A DNA stretch of 48,173 bases from a virus, in the IMG/VR virus record IMGVR_UViG_3300047311_000274, positions 1-48,173 of that record; one strand, 5' to 3'. The notes beneath the pieces were generated by a model that made no database searches, was not told where the DNA came from, and was given only the letters and a program-made list of their open reading frames with translations. Positions 1 through 48,173 of this stretch are shown piece after piece. A program made the position numbers and the translations under genes. The number at the start of each line of letters is the position of its first letter. Within the stretch, counting starts at the first letter, position 1.

Positions 1-264
1 ATCGAGGGCGCAACCAAGGGCTATCCAGTCTCCGTTGGCAGCGCTCTGTCCCCCGCCATTCCGAGGTACTTCAACTCGGTCATTCGCTTTGTAACCAAGT
101 CAGGAGGAAAACGTGTAATCGAAACCGTCGCGTCGAGTATGTTCGACCTTGCGAATCCAAAACCCTTCGAGATGGAGAAAACCCTCGATATCGAAGATGG
201 ATTGGCGAGGTTCTTTGCCACCCTACGTCCACAAGTCGTGAAACCAAAACTCAGAAAGGTATAG
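1..264 (+). CDS. C-terminal part of a RecA-like/AAA ATPase (partial)
   Basis: The frame is open from base 1 and ends at TAG 262-264, leaving 87 residues. The segment GYPVSVGSALSPAIPRYFNS and the acidic, hydrophobic end resemble the tail of phage AAA_24/Sak4-like ATPases that sit just upstream of a single-strand-binding gene and the polymerase. The Walker motifs would lie outside the window, so the ATPase assignment rests on the tail and on context only. The next gene starts 3 bp after the stop, consistent with one recombination/replication operon. A different protein with a similar tail cannot be excluded. Confidence 0.5.
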   Translation: MEGATKGYPVSVGSALSPAIPRYFNSVIRFVTKSGGKRVIETVASSMFDLANPKPFEMEKTLDIEDGLARFFATLRPQVVKPKLRKV

Positions 265-267
265 TCC

Positions 268-744
268 ATGGCCCAACCTAAACTCGCAGATATCCTCGAA
301 GCCGAATCCTCTGGAAAGGTCGATCGCCCAAAGCCGGTCCCGGTGGGGTCCTACCTCGCCAAGATCGTTGGGCAGCCGGAGCGGGGGAACTCAGAAAAGA
401 AAGGCACCCCCTTCATCCGCTTCGCTGGGGAGTTCATCGAGGCACAGGATGATGTTGATGAAGACGACCTCGGAGAGTGGGCAGCGCGAGAGGATGGCTC
501 TGCCCGTTCCCTCCGTGGCACCGCTCTGCCTCGTAACGGCCTGACCTTCTACACCACGCCGGATGCCATCTGGCGGCTGGATAAGTTCTACGAAGACCTC
601 GGCGTGCTGGAGAAAGGCAAGTCGCGGAATGACATGGCTGAGGAAGCTGTGGGGCAGGAGTTCATTGTGAACATCAACCACACCTCCTCGGACGACGGCG
701 AAGCGACGTACGCGAATGTGAAATCCACAGCGCCGGTGGAGTGA
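268..744 (+). CDS. possible ssDNA-binding protein (DUF669-like position)
   Basis: The protein has 158 residues and no signal peptide or membrane segment. It begins MAQPKLADILEAES and has a central region VPVGSYLAKIVGQPERGN typical of the small, acidic single-strand-binding-like proteins found between the Sak4-type ATPase and the polymerase in many phages. The C-terminus is acidic and ends in APVE. Start ATG 268 follows the upstream stop by 3 bp. A strong hairpin terminator lies directly after the stop. The function is inferred from position and general character; no binding motif is proven. Confidence 0.45.
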   Translation: MAQPKLADILEAESSGKVDRPKPVPVGSYLAKIVGQPERGNSEKKGTPFIRFAGEFIEAQDDVDEDDLGEWAAREDGSARSLRGTALPRNGLTFYTTPDAIWRLDKFYEDLGVLEKGKSRNDMAEEAVGQEFIVNINHTSSDDGEATYANVKSTAPVE

Positions 745-754
745 AGATCAACTC

Positions 755-781
755 GGGAGGGGCTTCGGCTCCTCCCATTTT
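755..781 (+). terminator. UUCG-tetraloop intrinsic terminator
   Basis: A 9-bp stem runs from GGGAGGGGC (755-763) to GCTCCTCCC (768-776), with one G-T wobble. It closes a TTCG loop with the very stable C(UUCG)G arrangement and is followed by ATTTTC. It lies just after the stop at 744 and before the Shine-Dalgarno sequence (GGAGGG, 785-790) of the next gene, so it may attenuate rather than fully stop transcription. Confidence 0.75.
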
Positions 782-794
782 CATGGAGGGAAGA

Positions 795-968
795 ATGGAC
801 GTTCAAAGTTTGGTTGTTAATCAAATGATCGATGGTCGTATCGAACTTACTCTTGTTGTTAATGGAAAGAATATTTATTATCATCTTCACTTACCACAGG
901 CTTTAGATCTATCAGCAAAGCTTACATACGCATTTTGGTCTCACTACAATCTGGTGCCACGTGACTAA
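795..968 (+). CDS. small hypothetical protein
   Basis: The protein has 57 residues, begins MDVQSLVVNQMIDGR and contains GKNIYYHLHLPQALDLSAKL. The ATG at 795 is chosen because GGAGGG stands 4 bases upstream and because the longer frame from 741 would run through the terminator hairpin. The gene overlaps the following UDG/exonuclease gene by 8 bp. The family is not recognised. It may be a small replication accessory protein, but that is only from position. Confidence 0.65.
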   Translation: MDVQSLVVNQMIDGRIELTLVVNGKNIYYHLHLPQALDLSAKLTYAFWSHYNLVPRD

Positions 969-1977
969 CATCGCGATAGTCGGTGAAGCCTGGGGAGCCG
1001 AGGAGGAAAAGGAACGCACCCCCTTTATCGGTGCCTCAGGCTACCACCTGACCAAGATGCTGAACGAAGTTGGAATCAACCGGGCGGACTGCCTGGTTAC
1101 CAACGTCTTTAACCTCCGTCCCAAGGGGAATCGGGTTGAAACCCTCTGCGGGCCGAAGCCTTATGCCCTATCGGGCTACACGGCCCTTCTCAAGGGAAAG
1201 TACCTTCACAAGAAGTACGAACCCGAACTCCTTCGCCTCGGTGATGAACTCCTCGAAGCCGACCCGAACGTCATCATCGCCCTGGGCAACACCGCCATGT
1301 GGGCGCTGCTCGGGCGCACGGCTATCTCAAAATTCCGCGGCACCACAGAGCTCTCCACCCACACCGTATCCGGCTTCAAGGTCCTCTCCACCTATCACCC
1401 CGCAGCGGTGCTCCGAGACTGGTCCCTACGCCCGGTGGTGGTGAGTGACCTTCACAAAGCCGCGAGGGAATCAGCGTTCCCTGACCTCCGCCGACCAAAG
1501 CGGGAAATCTGGATCGAACCAACCCTGGAGGACCTATATGAATTCGACCGAACCTACCTGGCAGGAACTGTTCGATTGTCTGTCGATATTGAAACAGCAG
1601 GATCGCAAATTACGTGTATTGGTTTCGCACCCACGCCAGGTGTTGCTATCGTCATTCCATTTTTTGACACCCGAAAGAAGGGAAGAAGTTATTGGGACAC
1701 TGAACAACTTGAAAGGGACGCTTGGGCATACGTCAAGGGCGTTCTTGAGAGAGCATCGATCACTAAGCTCTTCCAAAATGGGCTCTATGACATAGCTTTC
1801 CTTTGGCGAGCGATGGGGATTAGGGTGATGAATGCGACGGATGATACCATGCTGCTCCATCACTCCCTCCAGCCGGAGTCCCTCAAAGGCCTAGGGTTTC
1901 TTGGCTCGCTCTATTGCGATGAAGGCCCATGGAAACACATGCGCGCGAAGCATGAAACCATTAAGAAGGACGAATGA
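961..1977 (+). CDS. uracil-DNA-glycosylase-like domain fused to the front half of a DNA polymerase 3'-5' exonuclease
   Basis: This 338-residue protein starts with GTG. Residues 1-180 look like a family 4/SPO1-type uracil-DNA glycosylase: VGEAWGAEEE (7-16), TPFIGASG (20-27) and the YHPAAVL loop (145-151). Residues 200-338 carry exonuclease motif I, SVDIE (D209, E211), and motif II, NGLYD (N273, D277). Motif III is missing here and appears in the next gene as YNGLD. The two genes share an ATGA overlap. In SPO1-like phages these domains form one polymerase chain, so the two products probably assemble into one enzyme. Whether the glycosylase fold is active is unknown. Confidence 0.8.
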   Translation: MTNIAIVGEAWGAEEEKERTPFIGASGYHLTKMLNEVGINRADCLVTNVFNLRPKGNRVETLCGPKPYALSGYTALLKGKYLHKKYEPELLRLGDELLEADPNVIIALGNTAMWALLGRTAISKFRGTTELSTHTVSGFKVLSTYHPAAVLRDWSLRPVVVSDLHKAARESAFPDLRRPKREIWIEPTLEDLYEFDRTYLAGTVRLSVDIETAGSQITCIGFAPTPGVAIVIPFFDTRKKGRSYWDTEQLERDAWAYVKGVLERASITKLFQNGLYDIAFLWRAMGIRVMNATDDTMLLHHSLQPESLKGLGFLGSLYCDEGPWKHMRAKHETIKKDE

Positions 1978-3458
1978 AAATCATCGACACCTCCATCACT
2001 GATCCGCAAACCCTGTCTAATTGGGAAAAGGAGATGGTATACAATGGCCTGGACTGTGCGATCACCGCAGAGGTGCTCAGCGTGCTCGAGCCCCAGCTTG
2101 ACAATCACACCACTGCCACATACACCTTTTCACGCGAACTACAAGGTCCTGTGCTTGAAATGCGGCTCCGAGGAGTACTGGTCGACCAACACAGGAAAGC
2201 TGAGGTCATCGACGAATACCTCGACAAGCTCGACATCTTCGAAACCTCCCTCGAAGCCATCGTCCGCAACGCCTGTGGAATCTTTGGCTTCAACTGGCGC
2301 AGCCCTACCCAACTCCAGGAGCTCTTCTATGATCGTCTTAGAATTCCCCCTGTACGATGGAAAGGCAGGCCTACGGTCAATCGCGGGGCTCTTGAAAGGA
2401 TTGAGTGCTACCCGATCGCCTGGGCGATTATACAGCACATTAAAGCAATGCGTGATCTGGCAAAGAAAGTATCGGTTCTCAAGACTGAGATTGACCCTGA
2501 TGGTCGAATGCGAACTTCCTACAACATCGGAGGCACAACTACTGGAAGACTATCCTCGTCCTATAGTGAGTTTGGGACAGGGACGAACTTGCAGAATATC
2601 GAAGAGGCGCTTCGGTCAATTTTTATCGCCGACCGAGGGATGAAAATGGGGTACGCAGATGCGGAACAAGGTGAGTCAAGGGTTGTCGGAGCGATTGAAT
2701 GGAATCTATTCCAGATCGGCACCTATCTCGATGCATGTGAAGGTGGAGATCTCCACACGAACGTCGCCAAACTCGTCTGGCCACGTCTTGCCTGGTCAGG
2801 TGATCCTAGGGTTGATCGAAAGCTGGCTGAGCGACCCTACTACCGTCATTATGACAGACGGTTTATGTGTAAAAAGATTGGACACGGTAGTAACTACGGA
2901 GGCAAGCCAAGAACATTGGCCACCCAAGCTAAAGTAGATATTGAGCTGATCGAGGACTTTCAGCCGAAGTACTTCGGTGCCTTCCCAGCGCACCACGAAT
3001 GGCACAACTGGACCAAGGACCAGCTTCGTGACTTCGGCTACCTCGTCTCCCTCACGGGGCGCAAGCGGTATTTCTGGGGCCGAAAGGATGACGACTCCAC
3101 CTTCCGCGAGGCGGTGGCTTTCCAAGGCCAGGCCCTGGGGGACATCCTCAACCGCGGAATGCTAAACGTCTGGCGGGAGAACAACTGCCAACTCCTGATG
3201 CAAATCCACGACGCAATCCTATTCCAATACCCCGAGAAGGAGGAAGATGAAATCCTCCCCAAGGTCATTTCCCAGCTGCGCTACCCGATTGAACTCGAAG
3301 GAGGTCGCCAATTCAACATCCCCTACGGCTGCAAAACCGGCTGGAATTTTGGGGTCTACGACTCGAAGGACAATCCAGATGGGCTTAAAGAATTCAAAGG
3401 CGGGGACAAACGGAAGCGGACGCCGCAAGTTAACCTCATGGATCGACCGGTTCGTTAA
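1974..3458 (+). CDS. polA-like: DNA polymerase, family A (polymerase domain plus exonuclease motif III)
   Basis: This 494-residue replicative polymerase starts at ATG 1974 inside the stop of the preceding gene. The N-terminus has exonuclease motif III (Y23, D27). Motif A is YADAEQGESR (catalytic D229). Motif B is CKKIGHGSNYGG (residues 299-310). Motif C is QIHDA (catalytic D413). Motif C reads HDA instead of the usual HDE of bacterial Pol I. The basic tail GGDKRKRTPQ may contact DNA or a partner. The family call is firm; the working enzyme probably needs the upstream protein for proofreading. Confidence 0.92.
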   Translation: MKIIDTSITDPQTLSNWEKEMVYNGLDCAITAEVLSVLEPQLDNHTTATYTFSRELQGPVLEMRLRGVLVDQHRKAEVIDEYLDKLDIFETSLEAIVRNACGIFGFNWRSPTQLQELFYDRLRIPPVRWKGRPTVNRGALERIECYPIAWAIIQHIKAMRDLAKKVSVLKTEIDPDGRMRTSYNIGGTTTGRLSSSYSEFGTGTNLQNIEEALRSIFIADRGMKMGYADAEQGESRVVGAIEWNLFQIGTYLDACEGGDLHTNVAKLVWPRLAWSGDPRVDRKLAERPYYRHYDRRFMCKKIGHGSNYGGKPRTLATQAKVDIELIEDFQPKYFGAFPAHHEWHNWTKDQLRDFGYLVSLTGRKRYFWGRKDDDSTFREAVAFQGQALGDILNRGMLNVWRENNCQLLMQIHDAILFQYPEKEEDEILPKVISQLRYPIELEGGRQFNIPYGCKTGWNFGVYDSKDNPDGLKEFKGGDKRKRTPQVNLMDRPVR

Positions 3459-4617
3459 CTACGCCGAGGAGGAGGCGGAAAGCTGTGCGATTTATAGAAA
3501 ATGGTGCGGAATTACCGCGGTTGCTGCGTGCCTGGAGCAAAAAGTGTGGCTTAAATCTCCCGCCCCGCTTTATCCAAATCTTTACACGCTACTGGTCGGC
3601 CCTCCTGCCGTGGGAAAGAGTCGGACTATTGGAGTTGCTAGGTCTCTTTTGGGTACTCTTACTGATTTTCCTTTTGCGCCTACTTCTGTAACGATGGCGG
3701 CCCTAGTCGACTCCCTCAAGGAATGCGAGCGCAAGTACACCCAGGTCCCAGGGCCTACTGTGTTTTACAACTCAATGACGCTGGTGCCCGATGATCTCCA
3801 AGTCCTCATGTCAACTTACGATCTCAGTCTCATCGCTGGACTCACAACATTCTATGACGTTAACCACCCGTATAGAGAGCAAAGACGAACTGGGGATCTC
3901 AGAATCGAAATTAAGCGACCCCAACTTTCTATCCTGGGCGGAACAACACCTTCACATTTGTTTGGATTTATACCTGAAGAGGCTTGGTCACAGGGGTTCA
4001 CCTCGAGGATGATCCTGGTTTACTCCGATGAGAAAATCAAAAAGCGAGTGCGATTTACCTTCGATGACCAAAAGAAACCCGATGACCTAATCCATGATCT
4101 GAAAATCATCAACTCACTCATAGGGGAGTTCAGCGTCGATGAAAAAGCACTTGCAGCTTTTGAAAACTGGATCGAGGCTGGTGAGCCCCCCGTCCCCTCA
4201 CACAAACGGCTGGAGCATTATCTTGGGCGCAGGTACCCGCACCTGCTCAAGCTGTCGATGGTGTCGTCGGTTGATCGGGGGAATAGTCTTGTCATCGCGG
4301 TCGAAGACTTCAACCGAGCGCTCGGTTGGTTGATTGAAGTGGAGCACGCTATGCCGAGGATATTTGCTGAGGGGCCGAGGTCGGTGGAATCGAAGGTAAT
4401 GGAGGAGGTGCATTATTTTATTAAGCAATTGGATATCGCTGGCTTAGGGATACCCGAATCCAAAGTAAAGAACTTCGTCCTCCAACGGGTATCCCCAATG
4501 CAATATAAAGCCTTCTTCGAAGCGCTTGAGATTGGAGGGTATATCAAGCGCGCTGGGCACGATAAGACAACGAAGGAGCCACGGTGGATCGCGATGAACC
4601 GAGAGGTTAGTGTATAA
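3379..4617 (+). CDS. P-loop ATPase, DUF3987/primase-helicase-like
   Basis: The protein has 412 residues if it starts at ATG 3379, which follows AAGGA and overlaps the polymerase by 80 bp. The frame extends further upstream but only through polymerase coding sequence. A Walker A motif, LLVGPPAVGKSRT, lies near residue 72. LSILGGTTPSHLFGFIPE (around residue 190) fits the sensor region of DUF3987-type replication ATPases. The C-terminal 70 residues look like a winged helix (ESKVMEEVHYFIKQ to GGYIKRAGHD). It probably loads or drives the replication fork. It is the last gene of the rightward operon and overlaps the leftward operon end by 11 bp. Confidence 0.65.
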   Translation: MGLKNSKAGTNGSGRRKLTSWIDRFVNYAEEEAESCAIYRKWCGITAVAACLEQKVWLKSPAPLYPNLYTLLVGPPAVGKSRTIGVARSLLGTLTDFPFAPTSVTMAALVDSLKECERKYTQVPGPTVFYNSMTLVPDDLQVLMSTYDLSLIAGLTTFYDVNHPYREQRRTGDLRIEIKRPQLSILGGTTPSHLFGFIPEEAWSQGFTSRMILVYSDEKIKKRVRFTFDDQKKPDDLIHDLKIINSLIGEFSVDEKALAAFENWIEAGEPPVPSHKRLEHYLGRRYPHLLKLSMVSSVDRGNSLVIAVEDFNRALGWLIEVEHAMPRIFAEGPRSVESKVMEEVHYFIKQLDIAGLGIPESKVKNFVLQRVSPMQYKAFFEALEIGGYIKRAGHDKTTKEPRWIAMNREVSV

Positions 4618-4765
4618 CCCGCCCGAGTCCGCCGATCAACTCACTTGCAATCCAACATGCCACCGCCAGCCAGCCCACATGCACCGGGCCGAGTGGGCTC
4701 CAGCGCGCAGCGATGCAGGCGAAGACGAAGGCGAAGACGAGGAGGATTAGTCCAAGGTTTTGCAT
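4607..4765 (-). CDS. small two-helix membrane protein
   Basis: The protein has 52 residues. It has two hydrophobic stretches, LGLILLVFAFVFACIAA and VGWLAVACWIASELIGG, separated by RWSPLGPVH. The start ATG 4765 has GGAG 7 bases upstream and lies 2 bp after the stop of the spanin-like gene. As the last gene of the late operon, beside holin and endolysin, it may act in lysis as a second holin, antiholin or spanin partner. It overlaps the convergent ATPase gene tail to tail. Confidence 0.7.
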   Translation of the reverse strand: MQNLGLILLVFAFVFACIAARWSPLGPVHVGWLAVACWIASELIGGLGRVIH

Positions 4766-4767
4766 AG

Positions 4768-5103
4768 TCAATCTCCGTTAATATGTTGCCGTAGCTGGGT
4801 GATTTGCTGAGTCAAAACTTCCAGCTGATCCTTCAGCATCCGCAGCCTCCGCGCAGAATCAGCATCGTCAGGTGCCTTCTTCAACGCCTGCTCCTGTGCG
4901 AAGATATCCTGAGCTACGCTGTCCCGTCGATTGAGGAGAACATCAAGCTGCACAGCGTGGAGCGCTTCTATCGTCTTTATATCAGCTGCCTTGAACACAT
5001 CAAGCTGCTCTCTAACCCACTCTTTTGATGCAGGCGTGGGCAGCCCCAAGGCCAGCCACGCTGCGACAATTGCAGCCATACTTCCCATTCCCATTGCTGC
5101 CAT
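4768..5103 (-). CDS. inner-membrane spanin-like protein (Rz-like topology)
   Basis: The protein has 111 residues. The N-terminal MAAMGMGSMAAIVAAWLALG is a membrane or signal-anchor helix. The rest is charged and predicted coiled coil (RREL-type heptads in SVAQDIFAQEQALKKA and LKDQLEVLTQQITQLRQ). This is the topology of i-spanins. ATG 5103 is preferred because AAGGAG lies 7 bases upstream; a start at 5145, directly after the holin stop, would add 14 residues. No overlapping o-spanin lipoprotein gene was found, so the spanin role is inference from shape and place. Confidence 0.6.
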   Translation of the reverse strand: MAAMGMGSMAAIVAAWLALGLPTPASKEWVREQLDVFKAADIKTIEALHAVQLDVLLNRRDSVAQDIFAQEQALKKAPDDADSARRLRMLKDQLEVLTQQITQLRQHINGD

Positions 5104-5145
5104 TTGTAGACTCCTTAATAAGAAGTCCCAACCAATTTGGGCCAT

Positions 5146-5322
5146 TTAGGCACCATCTTTCACCGCTAAGTTAGGAAAGACCCAAACGAGAACTGGAGTG
5201 ACCATGGTAACAATACTGGTTATGGTATGTTCATCCACACCGAAGTGGAAGCCGAGGATATTAGCAAGTTGTATCGCGCCCATAATCGCAGCAACGATGG
5301 CTTTATCAAAGGTGGTATACAT
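5146..5322 (-). CDS. holin-like protein
   Basis: The protein has 58 residues. It has two membrane helices, FDKAIVAAIMGAIQLANILG and TSIVTMVTPVLVWVFP, with a short charged link (HFGVDEH). This is the size and topology of class II holins. GGAGGG lies 6 bases before ATG 5322, and the stop of the endolysin lies 2 bp upstream. It would form the membrane lesion that releases or activates the endolysin. The call rests on topology and on its place directly after the endolysin gene. Confidence 0.8.
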   Translation of the reverse strand: MYTTFDKAIVAAIMGAIQLANILGFHFGVDEHTITSIVTMVTPVLVWVFPNLAVKDGA

Positions 5323-5324
5323 CT

Positions 5325-6197
5325 TTACCCTCCGGTCCGCGCTGGAAACGACGCTTTAATCTGAGCCGCGATGGTTTCGAGTTGCTTAGCAATGATAGCC
5401 GGAATATTCCCACCAGCCTGGGCTTCCAAGACCGCCTGCAACAGCCCATCCAGGATAGGCAATAACGGCACGATAGCCCTAAGCGGAGGGAAGAACGTCG
5501 CCGCAATCGGTAGAATGGTTCCTATGGTTTTCAGTGCGCTTTGAATCTCAGCTATGTTGATCTGCGGGAGAGTGAATTGCTGCCCCGTGGCAGGGTGGGT
5601 GACTACTACGGTGGGAACTATAGGTACATCAGGCATCTTAGTCTCCTTAAACGCGATAGCGCCACTGTGCTCCAAAGCTTTCAATATGGCGGCGCACCCA
5701 CATTGAACATCCACTGCACCTGGACTGAAGACATGATCGGCGGTGAACTTCCCGCTGGTGTATTGATTCGTCCACGACCAAATATAAGGGGAGTTGATGT
5801 TTTTACTAAAGTACCCAAAGCCATTATACGCCTCTGAGTTGTATAGACAAAACTCAACCGTCCAAGGCAGTGGATTGCGGTACTTCTTAAGTGCCTCAAC
5901 CGCTCCCGCTTCCCAGGAATCCCAAGGACCCAGACCTGCAGGGACTTGCGTGGTTACTTGGTTGAGTGGCTGGCCGTTGCCGAGGAAGGTATCGAAATCA
6001 AAGTTCGCCTCGCGGTAGTGCCAGCAGCCGATGACAAACCACGGTACCTCTGTTTGAGCTTCGACAGTTTGATACCTCGCTTTGTTCGAAACGATTTTAT
6101 CCGCCAATGCAGCTGCAGCTGCGGCCTTCTCTGGCTTGGTAACGCACGCATTCCAGAGGTTGCGATATCCAGCTTCTGTGACTTCGGGTGTAATCAT
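5325..6197 (-). CDS. endolysin (lysozyme-like)
   Basis: The protein has 290 residues. Residues 1-180 look like a lysozyme-fold peptidoglycan hydrolase: WFVIGCWHYREANFDFDTFL contains the probable catalytic E63, followed by FLGNGQPL and a Trp/Tyr-rich half (PWTVEFCLYNSEAYNGFGYF). The last 110 residues are Pro- and Ile-rich and hydrophobic, with PIAATFFPPLRAIVPLLPIL, which may be a membrane or cell-wall contact. There is no N-terminal signal, so export would depend on the holin. The start overlaps the giant gene by ATGA. The exact hydrolase family was not assigned. Confidence 0.72.
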   Translation of the reverse strand: MITPEVTEAGYRNLWNACVTKPEKAAAAAALADKIVSNKARYQTVEAQTEVPWFVIGCWHYREANFDFDTFLGNGQPLNQVTTQVPAGLGPWDSWEAGAVEALKKYRNPLPWTVEFCLYNSEAYNGFGYFSKNINSPYIWSWTNQYTSGKFTADHVFSPGAVDVQCGCAAILKALEHSGAIAFKETKMPDVPIVPTVVVTHPATGQQFTLPQINIAEIQSALKTIGTILPIAATFFPPLRAIVPLLPILDGLLQAVLEAQAGGNIPAIIAKQLETIAAQIKASFPARTGG

Positions 6198-9100
6198 TTC
6201 CGTCTACCTTCCTTTGTTACCGTTTCAATACCACGCTGGATTATATCCGGCTGGCCAATCGCCTTGCCTGTCGTCAACGCTCGGTATGTCTCCGCAGGTG
6301 ACCTTGGAGCCTGCTTCGATCCCTGCATCGCATTCCAGCCCGCCTCCAGGATATTCCCCGCTGCCCCAGGTAGGCCTGTTCCAAGTCCAATGATATTAGT
6401 AATCCCCTTAATCGTCTTTCCACCCTGCTCTTTGTCCATCATCTTTGCCCCTTTATTGAGATCCATCAACCCCGATGCGACCGTTTTCAGTTCTGTATCC
6501 AACATCCCCGCCCCAATTTCACCGGAAGTTATATACCCATGAACCAGTTCTCGGGCAACTGGAATCCCAAGTGTCCCAGCCTCAGCAAGAAATTCTCCAG
6601 TCGCAGCCAACCAACTTTGTTTCTTCTTTCTATCTGAATCAGGAGTGACCATGTGCTCAACCATCACTGGCCATAGAGATGAGGTGGCTATTAGCAACGC
6701 TGCCTTCCCAATATGCCCTCGAAGTTCACCATATTCTAGTTCCTTGTAATTATCCTTCGCGTATTTGGTTCTCCAATACGCTTCAAACTGGCGCTGGAGC
6801 ATTTGATTAAACACGGAATACAGCGATGTAAACAGCCTCGACATAGGCCCCCCACGCATAACTCCTGGCCGAGCGGTGATGGCAGTCGAGCCATGCGCAC
6901 GGAGCACGATGGAGTTCGCAATCTCAATCGCGGTTCCCTCATACTCATCCGGCAGCTTGTTCGGAAACTTCTCCCCAAGCTCTGCCATCTGCTTCTTGTA
7001 CTCTGCTAGCCAACTTGGCACAGATGACATCATATCCGACCAGCCAACCAAGAACCCACCCTTCTCTAGCATCCACTCCCGCGCTGCCCAGAAGCCTTTG
7101 TTCTTGAATTCCAACCCCTCCCACCGCCCACCAAGGGTTTCACGAATGGTTTGGAATCTCCTCTGGAGCTCCAGGCTTTTGCGTATGGCAAACTCAAAAT
7201 TGCTTGTAAACCCATCAGGGGAAGTAGCGAATAGCGTTTTAACTTCTCTAGAGAAGTTCACAGGCCCTACCTCCGCGATCGAGTTAACTGCCGCTGTCAG
7301 TCCATGCTTCTCCGCAGTATGCACATTCAGTCCAATAAGTGAACCAATCATGCTTCGGCGAAAATATTCCGAAATTTGCCCGAGCGCCGAATCCGAAACC
7401 GTACTCACCCCCTTCCCGCCACCGATGATATCCCTCAGCCAATCGTCCATCATATGCAGCACAGCTTCGCCGGAATGACGTTCTATCGCATGCCGGAACT
7501 CGGTGTCTCGGAGCATCTTGCCGAAGTTGATCACAAACGGCCGGAAGGAGGTGTCATATAGAATCTGCGACATCCTCTGCGGCAGGCGGTTCAAGGTTAA
7601 ATCCGTTGGCGCTGCGTAAGACGTGCGTCGGATTTCCGATCCCGTAGCGGTGGTGGACTTAAAGTACCCGGTATCGAATAACCCACCCAGGCTCTCTGGG
7701 TTGATCGCTGACAGCCCCTCCGCAGCCCGGCTAGTCCCAAGCTCCTTTTGATCATAAATCATCGGGGAATACCACCCCTCACGCATCACACCGTGGGGGT
7801 CCTCGAACGGGTGCAATTCGACTAGGTCCGGCACCACACCGTTCTGATCACGGATCATCTCCCGCAAATCGGAGAAGGCTTCTTTATTAATATCCCCCAC
7901 CTTCTGCCAGGTGTCCCACATCTCCTTGGTGGAGTGCTCTTTCAAATACGCCCACAGTTGATCCTTATCCACCTTCCAGCCACGAACAAACTTATCCATG
8001 TTATTCGGATTACCCATGTCCATGATAATCCGCTGTAGGTTCTCCATGGTCATGTTGACCATTTCATCCCGAGACGCTCGCTTCAATAGATCCGGTAGGG
8101 GTGCCTTGAGATTGACATCCTTGATCCCCTTAAACGCCTCATCTAGCTTCGATCCGTACTCCTTAATTCTCGCTGAAAGCTCCGACGCTGCCGACATGGC
8201 CGGATAGACCACGTTCATATTAAAGAACCCATGCTTGTCGCCCAGGTCCCAGCGGTTGAACACCGAGAAATTCTGAATCAGCTTTCCATAAACTATGTCC
8301 TTCACCGCGCCCGTTAGCTTCCCAATCCCCTGCACATTATATGGCGTTCCCGTCTCTCCCTGCTTTGCCAACTGTGGAATGGCTTGGTTCTCTATAACCT
8401 CTCGCAGGGCAACCTTCCCAGCCCTAGTCGTGTATACCTTATCCTCCCTCCCAAGCTTATACAGCTGCATCACCGCGTCCGAAAACCCTTTGAATTGCTC
8501 ATAGGTCATCTTATCCAGAGGGATCTTTTCTCCAGCGTAAATCCAATCAGGCAGCAGTATCTGCATTGCCTTCATATTCGATTCGCTCTCAACGAACTGC
8601 GCAAGCGGCTTGGCAGCCCTGACGTCGTCCTCGAGGCCTTGAATAGACTTCCCCGTCTTCAGCCCAGCGTTGCCTACGATATCCCGCAGATGCGCAAGGT
8701 AGTTCTTATCCATCCCGTTGTACTTAGGACTAGCTATCCGATCGGTGATCTTATCCGTTGCCTTCCGCAGCTTTTCGTAAGCCTTGGCTTCGTTCGCCAT
8801 CAGCATGGAGATATACTGCTGCTGCTTAAATTTGAAGGCCTCCTTAAAGTCCCCATCAAGCAAGGCAAGCTCCGTAGCCCGCCCTGCTCGGCCTGCGGCG
8901 GCAAGGTACTTATCCACACTGTGCGCCGAAATTGGGGTTTCCGCAAACACCCTCTTCACCCCCTCCTTGAGCTTGGCTTTTGTGAAGGGAAGCTCATCGG
9001 TATTCTTTGCCAGGGCAATTGTTTCTTGATGCAGAATGTCAAGCTGAGTTTGGGATACTACGTGGTCCTTTGCCTCCTCAAGGATCTGCTGCTCCAGATC

Positions 9101-12013
9101 CCCAAACTCCCGCCCCATCCTATCCTGCGTGATCTTCTCCACGATTTTATTAAGGTGCTCCCTAGGCCCAAGCTTCCCACGCTCAGCGTGAAGCTGCTTC
9201 AAACCATCCAACATCAACTGCGCGGTGGGGTACCCAAGCTGAGTCGCAGCGTCGTCAGGATTCATCCCTCCAGGCTTAAGATAGTCCTCCGGCAGCCCAG
9301 CCTTTTGCTCGGCGCTGAGTTTATCACTATCCAGCCGGACCCGCCCAGGAAGCTTATCCCCCAAATACGACCCTTCCCTAAACAGACTATCCGCTGCAAT
9401 ATCCGGCCGCCCAAGCAGGCGCTCCCTCACCTCCTTCTTAACCTGGGCCTCCATAGTCTTCCATTCAGTCGTCTGCCTCAGCCTCTCCTTCTTCTCCGCA
9501 TCCAGACGGAACTTCTCCATATCTTCTTCCGCCTGCTGCCGGATCTTCTCCTGATACTGCCGATACTCCTTAACCTTCATCCCCGCATCGGAGGCTTTAT
9601 CGAATGCCTCTCGATCCTCCATCCGGGTGAGCCCAGGAAGCTCGAGTTGGGTATCCTTAATCGCATCCGTCGAAACCTTCCCTTTCACCTCCGCCCTCAG
9701 CGCCTCGATGTCCTTGCTTAGGCTGAAGATCGCATCTATGGCAGTCTTCGGCACAACTCTCCCAGTCAGCAGCCACTCCCAAAGGTCCTTGACAATATTC
9801 TTCACCGCTTCCCAGGCGGTACCGGTGCCAAGGTCGTTAACGAGTTCCCTTGGGATGGGGATGGACTTCAGATCCTCCTGAAGGCTCTCCTTCGACATTG
9901 CCTCCGCTATGAACTCCTTGACGTTCTTGAAGGCGTAGCCGTGCTCCTCTAGCCACTCCGGTGGCAGCTGGGTCTTTACATGGTTCATCAACGACTGAAT
10001 CTTAGCCCGGATCTCTGGGAACTTCTCAATCTGCGCAACCGTAATAGCATGGCTGCCTTCGTGCATCAGCACATGCAACGCCACCTCAGGGGGCCAGCCG
10101 GTCACATCATCCCGAACATAGATATGGCTGCTCCCATCCCCACGAAGCTGGTGAAACCCAGCGTAGCCCTTTCCAAGAGTCCGCTCCATATCCGCCATGG
10201 AGATAACATGCAGCGGTACGTCCTTGGCGAGGCGGGTAATCGTCTCCCCAAAGTGCTTTATAATCGGACTGTCGGTGGTGTACTCGATCGCGGATTTGGG
10301 GAGAACTTCTCCTAGGGTTGTGGAATGGAGGGGCTCAACACTATGAGCATTCCCTTTTAAATCCCCAACCGTATGCGTCTCCCCCGTGCGCAGGAAGTCG
10401 GTGATCTGCTTCGGGGTTGGGCGGAGGGGGATGGAAACCTTCGTCGGCTGCTCTCGTGCGCCACTAACACGTAGACCTTCGATATGCTCAGCGTTGGGAA
10501 ACTCAACTTGTAACTGCCGAAGCAGCCCAGTCAACTGACGCTGACCCAAGAACCCAGGTAGCCCCTCTGTGGTACCCGCAGCAACATGGCCAATGGTCAG
10601 CGTCTTACCATCCTCGCTTTCCTCAATCGTTGCTCCGCCGATCCGCTTTCCTTGAGGATCCTCAATATCAAACGAGTGCCCAGGAACACCCTCCTCCGGC
10701 TCAACTCTCGTCAACCTCATCTGCCCTGGCGCAGCGATTGGATCCAACCCCGCACTCCGTCGGATAGCATCCACCGAATCAATCGGCGCTGGCTTCTCCT
10801 CACCCTTCTCCAGCTTCGCCTCGTTAAGCGTCATCCCACCCTTGCGGAACCGAATGTCATCTTGCAGCGCCTTGAAAACATCCGGCTCAACTCGAGCCAA
10901 GAACGCCGAAAGTGGAACCTCTACGTCCCCACCGTACGTCTCGGCTGCCTCAAGCTGCTTTGTCAGATCGGGGATGAATCCAAGGATCCCATCATCCTCA
11001 GTCGGCGGCTTATCCCCATACAGCTTCCTTACCGCCTCAGCGCTGATATCCACCGACGCATCAGTATGCTGCGCAACGAAGTTCTCAAGCAACTCTGGGG
11101 CGCGCTCCTTGGTGGTGCTCTTTCCAATCTCCTTTACCACATCCCCCAGATTTCCTATATCCTGCTTCGCCTGATCGGCATAGATATCATCAATAACCTT
11201 ATCCAGCCCAATCGGAGGCTTCACCCCCTGCTCGAGATACGGCCTGACCTTTCGATAAAGCTCCGCAGCCTGGCGATTTTGGCTGTCCTGCGCAGCCTTC
11301 TTCACCGCTCCTTCCCCGGGCTCGACGTGAGGGATCTCCCCCGTCATACCCATCTGCATCAGGGTTTCGGCAGTTCCAAGGGCAGCTTCTTTGATTTGCG
11401 CTGCGGCCTCGGGGCTCGCACCCATTCGCTGCGCACCGGTTTCAACCGCAGCCCCACCACCTTCTAGCGCTCCGGAGATGGTGCGGTTCACCGCCTCAGG
11501 CAGGACACCAATGGTCTGCGCAAGCCGAGCAAGGTTGTTCCAAAGGAACGGATAGTCCCTCGCCCAATCAGGAGGCTGCTCTGCGATAGCCTTACCAAAT
11601 CTACCCTGCTCAGTGAAGGACTTGTAGAATCCTTTAACCGCACTCTCAGCCGCGTCGGTAGGAGCGCTCAGGATACCCGTGGCTGTTGGGCCGAGAAAGT
11701 GCAATCGGTGGGAAATCTCATCAAGCTGACCAAGGTCGCCGTTGGAAACTGCAGCCGCAAGCGGATGGGAGTTAATAAAACTTGCAATAACTGGATTGTT
11801 TCTTACAATATCCCCGGCCAGCGCCGCCTTGTGCTGAGCTTCAAACCCTTCTACGTCGCCGTAGATCGCAGTGCTGGGAACCCCAGTAGCCTTCTCAAGC
11901 TCCAACGCGCGCGCAGCCTTATCAGGGTCGTCATCGATTGCTCCAACCGCAGACATCTGCGCGGTCTGGCGTCTGCTGTCTATTCCAGTTACAAGATCGT
12001 CAAGTTCGCTCAT
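6194..12013 (-). CDS. giant internal virion protein with HExxH metallopeptidase-like motif (T7 gp16-like position)
   Basis: At 1939 residues this is the largest protein in the window. Mid-protein it has VLMHEGSHAIT, an HExxH zinc-peptidase signature (H651, E652, H655). Long charged, helical stretches follow, then residues resembling the large polyvalent proteins of phages and mobile elements. The C-terminal third includes amphipathic and hydrophobic stretches (KAALLIATSSLWPVMVEHM). It is the fourth of four ejection genes, where T7 has gp16, so it probably travels in the capsid and enters the cell with DNA. No lytic transglycosylase motif was recognised. It is linked by ATGA overlaps to both neighbours. 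Confidence 0.7.
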   Translation of the reverse strand: MSELDDLVTGIDSRRQTAQMSAVGAIDDDPDKAARALELEKATGVPSTAIYGDVEGFEAQHKAALAGDIVRNNPVIASFINSHPLAAAVSNGDLGQLDEISHRLHFLGPTATGILSAPTDAAESAVKGFYKSFTEQGRFGKAIAEQPPDWARDYPFLWNNLARLAQTIGVLPEAVNRTISGALEGGGAAVETGAQRMGASPEAAAQIKEAALGTAETLMQMGMTGEIPHVEPGEGAVKKAAQDSQNRQAAELYRKVRPYLEQGVKPPIGLDKVIDDIYADQAKQDIGNLGDVVKEIGKSTTKERAPELLENFVAQHTDASVDISAEAVRKLYGDKPPTEDDGILGFIPDLTKQLEAAETYGGDVEVPLSAFLARVEPDVFKALQDDIRFRKGGMTLNEAKLEKGEEKPAPIDSVDAIRRSAGLDPIAAPGQMRLTRVEPEEGVPGHSFDIEDPQGKRIGGATIEESEDGKTLTIGHVAAGTTEGLPGFLGQRQLTGLLRQLQVEFPNAEHIEGLRVSGAREQPTKVSIPLRPTPKQITDFLRTGETHTVGDLKGNAHSVEPLHSTTLGEVLPKSAIEYTTDSPIIKHFGETITRLAKDVPLHVISMADMERTLGKGYAGFHQLRGDGSSHIYVRDDVTGWPPEVALHVLMHEGSHAITVAQIEKFPEIRAKIQSLMNHVKTQLPPEWLEEHGYAFKNVKEFIAEAMSKESLQEDLKSIPIPRELVNDLGTGTAWEAVKNIVKDLWEWLLTGRVVPKTAIDAIFSLSKDIEALRAEVKGKVSTDAIKDTQLELPGLTRMEDREAFDKASDAGMKVKEYRQYQEKIRQQAEEDMEKFRLDAEKKERLRQTTEWKTMEAQVKKEVRERLLGRPDIAADSLFREGSYLGDKLPGRVRLDSDKLSAEQKAGLPEDYLKPGGMNPDDAATQLGYPTAQLMLDGLKQLHAERGKLGPREHLNKIVEKITQDRMGREFGDLEQQILEEAKDHVVSQTQLDILHQETIALAKNTDELPFTKAKLKEGVKRVFAETPISAHSVDKYLAAAGRAGRATELALLDGDFKEAFKFKQQQYISMLMANEAKAYEKLRKATDKITDRIASPKYNGMDKNYLAHLRDIVGNAGLKTGKSIQGLEDDVRAAKPLAQFVESESNMKAMQILLPDWIYAGEKIPLDKMTYEQFKGFSDAVMQLYKLGREDKVYTTRAGKVALREVIENQAIPQLAKQGETGTPYNVQGIGKLTGAVKDIVYGKLIQNFSVFNRWDLGDKHGFFNMNVVYPAMSAASELSARIKEYGSKLDEAFKGIKDVNLKAPLPDLLKRASRDEMVNMTMENLQRIIMDMGNPNNMDKFVRGWKVDKDQLWAYLKEHSTKEMWDTWQKVGDINKEAFSDLREMIRDQNGVVPDLVELHPFEDPHGVMREGWYSPMIYDQKELGTSRAAEGLSAINPESLGGLFDTGYFKSTTATGSEIRRTSYAAPTDLTLNRLPQRMSQILYDTSFRPFVINFGKMLRDTEFRHAIERHSGEAVLHMMDDWLRDIIGGGKGVSTVSDSALGQISEYFRRSMIGSLIGLNVHTAEKHGLTAAVNSIAEVGPVNFSREVKTLFATSPDGFTSNFEFAIRKSLELQRRFQTIRETLGGRWEGLEFKNKGFWAAREWMLEKGGFLVGWSDMMSSVPSWLAEYKKQMAELGEKFPNKLPDEYEGTAIEIANSIVLRAHGSTAITARPGVMRGGPMSRLFTSLYSVFNQMLQRQFEAYWRTKYAKDNYKELEYGELRGHIGKAALLIATSSLWPVMVEHMVTPDSDRKKKQSWLAATGEFLAEAGTLGIPVARELVHGYITSGEIGAGMLDTELKTVASGLMDLNKGAKMMDKEQGGKTIKGITNIIGLGTGLPGAAGNILEAGWNAMQGSKQAPRSPAETYRALTTGKAIGQPDIIQRGIETVTKEGRRK

Positions 12014-13788
12014 TGTGACAACGGGACTTCAGGTGAGGTAGGAGGATTACCTTTACCAGTCGTAGGCTTTATCTTTGACCCGCCCCCATAAAGCTTTTGA
12101 TATTGCTGTCTTGCATATTCTCGGCGAAGATCCTCATCGGATGGTATGGGTTGGCCACTGTTTCTGTAATGCTCTTTAGCGGCCTCAAGAAGCGCACTAG
12201 GGATAGGAGCCTGGAACAAGGGAGCGTTGCGGTTGAAGAACAAATTCCCCGTAGCCTGCTGCTGCATCAACTGCATTCCCATTTGTTTCACTTCCTCAGG
12301 TTTCGGGTCTCTTTTATTCTCTCCATGAAAATCTCGCAAGGCATCAGACAGTGCACCCTTGAACTGTTGACGCTGGTCTTTGTCGTCCATGATTCCGGCT
12401 GCGACCAGCGATGGCTCAAGTAGCTGCATTGATTTGGTAACTTCTGGAAAGCTGTCTGCATTTTGCTTGACCTTCTGTTGAAGATTAATCAACTCCTTCC
12501 GCGCAGACATTGGGATGTGTTCGCCAACGATAGGCAGGTCGAGGAACCCACTTGGATCATCCGCGGCCATGCCCTTTATCTGCTGATACCGCCGCAGCCC
12601 ATCAACGGTCCAACTCTTATCGCCTTTGTTATTCTCCGCTAGCTGCCTTAGATAACCGCGTTGCACTGTTGCAGGGAGATGATCCCAAGCTGCTGCCACC
12701 TTTGGGCTAACAGCCTTCAATTCCTCTACGTTAGTAGGAAGGGCTCCAGTCCCAGCGGCTCCTACAAGCGCACCAGCGACCGTGTTGTTGTTTTGGAATT
12801 GGAAATCTCTCACTGCCCCCATTTGTTTATTGTAATCGGTTTCGATTCTATTCCGTACATAATCTGGAAACTCGGGATCATTTGGATGGTTCTTCCGCGC
12901 AATCTCCACACCTTCCTGAACCCGTGCTTGCAATCCCTTCTCGGGCCGCGTTGGATCGGGAGTCTCGTATAGATCACTATTAACGCTTTGCGATATAACC
13001 CGTGAGCCAGTTTGATGTAGCTGTGCTTGAGCGGTTTTGAAAGCTATTTCGTAATTAGCTTGCCCAAGCTGCTTTTTGACCGCGGGATCATTTAGCATAT
13101 CCATTGCAGCGGAAGGGTCTGTGAGCGAGATCTCTTTAATCTGCCCAAGCTTAATGCTCGAGATCTGCTTCGCAGCAGCATCGGCTTGCTGCGCTGGTGT
13201 CCATCCTGAAGTGTCGGATAATGTCTGTATATCCCGTTGCGAGTCTTTGATCTTGTCGTCAAATTCAGATGTGTTTTTTGGATCTACCCAATTTCGAGCA
13301 GTGAGATCTAAGTTAGCTTGCGCAGTGCCAATCACGCTTCGCTTATTCTCATCCGCCGCATGCCCAGCAGCAGAGAAGATATTCCGCTGCATGAAAGGAA
13401 GCGTGTCACGATCATAGTAGCGCTGGGCGTATTGGGTCTTAAGACCATCACGAAACTGAGTTCGGAGATCGGCTTGAGCTTTGATATAGCCTTGCAGGCC
13501 GTCGGCTGCGGCTTTGCCTTCCAGCGCACCGTATTGCGCATGAAGTAGGGAGGCCTGTTCAGCGTATTGCGTCTGCGCTTCGCGGGCGTCTGTTTCGTTC
13601 CGCAGGTCCTGCAACGCCATAGCGCGGGTGAAGAGTTCCCCACCAACTTGTTCCGTAGTCGCACCCAAGCCTTGCAGCGCAGCGCCGATATTGGCACCAA
13701 AGGCTGCGGGCGGGGCAGAGACGGAAAGCTGTTCGCTACCACCAGCGGGCTCGACGGAGGAATAGGATTGGTACGGAACCTGAGCCAT
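12010..13788 (-). CDS. internal virion/ejection protein (T7 gp15-like position)
   Basis: The protein has 592 residues, is Gln- and Ala-rich and is mostly predicted helix. It begins MAQVPYQSYSSVEPAGG, has a short flexible N-terminus, then long helices (AALQGLGATTEQVGGELF, TQYAEQASLLHAQYGALEGK). It has no signal or membrane segment. Size, composition and order between a gp14-like and a gp16-like gene fit the middle ejection-core protein. ATG 13788 is used, sharing TGATG with the upstream stop; the frame has a TTG one codon earlier. The role is inferred from order. Confidence 0.65.
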   Translation of the reverse strand: MAQVPYQSYSSVEPAGGSEQLSVSAPPAAFGANIGAALQGLGATTEQVGGELFTRAMALQDLRNETDAREAQTQYAEQASLLHAQYGALEGKAAADGLQGYIKAQADLRTQFRDGLKTQYAQRYYDRDTLPFMQRNIFSAAGHAADENKRSVIGTAQANLDLTARNWVDPKNTSEFDDKIKDSQRDIQTLSDTSGWTPAQQADAAAKQISSIKLGQIKEISLTDPSAAMDMLNDPAVKKQLGQANYEIAFKTAQAQLHQTGSRVISQSVNSDLYETPDPTRPEKGLQARVQEGVEIARKNHPNDPEFPDYVRNRIETDYNKQMGAVRDFQFQNNNTVAGALVGAAGTGALPTNVEELKAVSPKVAAAWDHLPATVQRGYLRQLAENNKGDKSWTVDGLRRYQQIKGMAADDPSGFLDLPIVGEHIPMSARKELINLQQKVKQNADSFPEVTKSMQLLEPSLVAAGIMDDKDQRQQFKGALSDALRDFHGENKRDPKPEEVKQMGMQLMQQQATGNLFFNRNAPLFQAPIPSALLEAAKEHYRNSGQPIPSDEDLRREYARQQYQKLYGGGSKIKPTTGKGNPPTSPEVPLSQ

Positions 13789-14372
13789 CAACTCACGTTG
13801 AATCCATAGTTCGAGTATGTCGGATCAGTCGCCTGTGGCGGGGTCACTCCCCCAAACGCCGGTCCCATTTGCAGCCACTTACTCGATACCGACCCAACCC
13901 CACCGATGATGCTGGAGATGGCACCGATGGTCCCAGCTTCCTTTGAGGTCGTAGCTGCGGTGCTCAGTGCCCCAGCCGACGCCACATCCCCAGCCGCGGC
14001 TACCTCATACCCATAAGCCCGCTTCGCAGCATTTGCCGCGATGATCCCCTGATTCTGCTGTCCCACCTCAACCTCGCTCGCGATCACGCGATCCTGACTC
14101 GCCCCCGCGATATTGCTTGCACCGAACGCAGCCCTGGTCGCACCAATAACCGCCCGCTCACGCATCCCGGCCTGTTCTGCCTGCACCCCTCCGGACTCGA
14201 TCGCGTAGTTCGCATCTTGCTTTTTAATGTCCGCATTAACCCTCGCCACCCCGGCTTGGTAGTTATACATCGCTGCTTCAGACTGACCCTGCTGAAGCTT
14301 TCCAAGAGCACCGATCCCTGCGCCTGCGGCAGTGGATGCCAGAGCAATACCTGCGGTTACTGGATCAGCCAT
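13788..14372 (-). CDS. internal virion protein (T7 gp14-like)
   Basis: The protein has 194 residues. The N-terminus MADPVTAGIALASTAAGAGI is a glycine/alanine-rich hydrophobic helix, followed by a long helical region with few charges (YNYQAGVARVNADIKKQDAN) and a Gly-rich end. This matches small podoviral inner-core proteins such as T7 gp14, which insert in the outer membrane during DNA ejection. It overlaps the upstream gene by 8 bp and the downstream gene by TGATG. Confidence 0.72.
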   Translation of the reverse strand: MADPVTAGIALASTAAGAGIGALGKLQQGQSEAAMYNYQAGVARVNADIKKQDANYAIESGGVQAEQAGMRERAVIGATRAAFGASNIAGASQDRVIASEVEVGQQNQGIIAANAAKRAYGYEVAAAGDVASAGALSTAATTSKEAGTIGAISSIIGGVGSVSSKWLQMGPAFGGVTPPQATDPTYSNYGFNVS

Positions 14373-14793
14373 GGGCGGCCTTCTTTCGGATCATAAAAGG
14401 AATCTTCCCGTCCGCTGTGGGGCCAAACTCCGCTCCCAGCCAGCCCAGCCAGCGCTTGCCGGAAGGGTTATCGCACATCACGTCCCCTACAATCGTTGGG
14501 TAGATTTTCAGCGCCTCCTCAATATAGCGCTGGCTGTGCCGAACGAGGAGGAACTTATGCTGCGCTGCGACCTCGGTCGCAAGCATCCAGAGATAGGCTG
14601 TGGTGGAGAGCAGCGTGGGCGGGATCAGTCCCCACATACAAGCCAGTTGGCCGTCCACGAAGCCGTATCGGATATCGATGCTCCGATGCACACACTCACG
14701 TAGGATCTTCTCTGCATTCAGCCTCCCTGCAACCGGACTTCGACGGAGAACCTCCTTCAGGGAGATGTCACTGCTCCGAGAGATCGATATCAT
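14365..14793 (-). CDS. GNAT-like internal virion protein (T7 gp13-like position)
   Basis: The protein has 142 residues. It begins MISISRSSDISLKEVLRRS and contains GFVDGQLACMWGLIPPTLL and FLLVRHSQRYIEEAL, a pattern seen in the small acetyltransferase-fold DUF2833/gp13-like proteins that precede gp14 in podoviruses. ATG 14793 overlaps the tail tubular B stop by ATGA; the frame upstream (to 14889) is only tail gene sequence. It probably assists assembly of the internal core. Enzyme activity is not implied. Confidence 0.62.
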   Translation of the reverse strand: MISISRSSDISLKEVLRRSPVAGRLNAEKILRECVHRSIDIRYGFVDGQLACMWGLIPPTLLSTTAYLWMLATEVAAQHKFLLVRHSQRYIEEALKIYPTIVGDVMCDNPSGKRWLGWLGAEFGPTADGKIPFMIRKKAAHG

Positions 14794-17700
14794 TTTCCAT
14801 CTCCCACAGTCGTTTCCGGCATCGCACCGAGGATCGTCGCGGGGTAGGGCAGGTTTTGCTGAATACAATAATTCCCCGCCGTGTCCCATTCCTGATCAAT
14901 GATTGTCCGACCATCCCCACTCACGAGGTCGCTCACCATTGCCACTCCCGTTGAGGTGGTTGGGACGTTCCCGAGTGTGAAGTCCTTCATCGCCACAACC
15001 GTCGCGAAGGTCTTGCCGACCTGAAGGCCCAATGTGTCCGCCACCCTCAACGTCAGCCCGGTGATTTTCTTTCGCTTCCCCTGCACCGTTGGCTCGCCCA
15101 GGTCCAGCGGTAAGGTCTGGAGTTGTGGGAGGTAGGCCAACCCTAGGGTAACCTTGGTGGCTGTTAGACCCAAGGCTACAGTTCCTAAGGCTGAGACAGT
15201 ATACGGCCCTACGGCCACGCCATCGGCCACACCAACAACACTCTGACCGATCAGCTGGGTCAATCCACTCACGCTCGTAATCGGGGTCCATATGGTATAG
15301 CCTGTTGTGACTGGGCTGGGTTTGTTGGTATAGGAATTGATGAGTGTCGGAGGACGTATGACGGTGGCAGTTATTTGCGCGGAGGAGGTAAAGGTAACGA
15401 TTTTATAGATACCTCCTCCGGCACGGATGACCCAGCCATTGGTGGCCATCTGAGAGGTGAAGGGAGCTCCACCTGGGTCTTGGAAGGTAACTGAGTTGCC
15501 GACTTGGCTAGCGTCGTTAAAGCCGAGGAGGGTGCTGGTTGGGGACAACGCAGGTTGAGTTTGCAGTGCGCAGTCTACACTCCAAGCATCTTCGTAGCCA
15601 TAGGTAAAATACCGATCGGCCATGCGTTCAACGTAGGGAACTAGTGTGCCTTGAACCAATCGTTGAACTACTAAATAGATCGCATCAACCACATTGCCGG
15701 TTGAAACTGTCTCAATCACCGAGCACACTGACTGAAACTGACCGTTGGTATCATGATGAGCCCAACCAACAAGCTCTTGCTCTTTTACATATCCGAGCGA
15801 CAGCATCTGCCCATCGCCTCGGATAGCCCACAGGGTCTTGAACGGCTCCTCAGCCCAAGCCCAATCGAGGAGGTAGTTGTTAAAGAAGAGGTGGTTGGAT
15901 AGGACGGAGATGTCCGAGCCGGTGAAGAGTTGGGTATAGATGCTATAGCTCAGACTCCGAATGTAATTGCCCTTGTTGGTAGCATAAAGGGTATCAGAGT
16001 TGATCTTAATCGGGCGCAGGTCATTAACGCCGTTAAAGGACTGAGGCTGCGCGGTGGCGTTGGATGGGGTTATCGGAACCTGAGTAGAAATGCCGCCGCC
16101 GCCATTGATCAGCCATGCACCCTTGCCAGTGCCAGCGATGATTCCAGTCGGAACTGGGAGCAGCCAACGGATATCGTTCAGCTCCTCAGAGATGATCGTG
16201 CCAGAGATTGCATCGTCATCTTGTGATGGGTTTGAGACGTTAAAGTTAAAAAAGCTTCCGGGCTGGGAGAAGTTGAACGATTGAATTGCCTGCGAGGAGC
16301 CAGCAAAGGCCAGGCGTTCTTGGATAAATCCTGGCACACCAGGATTCCCCGAGCTAGCAGGGCCAATCACAGCTGTAGCCGCGGCCGCCCCGGCAGAGAA
16401 GGTCACGGCAGGAGCAGTAACATAACCGTTCCCACCCATGACCGGTAGGATATCCTTCACGCCCCAGGTAAAGCTGATGCCAAAGGAGCCGCCGCTAGCA
16501 TTAAACCCAACAAACCCAGCAGCGGTACAACCGCCAGGGCTTACAGGATTAGTCGGAGTAGAACCAGCAGTGATCGATCCAGAGCTAACCGGGGATGCTC
16601 CAACGCTGGTAACTTCCCAAAATGAATGCCCACCTCCTGTGCCGATAAGAGCGGTACCAGTGATACGAAGTATAATTCCGTTTGAAAAAGTGAGCAGTGA
16701 CCCGTTTGGATCTGGCCCAGTTGTGAGAATATCTTGATTTCCAGTCGCGTGCGTGATGGCGCCTACGACAGTGACCCCAAGCGATGTAATAGACGTTGCG
16801 GTCTGCCCACTCGGCGGTGCTGCAACGATCACGCCTGGAACGGTGGTATAGGCCCCAGCAGCTGTTACGTTATAGCTTGTAACCCCTGGGCCGATGAATG
16901 GATTCTCAATAATAGGCGGAGTTTGCGAGAAGTCAGCGACGATACCCGGATATGCTTCATTGAAAACAGCAGTTGTGACATTGCCAACAAAACCATATTG
17001 AGCACCAGATGATGGTACAGAGCCATTGATTGGAAGGGTTTTGTAGACGTTATAGCTAGCCGCTCCGGTTACCGCTGTCCAGGTTACTTGGATAGTACCA
17101 ACGGTTGTGCCAATGTACAACAAAGAACTGAGGATCAACGCCACCGACGGCCCACTTTCCTGGCCGTTTATATCCACGGCCGCGACACGATAGCCGTAGA
17201 ACCAAGTCCCAGCGCCGATGTTGGTCCCTGCGCCGTTTGCAAGGCCGGTTGGGGTGCTTATAGCTGGGCCAAAAGCCGCATTCACCAAAGTCCAGCTAGT
17301 CGCGGAGTTGATAGTCAAGACCGCAGGGGCGTATGACGGATGGGTGATAATAAGTGAAGTTACGTTCTGTACCCACTTGAGCCCAGGGTTGCCGGTGACA
17401 GGATTGGGAAAGAGGTCGCTAGTGTTGTATGGACTAGTGATGGTATAGACTCGATGAGCCAAGCCACCACTGGTATAGGCACCGAAGGCAGTGGTATTAA
17501 TAGCGTTACCGTTCAGGTCGGTCAGGGTATAGGTATTGACCCCGGTGTTAACAACGATGTAGTAGTTGCCGTTAAGTTGAGTCATCCCTCCAACTTGACT
17601 AATCAAAACCCAATCACCAGTAGCATAGCCATGGGCAACGTCAGTCACAACTCCAGGGTTGGCCTGGGTTATTCCAGTGATAGCTGTGCCCGTCTCGACG

Positions 17701-17984
17701 ATCGGTGCGCCGTTGGAGTGGAACCGGATGTAGTTCTGCCCAAACTCAAGGACATACGACAGCGTTGTGGAGGGCTGGAAGGGAATCAACCTCGCGCCAG
17801 CGGACTTGGCTTGGTTGATGAACTTCGTGCCCTGCCGAGTCGAGGCACCGCCGCCGGAGTAGTCAACATAGAAGTTGCGCAGCAGCGCGGCACCAGAGTG
17901 GTATTTTTGAATATCCACCCGCGAGCGGAGCTTCGGTGCCCACTCACCAGAGGCAAAGGAGGTTTTGATCGAGGGCTGTGCCAC
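14790..17984 (-). CDS. tail tubular protein B / tail nozzle (T7 gp12-like)
   Basis: The protein has 1064 residues and starts with GTG 17984. The N-terminus is characteristic: SFASGEWAPKLRSRVDIQKY, then NFYVDYSGGGASTRQGTKF, a pattern common to podoviral tail nozzles. The large middle section is Gly/Thr/Ser-rich and beta-structured, probably an insertion compared with T7 gp12 (about 800 residues). It forms the distal tail tube through which DNA leaves. The HNH gene stop (TAG) overlaps its start by one base. Confidence 0.85.
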   Translation of the reverse strand: MAQPSIKTSFASGEWAPKLRSRVDIQKYHSGAALLRNFYVDYSGGGASTRQGTKFINQAKSAGARLIPFQPSTTLSYVLEFGQNYIRFHSNGAPIVETGTAITGITQANPGVVTDVAHGYATGDWVLISQVGGMTQLNGNYYIVVNTGVNTYTLTDLNGNAINTTAFGAYTSGGLAHRVYTITSPYNTSDLFPNPVTGNPGLKWVQNVTSLIITHPSYAPAVLTINSATSWTLVNAAFGPAISTPTGLANGAGTNIGAGTWFYGYRVAAVDINGQESGPSVALILSSLLYIGTTVGTIQVTWTAVTGAASYNVYKTLPINGSVPSSGAQYGFVGNVTTAVFNEAYPGIVADFSQTPPIIENPFIGPGVTSYNVTAAGAYTTVPGVIVAAPPSGQTATSITSLGVTVVGAITHATGNQDILTTGPDPNGSLLTFSNGIILRITGTALIGTGGGHSFWEVTSVGASPVSSGSITAGSTPTNPVSPGGCTAAGFVGFNASGGSFGISFTWGVKDILPVMGGNGYVTAPAVTFSAGAAAATAVIGPASSGNPGVPGFIQERLAFAGSSQAIQSFNFSQPGSFFNFNVSNPSQDDDAISGTIISEELNDIRWLLPVPTGIIAGTGKGAWLINGGGGISTQVPITPSNATAQPQSFNGVNDLRPIKINSDTLYATNKGNYIRSLSYSIYTQLFTGSDISVLSNHLFFNNYLLDWAWAEEPFKTLWAIRGDGQMLSLGYVKEQELVGWAHHDTNGQFQSVCSVIETVSTGNVVDAIYLVVQRLVQGTLVPYVERMADRYFTYGYEDAWSVDCALQTQPALSPTSTLLGFNDASQVGNSVTFQDPGGAPFTSQMATNGWVIRAGGGIYKIVTFTSSAQITATVIRPPTLINSYTNKPSPVTTGYTIWTPITSVSGLTQLIGQSVVGVADGVAVGPYTVSALGTVALGLTATKVTLGLAYLPQLQTLPLDLGEPTVQGKRKKITGLTLRVADTLGLQVGKTFATVVAMKDFTLGNVPTTSTGVAMVSDLVSGDGRTIIDQEWDTAGNYCIQQNLPYPATILGAMPETTVGDGK

Positions 17985-18442
17985 TAAGCAAACTCACCTA
18001 GCAAATTATAACGTGCTGCTTGATACACCGCAGTAGCTTCTTCTGCAGATTCAAACGATCCTAATTCATGCCTTACACCATTCACTTCTATCCTCGAACG
18101 ATATTTAGTGCCATGTACTTCATAGCCTAACGCATTCTTCTTAGCAGCAGCATTATTTTGTGCATTAGTACATTCCCGCAAATTGGAGATTCTATTATCC
18201 CAACGCTTCTCATTTATATGATCGATCTGTTCTGGCATGTACCCATAAGTCAGAAGCCACGCTAATCTATGACCAGATAGTCTATAGCCAAGCAAGCCGA
18301 TTTGCCAATAACCCAAAGCGTTTGGGCAACCAGCAATCTGTCCAATTTTGCTTGGACCTCGACTATTGGTGTTAGCTACCCAATAAAAGTCGCCTGTATC
18401 AGGCTCGTATTTAAGGTATTTCTTTACGATTTCAGGTTCCAT
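17984..18442 (-). CDS. HNH homing-type endonuclease with AP2-like DNA-binding end
   Basis: The protein has 152 residues. The HNH_3 core is visible in SGHRLAWLLTYGYMPEQIDH, INEKRWDNRISNLRECT and NAQNN. The C-terminus, GTKYRSRIEVNGVRHELGSF then SAEEATAVYQAARYNLLGEF, is an AP2-like DNA-binding domain. ATG 18442 lies 7 bp after the tail tubular A stop; the longer frame to 18532 would only reuse tail gene sequence. Free-standing genes like this spread by cutting related phage DNA next to their own site. It is out of place between two tail genes that normally adjoin. Confidence 0.9.
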   Translation of the reverse strand: MEPEIVKKYLKYEPDTGDFYWVANTNSRGPSKIGQIAGCPNALGYWQIGLLGYRLSGHRLAWLLTYGYMPEQIDHINEKRWDNRISNLRECTNAQNNAAAKKNALGYEVHGTKYRSRIEVNGVRHELGSFESAEEATAVYQAARYNLLGEFA

Positions 18443-18449
18443 GTGTTCC

Positions 18450-19631
18450 TCAGTAAGGTGAGTAAGAAGCACCCCAGTCAAAGGAAAGATTCGGAGAATA
18501 CTCAAAGTTCGGCCCAACACCATAACCCCCACGGGTTCGAATGAAGTCAGGGGTTACATCGTTGACAGTGATGCCCTCATTGCCGTCAGCCTTGCGGGCT
18601 TCCATCACCATGCTATTAGCAAGTTGGATTTGTTGATTTGCAAGAGCCTTATCACCAGCGAGTTGGAAGGTTAGCCGCGCTGCAAGAATGTGTACCCACG
18701 CATCTTGAAAAAGAGGATCCATTACGTTAGGATCAACAACCTGGGTGTTATAACAAAGGATGGCTTGTGATTGATTACAAAGAATTACTCGTTGGGTAGT
18801 TGAGAAAGGAGTGAAGGTTAGGTTAAAGGTTGCACCAGCGCCCACGCTTGGGTTGCCTCCTACGCCAGCCACTGATCCTTGCGCAACAGGGTTGACCGGA
18901 ATTGAAAAGTAGCTACCACCACCTGGACCGAGAGTAGCAACAGGAAACTCGCCTATGATTTGAGCTAGGACTAGAACTCCAGTCACAGCGCCGCTTCCGC
19001 TAACACTAGAAACTAAAAGCTGCGCAGGTGCTCCGGCATCCATTGTATAGGAAGTGATCGAAGGTGGTTGGCCAACCGGAGCAGAATTTTGCTTAAAGCT
19101 ATAGACCGGTTGTTGCAAGGTGATAATGTCGTTGACTGAGTAACCTGAACCGCCACTTGCGATTGCTGCGGTTAGCACAGTGAAGAAAGAGTCAGTGGCG
19201 ATTTTGAATTTGAGCGCAGGGCCGGTCCAGCCAGGCTGGCCTGCACCAGTGACAGTCCCCGCCGGGTAGATCGGCACACCTCCAGCTTGGGTGGTGTACT
19301 GCGGGATGATCATTCGCGCACGAAGACAATCGAAAGGATACTGATACTCATAAGTCCAAGGAATCGGCGGCTGGCCAACTTGCCAAAGTGGGGCGCCTGC
19401 CTGTGGATTCTCAGGGTTGCCTGGGAGAGTTGATATATACGTGAGCGGAGCCCACTTCGTCACGCAGTCCCAAGGGGCCATCCGGTTTAGCTCGTCGCGG
19501 AGTTGGAACATAATCAGCTGGCATTGGATGGCCTCGTTCGAGGACTGCGCGTTGAACTCTGCCAAGGTCATGTTTGTGCGCGAGCCCATAACCTGTAAGG
19601 CACGATTGGCGATGTCAAGGTTGGTGGTCAT
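18450..19631 (-). CDS. tail tubular protein A / adaptor (T7 gp11-like)
   Basis: The protein has 393 residues. It begins MTTNLDIANRALQVMGSRTN, then LRDELNRMAPWDCVTKWAPL and YQYPFDCLRARMIIPQ, the usual signature of podoviral gatekeeper/adaptor proteins. The C-terminal part returns to the fold (LFQDAWVHILAARLTFQLAG and ANQQIQLANSMVMEARKADG). A Gly/Pro-rich beta insertion of about 150 residues separates the two halves, unlike the roughly 200-residue T7 protein. It would join the portal to the nozzle. Confidence 0.85.
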   Translation of the reverse strand: MTTNLDIANRALQVMGSRTNMTLAEFNAQSSNEAIQCQLIMFQLRDELNRMAPWDCVTKWAPLTYISTLPGNPENPQAGAPLWQVGQPPIPWTYEYQYPFDCLRARMIIPQYTTQAGGVPIYPAGTVTGAGQPGWTGPALKFKIATDSFFTVLTAAIASGGSGYSVNDIITLQQPVYSFKQNSAPVGQPPSITSYTMDAGAPAQLLVSSVSGSGAVTGVLVLAQIIGEFPVATLGPGGGSYFSIPVNPVAQGSVAGVGGNPSVGAGATFNLTFTPFSTTQRVILCNQSQAILCYNTQVVDPNVMDPLFQDAWVHILAARLTFQLAGDKALANQQIQLANSMVMEARKADGNEGITVNDVTPDFIRTRGGYGVGPNFEYSPNLSFDWGASYSPY

Positions 19632-19693
19632 GGATTAGTACTTTCCCTGCTACCGCAACAGCCGTGGTTGGAGCCATGAAGCCCTGGGGTCAA
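19628..19693 (-). CDS. candidate 21-residue microprotein with HGCCGS motif
   Basis: A frame with TTG start at 19693 overlaps the upstream stop as TTGA, and its TGA overlaps the tail tubular A start as ATGA. It reads L/M-TPGLHGSNHGCCGSREST to Asn-Pro. It shares GSNHGCCGS with the end of the 64-residue protein at 21647-21841, with several synonymous base differences. A perfect fit between coupled neighbours supports a real gene. Its very short length and TTG start leave doubt. Confidence 0.4.
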   Translation of the reverse strand: MTPGLHGSNHGCCGSRESTNP

Positions 19694-21222
19694 TGCACCG
19701 TCTTTACCATGTCTGGTAGCATGGTATAGTTTACTACCACGCTCGCGTGTGGGTCTAGGTTTATTGTACAATTCTGTGTACCAGTGCAGTTAAAGAATCC
19801 ACTAACAGATACGTCGCTAACGGCACCACCGAATATATAAACAGTTTCCGGTGAGTCTCCAGCTGTATAGGTAAATGGCGAGGCGCCGACTGTAAGCATC
19901 GAACTACCTACTGGATTGTATCCCCCATTATCCTTTATGGTGTTGTTGGATCCTACATCTGTAATCGCAGTGGTGTTGCCTCCGAAGAAATTGCCTTGGA
20001 CGAGGGTGTTGAAGGCACTGCCTAACATCGCTAGCCCTATACCGCAGAACTGAATTTGGTTACTGATGATGTTGGTCCCGTCCCCCTGCAAAGCGATACC
20101 GTGCGTAGCCGTTAGCGAGTCACAAACAATTACATTGCCAGTAATTGTAGTGAACGCTTGGTTGGTGTCCTGGATGTCAATTGCCGCGAAGTTGGCACCT
20201 GGAGCGATGAGGTTGCCAGTGAAGGTCGAAAGGTTGTAAGATGTCCCGATCAAGATCGAGTCTTTGACAGTGGCAAACTGATTATTGCTCACCAACATTT
20301 CTAATAGGTTCCCTGGCGACGAGCCAGGTACAAGGATGCCAAAGTTAGAGCCCTGTAAGTTGCTCTGGGTTAGAGTTAACCCCTGTGTGTAACCACCCAA
20401 CACGATGCCGTTGTTCAGGTTGTTGAGTGTGTTCTTTGAAATGTTGTGATAGATCGAATAGCCAGTAGTGGTGCCGCAGTCGACTGGGTTGCCGGCGATG
20501 TTAATACCATTTCCCTGTGCAGAACCAGAACCGAAGCCGCCGTACAGTGTCAGTCCATCATAATTAATTCCCGAGACACCGACGATGTTGATCGCATTGC
20601 TCCAATAATCAGTGATCGCTGCATAGGCATCGTCACCACGAAACGTCACCCGGTAAAAGTCAGATTGAGCAAAATCGGCTAAGCAGTCGGTCTGCGTCAA
20701 CGTTACGCCGTTACCGCTATTAGCCGCTCCTGTTGACACGGTACAATCGCGCATGTGGAATGAGTTACCATGGAATACATAGTTGACCGTTATGCCATTC
20801 CCTGTTGGCCAGAACAGGATAGTGTTATCGGCACCGGAACAGGCGATCGACAAAGAGTGCACACCAGTAGCGATATTATAGGTGATGGCCGAAAGGAATT
20901 TGTATTTACCAGGATGAGAGAATATAACATTACTACTATCAGACAAGGCACTATTGAAAGCACTCGCTGAGTCAGCTGCGCCAGTTGGATCGGCCCCATA
21001 CCAAACCGGGTCGGCATAGCCAAAAATAGCAGTGCAAACTGTGGGTATTAAAATGCAGGTGGTAGTGATAAGACCACCAGAGCTAGGAATAGCTTTAGGC
21101 GGTGCAGGGCTTGCGGTGGAGTTGCCGCAGACAGTGCTAGGAGGAAACAACCCATTGCACTGAGCCGAGGCAGCCCCACACAGCCCAATCAGGATCGCGA
21201 GGGAAAGGAGGATTTTTTTCAT
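19690..21222 (-). CDS. beta-helix tail spike/fibre protein with Sec signal peptide
   Basis: The protein has 510 residues. A clear signal peptide, MKKILLSLAILIGLCGAASA-Q, precedes a region with GYADPVWYGADPTGAADSAS, a motif at the start of many pectate-lyase-like tailspike beta-helices, then repeated short beta rungs (NNGIVLGGYTQGLTLTQSNL, GNLIAPGANFAAIDIQDTN). It may degrade or bind surface sugar. The signal peptide is unusual for a tail protein. The start overlaps the upstream gene by ATGA. Confidence 0.7.
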   Translation of the reverse strand: MKKILLSLAILIGLCGAASAQCNGLFPPSTVCGNSTASPAPPKAIPSSGGLITTTCILIPTVCTAIFGYADPVWYGADPTGAADSASAFNSALSDSSNVIFSHPGKYKFLSAITYNIATGVHSLSIACSGADNTILFWPTGNGITVNYVFHGNSFHMRDCTVSTGAANSGNGVTLTQTDCLADFAQSDFYRVTFRGDDAYAAITDYWSNAINIVGVSGINYDGLTLYGGFGSGSAQGNGINIAGNPVDCGTTTGYSIYHNISKNTLNNLNNGIVLGGYTQGLTLTQSNLQGSNFGILVPGSSPGNLLEMLVSNNQFATVKDSILIGTSYNLSTFTGNLIAPGANFAAIDIQDTNQAFTTITGNVIVCDSLTATHGIALQGDGTNIISNQIQFCGIGLAMLGSAFNTLVQGNFFGGNTTAITDVGSNNTIKDNGGYNPVGSSMLTVGASPFTYTAGDSPETVYIFGGAVSDVSVSGFFNCTGTQNCTINLDPHASVVVNYTMLPDMVKTVH

Positions 21223-21647
21223 GACTGATTCGTCCAGCCCCTAAGGGCATTGCTGGGGTAAAGAATAAAGCCACCGTAGGCTGAGGAGATTTGAATCGAA
21301 GAGAGACTCATGATAGTCTCAGCACCCGAGGTAGGTTGGATGGTAATTGGATGCGTTGCGGCATTACCACCGATGTCGACGATGCCAATTGAGTTCTTGG
21401 CGTAACCCCCAGGAAGGGCACCTGCTGGAACACCTGGATCAGTCGCTGGAGGCAGGGTGATTGTGACTGCCCCTGCCACGTTTACATGAACTAGATTTGT
21501 ACTAGGGTCTAGAATGTAAGTTCCAGCGGCAGTGATTGTGAGCAAGTTCCTCGCTGGAATTCGCACCCAGCCCACGCTTGAACCAAGGTAGGTATTCACC
21601 CACTCACGAGAGGTTCCACCTTGGTCCAAGTCGAGTTGGGAGGGCAT
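21219..21647 (-). CDS. beta-rich minor tail/fibre protein
   Basis: The protein has 142 residues. It begins MPSQLDLDQGGTSREWVN and continues with a beta pattern, VHVNVAGAVTITLPPATDP and NSIGIVDIGGNAATHPITI, like capping or fibre-stem domains of tail proteins. ATG 21647 shares TAATG with the upstream stop; the frame above it (to 21674) lies in that gene. It has no signal peptide. It precedes the beta-helix spike gene and could be its attachment or tip domain. No family is firmly recognised. Confidence 0.6.
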   Translation of the reverse strand: MPSQLDLDQGGTSREWVNTYLGSSVGWVRIPARNLLTITAAGTYILDPSTNLVHVNVAGAVTITLPPATDPGVPAGALPGGYAKNSIGIVDIGGNAATHPITIQPTSGAETIMSLSSIQISSAYGGFILYPSNALRGWTNQS

Positions 21648-21841
21648 TAGTGTTTCCCTTGTGATCCGCAGCAACCGTGGTTGGATCCACCGATCCCAAC
21701 GCTCTGGCTCATTTGCCCAGACGGGCCCTTCGGTGGAGAGTAGGGGAGGGGCTTGGCCTGGGTTACCCCACCCGACGACGCCGTGGGGCGTTGGTTGCTG
21801 GGGGAATCAGGGCCGTATTCAGAGAGGATATCCCGAGCCAT
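21647..21841 (-). CDS. small protein with SNHGCCGS C-terminus
   Basis: The protein has 64 residues. The N-terminus MARDILSEYGPDSPSNQRPT is polar, the middle is Pro/Ser/Gly-rich, and it ends GIGGSNHGCCGSQGKH, a possible metal-binding or disulfide motif with His-Gly-Cys-Cys. ATG 21841 immediately follows the upstream stop. The end motif is nearly repeated in the candidate microprotein at 19628-19693. The family is not recognised; it sits within the tail-fibre block. Confidence 0.6.
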   Translation of the reverse strand: MARDILSEYGPDSPSNQRPTASSGGVTQAKPLPYSPPKGPSGQMSQSVGIGGSNHGCCGSQGKH

Positions 21842-22126
21842 TTATGCCTCCTCGGTGCGCCGGAAGAACGGGGTGGGGCTAGGCCTATCGGCCTCAGCTT
21901 TGGCTTTGTTAGCTTCGGCGTTAGCCTTAGCCGCAGCTGCCGCCTCGACTTTGGCATCTTCCTCAACCTTCTTCGCCATAGCGTCGGCGTTCTCCTTCGC
22001 TGCGCCTTCTGCATGGCCTTCAAGCTCACGCTGCGCAGCATCGGTCAGTGCCTTCAACCTCGGCCACTGATGAGCCAGATCCGAAATCGAAAGCAGCTTA
22101 TGCACCGCATCCCAGTTAACACTCAT
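21842..22126 (-). CDS. Ala/Lys/Glu-rich helical protein
   Basis: The protein has 94 residues. It begins MSVNWDAVHKLLSISDLAH. Its second half is a long alanine, glutamate and lysine helix (KVEEDAKVEAAAAAKANAEA), probably a coiled coil, ending PSPTPFFRRTEEA. ATG 22126 overlaps the upstream gene by ATGA, and its stop abuts the next start. It could be a structural linker or chaperone for fibre proteins. No family is recognised. Confidence 0.6.
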   Translation of the reverse strand: MSVNWDAVHKLLSISDLAHQWPRLKALTDAAQRELEGHAEGAAKENADAMAKKVEEDAKVEAAAAAKANAEANKAKAEADRPSPTPFFRRTEEA

Positions 22127-22332
22127 GTATGCCTCCTCTGGCTTCCGCCGTGGTGGATGGTTTTCCCCGAGTCCTTCGGGGCCTCAAAGCCTCGACCGGC
22201 GTCCATGGAGATCGAGGAGCCGTGGAGGATCTTTCCGGTATCGGTTGCGTGGTTGCCCATGGCCGAGCCAATTTGACTCACACCCGCAGGGGAGATTGCG
22301 TGGGCTCGAGGCTCACGCTTCCCAGCGCTCAT
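22123..22332 (-). CDS. small basic Gly/His-rich protein
   Basis: The protein has 69 residues. It begins MSAGKREPRAHAISPAGVSQ and ends GKTIHHGGSQRRHT. Its many Gly, Ser and His residues suggest little stable fold. ATG 22332 shares ATGA with the stop of the upstream gene, so it is preferred to the frame's earlier ATG at 22359. The family is not recognised. Its place among tail genes suggests a minor virion or assembly role. Confidence 0.6.
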   Translation of the reverse strand: MSAGKREPRAHAISPAGVSQIGSAMGNHATDTGKILHGSSISMDAGRGFEAPKDSGKTIHHGGSQRRHT

Positions 22333-22733
22333 TGAGTTATGTCCTGATCCTTGTCGCATTCACCATTCTCCTTTGGTTTGGTTAGCAGTCGTGTGTGATC
22401 CCAGCGGTTCTCGGGGTCGGATGCCATGTCGCGGCGGACTTTATTGAACGTCCCGCCTTCGGCATTTTGCTCCGTCATCAGCTGGCGGAAGCGGTCGTCA
22501 CAGCGTTCCATCTCACGGAGTTGGTGGGCTGGGACCGTGTGACCGAGTTCTTCGTACATGTACTTGATATCATGAAGGTCATGCATGTAGTTCATAAACC
22601 GCCGGATCTTCTCCGGGACTTCCTTCTCCGCCTCGCTGATGTAGAAGATCACCTTCACCATCATCTCGCGGATCATCTTCATCTCGCGGGCGATGCGTTC
22701 GAGGGTTACTTCCTGGGAGGTTTCATCTGCCAT
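22329..22733 (-). CDS. acidic helical hypothetical protein
   Basis: The protein has 134 residues. It begins MADETSQEVTLERIAREMKM and is predicted almost all helix (EMMVKVIFYISEAEKEVPEK, RRFMNYMHDLHDIKYMYEEL), with a charged end. It has no signal or membrane segment. The start shares TGATG with the upstream stop and the end shares ATGA with the next start. Coiled-coil character suits a tail assembly or chaperone protein. The family is not recognised. Confidence 0.65.
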   Translation of the reverse strand: MADETSQEVTLERIAREMKMIREMMVKVIFYISEAEKEVPEKIRRFMNYMHDLHDIKYMYEELGHTVPAHQLREMERCDDRFRQLMTEQNAEGGTFNKVRRDMASDPENRWDHTRLLTKPKENGECDKDQDITQ

Positions 22734-23236
22734 CAGACCCTACGCGTTTCCGGCTTCTTCGCCTGAAGCTCTGCGTTCTGCATCATGAGTTCGGCGAGTT
22801 GGGCTTGGAGGGCTTCGAACTCCGCACGGCTCACACCGGATTCGGTGACGGTCACGGCAGGCACCGGCATCTTGGAAGTGAGCTCCGCGAGTTGCTTCTC
22901 CAGCGAGCCCAGAAGGCTGGCGCTGAAGCCCTGACCGGGGAGGGATTCGATTGGGTGCTTCCAAGACGCAGCGTGCTGGGCTGAGATAGCCTCAGCCTCG
23001 GCGTCCAACGGATCCATCGCTGGGGTTGGGGTGCCTTCGAAGATCGAGTCCGAAGCCAGCCCCTTACCCTCAAGGCAGACGAGAGTTTCAGCTTCAAAGT
23101 AGAAGGGGACTTTGAACCGCTTCCGCCGCTCTCGGCCGTTGACCCGATCGGTTTCCTTGTACTCCCATTCAACCTCGTCGAGGTCTGGCGGGCGGCCATA
23201 GAGATAGTGTGGTTCGGTTAGTTTCCAACGTGCCAT
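22733..23236 (-). CDS. hypothetical protein with C-terminal coiled coil
   Basis: The protein has 167 residues. The N-terminal half starts MARWKLTEPHYLYGRPPDLD and continues EVEWEYKETDRVNGRERRKR, a pattern common in phage proteins of unknown role beside structural genes. The C-terminal part is a coiled coil (SLEKQLAELTSKM, EFEALQAQLAELMMQNAEL). ATG 23236 is chosen because AGGAG lies 7 bases upstream; the frame further up runs inside the preceding gene. Confidence 0.7.
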   Translation of the reverse strand: MARWKLTEPHYLYGRPPDLDEVEWEYKETDRVNGRERRKRFKVPFYFEAETLVCLEGKGLASDSIFEGTPTPAMDPLDAEAEAISAQHAASWKHPIESLPGQGFSASLLGSLEKQLAELTSKMPVPAVTVTESGVSRAEFEALQAQLAELMMQNAELQAKKPETRRV

Positions 23237-23247
23237 TAAAATCTCCT

Positions 23248-25497
23248 TTATGTGAAGTGTCCATTTGCTGGGTCGATCCAGGTAGGGAACGCGGCGGTGG
23301 TGGCGGTGGAGTTGGGGTCGAAGTTGGAGCCGAGGGCTTGCCAAGCGGTGAAGGTCAGCACCGAGCCGCTGTCCTTGTTGAACTGCGAAGCGTTCGTCCC
23401 GCCATTGGTGGCGTTGGGGCACAGATAGTTGTTACGATCGATGATCGAGGTGGCATGCTGTGTTGCCGCGGACTGCAGTTCAACAATGGAACAAGTGCTC
23501 CCTGTTCTTATGTCTTCAATCTGATTGTCCGTAAACACGAGAGGCCTGGTTGCGGTCAGGGTGGTTCCGCCATCGATGTTGAACACCGCACTTTGTGCGT
23601 TGTATATTTTGTTCCTATAAAGTTGGTAGCGACAAGTGGCGGCCATGGTAGCTGCGACGGCACCACTAATACCAAAGTTTGAAAACCCTTGACCTTGTAT
23701 TCCCCAAGCAAGATTGTCCCGGAATGTTGCCGTAAGACATCCCGCAGTTTCGAAATATGCCCCCAGAGTAAGATTAGGTATTGCATTCTTTTGTGCAACC
23801 ACATTCTTCCATTGACACGAAAGGGCACAGTTGAAACCATCATCCAGGTCCAAGGAATATTGCGTGCCAAAGAAGTAGTTGCTGTCCATGCACCAATATT
23901 GGGCATAGGCCGTCGACACCACACCAATGCAGGTAAACAATGGTATCGAAATCGATCCATTGCTGATGTTATAGGTTCCAGCCCCGCCTGTCCCTGTTCC
24001 TAGAGACGTGATCGTACCAATTACTTGACTGATGATAGCTGGATTGAACAGTGTCATCCCGACCTGGAACGGCGGGCTTGAGTTAGCTGCCAGGCCAATA
24101 GTCAGAACACCGCCAATTATACTATCAGTCGGCCCGCCGGAATAGTTGCTGAAAGCGGTGGTGTGATTGTTGAAATCTCCATTTATGCAATAAGACCGCG
24201 TAGGATCACCAGTACCATTTAACACACTCGTGCCGAAATCCATCCATCGTACTAGGAAATTGTTTTGAATAACAGGATAGATGTGATGATCCTGAGCTCC
24301 GCCTTGACCACAGCCAACGATTGATCCGCCCACGATGAATAGCCATTGTTCCCAAGTGGCAATGTCCATGCCCATACGGTTAGGAGGACTGCCAGTAATT
24401 GGACTTGAGACTTTCACATTCCAACAACCTGCGCGCACTTTAAGAGGAACCCCAAACGCGGTATTTGGTGTTAGGCAAAAAACATCCTGTGAAGTTAAAG
24501 CCGCTGTTGTAGTTGAAATCACCGTCACATTGTCAAAGTAAAAATCATTGACCTCCAGCAATGGGTCGTCATTTTGACCAAGCAAGCCACAGGCAATCTG
24601 CGCAGTGTTACCGGGTCCGCATTTAGCCACGACATTTGAAATGACGATGTCCTGCAACCATACACCGCCGGAAGATCCTGCAGACCCAGTGCTGAATTGA
24701 ATGGGGGCGTATGTATTTACGTTGTCCTCACGGATGGGATCGGCCCCGACACCATAGGCATCGACACGAAAACCGTTGACCGGTGTAGTATTGCCATTGC
24801 CAATGCCAGCAGCGCCATTGAGAAAAAGCGACCCACGCTTCAAATGCATCGCGCAGTTGGTGAAGCCCGCTGCGTTAAGTACAGTGAAAGCATCGCCTAG
24901 ATTATTGAATGGCGACAGGAGTGTTCCACTGCCTCCGCCAGCAGCAGCAGAATCAACCCACACTTCTGCACCGGAAGCATTGAAGGTGCTGGCAGTGAAA
25001 GTCGTCGTTGCGGTAGCTGTGGTGAAGCCTGCGCCGTTAGCGCCCCGAATCGTCAGGGTAACGGTATATGTGTCAGCTACGCGGCAGACAAATGCAGCCT
25101 CGGGGCCGGTTTGGTCGGTGTTGGCGTTGACGGTCGGACCGCCGGTGGAGTAGGGATAGATCGATGGATTGGTGAAGTTCTCGGCGGCAACAGAGCCACC
25201 AGCGCGAGTTAGAGTCCAAGTGTATTCAAGGTCTTCGTAGGGCTGCACAATGCCACCAACCGCAGTCGCGGTGATGTTCATGGCTGATGCTTGGAAGAAC
25301 GCAGGCAGTTGGCCCGAGGAGCGAGACAGCTCGATGCCACCGCTAACGTCGATGGCTGTGATCTGGACATTGGGGTTGCCGCCGAATCCTGCGGGAGGTG
25401 GGGAGCCAGCATTACCATGGGTCCAAGCGAGCGAAGGAATTGCCCGCCAAATGGCTAAGAAACTCGCGCCAGCTAATAGGTTGCGTTTAGTCAACAT
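23248..25497 (-). CDS. exported beta-helix protein with PKD-like domain (probable receptor-binding or tail-spike protein)
   Basis: The protein has 749 residues. It has a signal-like N-terminus, MLTKRNLLAGASFLAIWRAI then PSLAW. Residues around 60-180 look like an Ig/PKD beta-sandwich (VQPYEDLEYTWTLTRAGGS, ADTYTVTLTIRGANGAG). The rest starts with EVWVDSAAAGGGSGTLLSPF, the usual entry to right-handed beta-helix proteins, and continues with repeated rungs. ATG 25497 overlaps the upstream stop (ATGTTGA). It probably binds or cuts a cell-surface sugar. Location in the tail-fibre block supports this, but the substrate is unknown. Confidence 0.65.
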   Translation of the reverse strand: MLTKRNLLAGASFLAIWRAIPSLAWTHGNAGSPPPAGFGGNPNVQITAIDVSGGIELSRSSGQLPAFFQASAMNITATAVGGIVQPYEDLEYTWTLTRAGGSVAAENFTNPSIYPYSTGGPTVNANTDQTGPEAAFVCRVADTYTVTLTIRGANGAGFTTATATTTFTASTFNASGAEVWVDSAAAGGGSGTLLSPFNNLGDAFTVLNAAGFTNCAMHLKRGSLFLNGAAGIGNGNTTPVNGFRVDAYGVGADPIREDNVNTYAPIQFSTGSAGSSGGVWLQDIVISNVVAKCGPGNTAQIACGLLGQNDDPLLEVNDFYFDNVTVISTTTAALTSQDVFCLTPNTAFGVPLKVRAGCWNVKVSSPITGSPPNRMGMDIATWEQWLFIVGGSIVGCGQGGAQDHHIYPVIQNNFLVRWMDFGTSVLNGTGDPTRSYCINGDFNNHTTAFSNYSGGPTDSIIGGVLTIGLAANSSPPFQVGMTLFNPAIISQVIGTITSLGTGTGGAGTYNISNGSISIPLFTCIGVVSTAYAQYWCMDSNYFFGTQYSLDLDDGFNCALSCQWKNVVAQKNAIPNLTLGAYFETAGCLTATFRDNLAWGIQGQGFSNFGISGAVAATMAATCRYQLYRNKIYNAQSAVFNIDGGTTLTATRPLVFTDNQIEDIRTGSTCSIVELQSAATQHATSIIDRNNYLCPNATNGGTNASQFNKDSGSVLTFTAWQALGSNFDPNSTATTAAFPTWIDPANGHFT

Positions 25498-26423
25498 ATT
25501 CCACCTGAGACACCACCTAGCGCGGTAAGAGCAACGTTGGTTGCATGGCACAGGTCGGTAATGTCTGCGCCCGACAGGCCGCCACCAATGGAGAAGGTCA
25601 TGATCTGGCGAGCCGAGCCACCTCCAACCCCGGTGCCGGGAACATTGTAAGCAAGAACATAGAAGTTGCCGTTAGTTGGAGCGGCGGAACCTTTGCCCAT
25701 GATCATCTGGTCAGCCGCGTTCCAGTATCCAAGGTCTGCCGTAAGATTGGTCCTGTTGGCAAGGAAATGTCCCAGGCTGTTTCCTGATGGGGTCGCACCA
25801 CTGGCAAAGGCGTTGGCGTTCGCCGTGTATGACGAATTTCCAGCTGACGCCGCCGAGAGGCCCGCAGATATGTAACTCGCAACCGGCGTTGCGACATCGA
25901 TCAATCCCATATCGACTTCGTTACTGGGAGCCGGGCTGTTGCTGGTGTTGCTCCAAAACGCCAGGTGGGCGGAGTTCTGCGTGTAGTGGCCTCCAGCCGT
26001 CGAAGGGTTGAAGTTAGTGTCGAGCGCGATGGTGGTGCTGGCATCGACTCCCGTATATCCACGATTGGCCGTAAATGTCGGAGTGCTAATTTCAGTGGTG
26101 TTGAATGTACCTGGCTGTGCCATGTTGATTAAGGCATCAGCCTTATTCGTCAGTGCCAGGAAGTTCCAGACATCAAGCTTGGCAAAGACGCCGCTGGTTA
26201 CTCGACCGCAGATCAGCGTATCGAGGGCGGTCTTTTCGCCTCCGGTGAGAGTGGTAGCGGCTGCGAAGTATGCAGTTGATTGCGAACAGGATCCACCAGC
26301 ACCGCTGCTAGGTGGGTTATTGTAAGCCGAGTCGCGAGTCTGCCAATAAGCGCGGGTCGGCACCTGCGTCAGGCAGACAATTCCGGCGAGCAGAAGTGCC
26401 CAGACTGTAAAGCGGTGCCACAT
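25491..26423 (-). CDS. exported beta-rich phage surface protein
   Basis: The protein has 310 residues. The N-terminus MWHRFTVWALLLAGIVCLTQ is a signal peptide ending near TRA-YW. The body is Ala, Asn, Thr and Gly-rich, with AHLAFWSNTSNSPAPSNEVD and NGNFYVLAYNVPGTGVGGGS, as in lectin-like or Ig-like fibre modules. Cysteines occur near both ends (GGSCSQS, GGVSGGIC). ATG 26423 shares TAATG with the upstream stop. It is in a run of signal-peptide proteins. The family is not firmly recognised. Confidence 0.6.
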   Translation of the reverse strand: MWHRFTVWALLLAGIVCLTQVPTRAYWQTRDSAYNNPPSSGAGGSCSQSTAYFAAATTLTGGEKTALDTLICGRVTSGVFAKLDVWNFLALTNKADALINMAQPGTFNTTEISTPTFTANRGYTGVDASTTIALDTNFNPSTAGGHYTQNSAHLAFWSNTSNSPAPSNEVDMGLIDVATPVASYISAGLSAASAGNSSYTANANAFASGATPSGNSLGHFLANRTNLTADLGYWNAADQMIMGKGSAAPTNGNFYVLAYNVPGTGVGGGSARQIMTFSIGGGLSGADITDLCHATNVALTALGGVSGGIC

Positions 26424-27622
26424 TAGAGCTGATATCCCCAAGCCGAGACGGACACAACGCCACCAGTACCTGGTGCTCCAGATACCACGTTGATTGCTGT
26501 GTTTGTTGCGCTAGATGGGATGCAGGGCGAGAAGATCATTTCAGTCACGCCCAGACCGCTCGCATTCGGCGCGGTCCATTGGGTGAAGTTCATGGTCGCG
26601 GTAACGACGCCAGTCAGCGTGGCGTTGTTAGTCACCGCCGCCGTTGCGTTGGCGCGGATCGAGAATCCGCAGATATAGGTCTTGAGACCGCTACCGGAAG
26701 CCGCGAGCGTGGCAGTGGTGGCTGCCGTGGTGCCGGTTGCGGTCGCCGTGATCGGCACAGCGCCGTCTGCATAAGGAGCAGTTCCGACTGTGCCGATATG
26801 GGCGGTGCCAGCAGGAACGGCCGCGCCGGTGTTCGTGGCGATCGTAGAAAGGGAGGCAAGCTCGGTGGTTTGGTTGGCGGACGTAGCCGCGCCAGTTGGT
26901 AGAACACTAGCGTCTACGCTAGTGGAAAGCTGGTTGCTGGCGTTGACGTTGGCCCCTCGGGCGTTGCCAGCGGCATCGCGGATGATTCCATAGGCGCCAT
27001 TCAACGTACCTGGCGCCGCCACGTAAGCAGTTCCGTTATAGAGATAATTAACTACCGCACCAGTGTTGTTGCCGTTGACACCAGTGGTTGGATTGAGGGC
27101 AAGAGCGGTAAGCCAATTCTGCGTGTTGGTTCCATCGCTCAAAGCAACGCGAACAGGATTGCCAACAAGCGCAGCACCCGTGGCGCCAGGGCCGACGACC
27201 TGGGCATTGAGGTTCGAGGCGGTGGCCTGGGTGGCTGCGGTGGTGGAACCAGTGTCGATAACTGCGTGAAGGTTGGTACCAGTCGCCTGCGTGACAGCAG
27301 TCGTCGAGCCGGTATCGATCACTGCATGAAGATTAGTTCCAGTCGCTTGCGATACAGGCTGGGTAGTGGTGCCTGTTGGGTCGACTCGTACTGGGGCACC
27401 GGAGACGCCGATTTCGGCTCCTGCAGAGTTGACCAAACCTACGGCCTGGCATTGAGTGTTGGCCGCAGCGCAAAGGGCGGAGCCTCCGTGGGTTGCGTCG
27501 AAGGCTCGGATCAGAAGGCCGGAGCCAGAGCTTGCGCCGTAGTCAGCCAGGGCGTAGATGGGCAGGATGGAGATAAGGCCAAGGTAGGCCAAGCGGAGAA
27601 AGCGTAGATGCCATTTGTTCAT
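26423..27622 (-). CDS. exported repeat-containing fibre-like protein
   Basis: The protein has 399 residues. Signal peptide MNKWHLRFLRLAYLGLISIL then PIYALA-D. Residues 92-131 hold two near-identical 20-residue repeats starting QATGTNLHAVIDTGSTTA, with a third weaker copy (QATASNLNAQVV). The C-terminal 90 residues (TYICGFSIRANATAAVTNNA, MIFSPCIPSSATNTAINVVS, SAWGYQL) match the end of the 143-residue protein at 27801-28232. Low complexity in Thr, Ala, Gly and Asn suggests an extended fibre shaft with a folded tip. Confidence 0.65.
   Translation of the reverse strand: MNKWHLRFLRLAYLGLISILPIYALADYGASSGSGLLIRAFDATHGGSALCAAANTQCQAVGLVNSAGAEIGVSGAPVRVDPTGTTTQPVSQATGTNLHAVIDTGSTTAVTQATGTNLHAVIDTGSTTAATQATASNLNAQVVGPGATGAALVGNPVRVALSDGTNTQNWLTALALNPTTGVNGNNTGAVVNYLYNGTAYVAAPGTLNGAYGIIRDAAGNARGANVNASNQLSTSVDASVLPTGAATSANQTTELASLSTIATNTGAAVPAGTAHIGTVGTAPYADGAVPITATATGTTAATTATLAASGSGLKTYICGFSIRANATAAVTNNATLTGVVTATMNFTQWTAPNASGLGVTEMIFSPCIPSSATNTAINVVSGAPGTGGVVSVSAWGYQL
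27230..27349 (-). repeat. two 60-bp coding tandem repeats
   Basis: Two adjacent 60-bp units inside the fibre-like gene encode residues 92-111 and 112-131, reading QATGTNLHAVIDTGSTTA plus V-T or A-T. The units differ at several mainly synonymous positions, so the repeat is old and kept at protein level. A third degraded unit continues toward 27194. Such units allow length change of a fibre shaft. Confidence 0.8.
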
Positions 27623-27819
27623 GGCGCACCTCCAAGCATGGGCAGCGCACAGCCCACGGAAAGGTCAATTACCCCTGCGCAGGTTGGACCAACAGGGGTG
27701 CCTCCGCCAGAGAGGGAGTCGGTGACTCCGCGAAGGAGTTGCGCCGAGGCGGATACAGAGAAGATCAAAAGAAGAGCGGTTAGGTGGGTGAATAGGCGGG
27801 TCAATTTGTATACCCCCAT
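27619..27819 (-). CDS. small exported protein
   Basis: The protein has 66 residues. Signal peptide MGVYKLTRLFTHLTALLLIF then SVSASA-Q leaves a mature peptide of about 40 residues, LLRGVTDSLSGGGTPVG and so on, with two cysteines (PTCAG, VGCALP). ATG 27819 lies inside the end of the upstream gene (19-bp overlap), and the stop shares ATGA with the next. The family is not recognised. It could be a small secreted or outer-surface protein, or a lysis or entry peptide. Confidence 0.65.
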   Translation of the reverse strand: MGVYKLTRLFTHLTALLLIFSVSASAQLLRGVTDSLSGGGTPVGPTCAGVIDLSVGCALPMLGGAP

Positions 27820-28232
27820 GCGGTTATCGCGGCGACAGTGCCAGCGCCCCCAGCAGGGAGGGTTACAACGATGGAGGTGTTGACTGCGGAGGAAGAGATG
27901 CAACCCGGGAAGGCGACGCCGAGAATGCCCTGGCCAGAGGAGACAAAGGCGTATTCATAGTTCATGGTAGCGAGGGTGCCGGTGATTGCAATGTTGCCGA
28001 GGGTAGCAGAGGTGGTGCCTGCGGAAGTAACGACGAAGCCACAGAGATAGGTCCACTTGCCTGCAACGCCGGTGAGGGTTGCGGTGAAGGAACCAGTGGT
28101 GCCAGTTGCCGAGGCAACGAGGTTATTGGGTTGGCCTCCCTGCGGGAATGGGGCGGTAGTGACGATTTGAGCCTGGGCTGGCGCTATGCCCAGGAGAGCA
28201 GCGAGGAAAAGCGCCAGTCCAAGGTTTCGCAT
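27801..28232 (-). CDS. exported beta-domain protein (paralogue of the 26423-27622 C-terminus)
   Basis: The protein has 143 residues. Signal peptide MRNLGLALFLAALLGIAPAQ-AQ. The mature part carries KWTYLCGFVVTSAGTTSATL, LGVAFPGCISSSAVNTSIVV and AITAWGYTN. The spacing of CGF, PGC/SPC and the WGY end matches the C-terminal domain of the larger fibre-like protein, so the two probably share a fold with a disulfide. Its RBS region lies 9 bp after the upstream gene. It is probably a virion surface or host-interaction module. Confidence 0.65.
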   Translation of the reverse strand: MRNLGLALFLAALLGIAPAQAQIVTTAPFPQGGQPNNLVASATGTTGSFTATLTGVAGKWTYLCGFVVTSAGTTSATLGNIAITGTLATMNYEYAFVSSGQGILGVAFPGCISSSAVNTSIVVTLPAGGAGTVAAITAWGYTN

Positions 28233-28241
28233 CGGGGTCTC

Positions 28242-28694
28242 CTACGACGAGCTAACGCACATATAGGCGATGGTATTGTTAGCGGTCGAGGTTTGGGTGA
28301 TGGTTAGGGTAGTAGTGGCAGTGGCATAGGAGAGGGCCGCAAGGATTGCGGACTTCGGGGTCAGGAGACAGACCGGAGCGGTGACAAAGGGCGTGCCGAA
28401 GGTGAGCACGCAGGAGGTGGTGGCGGAAGTGCCGACGGTGATGACCCCAGCGAAGTCGGTGCCGACAACAGATGGAGAGGTCGTACCGCAATTGGCTGCT
28501 GCCACCGTCGGAGGTGGGCCACCTCGGGTTGTGGTAAGGAGGTGGTTAGGGAGGTAGATATTGTTAGAGGTATCGTAGCCGATAAGACCGGTTGGGTCCT
28601 GAGAGAGTTGGACTGCTTTGTTGATGTTCTGAGCAAAGGCTAAAGCCAGGCCAAGGGCCAGGATCACAGCCGAGGGGAGTAGGAGCTTTTTCAT
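28242..28694 (-). CDS. exported beta-domain protein
   Basis: The protein has 150 residues. Signal peptide MKKLLLPSAVILALGLALAF then AQ. The C-terminal 90 residues, with NCGTTSPSVVGTDFAGVITV, SATTSCVLTFGTPFVTAPVC and TIAYMCVSSS, have the G-x-D-x-A-G-x-I-T/T-C/P-x-C pattern seen at the ends of phage fibre and hypothetical exported proteins. The middle has NNIYLPNHLLTTTRGGPPP. ATG 28694 shares ATGA with the upstream stop. It is probably a surface or fibre-tip module. Confidence 0.65.
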   Translation of the reverse strand: MKKLLLPSAVILALGLALAFAQNINKAVQLSQDPTGLIGYDTSNNIYLPNHLLTTTRGGPPPTVAAANCGTTSPSVVGTDFAGVITVGTSATTSCVLTFGTPFVTAPVCLLTPKSAILAALSYATATTTLTITQTSTANNTIAYMCVSSS

Positions 28695-29335
28695 TGTGGT
28701 GCCTCCGTCCAGCGGAATGTTACGTTGAGAAGAGCGGTGGGTGAAGTGGCGTTGAGGTTCACGCAGATTTGCTGCGCTGCGCCTCGTAGAGTTGGGGCTT
28801 CGGAGAAAGTCCGCTCGGCGTAGTCGAACAGGACGTAGGGGGTTACCGCCGCACCGACGGTGGTTGCGACCAAGCCAAGGTTGGCACTGCTGATAATGCC
28901 AGGGGCAGAGTCAGGAATGGTAGGGTTGGCTGTGTAGGAGACGAGGGTTGCGGTGGAGGTTGGGTTGGTACTGTCCAAAGCGTAGGCTACAGGGAGGACG
29001 ACACCAGTACCAGGAGTGCCACCGGTATCGGCGGAGGCGTTCTTCTTGATCAGCACAGGGACGGAGATAGCTGTGCCACTACCGCTGACACGAACCGATT
29101 GGACACGGATCACGCGGGTAGCAGAGCCTGCGATGCAAGCGATGTCGGTTGCGGAAGCAGCAGGAATGATACCTACGCCAGTGGCGGCATAGGTTGCGAC
29201 GGAGGGTTCCTGGGTACAGGTGACGCCGACTTGGGGGACGTTGTTAACGCCACCAACGCCAACGCAGGAGACCTGAGCTTGGGCCGCCCCCGCAAACGCG
29301 AGGGAAGCAACAAGGGCAAGGAGGAGTTTCTTCAT
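28691..29335 (-). CDS. exported beta-rich structural protein
   Basis: The protein has 214 residues. Signal peptide MKKLLLALVASLAFAGAAQA-Q is textbook. The mature part is Thr/Val/Ala/Gly-rich beta structure: RVQSVRVSGSGTAISVPVLI and TPYVLFDYAERTFSEAPTLR. It begins at ATG 29335, 1 bp after the cement-protein stop, with GGAG upstream (AAGGAGGAGTTTCTTC region read from the other strand lies within the gene start). No family is recognised; it directly follows head genes, so a decoration or connector role is possible. Confidence 0.6.
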   Translation of the reverse strand: MKKLLLALVASLAFAGAAQAQVSCVGVGGVNNVPQVGVTCTQEPSVATYAATGVGIIPAASATDIACIAGSATRVIRVQSVRVSGSGTAISVPVLIKKNASADTGGTPGTGVVLPVAYALDSTNPTSTATLVSYTANPTIPDSAPGIISSANLGLVATTVGAAVTPYVLFDYAERTFSEAPTLRGAAQQICVNLNATSPTALLNVTFRWTEAPQ

Positions 29336-29336
29336 G

Positions 29337-29870
29337 TTAGTTCGCCACCGTGATGCCAGCAGGGTAGCCGCCGAGGACCGCGTTCTTGGTGGATTGGTAC
29401 ATTTGATCATGGCGGTCGAGGACGATGTAGGCTGCGATGGTTGGGTTGCAGGTGGAGACGGTGGTGTAGACCAACTTGAGGAAGCGCGGGACAGCCACGC
29501 CAGCGGGTGGACGAGGCATGTCCATATCCATCAAGCGGGCGCCAACGACAAGCTGGGCGGTGGTGTAGGCTGGAGAGACCCACCAGACGGAGAAGGTGGA
29601 TGGGACGCCAGCGGCAGTGTCGATTGCGCCCTCGAGGGTTACGGTCATCGAGGTGCCGGTGGAGGCAGCGGTGATGACTTGGACCAGGAGCTTGAGGGCT
29701 GGATCGTCACCGATGCCGATATCGCGAGCTTGGCCTACGCCAAGGATAGTCGCGGAGGTGGTTGGCAAACCAAGGTTGCCAAGGTCGATGATGTTTGCGG
29801 AGTCTTGGGTAGTGCCTGACGCCGTGATGAGAGACCCGGTGTCGAAGGCGAGGAGTGCGTCGAGGATCAT
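29337..29870 (-). CDS. Bbp16-like capsid cement protein
   Basis: The protein has 177 residues. It begins MILDALLAFDTGSLITASGT and has the pattern SANIIDLGNLG, IGIGDDPALKLLVQVI and GARLMDMDMPRPPAGVAVPR, typical of the Bbp16 family encoded right after the major capsid gene in BPP-1-type podoviruses. It has no signal peptide, in contrast to the genes that follow it. GGGAGG lies 8 bases upstream of ATG 29870. It would bind and stabilise the mature shell. Confidence 0.82.
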   Translation of the reverse strand: MILDALLAFDTGSLITASGTTQDSANIIDLGNLGLPTTSATILGVGQARDIGIGDDPALKLLVQVITAASTGTSMTVTLEGAIDTAAGVPSTFSVWWVSPAYTTAQLVVGARLMDMDMPRPPAGVAVPRFLKLVYTTVSTCNPTIAAYIVLDRHDQMYQSTKNAVLGGYPAGITVAN

Positions 29871-29884
29871 GGTGCATGCCTCCC

Positions 29885-30928
29885 TTAAGTGAGCGCTGCT
29901 TCGTTGTTGAGGATGGCGTCACAGGTTCGCACCGGGATGCCGCGGAAGGTGGTGACGGGTTTGCCATCGAACTCCTCGATGCGGAGGAGGACGTTGGTTT
30001 TGTTCATCGCCTGAAGATCGAGGTAGGTTCGGATGACACGGTTGCAGTAGATGACGGAGCGGCCCATGTTCGCACGGACCTCAGGAGTGTCGGAGGTCTG
30101 GATGGTGCCGGCTGAGACGGGCTGGGTCGGGAGTTTGTAGATGGCCCGGACCAAGAGGTTGATGAGGTTAGCCGCGGACACGCCGGTGAGTTGGGTGATG
30201 TCAATGTTCGCGATCCGGACGATATAACGCCAGTCGCGGAGGACATAACCGATCTCCCACTTAAAGTGATCGCGATAGGCTTGGTAGGTGTTGCCCGAGG
30301 CATCGGTTACCGGCCACTCACCCATGTCGCGGTGCTGAAGGCCGGTGATCTTGCCCTTAGGGAAGGTTGCGTGGGCAGTGTCGTCGCCCCAGACCTTGAG
30401 CCAGATCGAAGTGTTGGTCGAGGCTGCGCCGCCGCCATCGAGGACGTTGTTAGCGGTTTGAGAACTGGCGGTGGTCTTCGTGGAGTATCGAGGGGACAGC
30501 CCGGTGAACCGCTCTGGGTTCACGAACTGGTTCCCGTAGATCATTGTCGCGGCGATCTGCTGGGACATGCCTTCGAGGAAGGCCTTGACTTCGGAGAGTC
30601 TGAACTCGGCGGTGTTGCCGTTGAGATCAGCGATGTCCTTGTCAATAACCGAATACGTCTCAAGATTACCGCACGTATCCACAATCTGAGCCGTGGTGCT
30701 TTTTGCATTCGGCACACCTTGATTGAGCAGGCGCCAAGTGGCCTGGGGCAGGCCGGTTCGGACGGTGGTCTTGTGCCCGGTTGGGAGGTTCCCCTCGACG
30801 ACCATCATGTCCTCGAGGATTTCGTTCGTCTGGGAAAGGAGCTCGATAATACGGGCGACCTTGTACCCGTCATCAAGCCGCTTGGCCCAGTCTGCGTACG
30901 TCAGCGCGACGTTGCCGATGGTAGCCAT
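29885..30928 (-). CDS. major capsid protein (Bbp17-like)
   Basis: The protein has 347 residues. It begins MATIGNVALTYADWAKRLDD, then LLSQTNEILEDMMVVEGNLP and YSVIDKDIADLNGNTAEFRL, all typical of the BPP-1/Bbp17 type HK97-fold capsid family. Later KTNVLLRIEEFDGKPVTTFR and GIPVRTCDAIL form the conserved C-terminal part. It lies between scaffold and cement genes. It assembles the icosahedral shell. Confidence 0.92.
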   Translation of the reverse strand: MATIGNVALTYADWAKRLDDGYKVARIIELLSQTNEILEDMMVVEGNLPTGHKTTVRTGLPQATWRLLNQGVPNAKSTTAQIVDTCGNLETYSVIDKDIADLNGNTAEFRLSEVKAFLEGMSQQIAATMIYGNQFVNPERFTGLSPRYSTKTTASSQTANNVLDGGGAASTNTSIWLKVWGDDTAHATFPKGKITGLQHRDMGEWPVTDASGNTYQAYRDHFKWEIGYVLRDWRYIVRIANIDITQLTGVSAANLINLLVRAIYKLPTQPVSAGTIQTSDTPEVRANMGRSVIYCNRVIRTYLDLQAMNKTNVLLRIEEFDGKPVTTFRGIPVRTCDAILNNEAALT

Positions 30929-30941
30929 GAGTTATGGTTTC

Positions 30942-31655
30942 CTATTGCCTGGTTGAGGAAGGGAGCGTTGGCCACATGGCAGCGGCTGCGGATGGTGGCG
31001 CCGTACGTCCGGACTGGGATTGACCCTCCTTAGACGGACCATTACCTGCAACGTGCGTGCCCTCAGTTACCTTCTCGGCGAGCCGGGAGATAACGCGGAT
31101 GAAGGCAGGGTGGTTGCCGACTCCGGTTAGGTCCATGGCTGCTTTGAAGTCTGAGGCCAGCTTCGGATCGCCAAGGCCATCAAGGGCCTTGGATATGCGA
31201 ACGTTGATCTCCTGACCCGGGCCGAGCTTGCCACGCAGGTCGGGGTGCGATTCGGAATCCTTGCGCCAGCCGTCGGTCATTTCTTGATAGGCCTTGGCTG
31301 GGGCGGAGGAGAGTTCGGAAATTTGCTTGCCATAGAAATCGACAAGGGACTGAGCAGCGTCTTGAGAAAGGCCCAGGCCTTTGAAGAGGTTGTCGGCTTC
31401 GGTTTTGACCTCGGGCGAGAGGGTAACGCCGTCGGGGAGTTTGTAGTCGGAGTACTTTTCTGGCGCGCCTTCGACTGCCTTGACCTCCGCCTTCTCAGGG
31501 GACTTGTCCTCAGTGAGTAGTGTCTTCCCCGACTCCGTCGTCTCCGGGGTCGTACTCGAAGGTGACTGATCCGTCTGCGTCGTCTGGCCGTCCGAGATCT
31601 GACCCTCCGCCGTTCGCGTCACTCCCGCTGTGTCCACTGTCGTCTCGTCGGGCAT
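30942..31655 (-). CDS. scaffolding protein
   Basis: The protein has 237 residues if it starts at ATG 31655. This start is chosen because AAGGA lies 9 bases upstream; a frame from 31682 adds 9 residues. The N-terminus is acidic and disordered. The middle has YSDYKLPDGVTLSPEV and a helical region GLSQDAAQSLVDFYGKQISE common to phage scaffolds. The end is Pro/Ser-rich. It precedes the capsid gene, as usual. Its first 146 bp overlap the upstream gene in another frame. Confidence 0.82.
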   Translation of the reverse strand: MPDETTVDTAGVTRTAEGQISDGQTTQTDQSPSSTTPETTESGKTLLTEDKSPEKAEVKAVEGAPEKYSDYKLPDGVTLSPEVKTEADNLFKGLGLSQDAAQSLVDFYGKQISELSSAPAKAYQEMTDGWRKDSESHPDLRGKLGPGQEINVRISKALDGLGDPKLASDFKAAMDLTGVGNHPAFIRVISRLAEKVTEGTHVAGNGPSKEGQSQSGRTAPPSAAAAMWPTLPSSTRQ

Positions 31656-31965
31656 TTGCTTGTTCCTTATCGGTTTGCTCACGCATCATTTGGATGTATT
31701 GATCGGGGGCCCATCGCACCACGTCAGTAAGAAGTTGCAGACCCACACTTCGCTTGCCTTCATTAAACGCACCAGAGAGCGCTTCACCCGTGAAGGTTGT
31801 GGAGAATATGGCGCAGTCGGCAAGGATAGAGTGTACCCAATTCCGGCCACCAGGAGAAGCCATGAGGTTAAAAATAACAACGCGACGCTCTGCTTCAGCG
31901 TGCTTAGCAGCGCGGGTCGCACGACGAAGGGCTCGGAGGTCGGCTGCGTTGTAGGGGTCATTCAC
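31510..31965 (-). CDS. Bbp19-like phage protein
   Basis: The protein has 151 residues and starts with GTG 31965, sharing GTGA with the upstream stop. Residues 1-100 include RVVIFNLMASPGGRNWVHSI, STTFTGEALSGAFNEGKRSV and DQYIQMMREQ, the pattern of small proteins between portal and scaffold in BPP-1-like phages (Bbp19). Its acidic, Gly/Asp-rich end (GGGSDLGRPDDADGS) is encoded within the scaffold start in another frame. The function is unknown, perhaps head assembly. Confidence 0.72.
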   Translation of the reverse strand: MNDPYNAADLRALRRATRAAKHAEAERRVVIFNLMASPGGRNWVHSILADCAIFSTTFTGEALSGAFNEGKRSVGLQLLTDVVRWAPDQYIQMMREQTDKEQANARRDDSGHSGSDANGGGSDLGRPDDADGSVTFEYDPGDDGVGEDTTH

Positions 31966-32270
31966 GTCTCGGCTCCGGGGATAAAACAGCGGATGGCAAG
32001 CTGTCCCTCATATTCGTAAGGCCAAACGATAGCCTGGCCAAGACGATTGGAAGCGGAGATAAGTGCGTCGTCGGGAACGACTATTTTTTGTCCGTCAACG
32101 ATTACCCAATAGTGAGCGCCTTTGATTCCCCAATCGTCGGTTGCAACGGTGCGTCCATCAGCGAAGGAGCAGCAAGGACCCTTTTCACTTCTAAGTGAGT
32201 CAAACCAGCTCTTGAGTTGGGAATCGGGATAGGAGCCAGCGATCAATAGGAGGACGAGGAGTGTTTTCAT
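31962..32270 (-). CDS. exported small protein with GPCCSFADG motif
   Basis: The protein has 102 residues. A short hydrophobic N-terminus, MKTLLVLLLIAGSYP, suggests export. The rest, LRSEKGPCCSFADGRTVATD, WVIVDGQKIVVPDDALI and EGQLAIRCFIPGAE, matches a small protein type seen in alphaproteobacterial phages and genomes. Three cysteines are candidates for disulfides. It overlaps by ATGA with the DUF4177-like gene and by GTGA with the next. The role is unknown; it is odd inside head genes. Confidence 0.72.
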   Translation of the reverse strand: MKTLLVLLLIAGSYPDSQLKSWFDSLRSEKGPCCSFADGRTVATDDWGIKGAHYWVIVDGQKIVVPDDALISASNRLGQAIVWPYEYEGQLAIRCFIPGAET

Positions 32271-32440
32271 GTGTCGACGATCTCCCTGAGCATCCAGACT
32301 CGGGCATTGGCACCAGCGACGAACATTTGAAACACTTTCCAGCCATCTTTGCCAAAGCGGTTGAGGGCGACGGTGGCTTCCTCGTCTGTGCTGTAACCGA
32401 GGCCCTCGACTAGTTCATTTCTGTATTCGAACTGTTTCAT
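32267..32440 (-). CDS. DUF4177-like small protein
   Basis: The protein has 57 residues and is too short for most gene finders. It reads MKQFEYRNELVEGLGYSTDE, then VALNRFGKDGWKVFQMFV and ends REIVDT. The N-x-x-G-x-D-G-W-K-V core and leading E-Y match the DUF4177 type. ATG 32440 shares ATGA with the portal stop and its own stop shares ATGA with the next gene. Both overlaps strongly support translation. The function is not known. Confidence 0.78.
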   Translation of the reverse strand: MKQFEYRNELVEGLGYSTDEEATVALNRFGKDGWKVFQMFVAGANARVWMLREIVDT

Positions 32441-34254
32441 GCCGCACCGGTTAGTTTGGTGAGGAGAGAGCCGGAACCGGGCTGGGCTTCGGAGAGGGTC
32501 TTTGCACCTGCGGCTAGTTTCTGTGCGGTGTCGGCTTGGGCGGCCTGTTGGGCTTGCTGGGCTTGCGCTGCGCGTTGCTGGCGGATCGCAGCCAGCTGAG
32601 CAGGCGAACGAATAAGCTTGGGATCGTTATTGTATAGGTGCGATACCTTATCGAGTCCATAGTCAATGTCAACGTTATCGACAGCTGCGGGGTCAATCCC
32701 GGCGAGCGCTCCCACCATGTTGAATAGACGCTCAATCCCAGAGGCTTGATTCGCATTTTGGGCCAACTCGATCATGGAGGTGAATTCGATGGTGAGGTGT
32801 TTGCCTTGAGCCTCTGCTGGCGCTGGCGGCAAGATGCCTGCACGCGACGCAATGCCGAAGACCCGATCGTGTATCTTGGCAAATCCCTCATGATTGAGTC
32901 GCTCAAGCACTGGACCGAGCATGAGCATTGCTTCGGCCCGGCGAGCGTCGATTTCGGTAGCGGTAACGTTCGAGCGCGTTTCGAACTGGGAGATGACTTT
33001 GAAGAGGTCATTGTAGAAGGTGCTCCCGATGCGAGCCCGGACTTCCCCAAGCTGCTCCCGCATTTCGTTGACCTTGGGATCGACGGTGTAGACCGGAGCG
33101 AAGCCAGTTTTGCCCTGGGCGATCATGCCTGAGACGTAGGTCACGCCGCCAGGGAGCAGGGAGGCGGGTTGGTTTTTCAGTTGGACATCCGCGATCATCG
33201 GAGGGTTGACCATTTTGTCAATGCCCTGCGAGAGCCGCTTGGTTTCTAGTTGCAGCTGTTTGATATCGGGTAGAGCGTCCATACCAGGGGATCGACCGTA
33301 CGCATCATTAGATACGAGATCCCATCGCGTGACGATGGCGGGCGACTCATGAAAACCTCGCTTGCGGAGTAGACCCGGGCTGTATGATGAGCCTCCTTGA
33401 GGAGATGCAGAGCCACCCCACTCCCAATAGCATTCTCGATAGGCGAAGGATTCTGGGACACCGTATGTCCTTCCGTCGATGTTGGGCTCGACCATATGGG
33501 CGATGACCAGTTCGCGAGTTAGGGAGGTGCCGCCTTGAGCCCAGAGGGAGGCTGTCGACGGGGAAAGGTTCTCCACCCCGAATTCTTCCGCAGCCTGCGA
33601 AACAGTGTAAGTAAACTCCCGAGCAAAGACGCAAGGGCGAAGTTGACCATCGTTATCAACATAATACTCGCCCAGGCAAGGATTGACGCATCGGATGACA
33701 TTGTCGAAGTCCTCGTAGATGAGCATCGAGGCTGTGCCAAAGACGACGAGGTCGAAGTAGAAGATGGCGAGGGCGTCATAGAAGTTGGATTCAGCGAGGA
33801 CCAAGCCGATGATGCGTTCGACCTCAGCGAGCCATAAGGACACCGGTGAGGTTTGTGTAGAATCCAGTCTGCCTAGTTTGTATCGAAACCACCTCTTGGT
33901 AGGATCGCTGCACCCCATCATCATCCCAGCAGATAAGTTCCGTGCTGCCATGGAGCCAGTTGAGTCCAGAATATGGGCATTGATCGGAGAGCCTCGAGCC
34001 ATCTGATTTGGGGTGATCAGCCATTTATAGCGACGAGGGAGTTCGTAGTCAGCGAGCTCGCGCCAGTGTACCCACCAAGAGTAGCGGTTCACCCGCAGAC
34101 CTATAAGCCTACTCTCTGAGGCTCGACGGAAGGCGAGGTCGGGATCGGAAGCTGGGCCCGGGGCAAGACGGTTGGTCGCGCGGCGCACCTTTGCCCGTGC
34201 CTCGGGGGAGAGGTTGGGATAGGTAGAGGTGGCTGCAGCGGAGCCGTATTGCAC
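32437..34254 (-). CDS. portal protein (head-tail connector)
   Basis: The protein has 605 residues and starts with GTG 34254. Typical portal features are RRYKWLITPNQMARGSPINA, ILDSTGSMAARNLSAGMMMG, DPTKRWFRYKL, and later TKRLSQGIDKMVNPPMIADV and NVTATEIDARRAEAMLMLGP. A C-terminal Gln/Ala-rich helix (AAIRQQRAAQAQQAQQAAQA) is common in portals. It forms the dodecameric ring for DNA packaging. It follows terminase and three tiny genes. The start shares TAGTG with the upstream stop. Confidence 0.93.
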   Translation of the reverse strand: MQYGSAAATSTYPNLSPEARAKVRRATNRLAPGPASDPDLAFRRASESRLIGLRVNRYSWWVHWRELADYELPRRYKWLITPNQMARGSPINAHILDSTGSMAARNLSAGMMMGCSDPTKRWFRYKLGRLDSTQTSPVSLWLAEVERIIGLVLAESNFYDALAIFYFDLVVFGTASMLIYEDFDNVIRCVNPCLGEYYVDNDGQLRPCVFAREFTYTVSQAAEEFGVENLSPSTASLWAQGGTSLTRELVIAHMVEPNIDGRTYGVPESFAYRECYWEWGGSASPQGGSSYSPGLLRKRGFHESPAIVTRWDLVSNDAYGRSPGMDALPDIKQLQLETKRLSQGIDKMVNPPMIADVQLKNQPASLLPGGVTYVSGMIAQGKTGFAPVYTVDPKVNEMREQLGEVRARIGSTFYNDLFKVISQFETRSNVTATEIDARRAEAMLMLGPVLERLNHEGFAKIHDRVFGIASRAGILPPAPAEAQGKHLTIEFTSMIELAQNANQASGIERLFNMVGALAGIDPAAVDNVDIDYGLDKVSHLYNNDPKLIRSPAQLAAIRQQRAAQAQQAQQAAQADTAQKLAAGAKTLSEAQPGSGSLLTKLTGAA

Positions 34255-34394
34255 TACGTGGGTTCCTTTGCGGGGGGCTTTTCAAATCGGCCCTGACGGT
34301 GCATCTCGGCGAGGGCCATCAGGAGCGCTGGCTCAGAGGGCATAGGCTGAGCGGGAGCGGAGGGCTGGTTCTTGGTGATCGGGACTACGGGCAT
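34254..34394 (-). CDS. tiny protein before portal
   Basis: The protein has 46 residues, begins MPVVPITKNQPSAPAQPM and ends RFEKPPAKEPT, with a central helix LLMALAEMHRQG. ATG 34394 shares TGATG with the upstream tiny gene and its TAG shares TAGTG with the portal start. It is in the same frame as a longer ORF reaching 34679, but that upstream part lacks a coupled start and overlaps two better genes. The family is not recognised; it may be an assembly linker. Confidence 0.6.
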   Translation of the reverse strand: MPVVPITKNQPSAPAQPMPSEPALLMALAEMHRQGRFEKPPAKEPT

Positions 34395-34591
34395 CACTGG
34401 CCGAGGAGGGTTTTCTGACCCGTGTTGGAGGGATTGGAGGAAAGCTGGGCCCCCAAGAATGTTGGTTGGCTGGCTTTGGCTTTTGGCTTTTGCCCAGGGG
34501 CCGACTGCGCACCGAAGGCAGGTGGGGCCGCAGGGGTGGCTGCGGGCAGCACCGGTGCCGGAGGCGTGGGAGTGGGGGCGGAGAGGCTCAT
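34394..34591 (-). CDS. Pro/Ala-rich tiny protein
   Basis: The protein has 65 residues, begins MSLSAPTPTPPAPVLPAATP and continues with Pro, Ala, Gln and Lys to end QKTLLGQ. It is likely disordered. ATG 34591 shares ATGA with the stop of the next upstream gene, and its TGA shares TGATG with the following start. The composition is unlike the enzymes around it. The function is unknown; similar short proline-rich proteins lie near terminase or portal in some podoviruses. Confidence 0.6.
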   Translation of the reverse strand: MSLSAPTPTPPAPVLPAATPAAPPAFGAQSAPGQKPKAKASQPTFLGAQLSSNPSNTGQKTLLGQ

Positions 34592-34740
34592 GCGGCTTCA
34601 GCCTTAATCGGAGGCAGGGTGTTGACTTCATAATAAAACCCAGCCTCTTCTCGGTTATCCAGAACCCGAATCCTAACAACCAAGGTTCCGTCGTCGAGAG
34701 TCCAGGCTTCGCAACAGTCGTTCTTCCACTGAGCGATCAT
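34588..34740 (-). CDS. tiny hypothetical protein after terminase
   Basis: The protein has 50 residues: MIAQWKNDCCEAWTLDDGTL, VVRIRVLDNREEAGFYYEV and an end NTLPPIKAEAA. ATG 34740 shares ATGA with the terminase stop and its TGA shares ATGA with the next start. The alternating hydrophobic pattern suggests a small beta sheet, and CC could bind metal. The family is not recognised. Confidence 0.68.
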   Translation of the reverse strand: MIAQWKNDCCEAWTLDDGTLVVRIRVLDNREEAGFYYEVNTLPPIKAEAA

Positions 34741-36242
34741 GCGTCCTCCAGTTCGAAGGTGCGATAGGGGTCGTATTCGTGCTCAACGAGGGGCTTGCGA
34801 GCGTGCTCGCCACCGGCAAATTCATGCGGCGCCAGCGCGTGCGCGAAGGTGGTGACGAAGGCGTCGATGTCGTCGAGCTCGAGATCGGGCTCGAGCTTCA
34901 GCATGTCCTCTTTGGAGATCAGCTGGATTTCATCGCGCTTGTTGATGATGTATTTGATGGAGCTAAATTGGCGGAGGAGATCGGGGTCGTTGGGGATGCA
35001 ACCGGTTTTGAGCCACGCGCGTGCTGCGCCGTACATTCCGGAGCGCTTGTTTGCGTAGCGCTCGCCTTGGCTGCCCCAGGTGTGGTGCGGGGTATCGTCC
35101 TTCGCACCGAACTGGACTTCGTAGCAATGGAGGGCTTTCGCACGGATTTGGTCTACGACGCCCCCGCCCACGCCACCACCATCGATGAAGATCCCATCCG
35201 CGTGGTAGGTGAAGTTGGCCTCGAAAATCCGATCGGAGAGTTGAACCGTGCTCAGTCCTTGGTACCGCTGCCGATCATAAGTCCGAGCATCCCTTCCCTT
35301 GCGTGGGTAGATGACAGAAGAATTCTTCCCATAGCGTGCAACATCAACCCCAAGAGCAAGGGGATCAGATATACCAGAAACAGCATCGCGAAGAGCAGCT
35401 GCCTGGACATCTTCAGCAGAGAAGAACTCCATCTCGCCAACGCGCGGGAACTGGCCGTAAATGCGGATGCGGCAGAAGTCGGAGTCTTCGCCATAGGCGG
35501 TGATCCACTTTGCGATTTGGGTTTTGTTGGTGAAGCGAACGGTGCGCGAGTCGATCTCGGTGGAGTGCCAGTAGGCGGAGAAGGCACCGCCCGGGAAGCA
35601 GTCTTTGAACCGGCCCACGTTGCGGGTTGGGTTGCCAAAGACCAGCCAGATTATCTGCGTGTCCTCATCGGTGAGCGCGCCTTCGGAGGTTTCCCAGATT
35701 ACGTTGGGGATGGCGGAGGCTTCATCGAAGATGAGGAGGATTCGTTTGCCTTTATTGTGCAATCCTGCAAAGGCCTCGGTATTGCGCTCGGACCAAGGGA
35801 CCATGTCGATGCGCCAGGTGCGCTCCCGCTCGGGGTGGAAGAGGGAGGTGGCGGTGAGCTTGAACAGGTCCTTCGCGATGAAAAGGTGGTACCACTTGCC
35901 GAGCTCCGCCCAGGTTTTGGTTTTCAACTGGGTCTCGGTGTTGGCGGTGATCACGCCCTTGGTGTCGGTCATGGTGGAGATAGCCCAGAGGATTATCCAG
36001 GCAACGCAGCAGGATTTTCCAACTCCATGGCCGGAGGCAGTGGCCTCCTGAATCGCAGCCTCGGCAGTGATGAGGCCATCACGAATGCGGCCGAGGAGGG
36101 CTTTCTGCCATTCCTCGGGGCCGATCTCGTCCGCGAGGCGCCCAGGCTGCCCCCAGGGAAACGCACCCATAACGAACGCAAATGGATCCTCGGAGACCGA
36201 AGCCAGCCAGGCAATGAGACGTGGATCAAAGTTGGCGTCCAC
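34737..36242 (-). CDS. terL: terminase large subunit
   Basis: The protein has 501 residues and starts with GTG 36242; GGAGG lies 9 bases upstream. It has a Walker A-like ATASGHGVGKSC (K76, S77), a Walker B RILLIFDEAS (D173, E174), a coupling motif VFGNPTRNVGRF, and the nuclease residues GVDVARYG (D300) and FIDGGGVGGG (D354). It packages DNA into the procapsid by ATP hydrolysis and cuts the concatemer. It follows the small subunit as usual. Confidence 0.95.
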   Translation of the reverse strand: MDANFDPRLIAWLASVSEDPFAFVMGAFPWGQPGRLADEIGPEEWQKALLGRIRDGLITAEAAIQEATASGHGVGKSCCVAWIILWAISTMTDTKGVITANTETQLKTKTWAELGKWYHLFIAKDLFKLTATSLFHPERERTWRIDMVPWSERNTEAFAGLHNKGKRILLIFDEASAIPNVIWETSEGALTDEDTQIIWLVFGNPTRNVGRFKDCFPGGAFSAYWHSTEIDSRTVRFTNKTQIAKWITAYGEDSDFCRIRIYGQFPRVGEMEFFSAEDVQAAALRDAVSGISDPLALGVDVARYGKNSSVIYPRKGRDARTYDRQRYQGLSTVQLSDRIFEANFTYHADGIFIDGGGVGGGVVDQIRAKALHCYEVQFGAKDDTPHHTWGSQGERYANKRSGMYGAARAWLKTGCIPNDPDLLRQFSSIKYIINKRDEIQLISKEDMLKLEPDLELDDIDAFVTTFAHALAPHEFAGGEHARKPLVEHEYDPYRTFELEDA

Positions 36243-36244
36243 GC

Positions 36245-36943
36245 CTAGAACCTCCGGGGAAAAAGCAAGGGGGCAGGCCGATCTTCTTGGACGCTGCGCG
36301 CCCTCACAGCAGGTCGGGGAAGAACCTCCCCACGAGGCTCCTCCCCTTCCTGCGGCGCCGAAAGTTGAGGGGCTGGTGGAGGTGTATGGGCGGCACCAGC
36401 CCCTCCCTCACGGGAAGGATCGGGGGAGGACAACTTCCCGGAGACGAGCTTTGCGCTGCGAGATCGGTCGATCGCTTGATCCAGCTGCGCTGCGAAATCA
36501 ACATTCACGTTGATGTTGGTTGCGTGCTTCCCGAAGCCGACGCGGTCTGCGGAGAGCTCGAAGATCTTGGCGCTCTCACGGACAGGCATGCGCTCATCGG
36601 CGTCTTCGTAGTAGTTGAGAGTGTCCTGCATCGCCATGGCGGAGCGCAGAGCGTTCTGCACCGAGACGCTGCGTAGGAGCGCGATCTCATCGAACCCAGC
36701 CATCTCACGCACGTGGTCGTGATTACGGAACTGGGCTACGAGATTCTGCATCGCTGGGTCGAGGGAAAGCTGCCCCACCCGCTCGGGGGTGTAATCGAGC
36801 CTGGCCGCGATCTCATTCCGCGTCAACCCCGCAGCGATGTACTTCGCGAGCAGCCGATGACGCTCCTTGATGCGCTGCAAGGCTGGGCGCCGATCTTCAT
36901 CGGGGATATATCCCCCCTTAGGCCGCCCGCGCGTCCGCGTCAT
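36245..36943 (-). CDS. terS: terminase small subunit-like DNA-binding protein
   Basis: The protein has 232 residues. It starts MTRTRGRPKGGYIPDEDRRP with a GRPKGG basic motif. A helix-turn-helix follows (RHRLLAKYIAAGLTRNEIAA, RLDYTPERVGQLSLDP). A helical middle (VSVQNALRSAMAMQDTLNYY) probably oligomerises. The C-terminus is disordered and Pro-rich, ending in PRRF. It lies 2 bp before the large terminase gene. It would recognise the packaging site. Confidence 0.8.
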   Translation of the reverse strand: MTRTRGRPKGGYIPDEDRRPALQRIKERHRLLAKYIAAGLTRNEIAARLDYTPERVGQLSLDPAMQNLVAQFRNHDHVREMAGFDEIALLRSVSVQNALRSAMAMQDTLNYYEDADERMPVRESAKIFELSADRVGFGKHATNINVNVDFAAQLDQAIDRSRSAKLVSGKLSSPDPSREGGAGAAHTPPPAPQLSAPQEGEEPRGEVLPRPAVRARSVQEDRPAPLLFPRRF

Positions 36944-37130
36944 ATCTCGGATCCTCGGGGCCCAGCCCCTCCATGAATTTCAACTTGGGAAGGCTCGGCT
37001 TTCCGCGCTTGGCGACGACTTCGTCCTCCGCGACTAGCTGGCGCAACGAATGCGGCTGGCTCCCTCGGCTCCGCTTGCCATACATCTCAATATACATCTT
37101 CCCGCGCACCTGTTTCAATTCTCCCATCAT
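36918..37130 (-). CDS. small basic protein heading the late operon
   Basis: The protein has about 70 residues. It begins MMGELKQVRGKMYIEMYGKR, continues with GSQPHSLRQLVAEDEVVAK and a lysine-rich middle, and ends EDPRYDADARAA. It overlaps the terminase small subunit by 26 bp. A candidate promoter covers the first codons, so translation might instead start at the MYIEMYGKR methionine (37094). The longer frame reaching 37694 is opposite a plus-strand gene and is not used. The family is not recognised. Confidence 0.58.
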   Translation of the reverse strand: MMGELKQVRGKMYIEMYGKRSRGSQPHSLRQLVAEDEVVAKRGKPSLPKLKFMEGLGPEDPRYDADARAA

Positions 37131-37157
37131 TATGCACCCCCAATCCTCCGAAGTCAA
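37129..37157 (-). promoter_or_regulatory. candidate sigma70-type late promoter
   Basis: On the minus strand TTGACT (37157-37152) and CATAAT (37134-37129) are separated by exactly 17 bases, pointing into the terminase and structural operon. The -10 box touches the first ATG of the 36918-37130 gene, so the true start of that gene may be further in, or the leader is very short. No other convincing leftward promoter was seen in 37131-37403. The box match is by eye. Confidence 0.42.
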
Positions 37158-37403
37158 GCAAAAAGGGAGGCCCGAAAAGTAAATTTTAATATTTTTGCGC
37201 GGAGGGGTAGTGGCCTGGCGACGAGGGTCGATTTTTGGGGGTGGGGGTGGCTCTCGCGTGGGTTCGTTCATGTAACGTTCCGCGAACGCCATGCGGTGGG
37301 CGCATGGCTGCCTGGCGAAATGAGCACGGCGTTCACGGTTTGTCTGGGCTATGATCGGCTCGTCGATCGGGCAATCCCTGTTCCGATCATTGGAGCGATA
37401 CAC

Positions 37404-37703
37404 ATGAGCGATGCGAATTGGATGGACATCGATGTCGAGACGCTGGATGTTGAGGCGCAGAAAGCGTATGGCGAGTACAAGGCCGCGCAGCGCAAGGCAG
37501 CGGCGCTTAGAGAGGCGTTCGAGGCAACGGCCGTTGCGAGCTTGGATATTCCGCAGGGCAAGCGGATGGTCTTTGGTTATCGGTTTGGCAAGCTTAGTGC
37601 GGCGTTGGTGGAGGATGATCGTAAGCCGGCCAAGACGAAGCAGAGCAAGGGCAGCTTGGCAGACTTCATCGCGGCGCAGGTGAGCGGCGGCCATGCGTCG
37701 TAA
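37404..37703 (+). CDS. acidic/basic helical hypothetical protein
   Basis: The protein has 99 residues. It begins MSDANWMDIDVETLDVEAQK, then a helix AYGEYKAAQRKAAALREAFE, a short beta unit GKRMVFGYRFGKLSAAL and a basic tail KPAKTKQSKGSLADFIAAQ. ATG 37404 is preferred, with GGAGCG upstream; longer frames start in the divergent leader. It is the first plus-strand gene after the divergent region, so it may be early-expressed. The family is not recognised. Confidence 0.62.
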   Translation: MSDANWMDIDVETLDVEAQKAYGEYKAAQRKAAALREAFEATAVASLDIPQGKRMVFGYRFGKLSAALVEDDRKPAKTKQSKGSLADFIAAQVSGGHAS

Positions 37704-37771
37704 GTCACGGCGAAGGGCCTTGGGCCAAGTGTGGCGAGCGTTGCATCGGTATCAATGGTTGAGGTATCGAT

Positions 37772-37924
37772 ATGGATAAGCAATATTCAATCCAATGGCT
37801 GCACTATGGCCGGATGCACTATTGCAGGGTCGAAACGTGGAACGCGGCGATAATGATATTCGAAGCCCTATTCGATAAAGGCTATCGCCCAGAACTATGG
37901 GATGGCTCGACAAAGTTACGCTAG
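37772..37924 (+). CDS. tiny hypothetical protein
   Basis: The protein has 50 residues and begins MDKQYSIQWLHYGRMHYCRV, ending YRPELWDGSTKLR. GAGG lies 7 bases upstream of ATG 37772. Many aromatic residues in a compact alpha/beta pattern suggest a folded small protein. It is followed at once by an intrinsic terminator. The family is not recognised. Confidence 0.6.
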   Translation: MDKQYSIQWLHYGRMHYCRVETWNAAIMIFEALFDKGYRPELWDGSTKLR

Positions 37925-37947
37925 AGCCAATACATCATGGCAAGTCA

Positions 37948-37970
37948 ACGGGCAGAGTGTGCCCGTTTTC
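37948..37970 (+). terminator. intrinsic terminator
   Basis: ACGGGCA (37948-37954) pairs with TGCCCGT (37960-37966) around GAGTG, followed by a T-rich run (TTTTCTT). It lies 23 bp after the stop of the 37772-37924 gene and would end that short transcript before the repeat region. Confidence 0.72.
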
Positions 37971-37993
37971 TTGCGTTCTGTGTGTTCACGGTT

Positions 37994-38037
37994 TGATCTA
38001 AAACGCCTTGGCGAGGTCGCTGGCGCGTTTTAGATCA
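37994..38037. repeat. 13-bp perfect inverted repeat
   Basis: TGATCTAAAACGC (37994-38006) is repeated in inverse at 38025-38037 with 18 bp between. As RNA it would form a long hairpin with TTTTAGATCA at the 3' end, so it may be a second terminator. As DNA it could bind a dimeric regulator or recombinase. Nothing else in the sequence decides between these. Confidence 0.75.
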
Positions 38038-38146
38038 GGCCGCTAGGTGGGTAGCGGGGCGAGGTGGCCAGCGCACTACGGGTCGCGGCTGGCGGAATGG
38101 AGGGCCTTGTAGCAACGACGGCGGCGAGCAGGTCGGACCTATCTGG

Positions 38147-38408
38147 TGTCATCAGAAAATAAATATCTTACTCTCATCCTACCCTGATGCTACCCTCATA
38201 GTCTAGTCGGGCTGAAGTGGCCCTCTCCCGCAGATTTTATTGAAACCTTGGGATAGTGTTCCTTATGATAAAAAAAAAAAAAAAAAATTAAGAACAGTAA
38301 GACCCGCCCACTCCGCGAAATTCGAGATAGGTGCCCAAACAGCTCGGACTAGACTATGAGGGTCACATGAGGGTAGGATGAGAGTAGGATCGTTATATTC
38401 TGATGACA
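38147..38408. repeat. large inverted repeat with iteron-like 11-mers (candidate origin or control region)
   Basis: Arms at 38147-38214 and 38340-38408 match in inverse orientation at about 53 of the first 60 positions. Each arm holds three adjacent 11-bp units: in the left arm CTCATCCTACC, CTGATGCTACC and CTCATAGTCTA (38173-38205). The 125-bp centre holds an A18 run and no gene. No coding frame spans it convincingly. Iterons, inverted symmetry and an A tract are typical of replication origins or large operators. The role is inferred. Confidence 0.72.
38270..38287 (+). repeat. A18 homopolymer tract
   Basis: Eighteen consecutive A bases lie in the centre of the large inverted repeat. It could ease strand opening at an origin. 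Length at homopolymers is a common source of sequencing error, so the exact count should be treated with care. Confidence 0.85.
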
Positions 38409-38481
38409 TCAGGGCGGACATTTCGCGAGGTGCATCAACGGTCTGGGCGATGGTTATGTACGGTGCGTGGTGCGATTGTTG

Positions 38482-38510
38482 TTGCAAATGGTGGTGAAGT
38501 TTGATATACT
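38482..38510 (+). promoter_or_regulatory. candidate early promoter
   Basis: TTGCAA (38482-38487), 17 bases, then TATACT (38505-38510) preceded by TGA, lie 26 bp before the first gene of the small-gene array (38536). Spacing is ideal and the boxes are close to the sigma70 consensus. It lies directly downstream of the large inverted repeat, which could regulate it. Confidence 0.55.
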
Positions 38511-38535
38511 GTGAGTTGAAATCGGGGAACAGTAA

Positions 38536-38724
38536 ATGGAAATCCAAAACCTTAGCGATGTGCGTGTATGGGAATTAGCCATGCAGCTTGCGATGGATTG
38601 GATTAAGTCCGAGCGTGGGTTGACTATCCATACAACACGGCGGGTATTGCGTATTCAGGCAGCGGAAATGATACGTAGTGATCCCAAGTGGATTGAACAG
38701 GCAAAGCGAAGGATGGGAAGATGA
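38536..38724 (+). CDS. small helical hypothetical protein
   Basis: The protein has 62 residues, begins MEIQNLSDVRVWELAMQLAM and contains RRVLRIQAAEMIRSDPKWI, ending in a basic AKRRMGR. It is probably all helical. GGGGAACAG precedes ATG 38536, and the stop shares ATGA with the next gene. It is the first gene of the early array behind a candidate promoter. The family is not recognised; a small DNA- or host-protein-binding role would fit. Confidence 0.62.
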   Translation: MEIQNLSDVRVWELAMQLAMDWIKSERGLTIHTTRRVLRIQAAEMIRSDPKWIEQAKRRMGR

Positions 38725-38978
38725 CCAAAGCGGAAGCAATATTGCCGGGAGTGCGGACGATACCTATCACCTCTACCCCGATCTCTTGGACACCCTCGGA
38801 ACAACTCGAACGGATGATTGATAGCCAAGGGCTTGGGAGCGTGCTTGAAATGATCCGGGAGATTTGTTATGATAAGGCGAACCATATTGCGGTGGTGTGG
38901 CAGGATATGCCCCTTGCGAAGCGATGGATTGCCTATGCGATACGGGTCAATAACGTTGTGCAAGCTATCATACGTTGA
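38721..38978 (+). CDS. small hypothetical protein
   Basis: The protein has 85 residues: MTKAEAILPGVRTIPITSTP, then a helical part EQLERMIDSQGLGSVLEMIR and AKRWIAYAIRVNNVVQAIIR. ATG 38721 shares ATGA with the upstream gene. The C-terminal pattern (DKANHIAVVWQDMPLAKRW) resembles short host- or phage-encoded helical proteins, but no family is named. It is followed 13 bp later by the next gene. Confidence 0.62.
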   Translation: MTKAEAILPGVRTIPITSTPISWTPSEQLERMIDSQGLGSVLEMIREICYDKANHIAVVWQDMPLAKRWIAYAIRVNNVVQAIIR

Positions 38979-38990
38979 ACGGAGGACAAC

Positions 38991-39173
38991 ATGACTAAGC
39001 CTAAAGTTCTTATGGTACAAGAAATGACTACATCGCCTTCAGCCTATAGAATGGCCACGACTTTAATAGTCGTTGGTGATGCACTGAAACGGGGTGTGAG
39101 TATTGTGGATATTGAGGACGCAATAAAAGCTCTCCCACGTACAAAGCCTGTATCAGGAGCAACTGTTGCTTGA
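38991..39173 (+). CDS. small hypothetical protein
   Basis: The protein has 60 residues: MTKPKVLMVQEMTTSPSAYR, then MATTLIVVGDALKRGVSIVD and IEDAIKALPRTKP. GGAGGACAAC lies before ATG 38991. A short beta strand followed by a helix is likely. The gene is followed immediately by a structured hairpin element (39172-39218). The family is not recognised. Confidence 0.6.
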   Translation: MTKPKVLMVQEMTTSPSAYRMATTLIVVGDALKRGVSIVDIEDAIKALPRTKPVSGATVA

Positions 39174-39218
39174 TTGCAAGCCCAAGGGGAGCTTATCCCT
39201 CCCCTTGATCGTGCAATC
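39172..39218 (+). ncRNA. nested hairpin element, copy 1
   Basis: An outer stem GATTGCA (39172-39178) with TGCAATC (39212-39218) encloses an inner stem AAGGGGAG (39184-39191) with CTCCCCTT (39199-39206). Copy 2 at 39423-39466 keeps the outer stem and replaces both sides of the inner stem in a matched way. This suggests selection for RNA structure. It may be a terminator, processing site or mRNA-end stabiliser. Confidence 0.6.
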
Positions 39219-39235
39219 CCCAGGGACCGAAAGCC

Positions 39236-39424
39236 ATGTATGCAGTATACATCACAGTCAATCAAGCTAACGGCACAGACTTTGAAATGACAGCGCGAGA
39301 GTATGCAACACATGCTGAACTGATAGACGGACTGGGTGCGATTGTGGATAATGCTACAGTGCATTGTCTTGAAAGCACCACACACGGTCCTAGTTCCATC
39401 ATTCTTACCGTTGTACCACAGTGA
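39236..39424 (+). CDS. small hypothetical protein
   Basis: The protein has 62 residues: MYAVYITVNQANGTDFEMTA, REYATHAELIDGLGAIVDN and an end SSIILTVVPQ. The alternating pattern suggests a small alpha/beta fold. It lies between two copies of the nested hairpin element. No strong Shine-Dalgarno sequence is seen (CAGGGACCGAAAGCC precedes the ATG). The family is not recognised. Confidence 0.55.
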   Translation: MYAVYITVNQANGTDFEMTAREYATHAELIDGLGAIVDNATVHCLESTTHGPSSIILTVVPQ

Positions 39425-39466
39425 TTGCAAGCCCTAAGCCCTTACGGGGGCTTAGATCGTGCAATC
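39423..39466 (+). ncRNA. nested hairpin element, copy 2
   Basis: The same outer stem, GATTGCA (39423-39429) with TGCAATC (39460-39466), encloses a different inner stem, CTAAGCCC (39434-39441) with GGGCTTAG (39448-39455). Flanks AAGCCC and GATCG are shared with copy 1. The pair is positioned after consecutive genes. Confidence 0.6.
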
Positions 39467-39549
39467 CCTAGCACAGCCTTCGGCAGCAATAGGAGGGAGT
39501 ATGAAAGAGTCCTAGGATGCCTTTGGCCCAACCAATAGGAGCCACCAAT

Positions 39550-40188
39550 ATGCCTATGATAGCAGTTGCTATCACCAAAGCGAAGAAGAATATAAGCGTG
39601 GACACCGAGGCGTTCTCGGATGAAATCTACGCAGCGATTTTTCAGGAAGGCCTTAAAACCCTCCTGAATAAGAACATGAGCAAGATCACGGTGAAGGATC
39701 TTGATGGCGATGAACTCGCCGAAGCACAGTCCGCTGCTCTCGCGAAGGGCGAGGAAAACCTGAAGAACCTTGTCGAGGGCAACCTTAAGAAACGCAAGGC
39801 GGCGGCCAAGGAAGGCCGAGAGGTGACTACCGAGGCCCGGCGCTTGGCGCGGGAAGCAGTGAAGGCTGCCTTCCGTGAGGCGGGAAAGAAGATCACCGGC
39901 ATCAAGTCCAGTGTGATTACAGCCGCGGCGGACGAGCTTATCGCCGAGGATGATTCCTATCTCGTCAAGGCGCGAGAGAATGTCGCGAAGATGAAGGCTC
40001 GTGAGAGCATCATTGCGAAGCCAAAGGAAGGCACTGCGTTGGCTGATCTTATTGCCTCCGCGGAGACCGCCAAGCCTAAGGTTGCGCCAACGAGGAAAAA
40101 GAAGGACACTGCCACTGCGGAGGACGTTGCAGCGGCTGTGAAGGTTGCTAAAGGCAAGGGCAAGCCTGCCCAAGCCACAGCGCACTAA
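39550..40188 (+). CDS. Lys/Ala-rich protein with basic C-terminal tail
   Basis: The protein has 212 residues. It begins MPMIAVAITKAKKNISVDTE, and its middle is helical with many Lys, Ala and Glu (KGEENLKNLVEGNLKKRKAA, AREAVKAAFREAGKKITGIK). The last 40 residues are Ala/Lys-rich and basic (APTRKKKDTATAEDV, AKGKGKPAQATAH), like histone H1-type tails. AGGAG lies 10 bases before ATG 39550; an earlier start at 39517 is less likely. It may bind nucleic acid, but this rests on composition only. Confidence 0.65.
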   Translation: MPMIAVAITKAKKNISVDTEAFSDEIYAAIFQEGLKTLLNKNMSKITVKDLDGDELAEAQSAALAKGEENLKNLVEGNLKKRKAAAKEGREVTTEARRLAREAVKAAFREAGKKITGIKSSVITAAADELIAEDDSYLVKARENVAKMKARESIIAKPKEGTALADLIASAETAKPKVAPTRKKKDTATAEDVAAAVKVAKGKGKPAQATAH

Positions 40189-40191
40189 TCG

Positions 40192-40215
40192 TTAAGTGGA
40201 GTCATGACCACTTAA
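40192..40215 (+). terminator. hairpin, possible terminator
   Basis: TTAAGTGG (40192-40199) pairs with CCACTTAA (40208-40215) around an 8-base loop, 3 bp after the stop of the Lys-rich gene, followed by TCTTG. The T run is weak. The 120 bases that follow up to 40345 hold no gene; a good Shine-Dalgarno sequence (AAGGAG) lies before the next start. Confidence 0.5.
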
Positions 40216-40344
40216 TCTTGCGACCGGTTGCATTCCTTCTAGCACGATCTAGCACTTCTAAAGCTAGCTGCTGATCTGGGAATGTCCTGGGTATGACGCT
40301 AAACTGCCCATTCCCTGTAGTAGGGCAACGTAAGGAGAACTATT

Positions 40345-41154
40345 ATGTATATACATTCGGAACTTAGAGTGGATGATTATGGGGATCATCCCGAATGGGC
40401 CAAGATCAGCGATCTAAAAGTCGGTGATATCGTTGATCTTCATGGCTTTGACTGCGCAAGTGGGCCGGTTACGCTCGAATACGATGAATACCATGGGGAG
40501 TTGTACTTCCCTTGTGCCAAGGGCAAGCATTTCGTCTCTGGACAGCTTGATACCGACGGAAATCTCGTTGGCATCACCATCCGTCCAGCCACCACTATCA
40601 TTCCTACCACCCAGGAAACCATTCCTACCACAACCCAGGAGTCCCCTTCCATGTCTTTCAACGCCGACGACGCCACCTCCGTGTCCAAGTTCTTCCAGGG
40701 TCTTGCGGACAGCGTGATCCAGGCATCCACCCTTGCGAAGGAGGTGGAGGAGCTTCGCACTGTGGTCGAGCAGCTCAAGCACGATGTCGAGGTCTATCGT
40801 GAGACCACTGCGAGGTTGGATGAGGAAGTCCAGCGGCTTCGCACTGAGCGTCAGGCCCTTCAGGATGAGAACGCCCAACTCCGAGCCGACCTCGATACGG
40901 AGCGCAGTAATCATGCCACAACGGCCAATCTGCACAGCATCGCTGTTGGCACAAGCGATAACTGGCACAATCAGTTCATCGCCACGGCTCAGACCCTTGA
41001 TACCACCAAGAGGGAGCGTGACGACGCACAACTCAAAATCATGGAACTGGAGGATGCCCTTCGGAATATGTCGGAAGCAAGGGATCATTGGTTCAATACC
41101 GCCAATGATGTTCAATCGAAGTTGAATTCAGTCAAGGTCGCCATCGCAGCCTGA
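40345..41154 (+). CDS. two-part protein with C-terminal coiled coil
   Basis: The protein has 269 residues. Residues 1-80 form a probable beta domain (VGDIVDLHGFDCASGPVTLE, KHFVSGQLDTDGNLVGITI). A Thr/Pro/Gln linker with repeated PTTQET-like units follows. Residues 120-200 are a strong coiled coil (LAKEVEELRTVVEQLKHDVE, LDEEVQRLRTERQALQDENA). Another helical segment ends the protein. AAGGAG precedes ATG 40345. It is the largest unknown of the early array and may oligomerise. The family is not recognised. Confidence 0.68.
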   Translation: MYIHSELRVDDYGDHPEWAKISDLKVGDIVDLHGFDCASGPVTLEYDEYHGELYFPCAKGKHFVSGQLDTDGNLVGITIRPATTIIPTTQETIPTTTQESPSMSFNADDATSVSKFFQGLADSVIQASTLAKEVEELRTVVEQLKHDVEVYRETTARLDEEVQRLRTERQALQDENAQLRADLDTERSNHATTANLHSIAVGTSDNWHNQFIATAQTLDTTKRERDDAQLKIMELEDALRNMSEARDHWFNTANDVQSKLNSVKVAIAA

Positions 41155-41162
41155 TGCAATCA

Positions 41163-41190
41163 GGGGAGGGAGCAATCCCTCCCCATTTTC
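41163..41190 (+). terminator. GC-rich hairpin terminator
   Basis: GGGGAGGG (41163-41170) pairs with CCCTCCCC (41177-41184), loop AGCAAT, followed by ATTTTC. It sits 8 bp after one gene and before the GGAGG of the next. The design (hairpin, ATTTTCAT, GGAGG) nearly repeats that at 755-790. Confidence 0.7.
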
Positions 41191-41205
41191 ATTGTGGAGG
41201 ACACA

Positions 41206-41445
41206 ATGACTGAACCTCAGTGGGTTGTTTACGAAGAAGGCGCTTCAAATGCTAAAGGGCACTGGCAACAATATGCTCCACGAGAGGCTGTAGAGTTTGT
41301 ACTTAGCTCTCGCATTGGCAACGCCAATGCTTCCACTGGCCGATCACGTTGGGTATGGATTAGATTACCCAACGGGGCTTTAGTTCTCGCAACATATCCT
41401 CGTGGGGACACTTACTTTTCAACAGAACAATGGCGAGCTATTTAA
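41206..41445 (+). CDS. small hypothetical protein
   Basis: The protein has 79 residues: MTEPQWVVYEEGASNAKGHW, then QQYAPREAVEFVLSSRIGNA and RWVWIRLPNGALVLATYPRG. ATG 41206 is chosen because GGAGG stands 8 bases upstream; the frame's earlier start at 41194 is inside the leader. Tryptophan-rich beta strands suggest a compact fold. The family is not recognised. Confidence 0.63.
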   Translation: MTEPQWVVYEEGASNAKGHWQQYAPREAVEFVLSSRIGNANASTGRSRWVWIRLPNGALVLATYPRGDTYFSTEQWRAI

Positions 41446-41451
41446 TCCCCA

Positions 41452-41478
41452 GGGGAGGGCGCAAATCCCTCCCCTTTT
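41452..41478 (+). terminator. GC-rich hairpin terminator
   Basis: GGGGAGGG (41452-41459) pairs with CCCTCCCC (41467-41474), loop CGCAAAT, followed by TTTT. It starts 7 bp after the stop at 41445. It is almost the same hairpin as that at 41163-41184. Confidence 0.75.
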
Positions 41479-41502
41479 CCACCAAGCACAATGGAGGTTA
41501 CA

Positions 41503-41655
41503 ATGTCTAAGCCACGCAAGGCGCGCAAGCCCATCATCTTCCTCCCACCATCTCCCCCAGACCACGAAACCGAGGGGGACCGCTTGCTGCGGGCGATCCT
41601 GGAAACCATGAAGGACATCCGCGCCATCCTCCTACGCAACGAGGGGATGGCGTGA
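41503..41655 (+). CDS. tiny hypothetical protein
   Basis: The protein has 50 residues: basic start MSKPRKARKPIIFLPPSPPD, then an amphipathic helix ETEGDRLLRAILETMKDIRA ending LLRNEGMA. GGAGG lies 6 bases before ATG 41503. Between its stop and the next gene (41656-41765) there is no gene, only a strong promoter. The family is not recognised. Confidence 0.6.
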   Translation: MSKPRKARKPIIFLPPSPPDHETEGDRLLRAILETMKDIRAILLRNEGMA

Positions 41656-41714
41656 TGACACAACCCATCCATCCCGACTAGGCCATATCAGCCGGACTAG
41701 GTAAGGGATTGTTC

Positions 41715-41743
41715 TTGACTTTCCCCGCGTTATCAGGTATAAT
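41715..41743 (+). promoter_or_regulatory. near-consensus sigma70 promoter
   Basis: TTGACT (41715-41720), 17 bases, then a perfect TATAAT (41738-41743). It is 22 bp upstream of the start at 41766, where GGAGG provides the ribosome site. It is the best promoter match in the window and would drive the small-gene cluster to at least 43277. It suggests host RNA polymerase reads these genes early. Confidence 0.8.
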
Positions 41744-41765
41744 GGTACCTAGAATGGAGGACAGC

Positions 41766-42032
41766 ATGACTGGAAGAACTGAATGGACACTCCTCGGCCG
41801 GATGATAGGAACATGGACACTTGTCGGCCGAAGGATAGGAACTGCAACGGGTTGGGATGATAATGGGGAACTGGATTTTGTGCTTTATGGTTTCATCCCT
41901 GACCCACGCGTGAATATTCCACCAGGAGACTTGTCAGTCGATATCACTAAGGGGCTCTTTTCACTCTACAACGCCGCTGGTGAAGTTGTGTGGGATCAGG
42001 ATATTATCACTACATTGAGAGACTTATCATGA
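41766..42032 (+). CDS. small hypothetical protein
   Basis: The protein has 88 residues: MTGRTEWTLLGRMIGTWTLV, then GRRIGTATGWDDNGELDFVL and LFSLYNAAGEVVWDQDIIT. A short repeat, TWTLVGRRIGT next to WTLLGRMIGT, is visible. ATG 41766 follows GGAGG by 7 bases and a strong promoter. Its stop shares ATGA with the next gene. It is beta-rich. The family is not recognised. Confidence 0.63.
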   Translation: MTGRTEWTLLGRMIGTWTLVGRRIGTATGWDDNGELDFVLYGFIPDPRVNIPPGDLSVDITKGLFSLYNAAGEVVWDQDIITTLRDLS

Positions 42033-42211
42033 CAACTTGGCGCAAGCTTGAAGCTGAAATAATTTCCATCCTCCGGGAGAATAACTTTACCATCATCTGC
42101 AATGTTGATAGCGGCGATACGCTCATTGAGCTTGATCACGATTACCCCGTGACCTTTTCCTTAACAACCTTCGCAAAGGAACTCGCCCAGCGATTGGAGA
42201 GCGGATCATGA
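42029..42211 (+). CDS. small hypothetical protein
   Basis: The protein has 60 residues: MTTWRKLEAEIISILRENNF, then TIICNVDSGDTLIELDHDYP and FAKELAQRLESGS. The order helix, two strands, helix suggests a small alpha/beta domain. ATG 42029 shares ATGA with the upstream gene, and its stop shares ATGA with the next. The family is not recognised. Confidence 0.62.
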   Translation: MTTWRKLEAEIISILRENNFTIICNVDSGDTLIELDHDYPVTFSLTTFAKELAQRLESGS

Positions 42212-42375
42212 CCTTCGATGACTGGGACATAACACGCACCTGGGTCGCAGCGCGGCAGGCTGAGCGCCGGCACGCCGAGGAAATGTTCCGTAAATTCGAA
42301 GAAGCCCTCCTCGAAATCGCCAAGCTGCGCAAGGAAGTCGATCTCCTCATGGAACAAAGGCTCACACCATGGTAG
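42208..42375 (+). CDS. tiny coiled-coil protein
   Basis: The protein has 55 residues: MTFDDWDITRTWVAARQAER, then a helix RHAEEMFRKFEEALLEIAKL ending LLMEQRLTPW. Heptad spacing of Leu, Ile and Phe indicates a coiled coil. ATG 42208 shares ATGA with the upstream gene, and the end overlaps the next start by 7 bp. The family is not recognised. Confidence 0.62.
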   Translation: MTFDDWDITRTWVAARQAERRHAEEMFRKFEEALLEIAKLRKEVDLLMEQRLTPW

Positions 42376-42656
42376 TCCCAACCTTCGCAAACTCCCCATC
42401 CTACTCCTGCCGGATCTGGCACGATCGAGGGGCGATTTACGTTGAACTGGCCAGCGGCCTTATCACGAAGTTTGATAAAACCGAAGGTGCCTTGTCCAAG
42501 GTCCTCAAACTCCTTGATCGCGAATCCCGTAACCAACCCACCAACGGCCGCTCGCGGGCAACCTTCCCTATGGAGCCCAAACGGGTCAAGCCGGAGGTGT
42601 CGGCTGAGTCGAAATCCAAGGCCCTGGAAATCTTACGCAGGAAGGGAATCCTATGA
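42369..42656 (+). CDS. small hypothetical protein
   Basis: The protein has 95 residues. The N-terminal half is beta-like: SYSCRIWHDRGAIYVELASG, LITKFDKTEGALSKVLKLL. The rest is basic and flexible, ending SKALEILRRKGIL. ATG 42369 lies in the end of the upstream gene; the stop shares ATGA with the next. The family is not recognised. Confidence 0.62.
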   Translation: MVVPTFANSPSYSCRIWHDRGAIYVELASGLITKFDKTEGALSKVLKLLDRESRNQPTNGRSRATFPMEPKRVKPEVSAESKSKALEILRRKGIL

Positions 42657-42835
42657 CCAAACAACTGTGCGTGACGCTGTGCATAGATGATGAACTATAC
42701 GAGGACAACTATCCTTTGGACACCACCTGGGCTTGGAATGGTTCGTTTCTGGATCTTATTAACAATGGAAATATAATCGCACGTTACAATGCTTCCTTTG
42801 TCGTCTCCGTACGTATCACGAAGGTGGACTCATGA
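42653..42835 (+). CDS. small hypothetical protein
   Basis: The protein has 60 residues: MTKQLCVTLCIDDELYEDNY, then PLDTTWAWNGSFLDLINNGN and SFVVSVRITKVDS. Beta strands at both ends suggest a small sheet. ATG 42653 shares ATGA with the upstream gene and the stop shares ATGA with the next. The family is not recognised. Confidence 0.62.
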   Translation: MTKQLCVTLCIDDELYEDNYPLDTTWAWNGSFLDLINNGNIIARYNASFVVSVRITKVDS

Positions 42836-43074
42836 CCAACCGACTCCCTTATGAAACCATCGGCGGAGCTATCTCCGAGGCCGATACCTTCGCCCAGCTT
42901 CTTGAACACCTCCGCATGGCTGAGGAGGCTGCCTATATGATCGGCCATCTCAACAAATCCAACGACCAGCCCATCCGTGGGCAGGGCTTCCTCGCCATCG
43001 GGGAGATGCTGAAGCTAACCCAAATCAACGTCACCAAACTCGCAACTGCCTCAGTAAGGAACCTTCGACAATGA
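42832..43074 (+). CDS. small helical hypothetical protein
   Basis: The protein has 80 residues: MTNRLPYETIGGAISEADTF, then AQLLEHLRMAEEAAYMIGHL and FLAIGEMLKLTQINVTKLAT. The pattern is helical throughout. ATG 42832 shares ATGA with the upstream gene, and the end shares ATGA with the next. The family is not recognised; short helical proteins of this size with a GQG-F-L-A-I-GEML motif are common in phage arrays. Confidence 0.62.
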   Translation: MTNRLPYETIGGAISEADTFAQLLEHLRMAEEAAYMIGHLNKSNDQPIRGQGFLAIGEMLKLTQINVTKLATASVRNLRQ

Positions 43075-43277
43075 TAGAATTTCTCGTGGTCAGCGCCCTG
43101 GCGTTAGGGGTTATATTTTTCATAGCCTCCCACGCCAATTCCGGCCTAGCAAGGCAAACACAAACGAGGCCAAAATCCGAGGAGACAGGCCGCGGAGCAC
43201 GGGCTGATTTTTACCAACGTCTGTATGCCGAGCTAAATCGGAACAGGAAAAAGGAGATTGACATGCCTGAATGCTAA
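43071..43277 (+). CDS. single-pass membrane protein
   Basis: The protein has 68 residues. One membrane helix, MIEFLVVSALALGVIFFIAS, is followed by a polar, basic cytoplasm-like tail (RADFYQRLYAELNRNRKKEI). ATG 43071 shares ATGA with the upstream gene. It directly precedes the exported CTERM-like protein, separated by 51 bp. The family is not recognised; it may be an inner-membrane partner in early takeover. Confidence 0.64.
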   Translation: MIEFLVVSALALGVIFFIASHANSGLARQTQTRPKSEETGRGARADFYQRLYAELNRNRKKEIDMPEC

Positions 43278-43328
43278 ACGGCTTGGGAAGACCAAAGTAT
43301 AACCGACACATTCGCGAAAGGAAACCAA

Positions 43329-43979
43329 ATGAGAAAGTTTTTGCTACTCACTACAGCTTCCGTGTTCCTCGTACAGCAGGCCACCGCTGCGGCCATCACG
43401 TTCGTGGAAAATACCGCAGACTACACACCTACAACATTGCCTGCGTCGAGTTCCAATCCAAGTCCAACCTCTAGCACAAGCACCAGCATTTTAACTGGTC
43501 AGGTTCCGGGCGTGAACCGATCGCCTTTCGAGAACGCAAACCCAGGAGGCGGCGCTGTCCTTCTGAGCGACGGCGGATATGGATTGGGAGCGTGGGCCAG
43601 TTTGCCATACACGTCGATTCAGGCTGGCGGATATGCGATCTTCAATTTCGACCCTTCAAATGAACTGACCATCCTATGGGGGTCTCCGGACGCCTATAAC
43701 ACGCTATCGTTCTTCACTGGTCTGAATGGGTCAGGTGTCGACCTGGGCGATGTCATCGGCACCGACCTCGCTATTCAAACGTTTGGCCATGACCTGGTGG
43801 ACTTCTCGGTATCGGGGGCAACGTTCTCCTCGGTGAGGATGACCTCCCCACTCAACGCCTTTGAGTTCGCCAACCTCAATGCTAGTGTGGTCACGCCCCT
43901 ACCGGCAACCCTACCATTGCTTGCATCAGGCCTCGCCGGCATCGTTGCGCTCGCACGGCGTAAACGCAAAACCGCGTAA
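43329..43979 (+). CDS. exported VPLPA/PEP-CTERM-like sorting-domain protein
   Basis: The protein has 216 residues. It has a Sec signal peptide, MRKFLLLTTASVFLVQQATA, a Ser/Thr-rich linker, and a beta-rich body typical of PEP-CTERM proteins (TILWGSPDAYNTLSFFTGLN). It ends with TPLPATLPLLASGLAGIVAL followed by the basic cluster ARRKRKTA. This is the tripartite pattern (P-L-P-A, membrane helix, Arg/Lys end) of exosortase-sorted proteins. The gene is plus strand within a small early array. The virus would use the host's sorting system; a host-derived accessory gene is likely. Confidence 0.82.
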   Translation: MRKFLLLTTASVFLVQQATAAAITFVENTADYTPTTLPASSSNPSPTSSTSTSILTGQVPGVNRSPFENANPGGGAVLLSDGGYGLGAWASLPYTSIQAGGYAIFNFDPSNELTILWGSPDAYNTLSFFTGLNGSGVDLGDVIGTDLAIQTFGHDLVDFSVSGATFSSVRMTSPLNAFEFANLNASVVTPLPATLPLLASGLAGIVALARRKRKTA

Positions 43980-43986
43980 TTGTAAC

Positions 43987-44018
43987 GACGGCCTAGCCTA
44001 TTGGGAGGCTAGGCCGTC
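43987..44018 (+). terminator. 13-bp perfect hairpin after the CTERM-like gene
   Basis: GACGGCCTAGCCT (43987-43999) pairs perfectly with AGGCTAGGCCGTC (44006-44018) around ATTGGG. It starts 8 bp after the stop. It lacks a clear T run, so it may act as a stabilising mRNA end or a two-way hairpin rather than a full terminator. GGAGG of the next gene follows at 44024. Confidence 0.6.
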
Positions 44019-44033
44019 CAATTGGAGGATGAG

Positions 44034-44357
44034 ATGATGCTCCACGACCCTAAATGGGACCTGAAACCGCACCAAAAGGTCCTGCTGAACGCTGCGCAAT
44101 ACATCCGCGATCACGGCTGGTGCCAACACGTAACACGCGACCGCCAGGGACGGGTCTGCCTGTCCGGTGCGCTCTACCGTAATGCCGAGGAACCGGACTA
44201 CACGAATGCGGCATATGCAGTCTATGCCTTGATCAAAGAGAATCTGGCGGAGTGGAATGACACCCCCGGCAGGACCGAGCAAGAGGTTATCGCGGTGCTG
44301 GAAAAGGCGGCAGAGGCGTTAATCCAGACGCGTATTGACAATATGGTAACTCGATGA
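44034..44357 (+). CDS. DUF6197-like hypothetical protein
   Basis: The protein has 107 residues. VLLNAAQYIRDHGWCQHVTR, DRQGRVCLSGALYRNAEEP and AAYAVYALIKENL have the layout of the DUF6197 type (helix, HGW-x-Q, CLxGAL, helix). GGAGG at 44024 supports ATG 44034 or 44037; a TTG at 44022 is unlikely. It is common in actinobacterial and phage genomes, with unknown role. Its stop shares ATGA with the next gene. Confidence 0.7.
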   Translation: MMLHDPKWDLKPHQKVLLNAAQYIRDHGWCQHVTRDRQGRVCLSGALYRNAEEPDYTNAAYAVYALIKENLAEWNDTPGRTEQEVIAVLEKAAEALIQTRIDNMVTR

Positions 44358-44656
44358 CCCTCGAAACCCTCATCCTCTCCCTGAATTCCACCGGCTGGCT
44401 GGTTGGCTCACTCTGCCAACTTGCCCCAGGGGATTGGTACGTTTGTATGATCGACGATGAGGGCTTTGCCCACACCGCCACGGCGGAGAGTCCATGCGAG
44501 GCAATCCTAACTGCCATTGAGCGCCCCGCGATGGGCCGAGTCTATTCCCATACCCTTGGCCTCCTTGAGGATAACAAGGGCACCCCTGTAGATAAGATCG
44601 ACCTCGTTGCCCTTGGGCTGAAGGTCCAACGTGAGCCAATCAAGAGGAGGTTTTGA
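44354..44656 (+). CDS. small hypothetical protein ending KRRF
   Basis: The protein has 100 residues: MTLETLILSLNSTGWLVGSL, then CQLAPGDWYVCMIDDEGFAH and PCEAILTAIERPAMGRVY. The N-terminal half looks like the small sheet proteins that phages use for unknown purposes. The end, EPIKRRF, is encoded by the Shine-Dalgarno sequence of the following gene (GAGGAGG). ATG 44354 shares ATGA with the upstream gene and its TGA shares TGATG with the next. The family is not recognised. Confidence 0.62.
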   Translation: MTLETLILSLNSTGWLVGSLCQLAPGDWYVCMIDDEGFAHTATAESPCEAILTAIERPAMGRVYSHTLGLLEDNKGTPVDKIDLVALGLKVQREPIKRRF

Positions 44657-44871
44657 TGCCCGAAATCAACATTAATGAAATCATTGAGACTACCGCCGCT
44701 AGCGATGATGATCGAGGGTTGAAACTTAATCCTCCATCAACAACATCGAAAGTTAGAGAGAAAGCGGTTGCGCATCTAATCTTTCGCTTTTTACAAAACT
44801 GTCCTGAAGATGCAACAGTTCAAGAATTGCGGGAAGCTGTTAAGGAAAGCCCATATGGGAGACGGGTGTGA
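44656..44871 (+). CDS. small hypothetical protein
   Basis: The protein has 71 residues: MPEININEIIETTAASDDDR, then GLKLNPPSTTSKVREKAVAH and LQNCPEDATVQELREAVKES. The middle is polar and the end helical. ATG 44656 shares TGATG with the upstream stop; its TGA shares TGATG with the helicase start. It is encoded with the helicase, so it may assist it. The family is not recognised. Confidence 0.6.
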   Translation: MPEININEIIETTAASDDDRGLKLNPPSTTSKVREKAVAHLIFRFLQNCPEDATVQELREAVKESPYGRRV

Positions 44872-46304
44872 TGCTCTCCCCATCCACACGTCTAGCCCCC
44901 ACCGATGAGCAGGTTGCTATCCTCGATGCCGCTCGCGCTGAGGGCAACCTTCAAATCAACGCCCTTGCGGGTACCGGCAAAACCGCCACGCTCAAGATGA
45001 TCGATGGCGTCCTTGGCCGCAAATCCAATATCCTCTACCTTGTATTCAACAAACGCAACGCTGACGAAGCCATCAACTCCGGGGAGTTCTCCTCCACAAC
45101 CAAGATCAAAACCCTCAACGGATGTGGGCATGGAATTTGGGAAGCCGCCCAAGGCCACTTAACCCTCAACCCAAAGAAAACCATGGAGCAGTTCCGTGAG
45201 CACATCTCCGCGTGGTCCAAACCGGATCAATCCGATGCGTGGATGGAATTATCTATGGTACGACAAGGAATTGAACTCGCCAAAGCCTTGGGTTATATCC
45301 CTGATGGCAAGTATCCCAATGCTAATCGCCTTTGTGATTGGGATGCTCTGGCCCTTGCTCTCGATGAGCCTCCTTCCCCATTAGCCAAGGACCTAATCGA
45401 TGCCCTCCTCATTCTCTCCATCAAAACCGCCTACCGAGGGTACATTGACTATAATGATCAAATATACATGCCCGCGTTGTTTGGAGGAACATTCCCTAGA
45501 TTTCCATGCGTCATGGTTGACGAGGCTCAGGACCTTTCTCCCGTTAACCATGCGATGCTCGACAAGCTTGCCAGGGGCCGGCTCATCTCTGTTGGTGACC
45601 CTTGGCAGTCTATTTACGGCTTTCGCGGTGCACGGCAAGAGGGAATGCATTATCTTCGTGAGAGATTTGCCATGTCAGTATCAGACCTCTCCGTCTCCTT
45701 CCGCTGCCCCGAAGCCGTAGTCCGCTCCGTCCACTGGCGCGTTCCGCATTTCAAATGGTCCAAACCTGGAGGCTTTGTTGGAGAGCTTAAAAACCCCACC
45801 CTCGGAGGAATCCTCGACAACTCCGCGATTATCTGCCGCAACAACGCGCCGCTATTCCGCCTGGCCCTACGCTTGCTTGGCGCTGGCCGCAGCGTTCGTG
45901 TGCATGGTTCTGATATGGGGCCAAAAGTGGCCGGGATTATGCGAAAGCTGGGACCGGAGGACATGTCTCAAGACTCCACCCTCTCCGCGATAGAGGACTG
46001 GGAAGGGGAGCGGCTGGAGGCCGGGAGCAAAACCTCCAAGGATATCGCGGACTGTATGCGGGTCTTTGCCCACTATGGGCCGACGTTGAAGCACGCTCTG
46101 GCTTACATCGAGCATCTCTTTGACCAAAAGGGCACCATTGACCTACTTACCGGGCACAAGGCGAAGGGCCTGGAGTGGGATCGGGTCTATTTCCTCGATG
46201 AATGGATGATCGACCCGGAGGAACAGGAGATGAACCTTCGATATGTGATCATGACCCGTGCGAAAAACGAACTCTTCCTCATCAACTCAAGGGACATTCG
46301 ATGA
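44871..46304 (+). CDS. UvrD/Rep-type superfamily 1 DNA helicase
   Basis: The protein has 477 residues. All SF1A motifs are visible: I, ALAGTGKTAT (34-38 GTGKT); Ic, TLNGCGHGIW; II, VDEAQD (D217, E218); III, GDPWQSIYGFRGA; IV, SFRCPEAVV; V, TGHKAKGLEW; VI, YVIMTRAKNEL. Shorter than UvrD (about 720), with no C-terminal extra domains. It unwinds DNA 3' to 5' for replication or recombination. ATG 44871 shares TGATG with the upstream gene; a GTG at 44868 is less likely. It stands before a Cas4-like nuclease. Confidence 0.92.
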   Translation: MLSPSTRLAPTDEQVAILDAARAEGNLQINALAGTGKTATLKMIDGVLGRKSNILYLVFNKRNADEAINSGEFSSTTKIKTLNGCGHGIWEAAQGHLTLNPKKTMEQFREHISAWSKPDQSDAWMELSMVRQGIELAKALGYIPDGKYPNANRLCDWDALALALDEPPSPLAKDLIDALLILSIKTAYRGYIDYNDQIYMPALFGGTFPRFPCVMVDEAQDLSPVNHAMLDKLARGRLISVGDPWQSIYGFRGARQEGMHYLRERFAMSVSDLSVSFRCPEAVVRSVHWRVPHFKWSKPGGFVGELKNPTLGGILDNSAIICRNNAPLFRLALRLLGAGRSVRVHGSDMGPKVAGIMRKLGPEDMSQDSTLSAIEDWEGERLEAGSKTSKDIADCMRVFAHYGPTLKHALAYIEHLFDQKGTIDLLTGHKAKGLEWDRVYFLDEWMIDPEEQEMNLRYVIMTRAKNELFLINSRDIR

Positions 46305-46636
46305 CAGCCCCCACCACACGGCTCTCTTACGGCGATGCCTACGATGCCCTTGATCGGGCGAAGGATGACCTCAAGGGAATCCGAATTAAGTTCCCCGACT
46401 ACGCTGCGGCGTGCACCTTCCGCTCGAGGTTGCACTACGCACGCACCGTGGATCGGAGGGATAATACTCAGATCTACGACGAAGGGGACCCTCTTTATGG
46501 TCGCTCGGTTTACGACCCCCTTGTCGTGCGAATCAAGGAAGACACCGAGGGTGCGTGGTGGGTTTACGTTGAGCACGCCTCGATCGACTCCATGATCGTT
46601 GAAAGCCTCTCCGAACTCGATGACGCTGCGGAATAG
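46301..46636 (+). CDS. hypothetical protein after the helicase
   Basis: The protein has 111 residues: MTAPTTRLSYGDAYDALDRA, KDDLKGIRIKFPDYAAACTF and RSRLHYARTVDRRDN. A helix followed by beta strands, then a C-terminal acidic part (VESLSELDDAAE), is likely. ATG 46301 shares ATGA with the helicase stop. The family is not recognised. The tight link to the helicase suggests a co-expressed replication accessory. Confidence 0.62.
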   Translation: MTAPTTRLSYGDAYDALDRAKDDLKGIRIKFPDYAAACTFRSRLHYARTVDRRDNTQIYDEGDPLYGRSVYDPLVVRIKEDTEGAWWVYVEHASIDSMIVESLSELDDAAE

Positions 46637-46643
46637 TGCCGAA

Positions 46644-46790
46644 ACGGCTTCTTAGCCGTCCGAGAAGGAATGACTCCCTCTCGCTGATGATGGCAGGTCC
46701 ATTGGTTCCGTAGAAGGACTGTTCAACCGTATCCGCGGTTATGTTTACCCTGACACCCCAGGGGTAGGCCCAACCATCCCGCCCCTGGGG
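46644..46790 (+). other. noncoding gap with two hairpins
   Basis: The 170-bp gap 46637-46806 holds no gene. A short hairpin ACGGCT/AGCCGT (46644-46649 and 46654-46659) with TCTT loop stands after the stop. A second pairing, CCCCAGGGG (46756-46764) with CCCCTGGGG (46782-46790), lies just before the AAAGGAG of the next gene. Neither has a T run. They fit mRNA stabilisers or attenuators rather than full terminators. Confidence 0.5.
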
Positions 46791-46806
46791 GCTTAAAGGA
46801 GAGCCA

Positions 46807-47025
46807 ATGAACGACCTCAACGAAGTCATGCGCCGCCTCGCCGAGGGCATCCCACCCTCCCCACCGGAGATTGAAATCATCGTGGCTGATATCCGTCGGC
46901 AGCGTGCGATCTACGAATCCGGGGGGAAGAAGGCCCGCTCAATCGATGACGATGCCCTCGCGGATGTGATGAAGGTGATTAAAGGAGCGCAGCCACCGAA
47001 GGCACCCCTCAAGAGGAGGTTCTAA
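46807..47025 (+). CDS. small hypothetical protein ending KRRF
   Basis: The protein has 72 residues: MNDLNEVMRRLAEGIPPSPP, then EIEIIVADIRRQRAIYESGG and LADVMKVIKGAQPPKAP. Mostly helical with Pro/Lys-rich end. It ends in PLKRRF, again encoded by the GAGGAGG ribosome site of the next gene. The stop shares TAATG with the following small frame. The family is not recognised; similar K-x-x-x-PPK ends occur in phage MreB- or RIIB-unrelated small genes. Confidence 0.62.
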   Translation: MNDLNEVMRRLAEGIPPSPPEIEIIVADIRRQRAIYESGGKKARSIDDDALADVMKVIKGAQPPKAPLKRRF

Positions 47026-47183
47026 TGCCTCGACCCTCCACCACCTATCGTGCAGCACGTCGTAACCTTCACAAAAAGGAACATCTTATATGGACCCCGA
47101 ACTCACACTACCAGAAGGCAGCGCCCCCTCTCCGTTCCTCCCAGGGACCGATATCCAATTCGCCCTCGATTCGACGAGTATAG
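47025..47183 (+). CDS. possible basic microprotein
   Basis: The frame has 52 residues, starting MPRPSTTYRAARRNLHKKEH. ATG 47025 shares TAATG with the upstream stop and follows GAGGAGG by 6 bases, a perfect initiation site. The last 94 bp overlap the nuclease gene in another frame, so the C-terminal half may be under no selection. A basic N-terminal half suggests nucleic-acid contact. It may instead only couple ribosomes to the nuclease gene. Confidence 0.42.
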   Translation: MPRPSTTYRAARRNLHKKEHLIWTPNSHYQKAAPPLRSSQGPISNSPSIRRV

Positions 47184-48064
47184 GGTATTTCAAAGCCTGC
47201 CCGAGGCTCTACTACTACATCATGATCGAGGGCTGGCAGTCGAAGGACGAGTCGGTGCATCTCAAATTCGGGATCCTCTACCATGCGGCGCTTCATAACT
47301 ACGACATCCTTCGACTTGAAGATCATGACCATGAAGAAGCTGTTTTTCAAGTCGTCCGGTGGCTTTGTGACAACCGTGAGGATTACCCGGACGTCTCGGA
47401 GGCGAAACCATCGATTCGTGCCAAGTCATTTGAGTCCCTTCTTCGAACTGTCGTTTGGTACCTTGATAAATATCCCCGTGAAACAGATCCAGCAGAGACG
47501 GTAGTGTTGGAGAATGGGAAGCCTGCTTGTGAGCTTAGCTTCCGGTTGGAGTTGGATTGGGGAGCAGCCCAACCCTACCTCCTCTGTGGGCACCTCGATC
47601 GCATAGTCAACTTCCAAGACAACCTCTTTGTGATGGACCGAAAAACCACAACCTCAGCGTTGACTGCTTACTACTTCGACCAATGGTCACCGAACAATCA
47701 AATGTCCCTTTATTCCATCGCGGGGCAAATCGTAATCGGCTCCCCGGTGCGTGGGGTAATCATCGACGCTGCGGAGGTGAAGGGGCCAAATTCAAAATCC
47801 GTTGGTTATTCCGAGTTCGCACGGGGTTTTACTTTCCGAACCCCTGATCAGAATGAAGAATGGCTCGCCGACCTTCGTGTCTGGACCTCCGCCATGGAAG
47901 CCTGTGCGACCTCCGGAAGCTGGCCCATGAACGAGGCATCTTGTGGAAACTATGGAGGGTGCAAATTTAGAGAGGTTTGCTCCAAGTCCCCCAGCGTGCG
48001 TGAGAACTTCCTCAAATCCGAATTCACACGAGGTGAGAAATGGAATCCCCTAAAGGCGAGGTGA
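47090..48064 (+). CDS. Cas4/RecB-like PD-(D/E)XK nuclease with iron-sulfur cysteines
   Basis: The protein has 324 residues. The nuclease core is GILYHAAL (H65), then CGHLDRI (D170) and VMDRKTT (D183, K185), followed by the QMSLY motif (Q204). Cysteine 37 (KACPRLYYY) and C285, C291 and C297 (CGNYGGCKFREVC) form the pattern of Cas4 and AddB iron-sulfur nucleases. It degrades DNA ends, probably for recombination next to the helicase and the RecA-like ATPase. No cas1 or cas2 was seen. AAGGAAC lies upstream of ATG 47090. Confidence 0.88.
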   Translation: MDPELTLPEGSAPSPFLPGTDIQFALDSTSIGYFKACPRLYYYIMIEGWQSKDESVHLKFGILYHAALHNYDILRLEDHDHEEAVFQVVRWLCDNREDYPDVSEAKPSIRAKSFESLLRTVVWYLDKYPRETDPAETVVLENGKPACELSFRLELDWGAAQPYLLCGHLDRIVNFQDNLFVMDRKTTTSALTAYYFDQWSPNNQMSLYSIAGQIVIGSPVRGVIIDAAEVKGPNSKSVGYSEFARGFTFRTPDQNEEWLADLRVWTSAMEACATSGSWPMNEASCGNYGGCKFREVCSKSPSVRENFLKSEFTRGEKWNPLKAR

Positions 48065-48173
48065 AGCTCCCTCGGCAGCCGGAGAAGGTTCGTATTCACT
48101 TCACCGGCGACAAGCGTGATGTGGACCATTATATGAATTGGGTTAACCGAGTCATCACAAATGGTTCCTACGC
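48040..48173 (+). CDS. start of next gene, cut by window edge
   Basis: The frame is open to the right edge: MESPKGEVKLPRQPEKVRIH, then FTGDKRDVDHYMNWVNRVI. It overlaps the nuclease gene by 25 bp with GAGGTGAG upstream. Forty-four codons are seen. It could be the start of the recombination ATPase whose tail begins the window, but the two frames do not join when position 48173 is placed before position 1, and no Walker motif is yet in view. The product is unknown. Confidence 0.6.
   Translation, partial: MESPKGEVKLPRQPEKVRIHFTGDKRDVDHYMNWVNRVITNGSY

Follow-up and report, generated by a model that had tools for sequence, protein, structure and literature searches.

The interval between the capsid and tail tubular A genes of this phage genome codes for eight proteins with predicted Sec signal peptides. 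We hypothesise that the block specifies an apparatus for receptor binding and decoration whose parts are made in two compartments, and that its exported spikes probably join the virions at lysis. To our knowledge, such an assembly route is known in no tailed phage, and a search of the open-access literature yielded no account of a tailed-phage structural block whose genes carry signal peptides.

The signal-bearing block and its genome

The window, which is the whole stretch of DNA analysed (48,173 nucleotides, IMG/VR record IMGVR_UViG_3300047311_000274), can be assigned by its genes to an uncultured epsilon15/BPP-1-like podovirus. The markers phrog_332, 212, 458, 427, 394 and 376 occur in the same order, and the portal is 36-38% identical to those of BPP-1 and epsilon15. 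The clade is a group of uncultured soil bacteriophages; neither an isolate nor virion proteomics could be found for it. Relatives of the capsid protein occur in MAGs labelled Terriglobia, Telmatospirillum and Proteobacteria. A search of 50,697 phage records gave no match for SP1, SP2, the anchor or two further exported families.

All eight open reading frames that the first-pass annotation had listed as starting with signal peptides are present on the minus strand with plausible starts (Table 1). Signals were scored with a home-made position-specific scorer of the n, h and c regions of Sec/signal peptidase I substrates, not with SignalP, against a null of 1170 composition-preserving shuffles (median -5.0, 99% point 9.1, maximum 13.1). 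On this scorer all eight genes lie above the 99% point (10.7-28.1), and a second, rule-based check accepted seven of them, which upholds the original reading. Six of the signals are clear; those of SP6 and SP7 are called weaker because of their scores and the rule-based check, which SP7 fails through an Arg in the h/c region. The bodies of these two proteins hold 4 and 16 Cys, like the exported proteins here.

Table 1. Genes from the capsid to the tail tubular proteins, with predicted cleavage sites (↓) and signal-peptide (SP) scores
Feature	Coordinates	Strand	Score or basis	Description
Major capsid protein	29885-30928	-	SP score <0	signal-less
Cement-like	29337-29870	-	PHROG match; SP score <0	phrog_427, signal-less
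SP1	28691-29335	-	28.1	214 aa, predicted cleavage after residue 20 (AQA↓QVSC), jelly-roll body, 4 Cys
SP2	28242-28694	-	24.4	150 aa, AFA↓QN, 4 conserved Cys
SP3	27801-28232	-	26.5	143 aa, AQA↓QIV, 2 Cys
SP4	27619-27819	-	18.7 from internal start 27804	66 aa, small, ASA↓QLL, 2 Cys
SP5	26423-27622	-	14.8	399 aa, fibre-like, 4 Cys
SP6	25491-26423	-	10.7	310 aa, weaker signal, 4 Cys
SP7	23248-25497	-	12.3; rule-based check failed	749 aa, weaker signal, 16 Cys
c22733	22733-23236	-	SP score -17.5	conserved signal-less block gene
Four small genes	22329-22733, 22123-22359, 21842-22126, 21647-21841	-	signal scores, relatives	conserved, signal-less
Anchor	21219-21647	-	model pLDDT 83.8	142 aa, signal-less, Cys-free, T4 gp10/TSP4 XD1-like fold
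SP8	19690-21222	-	24.8	510 aa, ASA↓QCNG, beta-helix-like body, 12 Cys
Tail tubular A-like	18450-19631	-	phrog_394	
Tail tubular B-like	14790-17984	-	phrog_376	

Described initially as a run, the signal genes are not contiguous: six signal-less genes (21219-23236) separate the seventh from the eighth. One of these, c22733, has 24 relatives in the set of 51 loci, none with a signal. The 102-residue protein at 31962-32270, once thought similar, does not clearly belong with the eight; it scores 9.8, lacks an AxA site and recurs with the block in only 2 of 51 loci, and its relatives were found in Bradyrhizobium plasmids only.

The signals are confined to the block and conserved in it. In the window, the portal, terminase, scaffold, capsid, cement and tail tubular proteins all score below 0, and one internal virion protein reaches 5.3. 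Across 51 non-redundant relatives, signals recur between capsid and tail tubular A, where 114 of 371 genes (31%) carry one, against 5 of 418 (1.2%) upstream (P about 1e-35); the capsid, portal, scaffold, cement and tail tubular A families have none. The shuffles and this contrast between regions rule out chance signals. A lipoprotein (signal peptidase II) reading was also rejected: there is no lipobox [LVI][ASTVI][GAS]C, and SP8 reads ASA↓QC, with Gln rather than Gly, Ala or Ser before the Cys.

Cysteine pairing and the case for export

Mature signal-bearing proteins contain an even number of Cys in 192 cases, an odd number in 6 and none in 18 (1.77% Cys), whereas the corresponding counts for signal-less proteins are 114, 189 and 246 (0.61% Cys); the even/odd contrast has a P of about 1e-47. 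Within a single domain family, that of SP1, the Cys pair is present in 47 of 56 signal-bearing copies, while signal-less copies have Cys in the first column in 0 of 14 and in the second in 2 of 14; one of these signal-less copies belongs to a PHROG tail-fibre protein. Among 54 relatives of SP2, members of a Cys pair are lost together (CCCC 42, --CC 8, -CCC 4), and in four a Cys lies two columns away. The paired Cys suggest that the mature parts are adapted to an oxidising compartment. Given real export signals together with evenly paired Cys, it is probable that these proteins fold outside the cytoplasm and form disulfide bonds there. The earlier proposal that the products are exported thus gains support from the signals, the Cys parity and an SP1 domain whose Cys pair occurs almost only in signal-bearing form, and we consider passage through Sec very likely.

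The predicted cleavage junction points the same way. Relatives have Ala at -3 in 82 of 110 cases, Ala at -1 in 94 and Gln at +1 in 90, and the resulting A-x-A↓Q consensus corresponds to the signal peptidase I pattern. As a hint to the host, Gln at +1 was seen in 52% of sampled Acidobacteriota signals against 21% of those of Alphaproteobacteria (few proteins), and in 0 of 5 from Bradyrhizobium plasmid pieces; searches of both groups with the endolysin and the anchor favoured neither. The hydrophobic N-termini might instead be virion-targeting or membrane-anchoring peptides, or be cut by a phage prohead protease, the explanation given for signal-like capsid N-termini of Porphyromonas phages (PMC10367356). 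This is very improbable here, given the signal peptidase I junction, a Cys pairing that tracks the signal, and capsid, scaffold and portal proteins that lack such N-termini.

For the exported proteins of the window, the only hits in Pfam, PHROGs and NCBIfam were NosD for SP8 and, for SP6, matches that are weak or to unknown families; SP1, SP2 and SP8 have no sequence match in the PDB. SP6 matches phrog_26223 (E 9e-10) and phrog_18498, sharing a domain with large phage proteins, with matches in Microcystis and Sinorhizobium phages. SP5, whose repeats 'LPTGAATSANQTTELASL' look by eye to be of fibre type, resembles signal-less proteins of two relatives (L297 and L292), and the C-terminal half of SP3 is, by eye, like that of SP5. 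The structure of SP1 was modelled well (pLDDT 87), but a fold search of the PDB reached only the common jelly-roll arrangement (best Z 8.3), with nothing clearly over background, and no family was assigned by fold. Viral fold matches of SP1 include phages LIMEzero and RSB2; the LIMEzero match could be placed in no telling position.

The anchor gene and the SP8 spike

The start of SP8 overlaps the stop of the anchor gene as ATGA. Comparison of the anchor model with known structures yields Z scores of 12.6 for CBA120 TSP4 (rmsd 2.0, 95 aligned), 10.8 for T4 gp10 and 9.2 for T4 gp9, and a profile search matches phrog_20556, annotated as baseplate. A single XD1-like domain fills the 142-residue model, leaving the XD2 and XD3 docking domains absent; we therefore call the protein XD1-like and not a member of the TSP4 family. 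The XD1 domain of CBA120 appears to serve as a spacer and not as a docking face, and the XD1 fold also occurs in secreted bacterial proteases (PMC8825819).

Where the anchor stands alone, a signal-bearing protein follows directly in 41 of 45 cases. In other relatives (L057/L058, L062 and L081) it is fused to long signal-less fibre bodies, and the body in L058 matches a tail-fibre PHROG. The T7-like fibre of these fused-anchor relatives is absent from the window and from most exported-spike phages. Exported spike and T7-like fibre coexist in two loci, L105 and L114, so that the replacement is not strict and an initial notion of mutual exclusion between spike and conventional fibre had to be softened.

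SP8 itself has a body that matches NosD (E 1.8e-8). In its family, the mature start QCNGxFPxNTxCGN is kept in nearly all of 42 members, while the bodies cannot be aligned; one ends in an S74 endosialidase-chaperone domain. Other exported block proteins carry S74, pectate-lyase-like, BNR and GDSL lipase/arabinofuranosidase bodies. A conserved attachment N-terminus followed by variable bodies is the predicted architecture of a receptor-binding protein, and the arrangement fits SP8 taking the place of the fused fibre body of relatives. Of the three meanings first offered for the block, namely action on neighbouring cells or the matrix, decoration of the cell surface, and attachment to the particle at lysis, outside the cytoplasm, the last therefore fits best, at least for SP8, on the basis of the anchor/spike pair, the conserved mature start, the variable body and the replacement of the fused body. 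We favour attachment of the exported spikes to virions as the likelier outcome.

The main rival is that the exported proteins stay at the infected cell surface. They would then never join the particle, but would remain in the periplasm or on or around the cell and there exclude superinfecting phages, block receptors or degrade the matrix. The same signals and Cys speak for this reading, as do the glycan-active-like bodies (NosD/pectate-lyase-like, BNR, GDSL lipase/arabinofuranosidase), a Wzy_C membrane protein within the block of some relatives, a separate exported window protein with a PEP-CTERM-like tail, and WceF of Pantoea stewartii, a bacterial tailspike-fold enzyme that is exported by a Tat signal and whose presumed target is biofilm glycan (PMC7949094). 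We nevertheless judge it unlikely: it is at odds with a spike that adjoins a signal-less tailspike anchor and replaces fused fibre bodies, with the lack of another fibre in most exported-spike phages, with the late structural position of the block, and with the domains that the anchor and SP1 families share with tail-fibre proteins.

Alternatively, only the anchor-linked SP8 may join the virion, with SP1-SP7 forming a variable exported host-interaction set beside it. The rapid turnover of SP1-SP7 among relatives and an anchor linkage seen for SP8 only are what this would predict. We find it somewhat unlikely, as the cement gene usually adjoins SP1 and SP2 relatives in many loci, the SP1 jelly roll is of the phage turret/fibre kind (with no clear match), and an exported 442-aa protein of one relative (L064) matches a tail-fibre PHROG.

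Proposed assembly in two compartments and known systems

In the textbook view, the assembly of tailed phages is wholly cytoplasmic, so that export of parts needs a later joining step. Filamentous phages, by contrast, assemble at the membrane, and their coat proteins are structural proteins that carry signal peptides and use Sec. For the window we propose that the capsid, tail tube and small signal-less anchor would be made and assembled in the cytoplasm, while the eight spike-, fibre- and decoration-like proteins would pass Sec, be cut by signal peptidase I, usually at A-x-A↓Q, and fold in the periplasm with disulfide bonds. Once holin and endolysin open the cell, SP8 would bind finished virions through the anchor, as the other exported proteins probably would too.

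A gene for a Wzy_C (O-antigen ligase-like) protein was found in seven of the 30 relatives searched, in some of them in the same block. A membrane enzyme of this type is expected to face the periplasm, and if it glycosylates the Thr/Ser-rich block proteins, this would give a reason for their export; the gene could equally point to modification of the host surface. We consider evenly balanced the fuller version of the model, in which head and tail are cytoplasmic, disulfide-bonded receptor-binding and decoration proteins are periplasmic, the two are joined only at lysis, and the relatives' Wzy_C-type enzyme might glycosylate the exported parts.

If the model is true, assembly, host-range evolution and virion stability follow other rules in a widespread soil group. 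A signal plus a short docking peptide would then suffice to swap a spike, with no fusion. Moreover, a signal peptide and paired Cys beside an anchor gene would serve as a metagenome test for receptor-binding proteins where similarity fails.

The overall gene order of the window, from terminase, portal, scaffold/protease, capsid and cement to tail tubular A and B and internal proteins, is shared with epsilon15/BPP-1-like podoviruses (Uetakevirus, Rauchvirus). However, in epsilon15, BPP-1, Caulobacter phage SR18 and Pseudomonas phage HB2107-3I the interval between capsid and tail tubular A holds a few small genes without any signal, and tail spikes are encoded outside it, whereas in the window it spans about 10 kb with eight predicted exported proteins.

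Porphyromonas gingivalis phages likewise carry Sec-signal genes whose products have Gln at +1; as far as the accessible portion of that report goes, these are five genes of unknown function, possibly host-shaping, with no structural block or tail anchor described (PMC10367356). WceF resembles SP8 as a trimeric tailspike-like beta-helix exported with a signal peptide, yet it is a bacterial gene product with a Tat signal, tied to the host's own biofilm glycan (PMC7949094).

On the structural level a parallel lies with the branched tailspike complexes of CBA120 TSP4 and T4 gp10/gp9, which have the XD1 fold in common with the window anchor. As in these systems, some relatives of the anchor make up the N-terminal part of a long fibre protein. 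Unlike CBA120 TSP4 and T4 gp10, however, the window anchor is encoded by a gene of its own and comprises only one XD1-like domain, and the neighbouring body carries a signal peptide and Cys pairs.

Signal peptides in the late operon

The late genes of this 48,173-base IMG/VR virus record lie on the minus strand and follow the gene order of epsilon15 and BPP-1, with the internal proteins after the tail tubular genes. The portal shares 36–38% identity with portals of BPP-1, epsilon15 and Caulobacter phages, and the plus strand includes genes for DNA polymerase A, UDG, a UvrD-like helicase and a PD-(D/E)XK nuclease. An HNH_3 insertion, probably a homing endonuclease gene, separates tail tubular A from B; in L016, a related locus, a similar-looking gene lies between the capsid and cement genes.

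The first-pass annotation had described eight Sec-signal genes within the structural operon (SP1–SP8), and this observation was borne out. All eight open reading frames are present and score 10.7 to 28.1; shuffled sequences reach 9.1 at the 99th percentile and 13.1 at most. The gene caller is our own, as is the scorer, which combines n-, h- and c-region frequencies with a cleavage matrix from −5 to +1. The portal, terminase, scaffold, capsid, cement and tail tubular proteins all score below 0, and one internal virion protein scores 5.3. A cruder rule-based check accepted seven of the eight signals, SP7 being the exception. The 102-residue protein between portal and scaffold, previously listed as a similar case, was set aside: its score is 9.8, no AxA site is present, and its sole plasmid relatives are in Bradyrhizobium (up to 47% identity), with none in 297 sampled Acidobacteriota.

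Features of the window and of related loci
Feature	Position	Strand	Family
Terminase	34737-36242	-	
Portal	32437-34254	-	phrog_332
102-residue protein	31962-32270	-	
Scaffold/protease	30942-31682	-	
Capsid	29885-30928	-	phrog_212
Cement-like protein	29337-29870	-	phrog_427
SP1	28691-29335	-	
SP2	28242-28694	-	
SP3	27801-28232	-	
SP4	27619-27819	-	
SP5	26423-27622	-	
SP6	25491-26423	-	
SP7	23248-25497	-	
Anchor	21219-21647		
SP8, exported spike	19690-21222	-	
Tail tubular A	18450-19631	-	
HNH_3 endonuclease	17984-18442	-	
Tail tubular B	14790-17984	-	
216-residue protein	43329-43979	+	
Similar to 216-residue protein	L013:19938-20561		
Signal-bearing anchor matches	L060:3522-4853, L064:12686-14014, L065:8327-9655, L016:12717-13577		
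Polytopic membrane protein	L016:13578-14693, L019:13079-14146, L021:12515-13651, L086:12252-13130, L152, L207, L244, L252, L263, others		

A capsid-protein scan yielded 80 loci from uncultured viruses, 51 of which were left after near-copy removal; we found no isolate of the clade, and the relatives are all metagenomic. Here too the signals recur and concentrate in the same block: 114 of the 371 genes that separate capsid from tail tubular A have one, compared with 5 of 418 upstream (Fisher P about 1e-35). Wherever this interval holds more than five genes, one or more of them bears a signal, and none of the 51 carries a signal on its capsid, portal, scaffold, cement or tail tubular A proteins. 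The bodies vary strongly and the signal is retained, mostly with an A-x-A|Q junction (A at −3 in 82/110, A at −1 in 94/110, Q at +1 in 90/110).

Across all relatives, Gln occupies +1 in about 82% of signals, versus 21% in sampled Alphaproteobacteria and 52% in Acidobacteriota. Clear Shine-Dalgarno sites at the signal-protein genes speak against a Bacteroidota host, and the plasmid relatives of the 102-residue protein hint at a Bradyrhizobium-like one. The 216-residue protein (signal score 18.6) ends in a PEP-CTERM/VPLPA-CTERM-like sorting tail just under curated cut-offs and is possibly handled by a host exosortase; its counterpart in L013 lies in the signal block.

Cysteine pairing

Three tests follow a logic independent of the signal scorer. 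Among 216 non-redundant mature signal proteins, the cysteine count is even and non-zero in 192, odd in 6 and zero in 18, whereas 549 signal-less proteins of the same loci give 114, 189 and 246 (parity contrast P about 1e-47). The SP1 domain, which exists with and without a signal, provides a natural experiment: 47 of the 56 copies that bear a signal have its main cysteine pair, versus 0/14 and 2/14 at the two columns in signal-less copies, one of which matches a tail-fibre PHROG. In SP2, both cysteines of the first pair are absent in 8 of 54 sequences and the first column alone in four more; a cysteine two columns away in four sequences is read as the same residue shifted. These sequence patterns fit disulfide bonds formed in the periplasm, and because of the three tests we regard the predicted export as very probably real.

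The SP1 model is a jelly roll (pLDDT 87). Its matches to the HFTV1 turret, the phage 7-7-1 tail fibre and C1q/TNF heads (Z 6–8) lie within the background for such folds, and thus no family was assigned.

Anchor, exported spike and proposed assembly

Directly before SP8 lies a 142-residue protein with neither signal nor cysteine, the anchor. Its model (pLDDT 83.8) matches XD1 of CBA120 tailspike 4 (Z 12.6), T4 gp10 (10.8) and gp9 (9.2). XD1 appears to be a spacer in CBA120, and secreted proteases have this fold too (PMC8825819), which calls for caution over docking through the anchor. In L057/L058, L062 and L081, the anchor domain forms the N-terminus of a signal-less protein of 524–828 residues, the end of which matches a tail-fibre PHROG in L058. 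The window and most relatives have a standalone anchor. Where the sequence could be read, a signal-bearing gene comes next in 41 of 45 cases; the two genes mostly overlap at ATGA, those of the window included. Once mature, these anchor-linked exported proteins begin with QCNGxFPxNTxCGN, after which they diverge completely: the SP8 body matches NosD beta-helices, and another body carries an S74 endosialidase chaperone at its end. Receptor-binding proteins follow this plan, in which the attachment end is conserved and the bodies are exchangeable. Neither the window nor most exported-spike records contain the T7-like fibre seen where the anchor is fused, although L105 and L114 encode exported spike and fibre together.

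Anchor profile matches also occur inside cysteine-rich, signal-bearing proteins of 286–443 residues, the L064 copy matching a tail-fibre PHROG; the anchor beta domain thus seems to exist in exported form as well.

The signals and their confinement to the block, cysteine pairing, anchor fold, split and fused anchors and conserved end with exchangeable bodies, all shown here, lead us to a two-compartment proposal. Spikes and some decoration proteins would be synthesised through Sec, fold in the periplasm with disulfides and join virions at lysis via the anchor; signal cleavage, docking and presence in the virion are what we infer. Of the earlier interpretation, export is supported by the signals and cysteine tests, and joining at lysis stays a proposal that we consider moderately likely. 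It is quite possible that SP8 alone enters the virion. The strongest alternative keeps the exported proteins at the cell, where they would serve in exclusion or as matrix enzymes. Two precedents can be named: the signal-bearing genes of Porphyromonas phages (PMC10367356) and WceF, an exported enzyme with a tailspike fold (PMC7949094). Inside the signal block, about a dozen relatives, and not the window, encode a polytopic membrane protein; of 11 tested, 7 are of the Wzy_C (O-antigen ligase-like) type. Its role may be to alter sugars on the host surface or to O-glycosylate the exported Thr/Ser-rich proteins.

For the proposed joining at lysis, P22 offers a comparison, its spike being added late to an otherwise finished particle. 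Epsilon15, BPP-1, SR18 and HB2107-3I, in which our scorer finds no signal genes between capsid and tail tubular A, have only a few small genes in that interval, whereas the window devotes about 10 kb to it.
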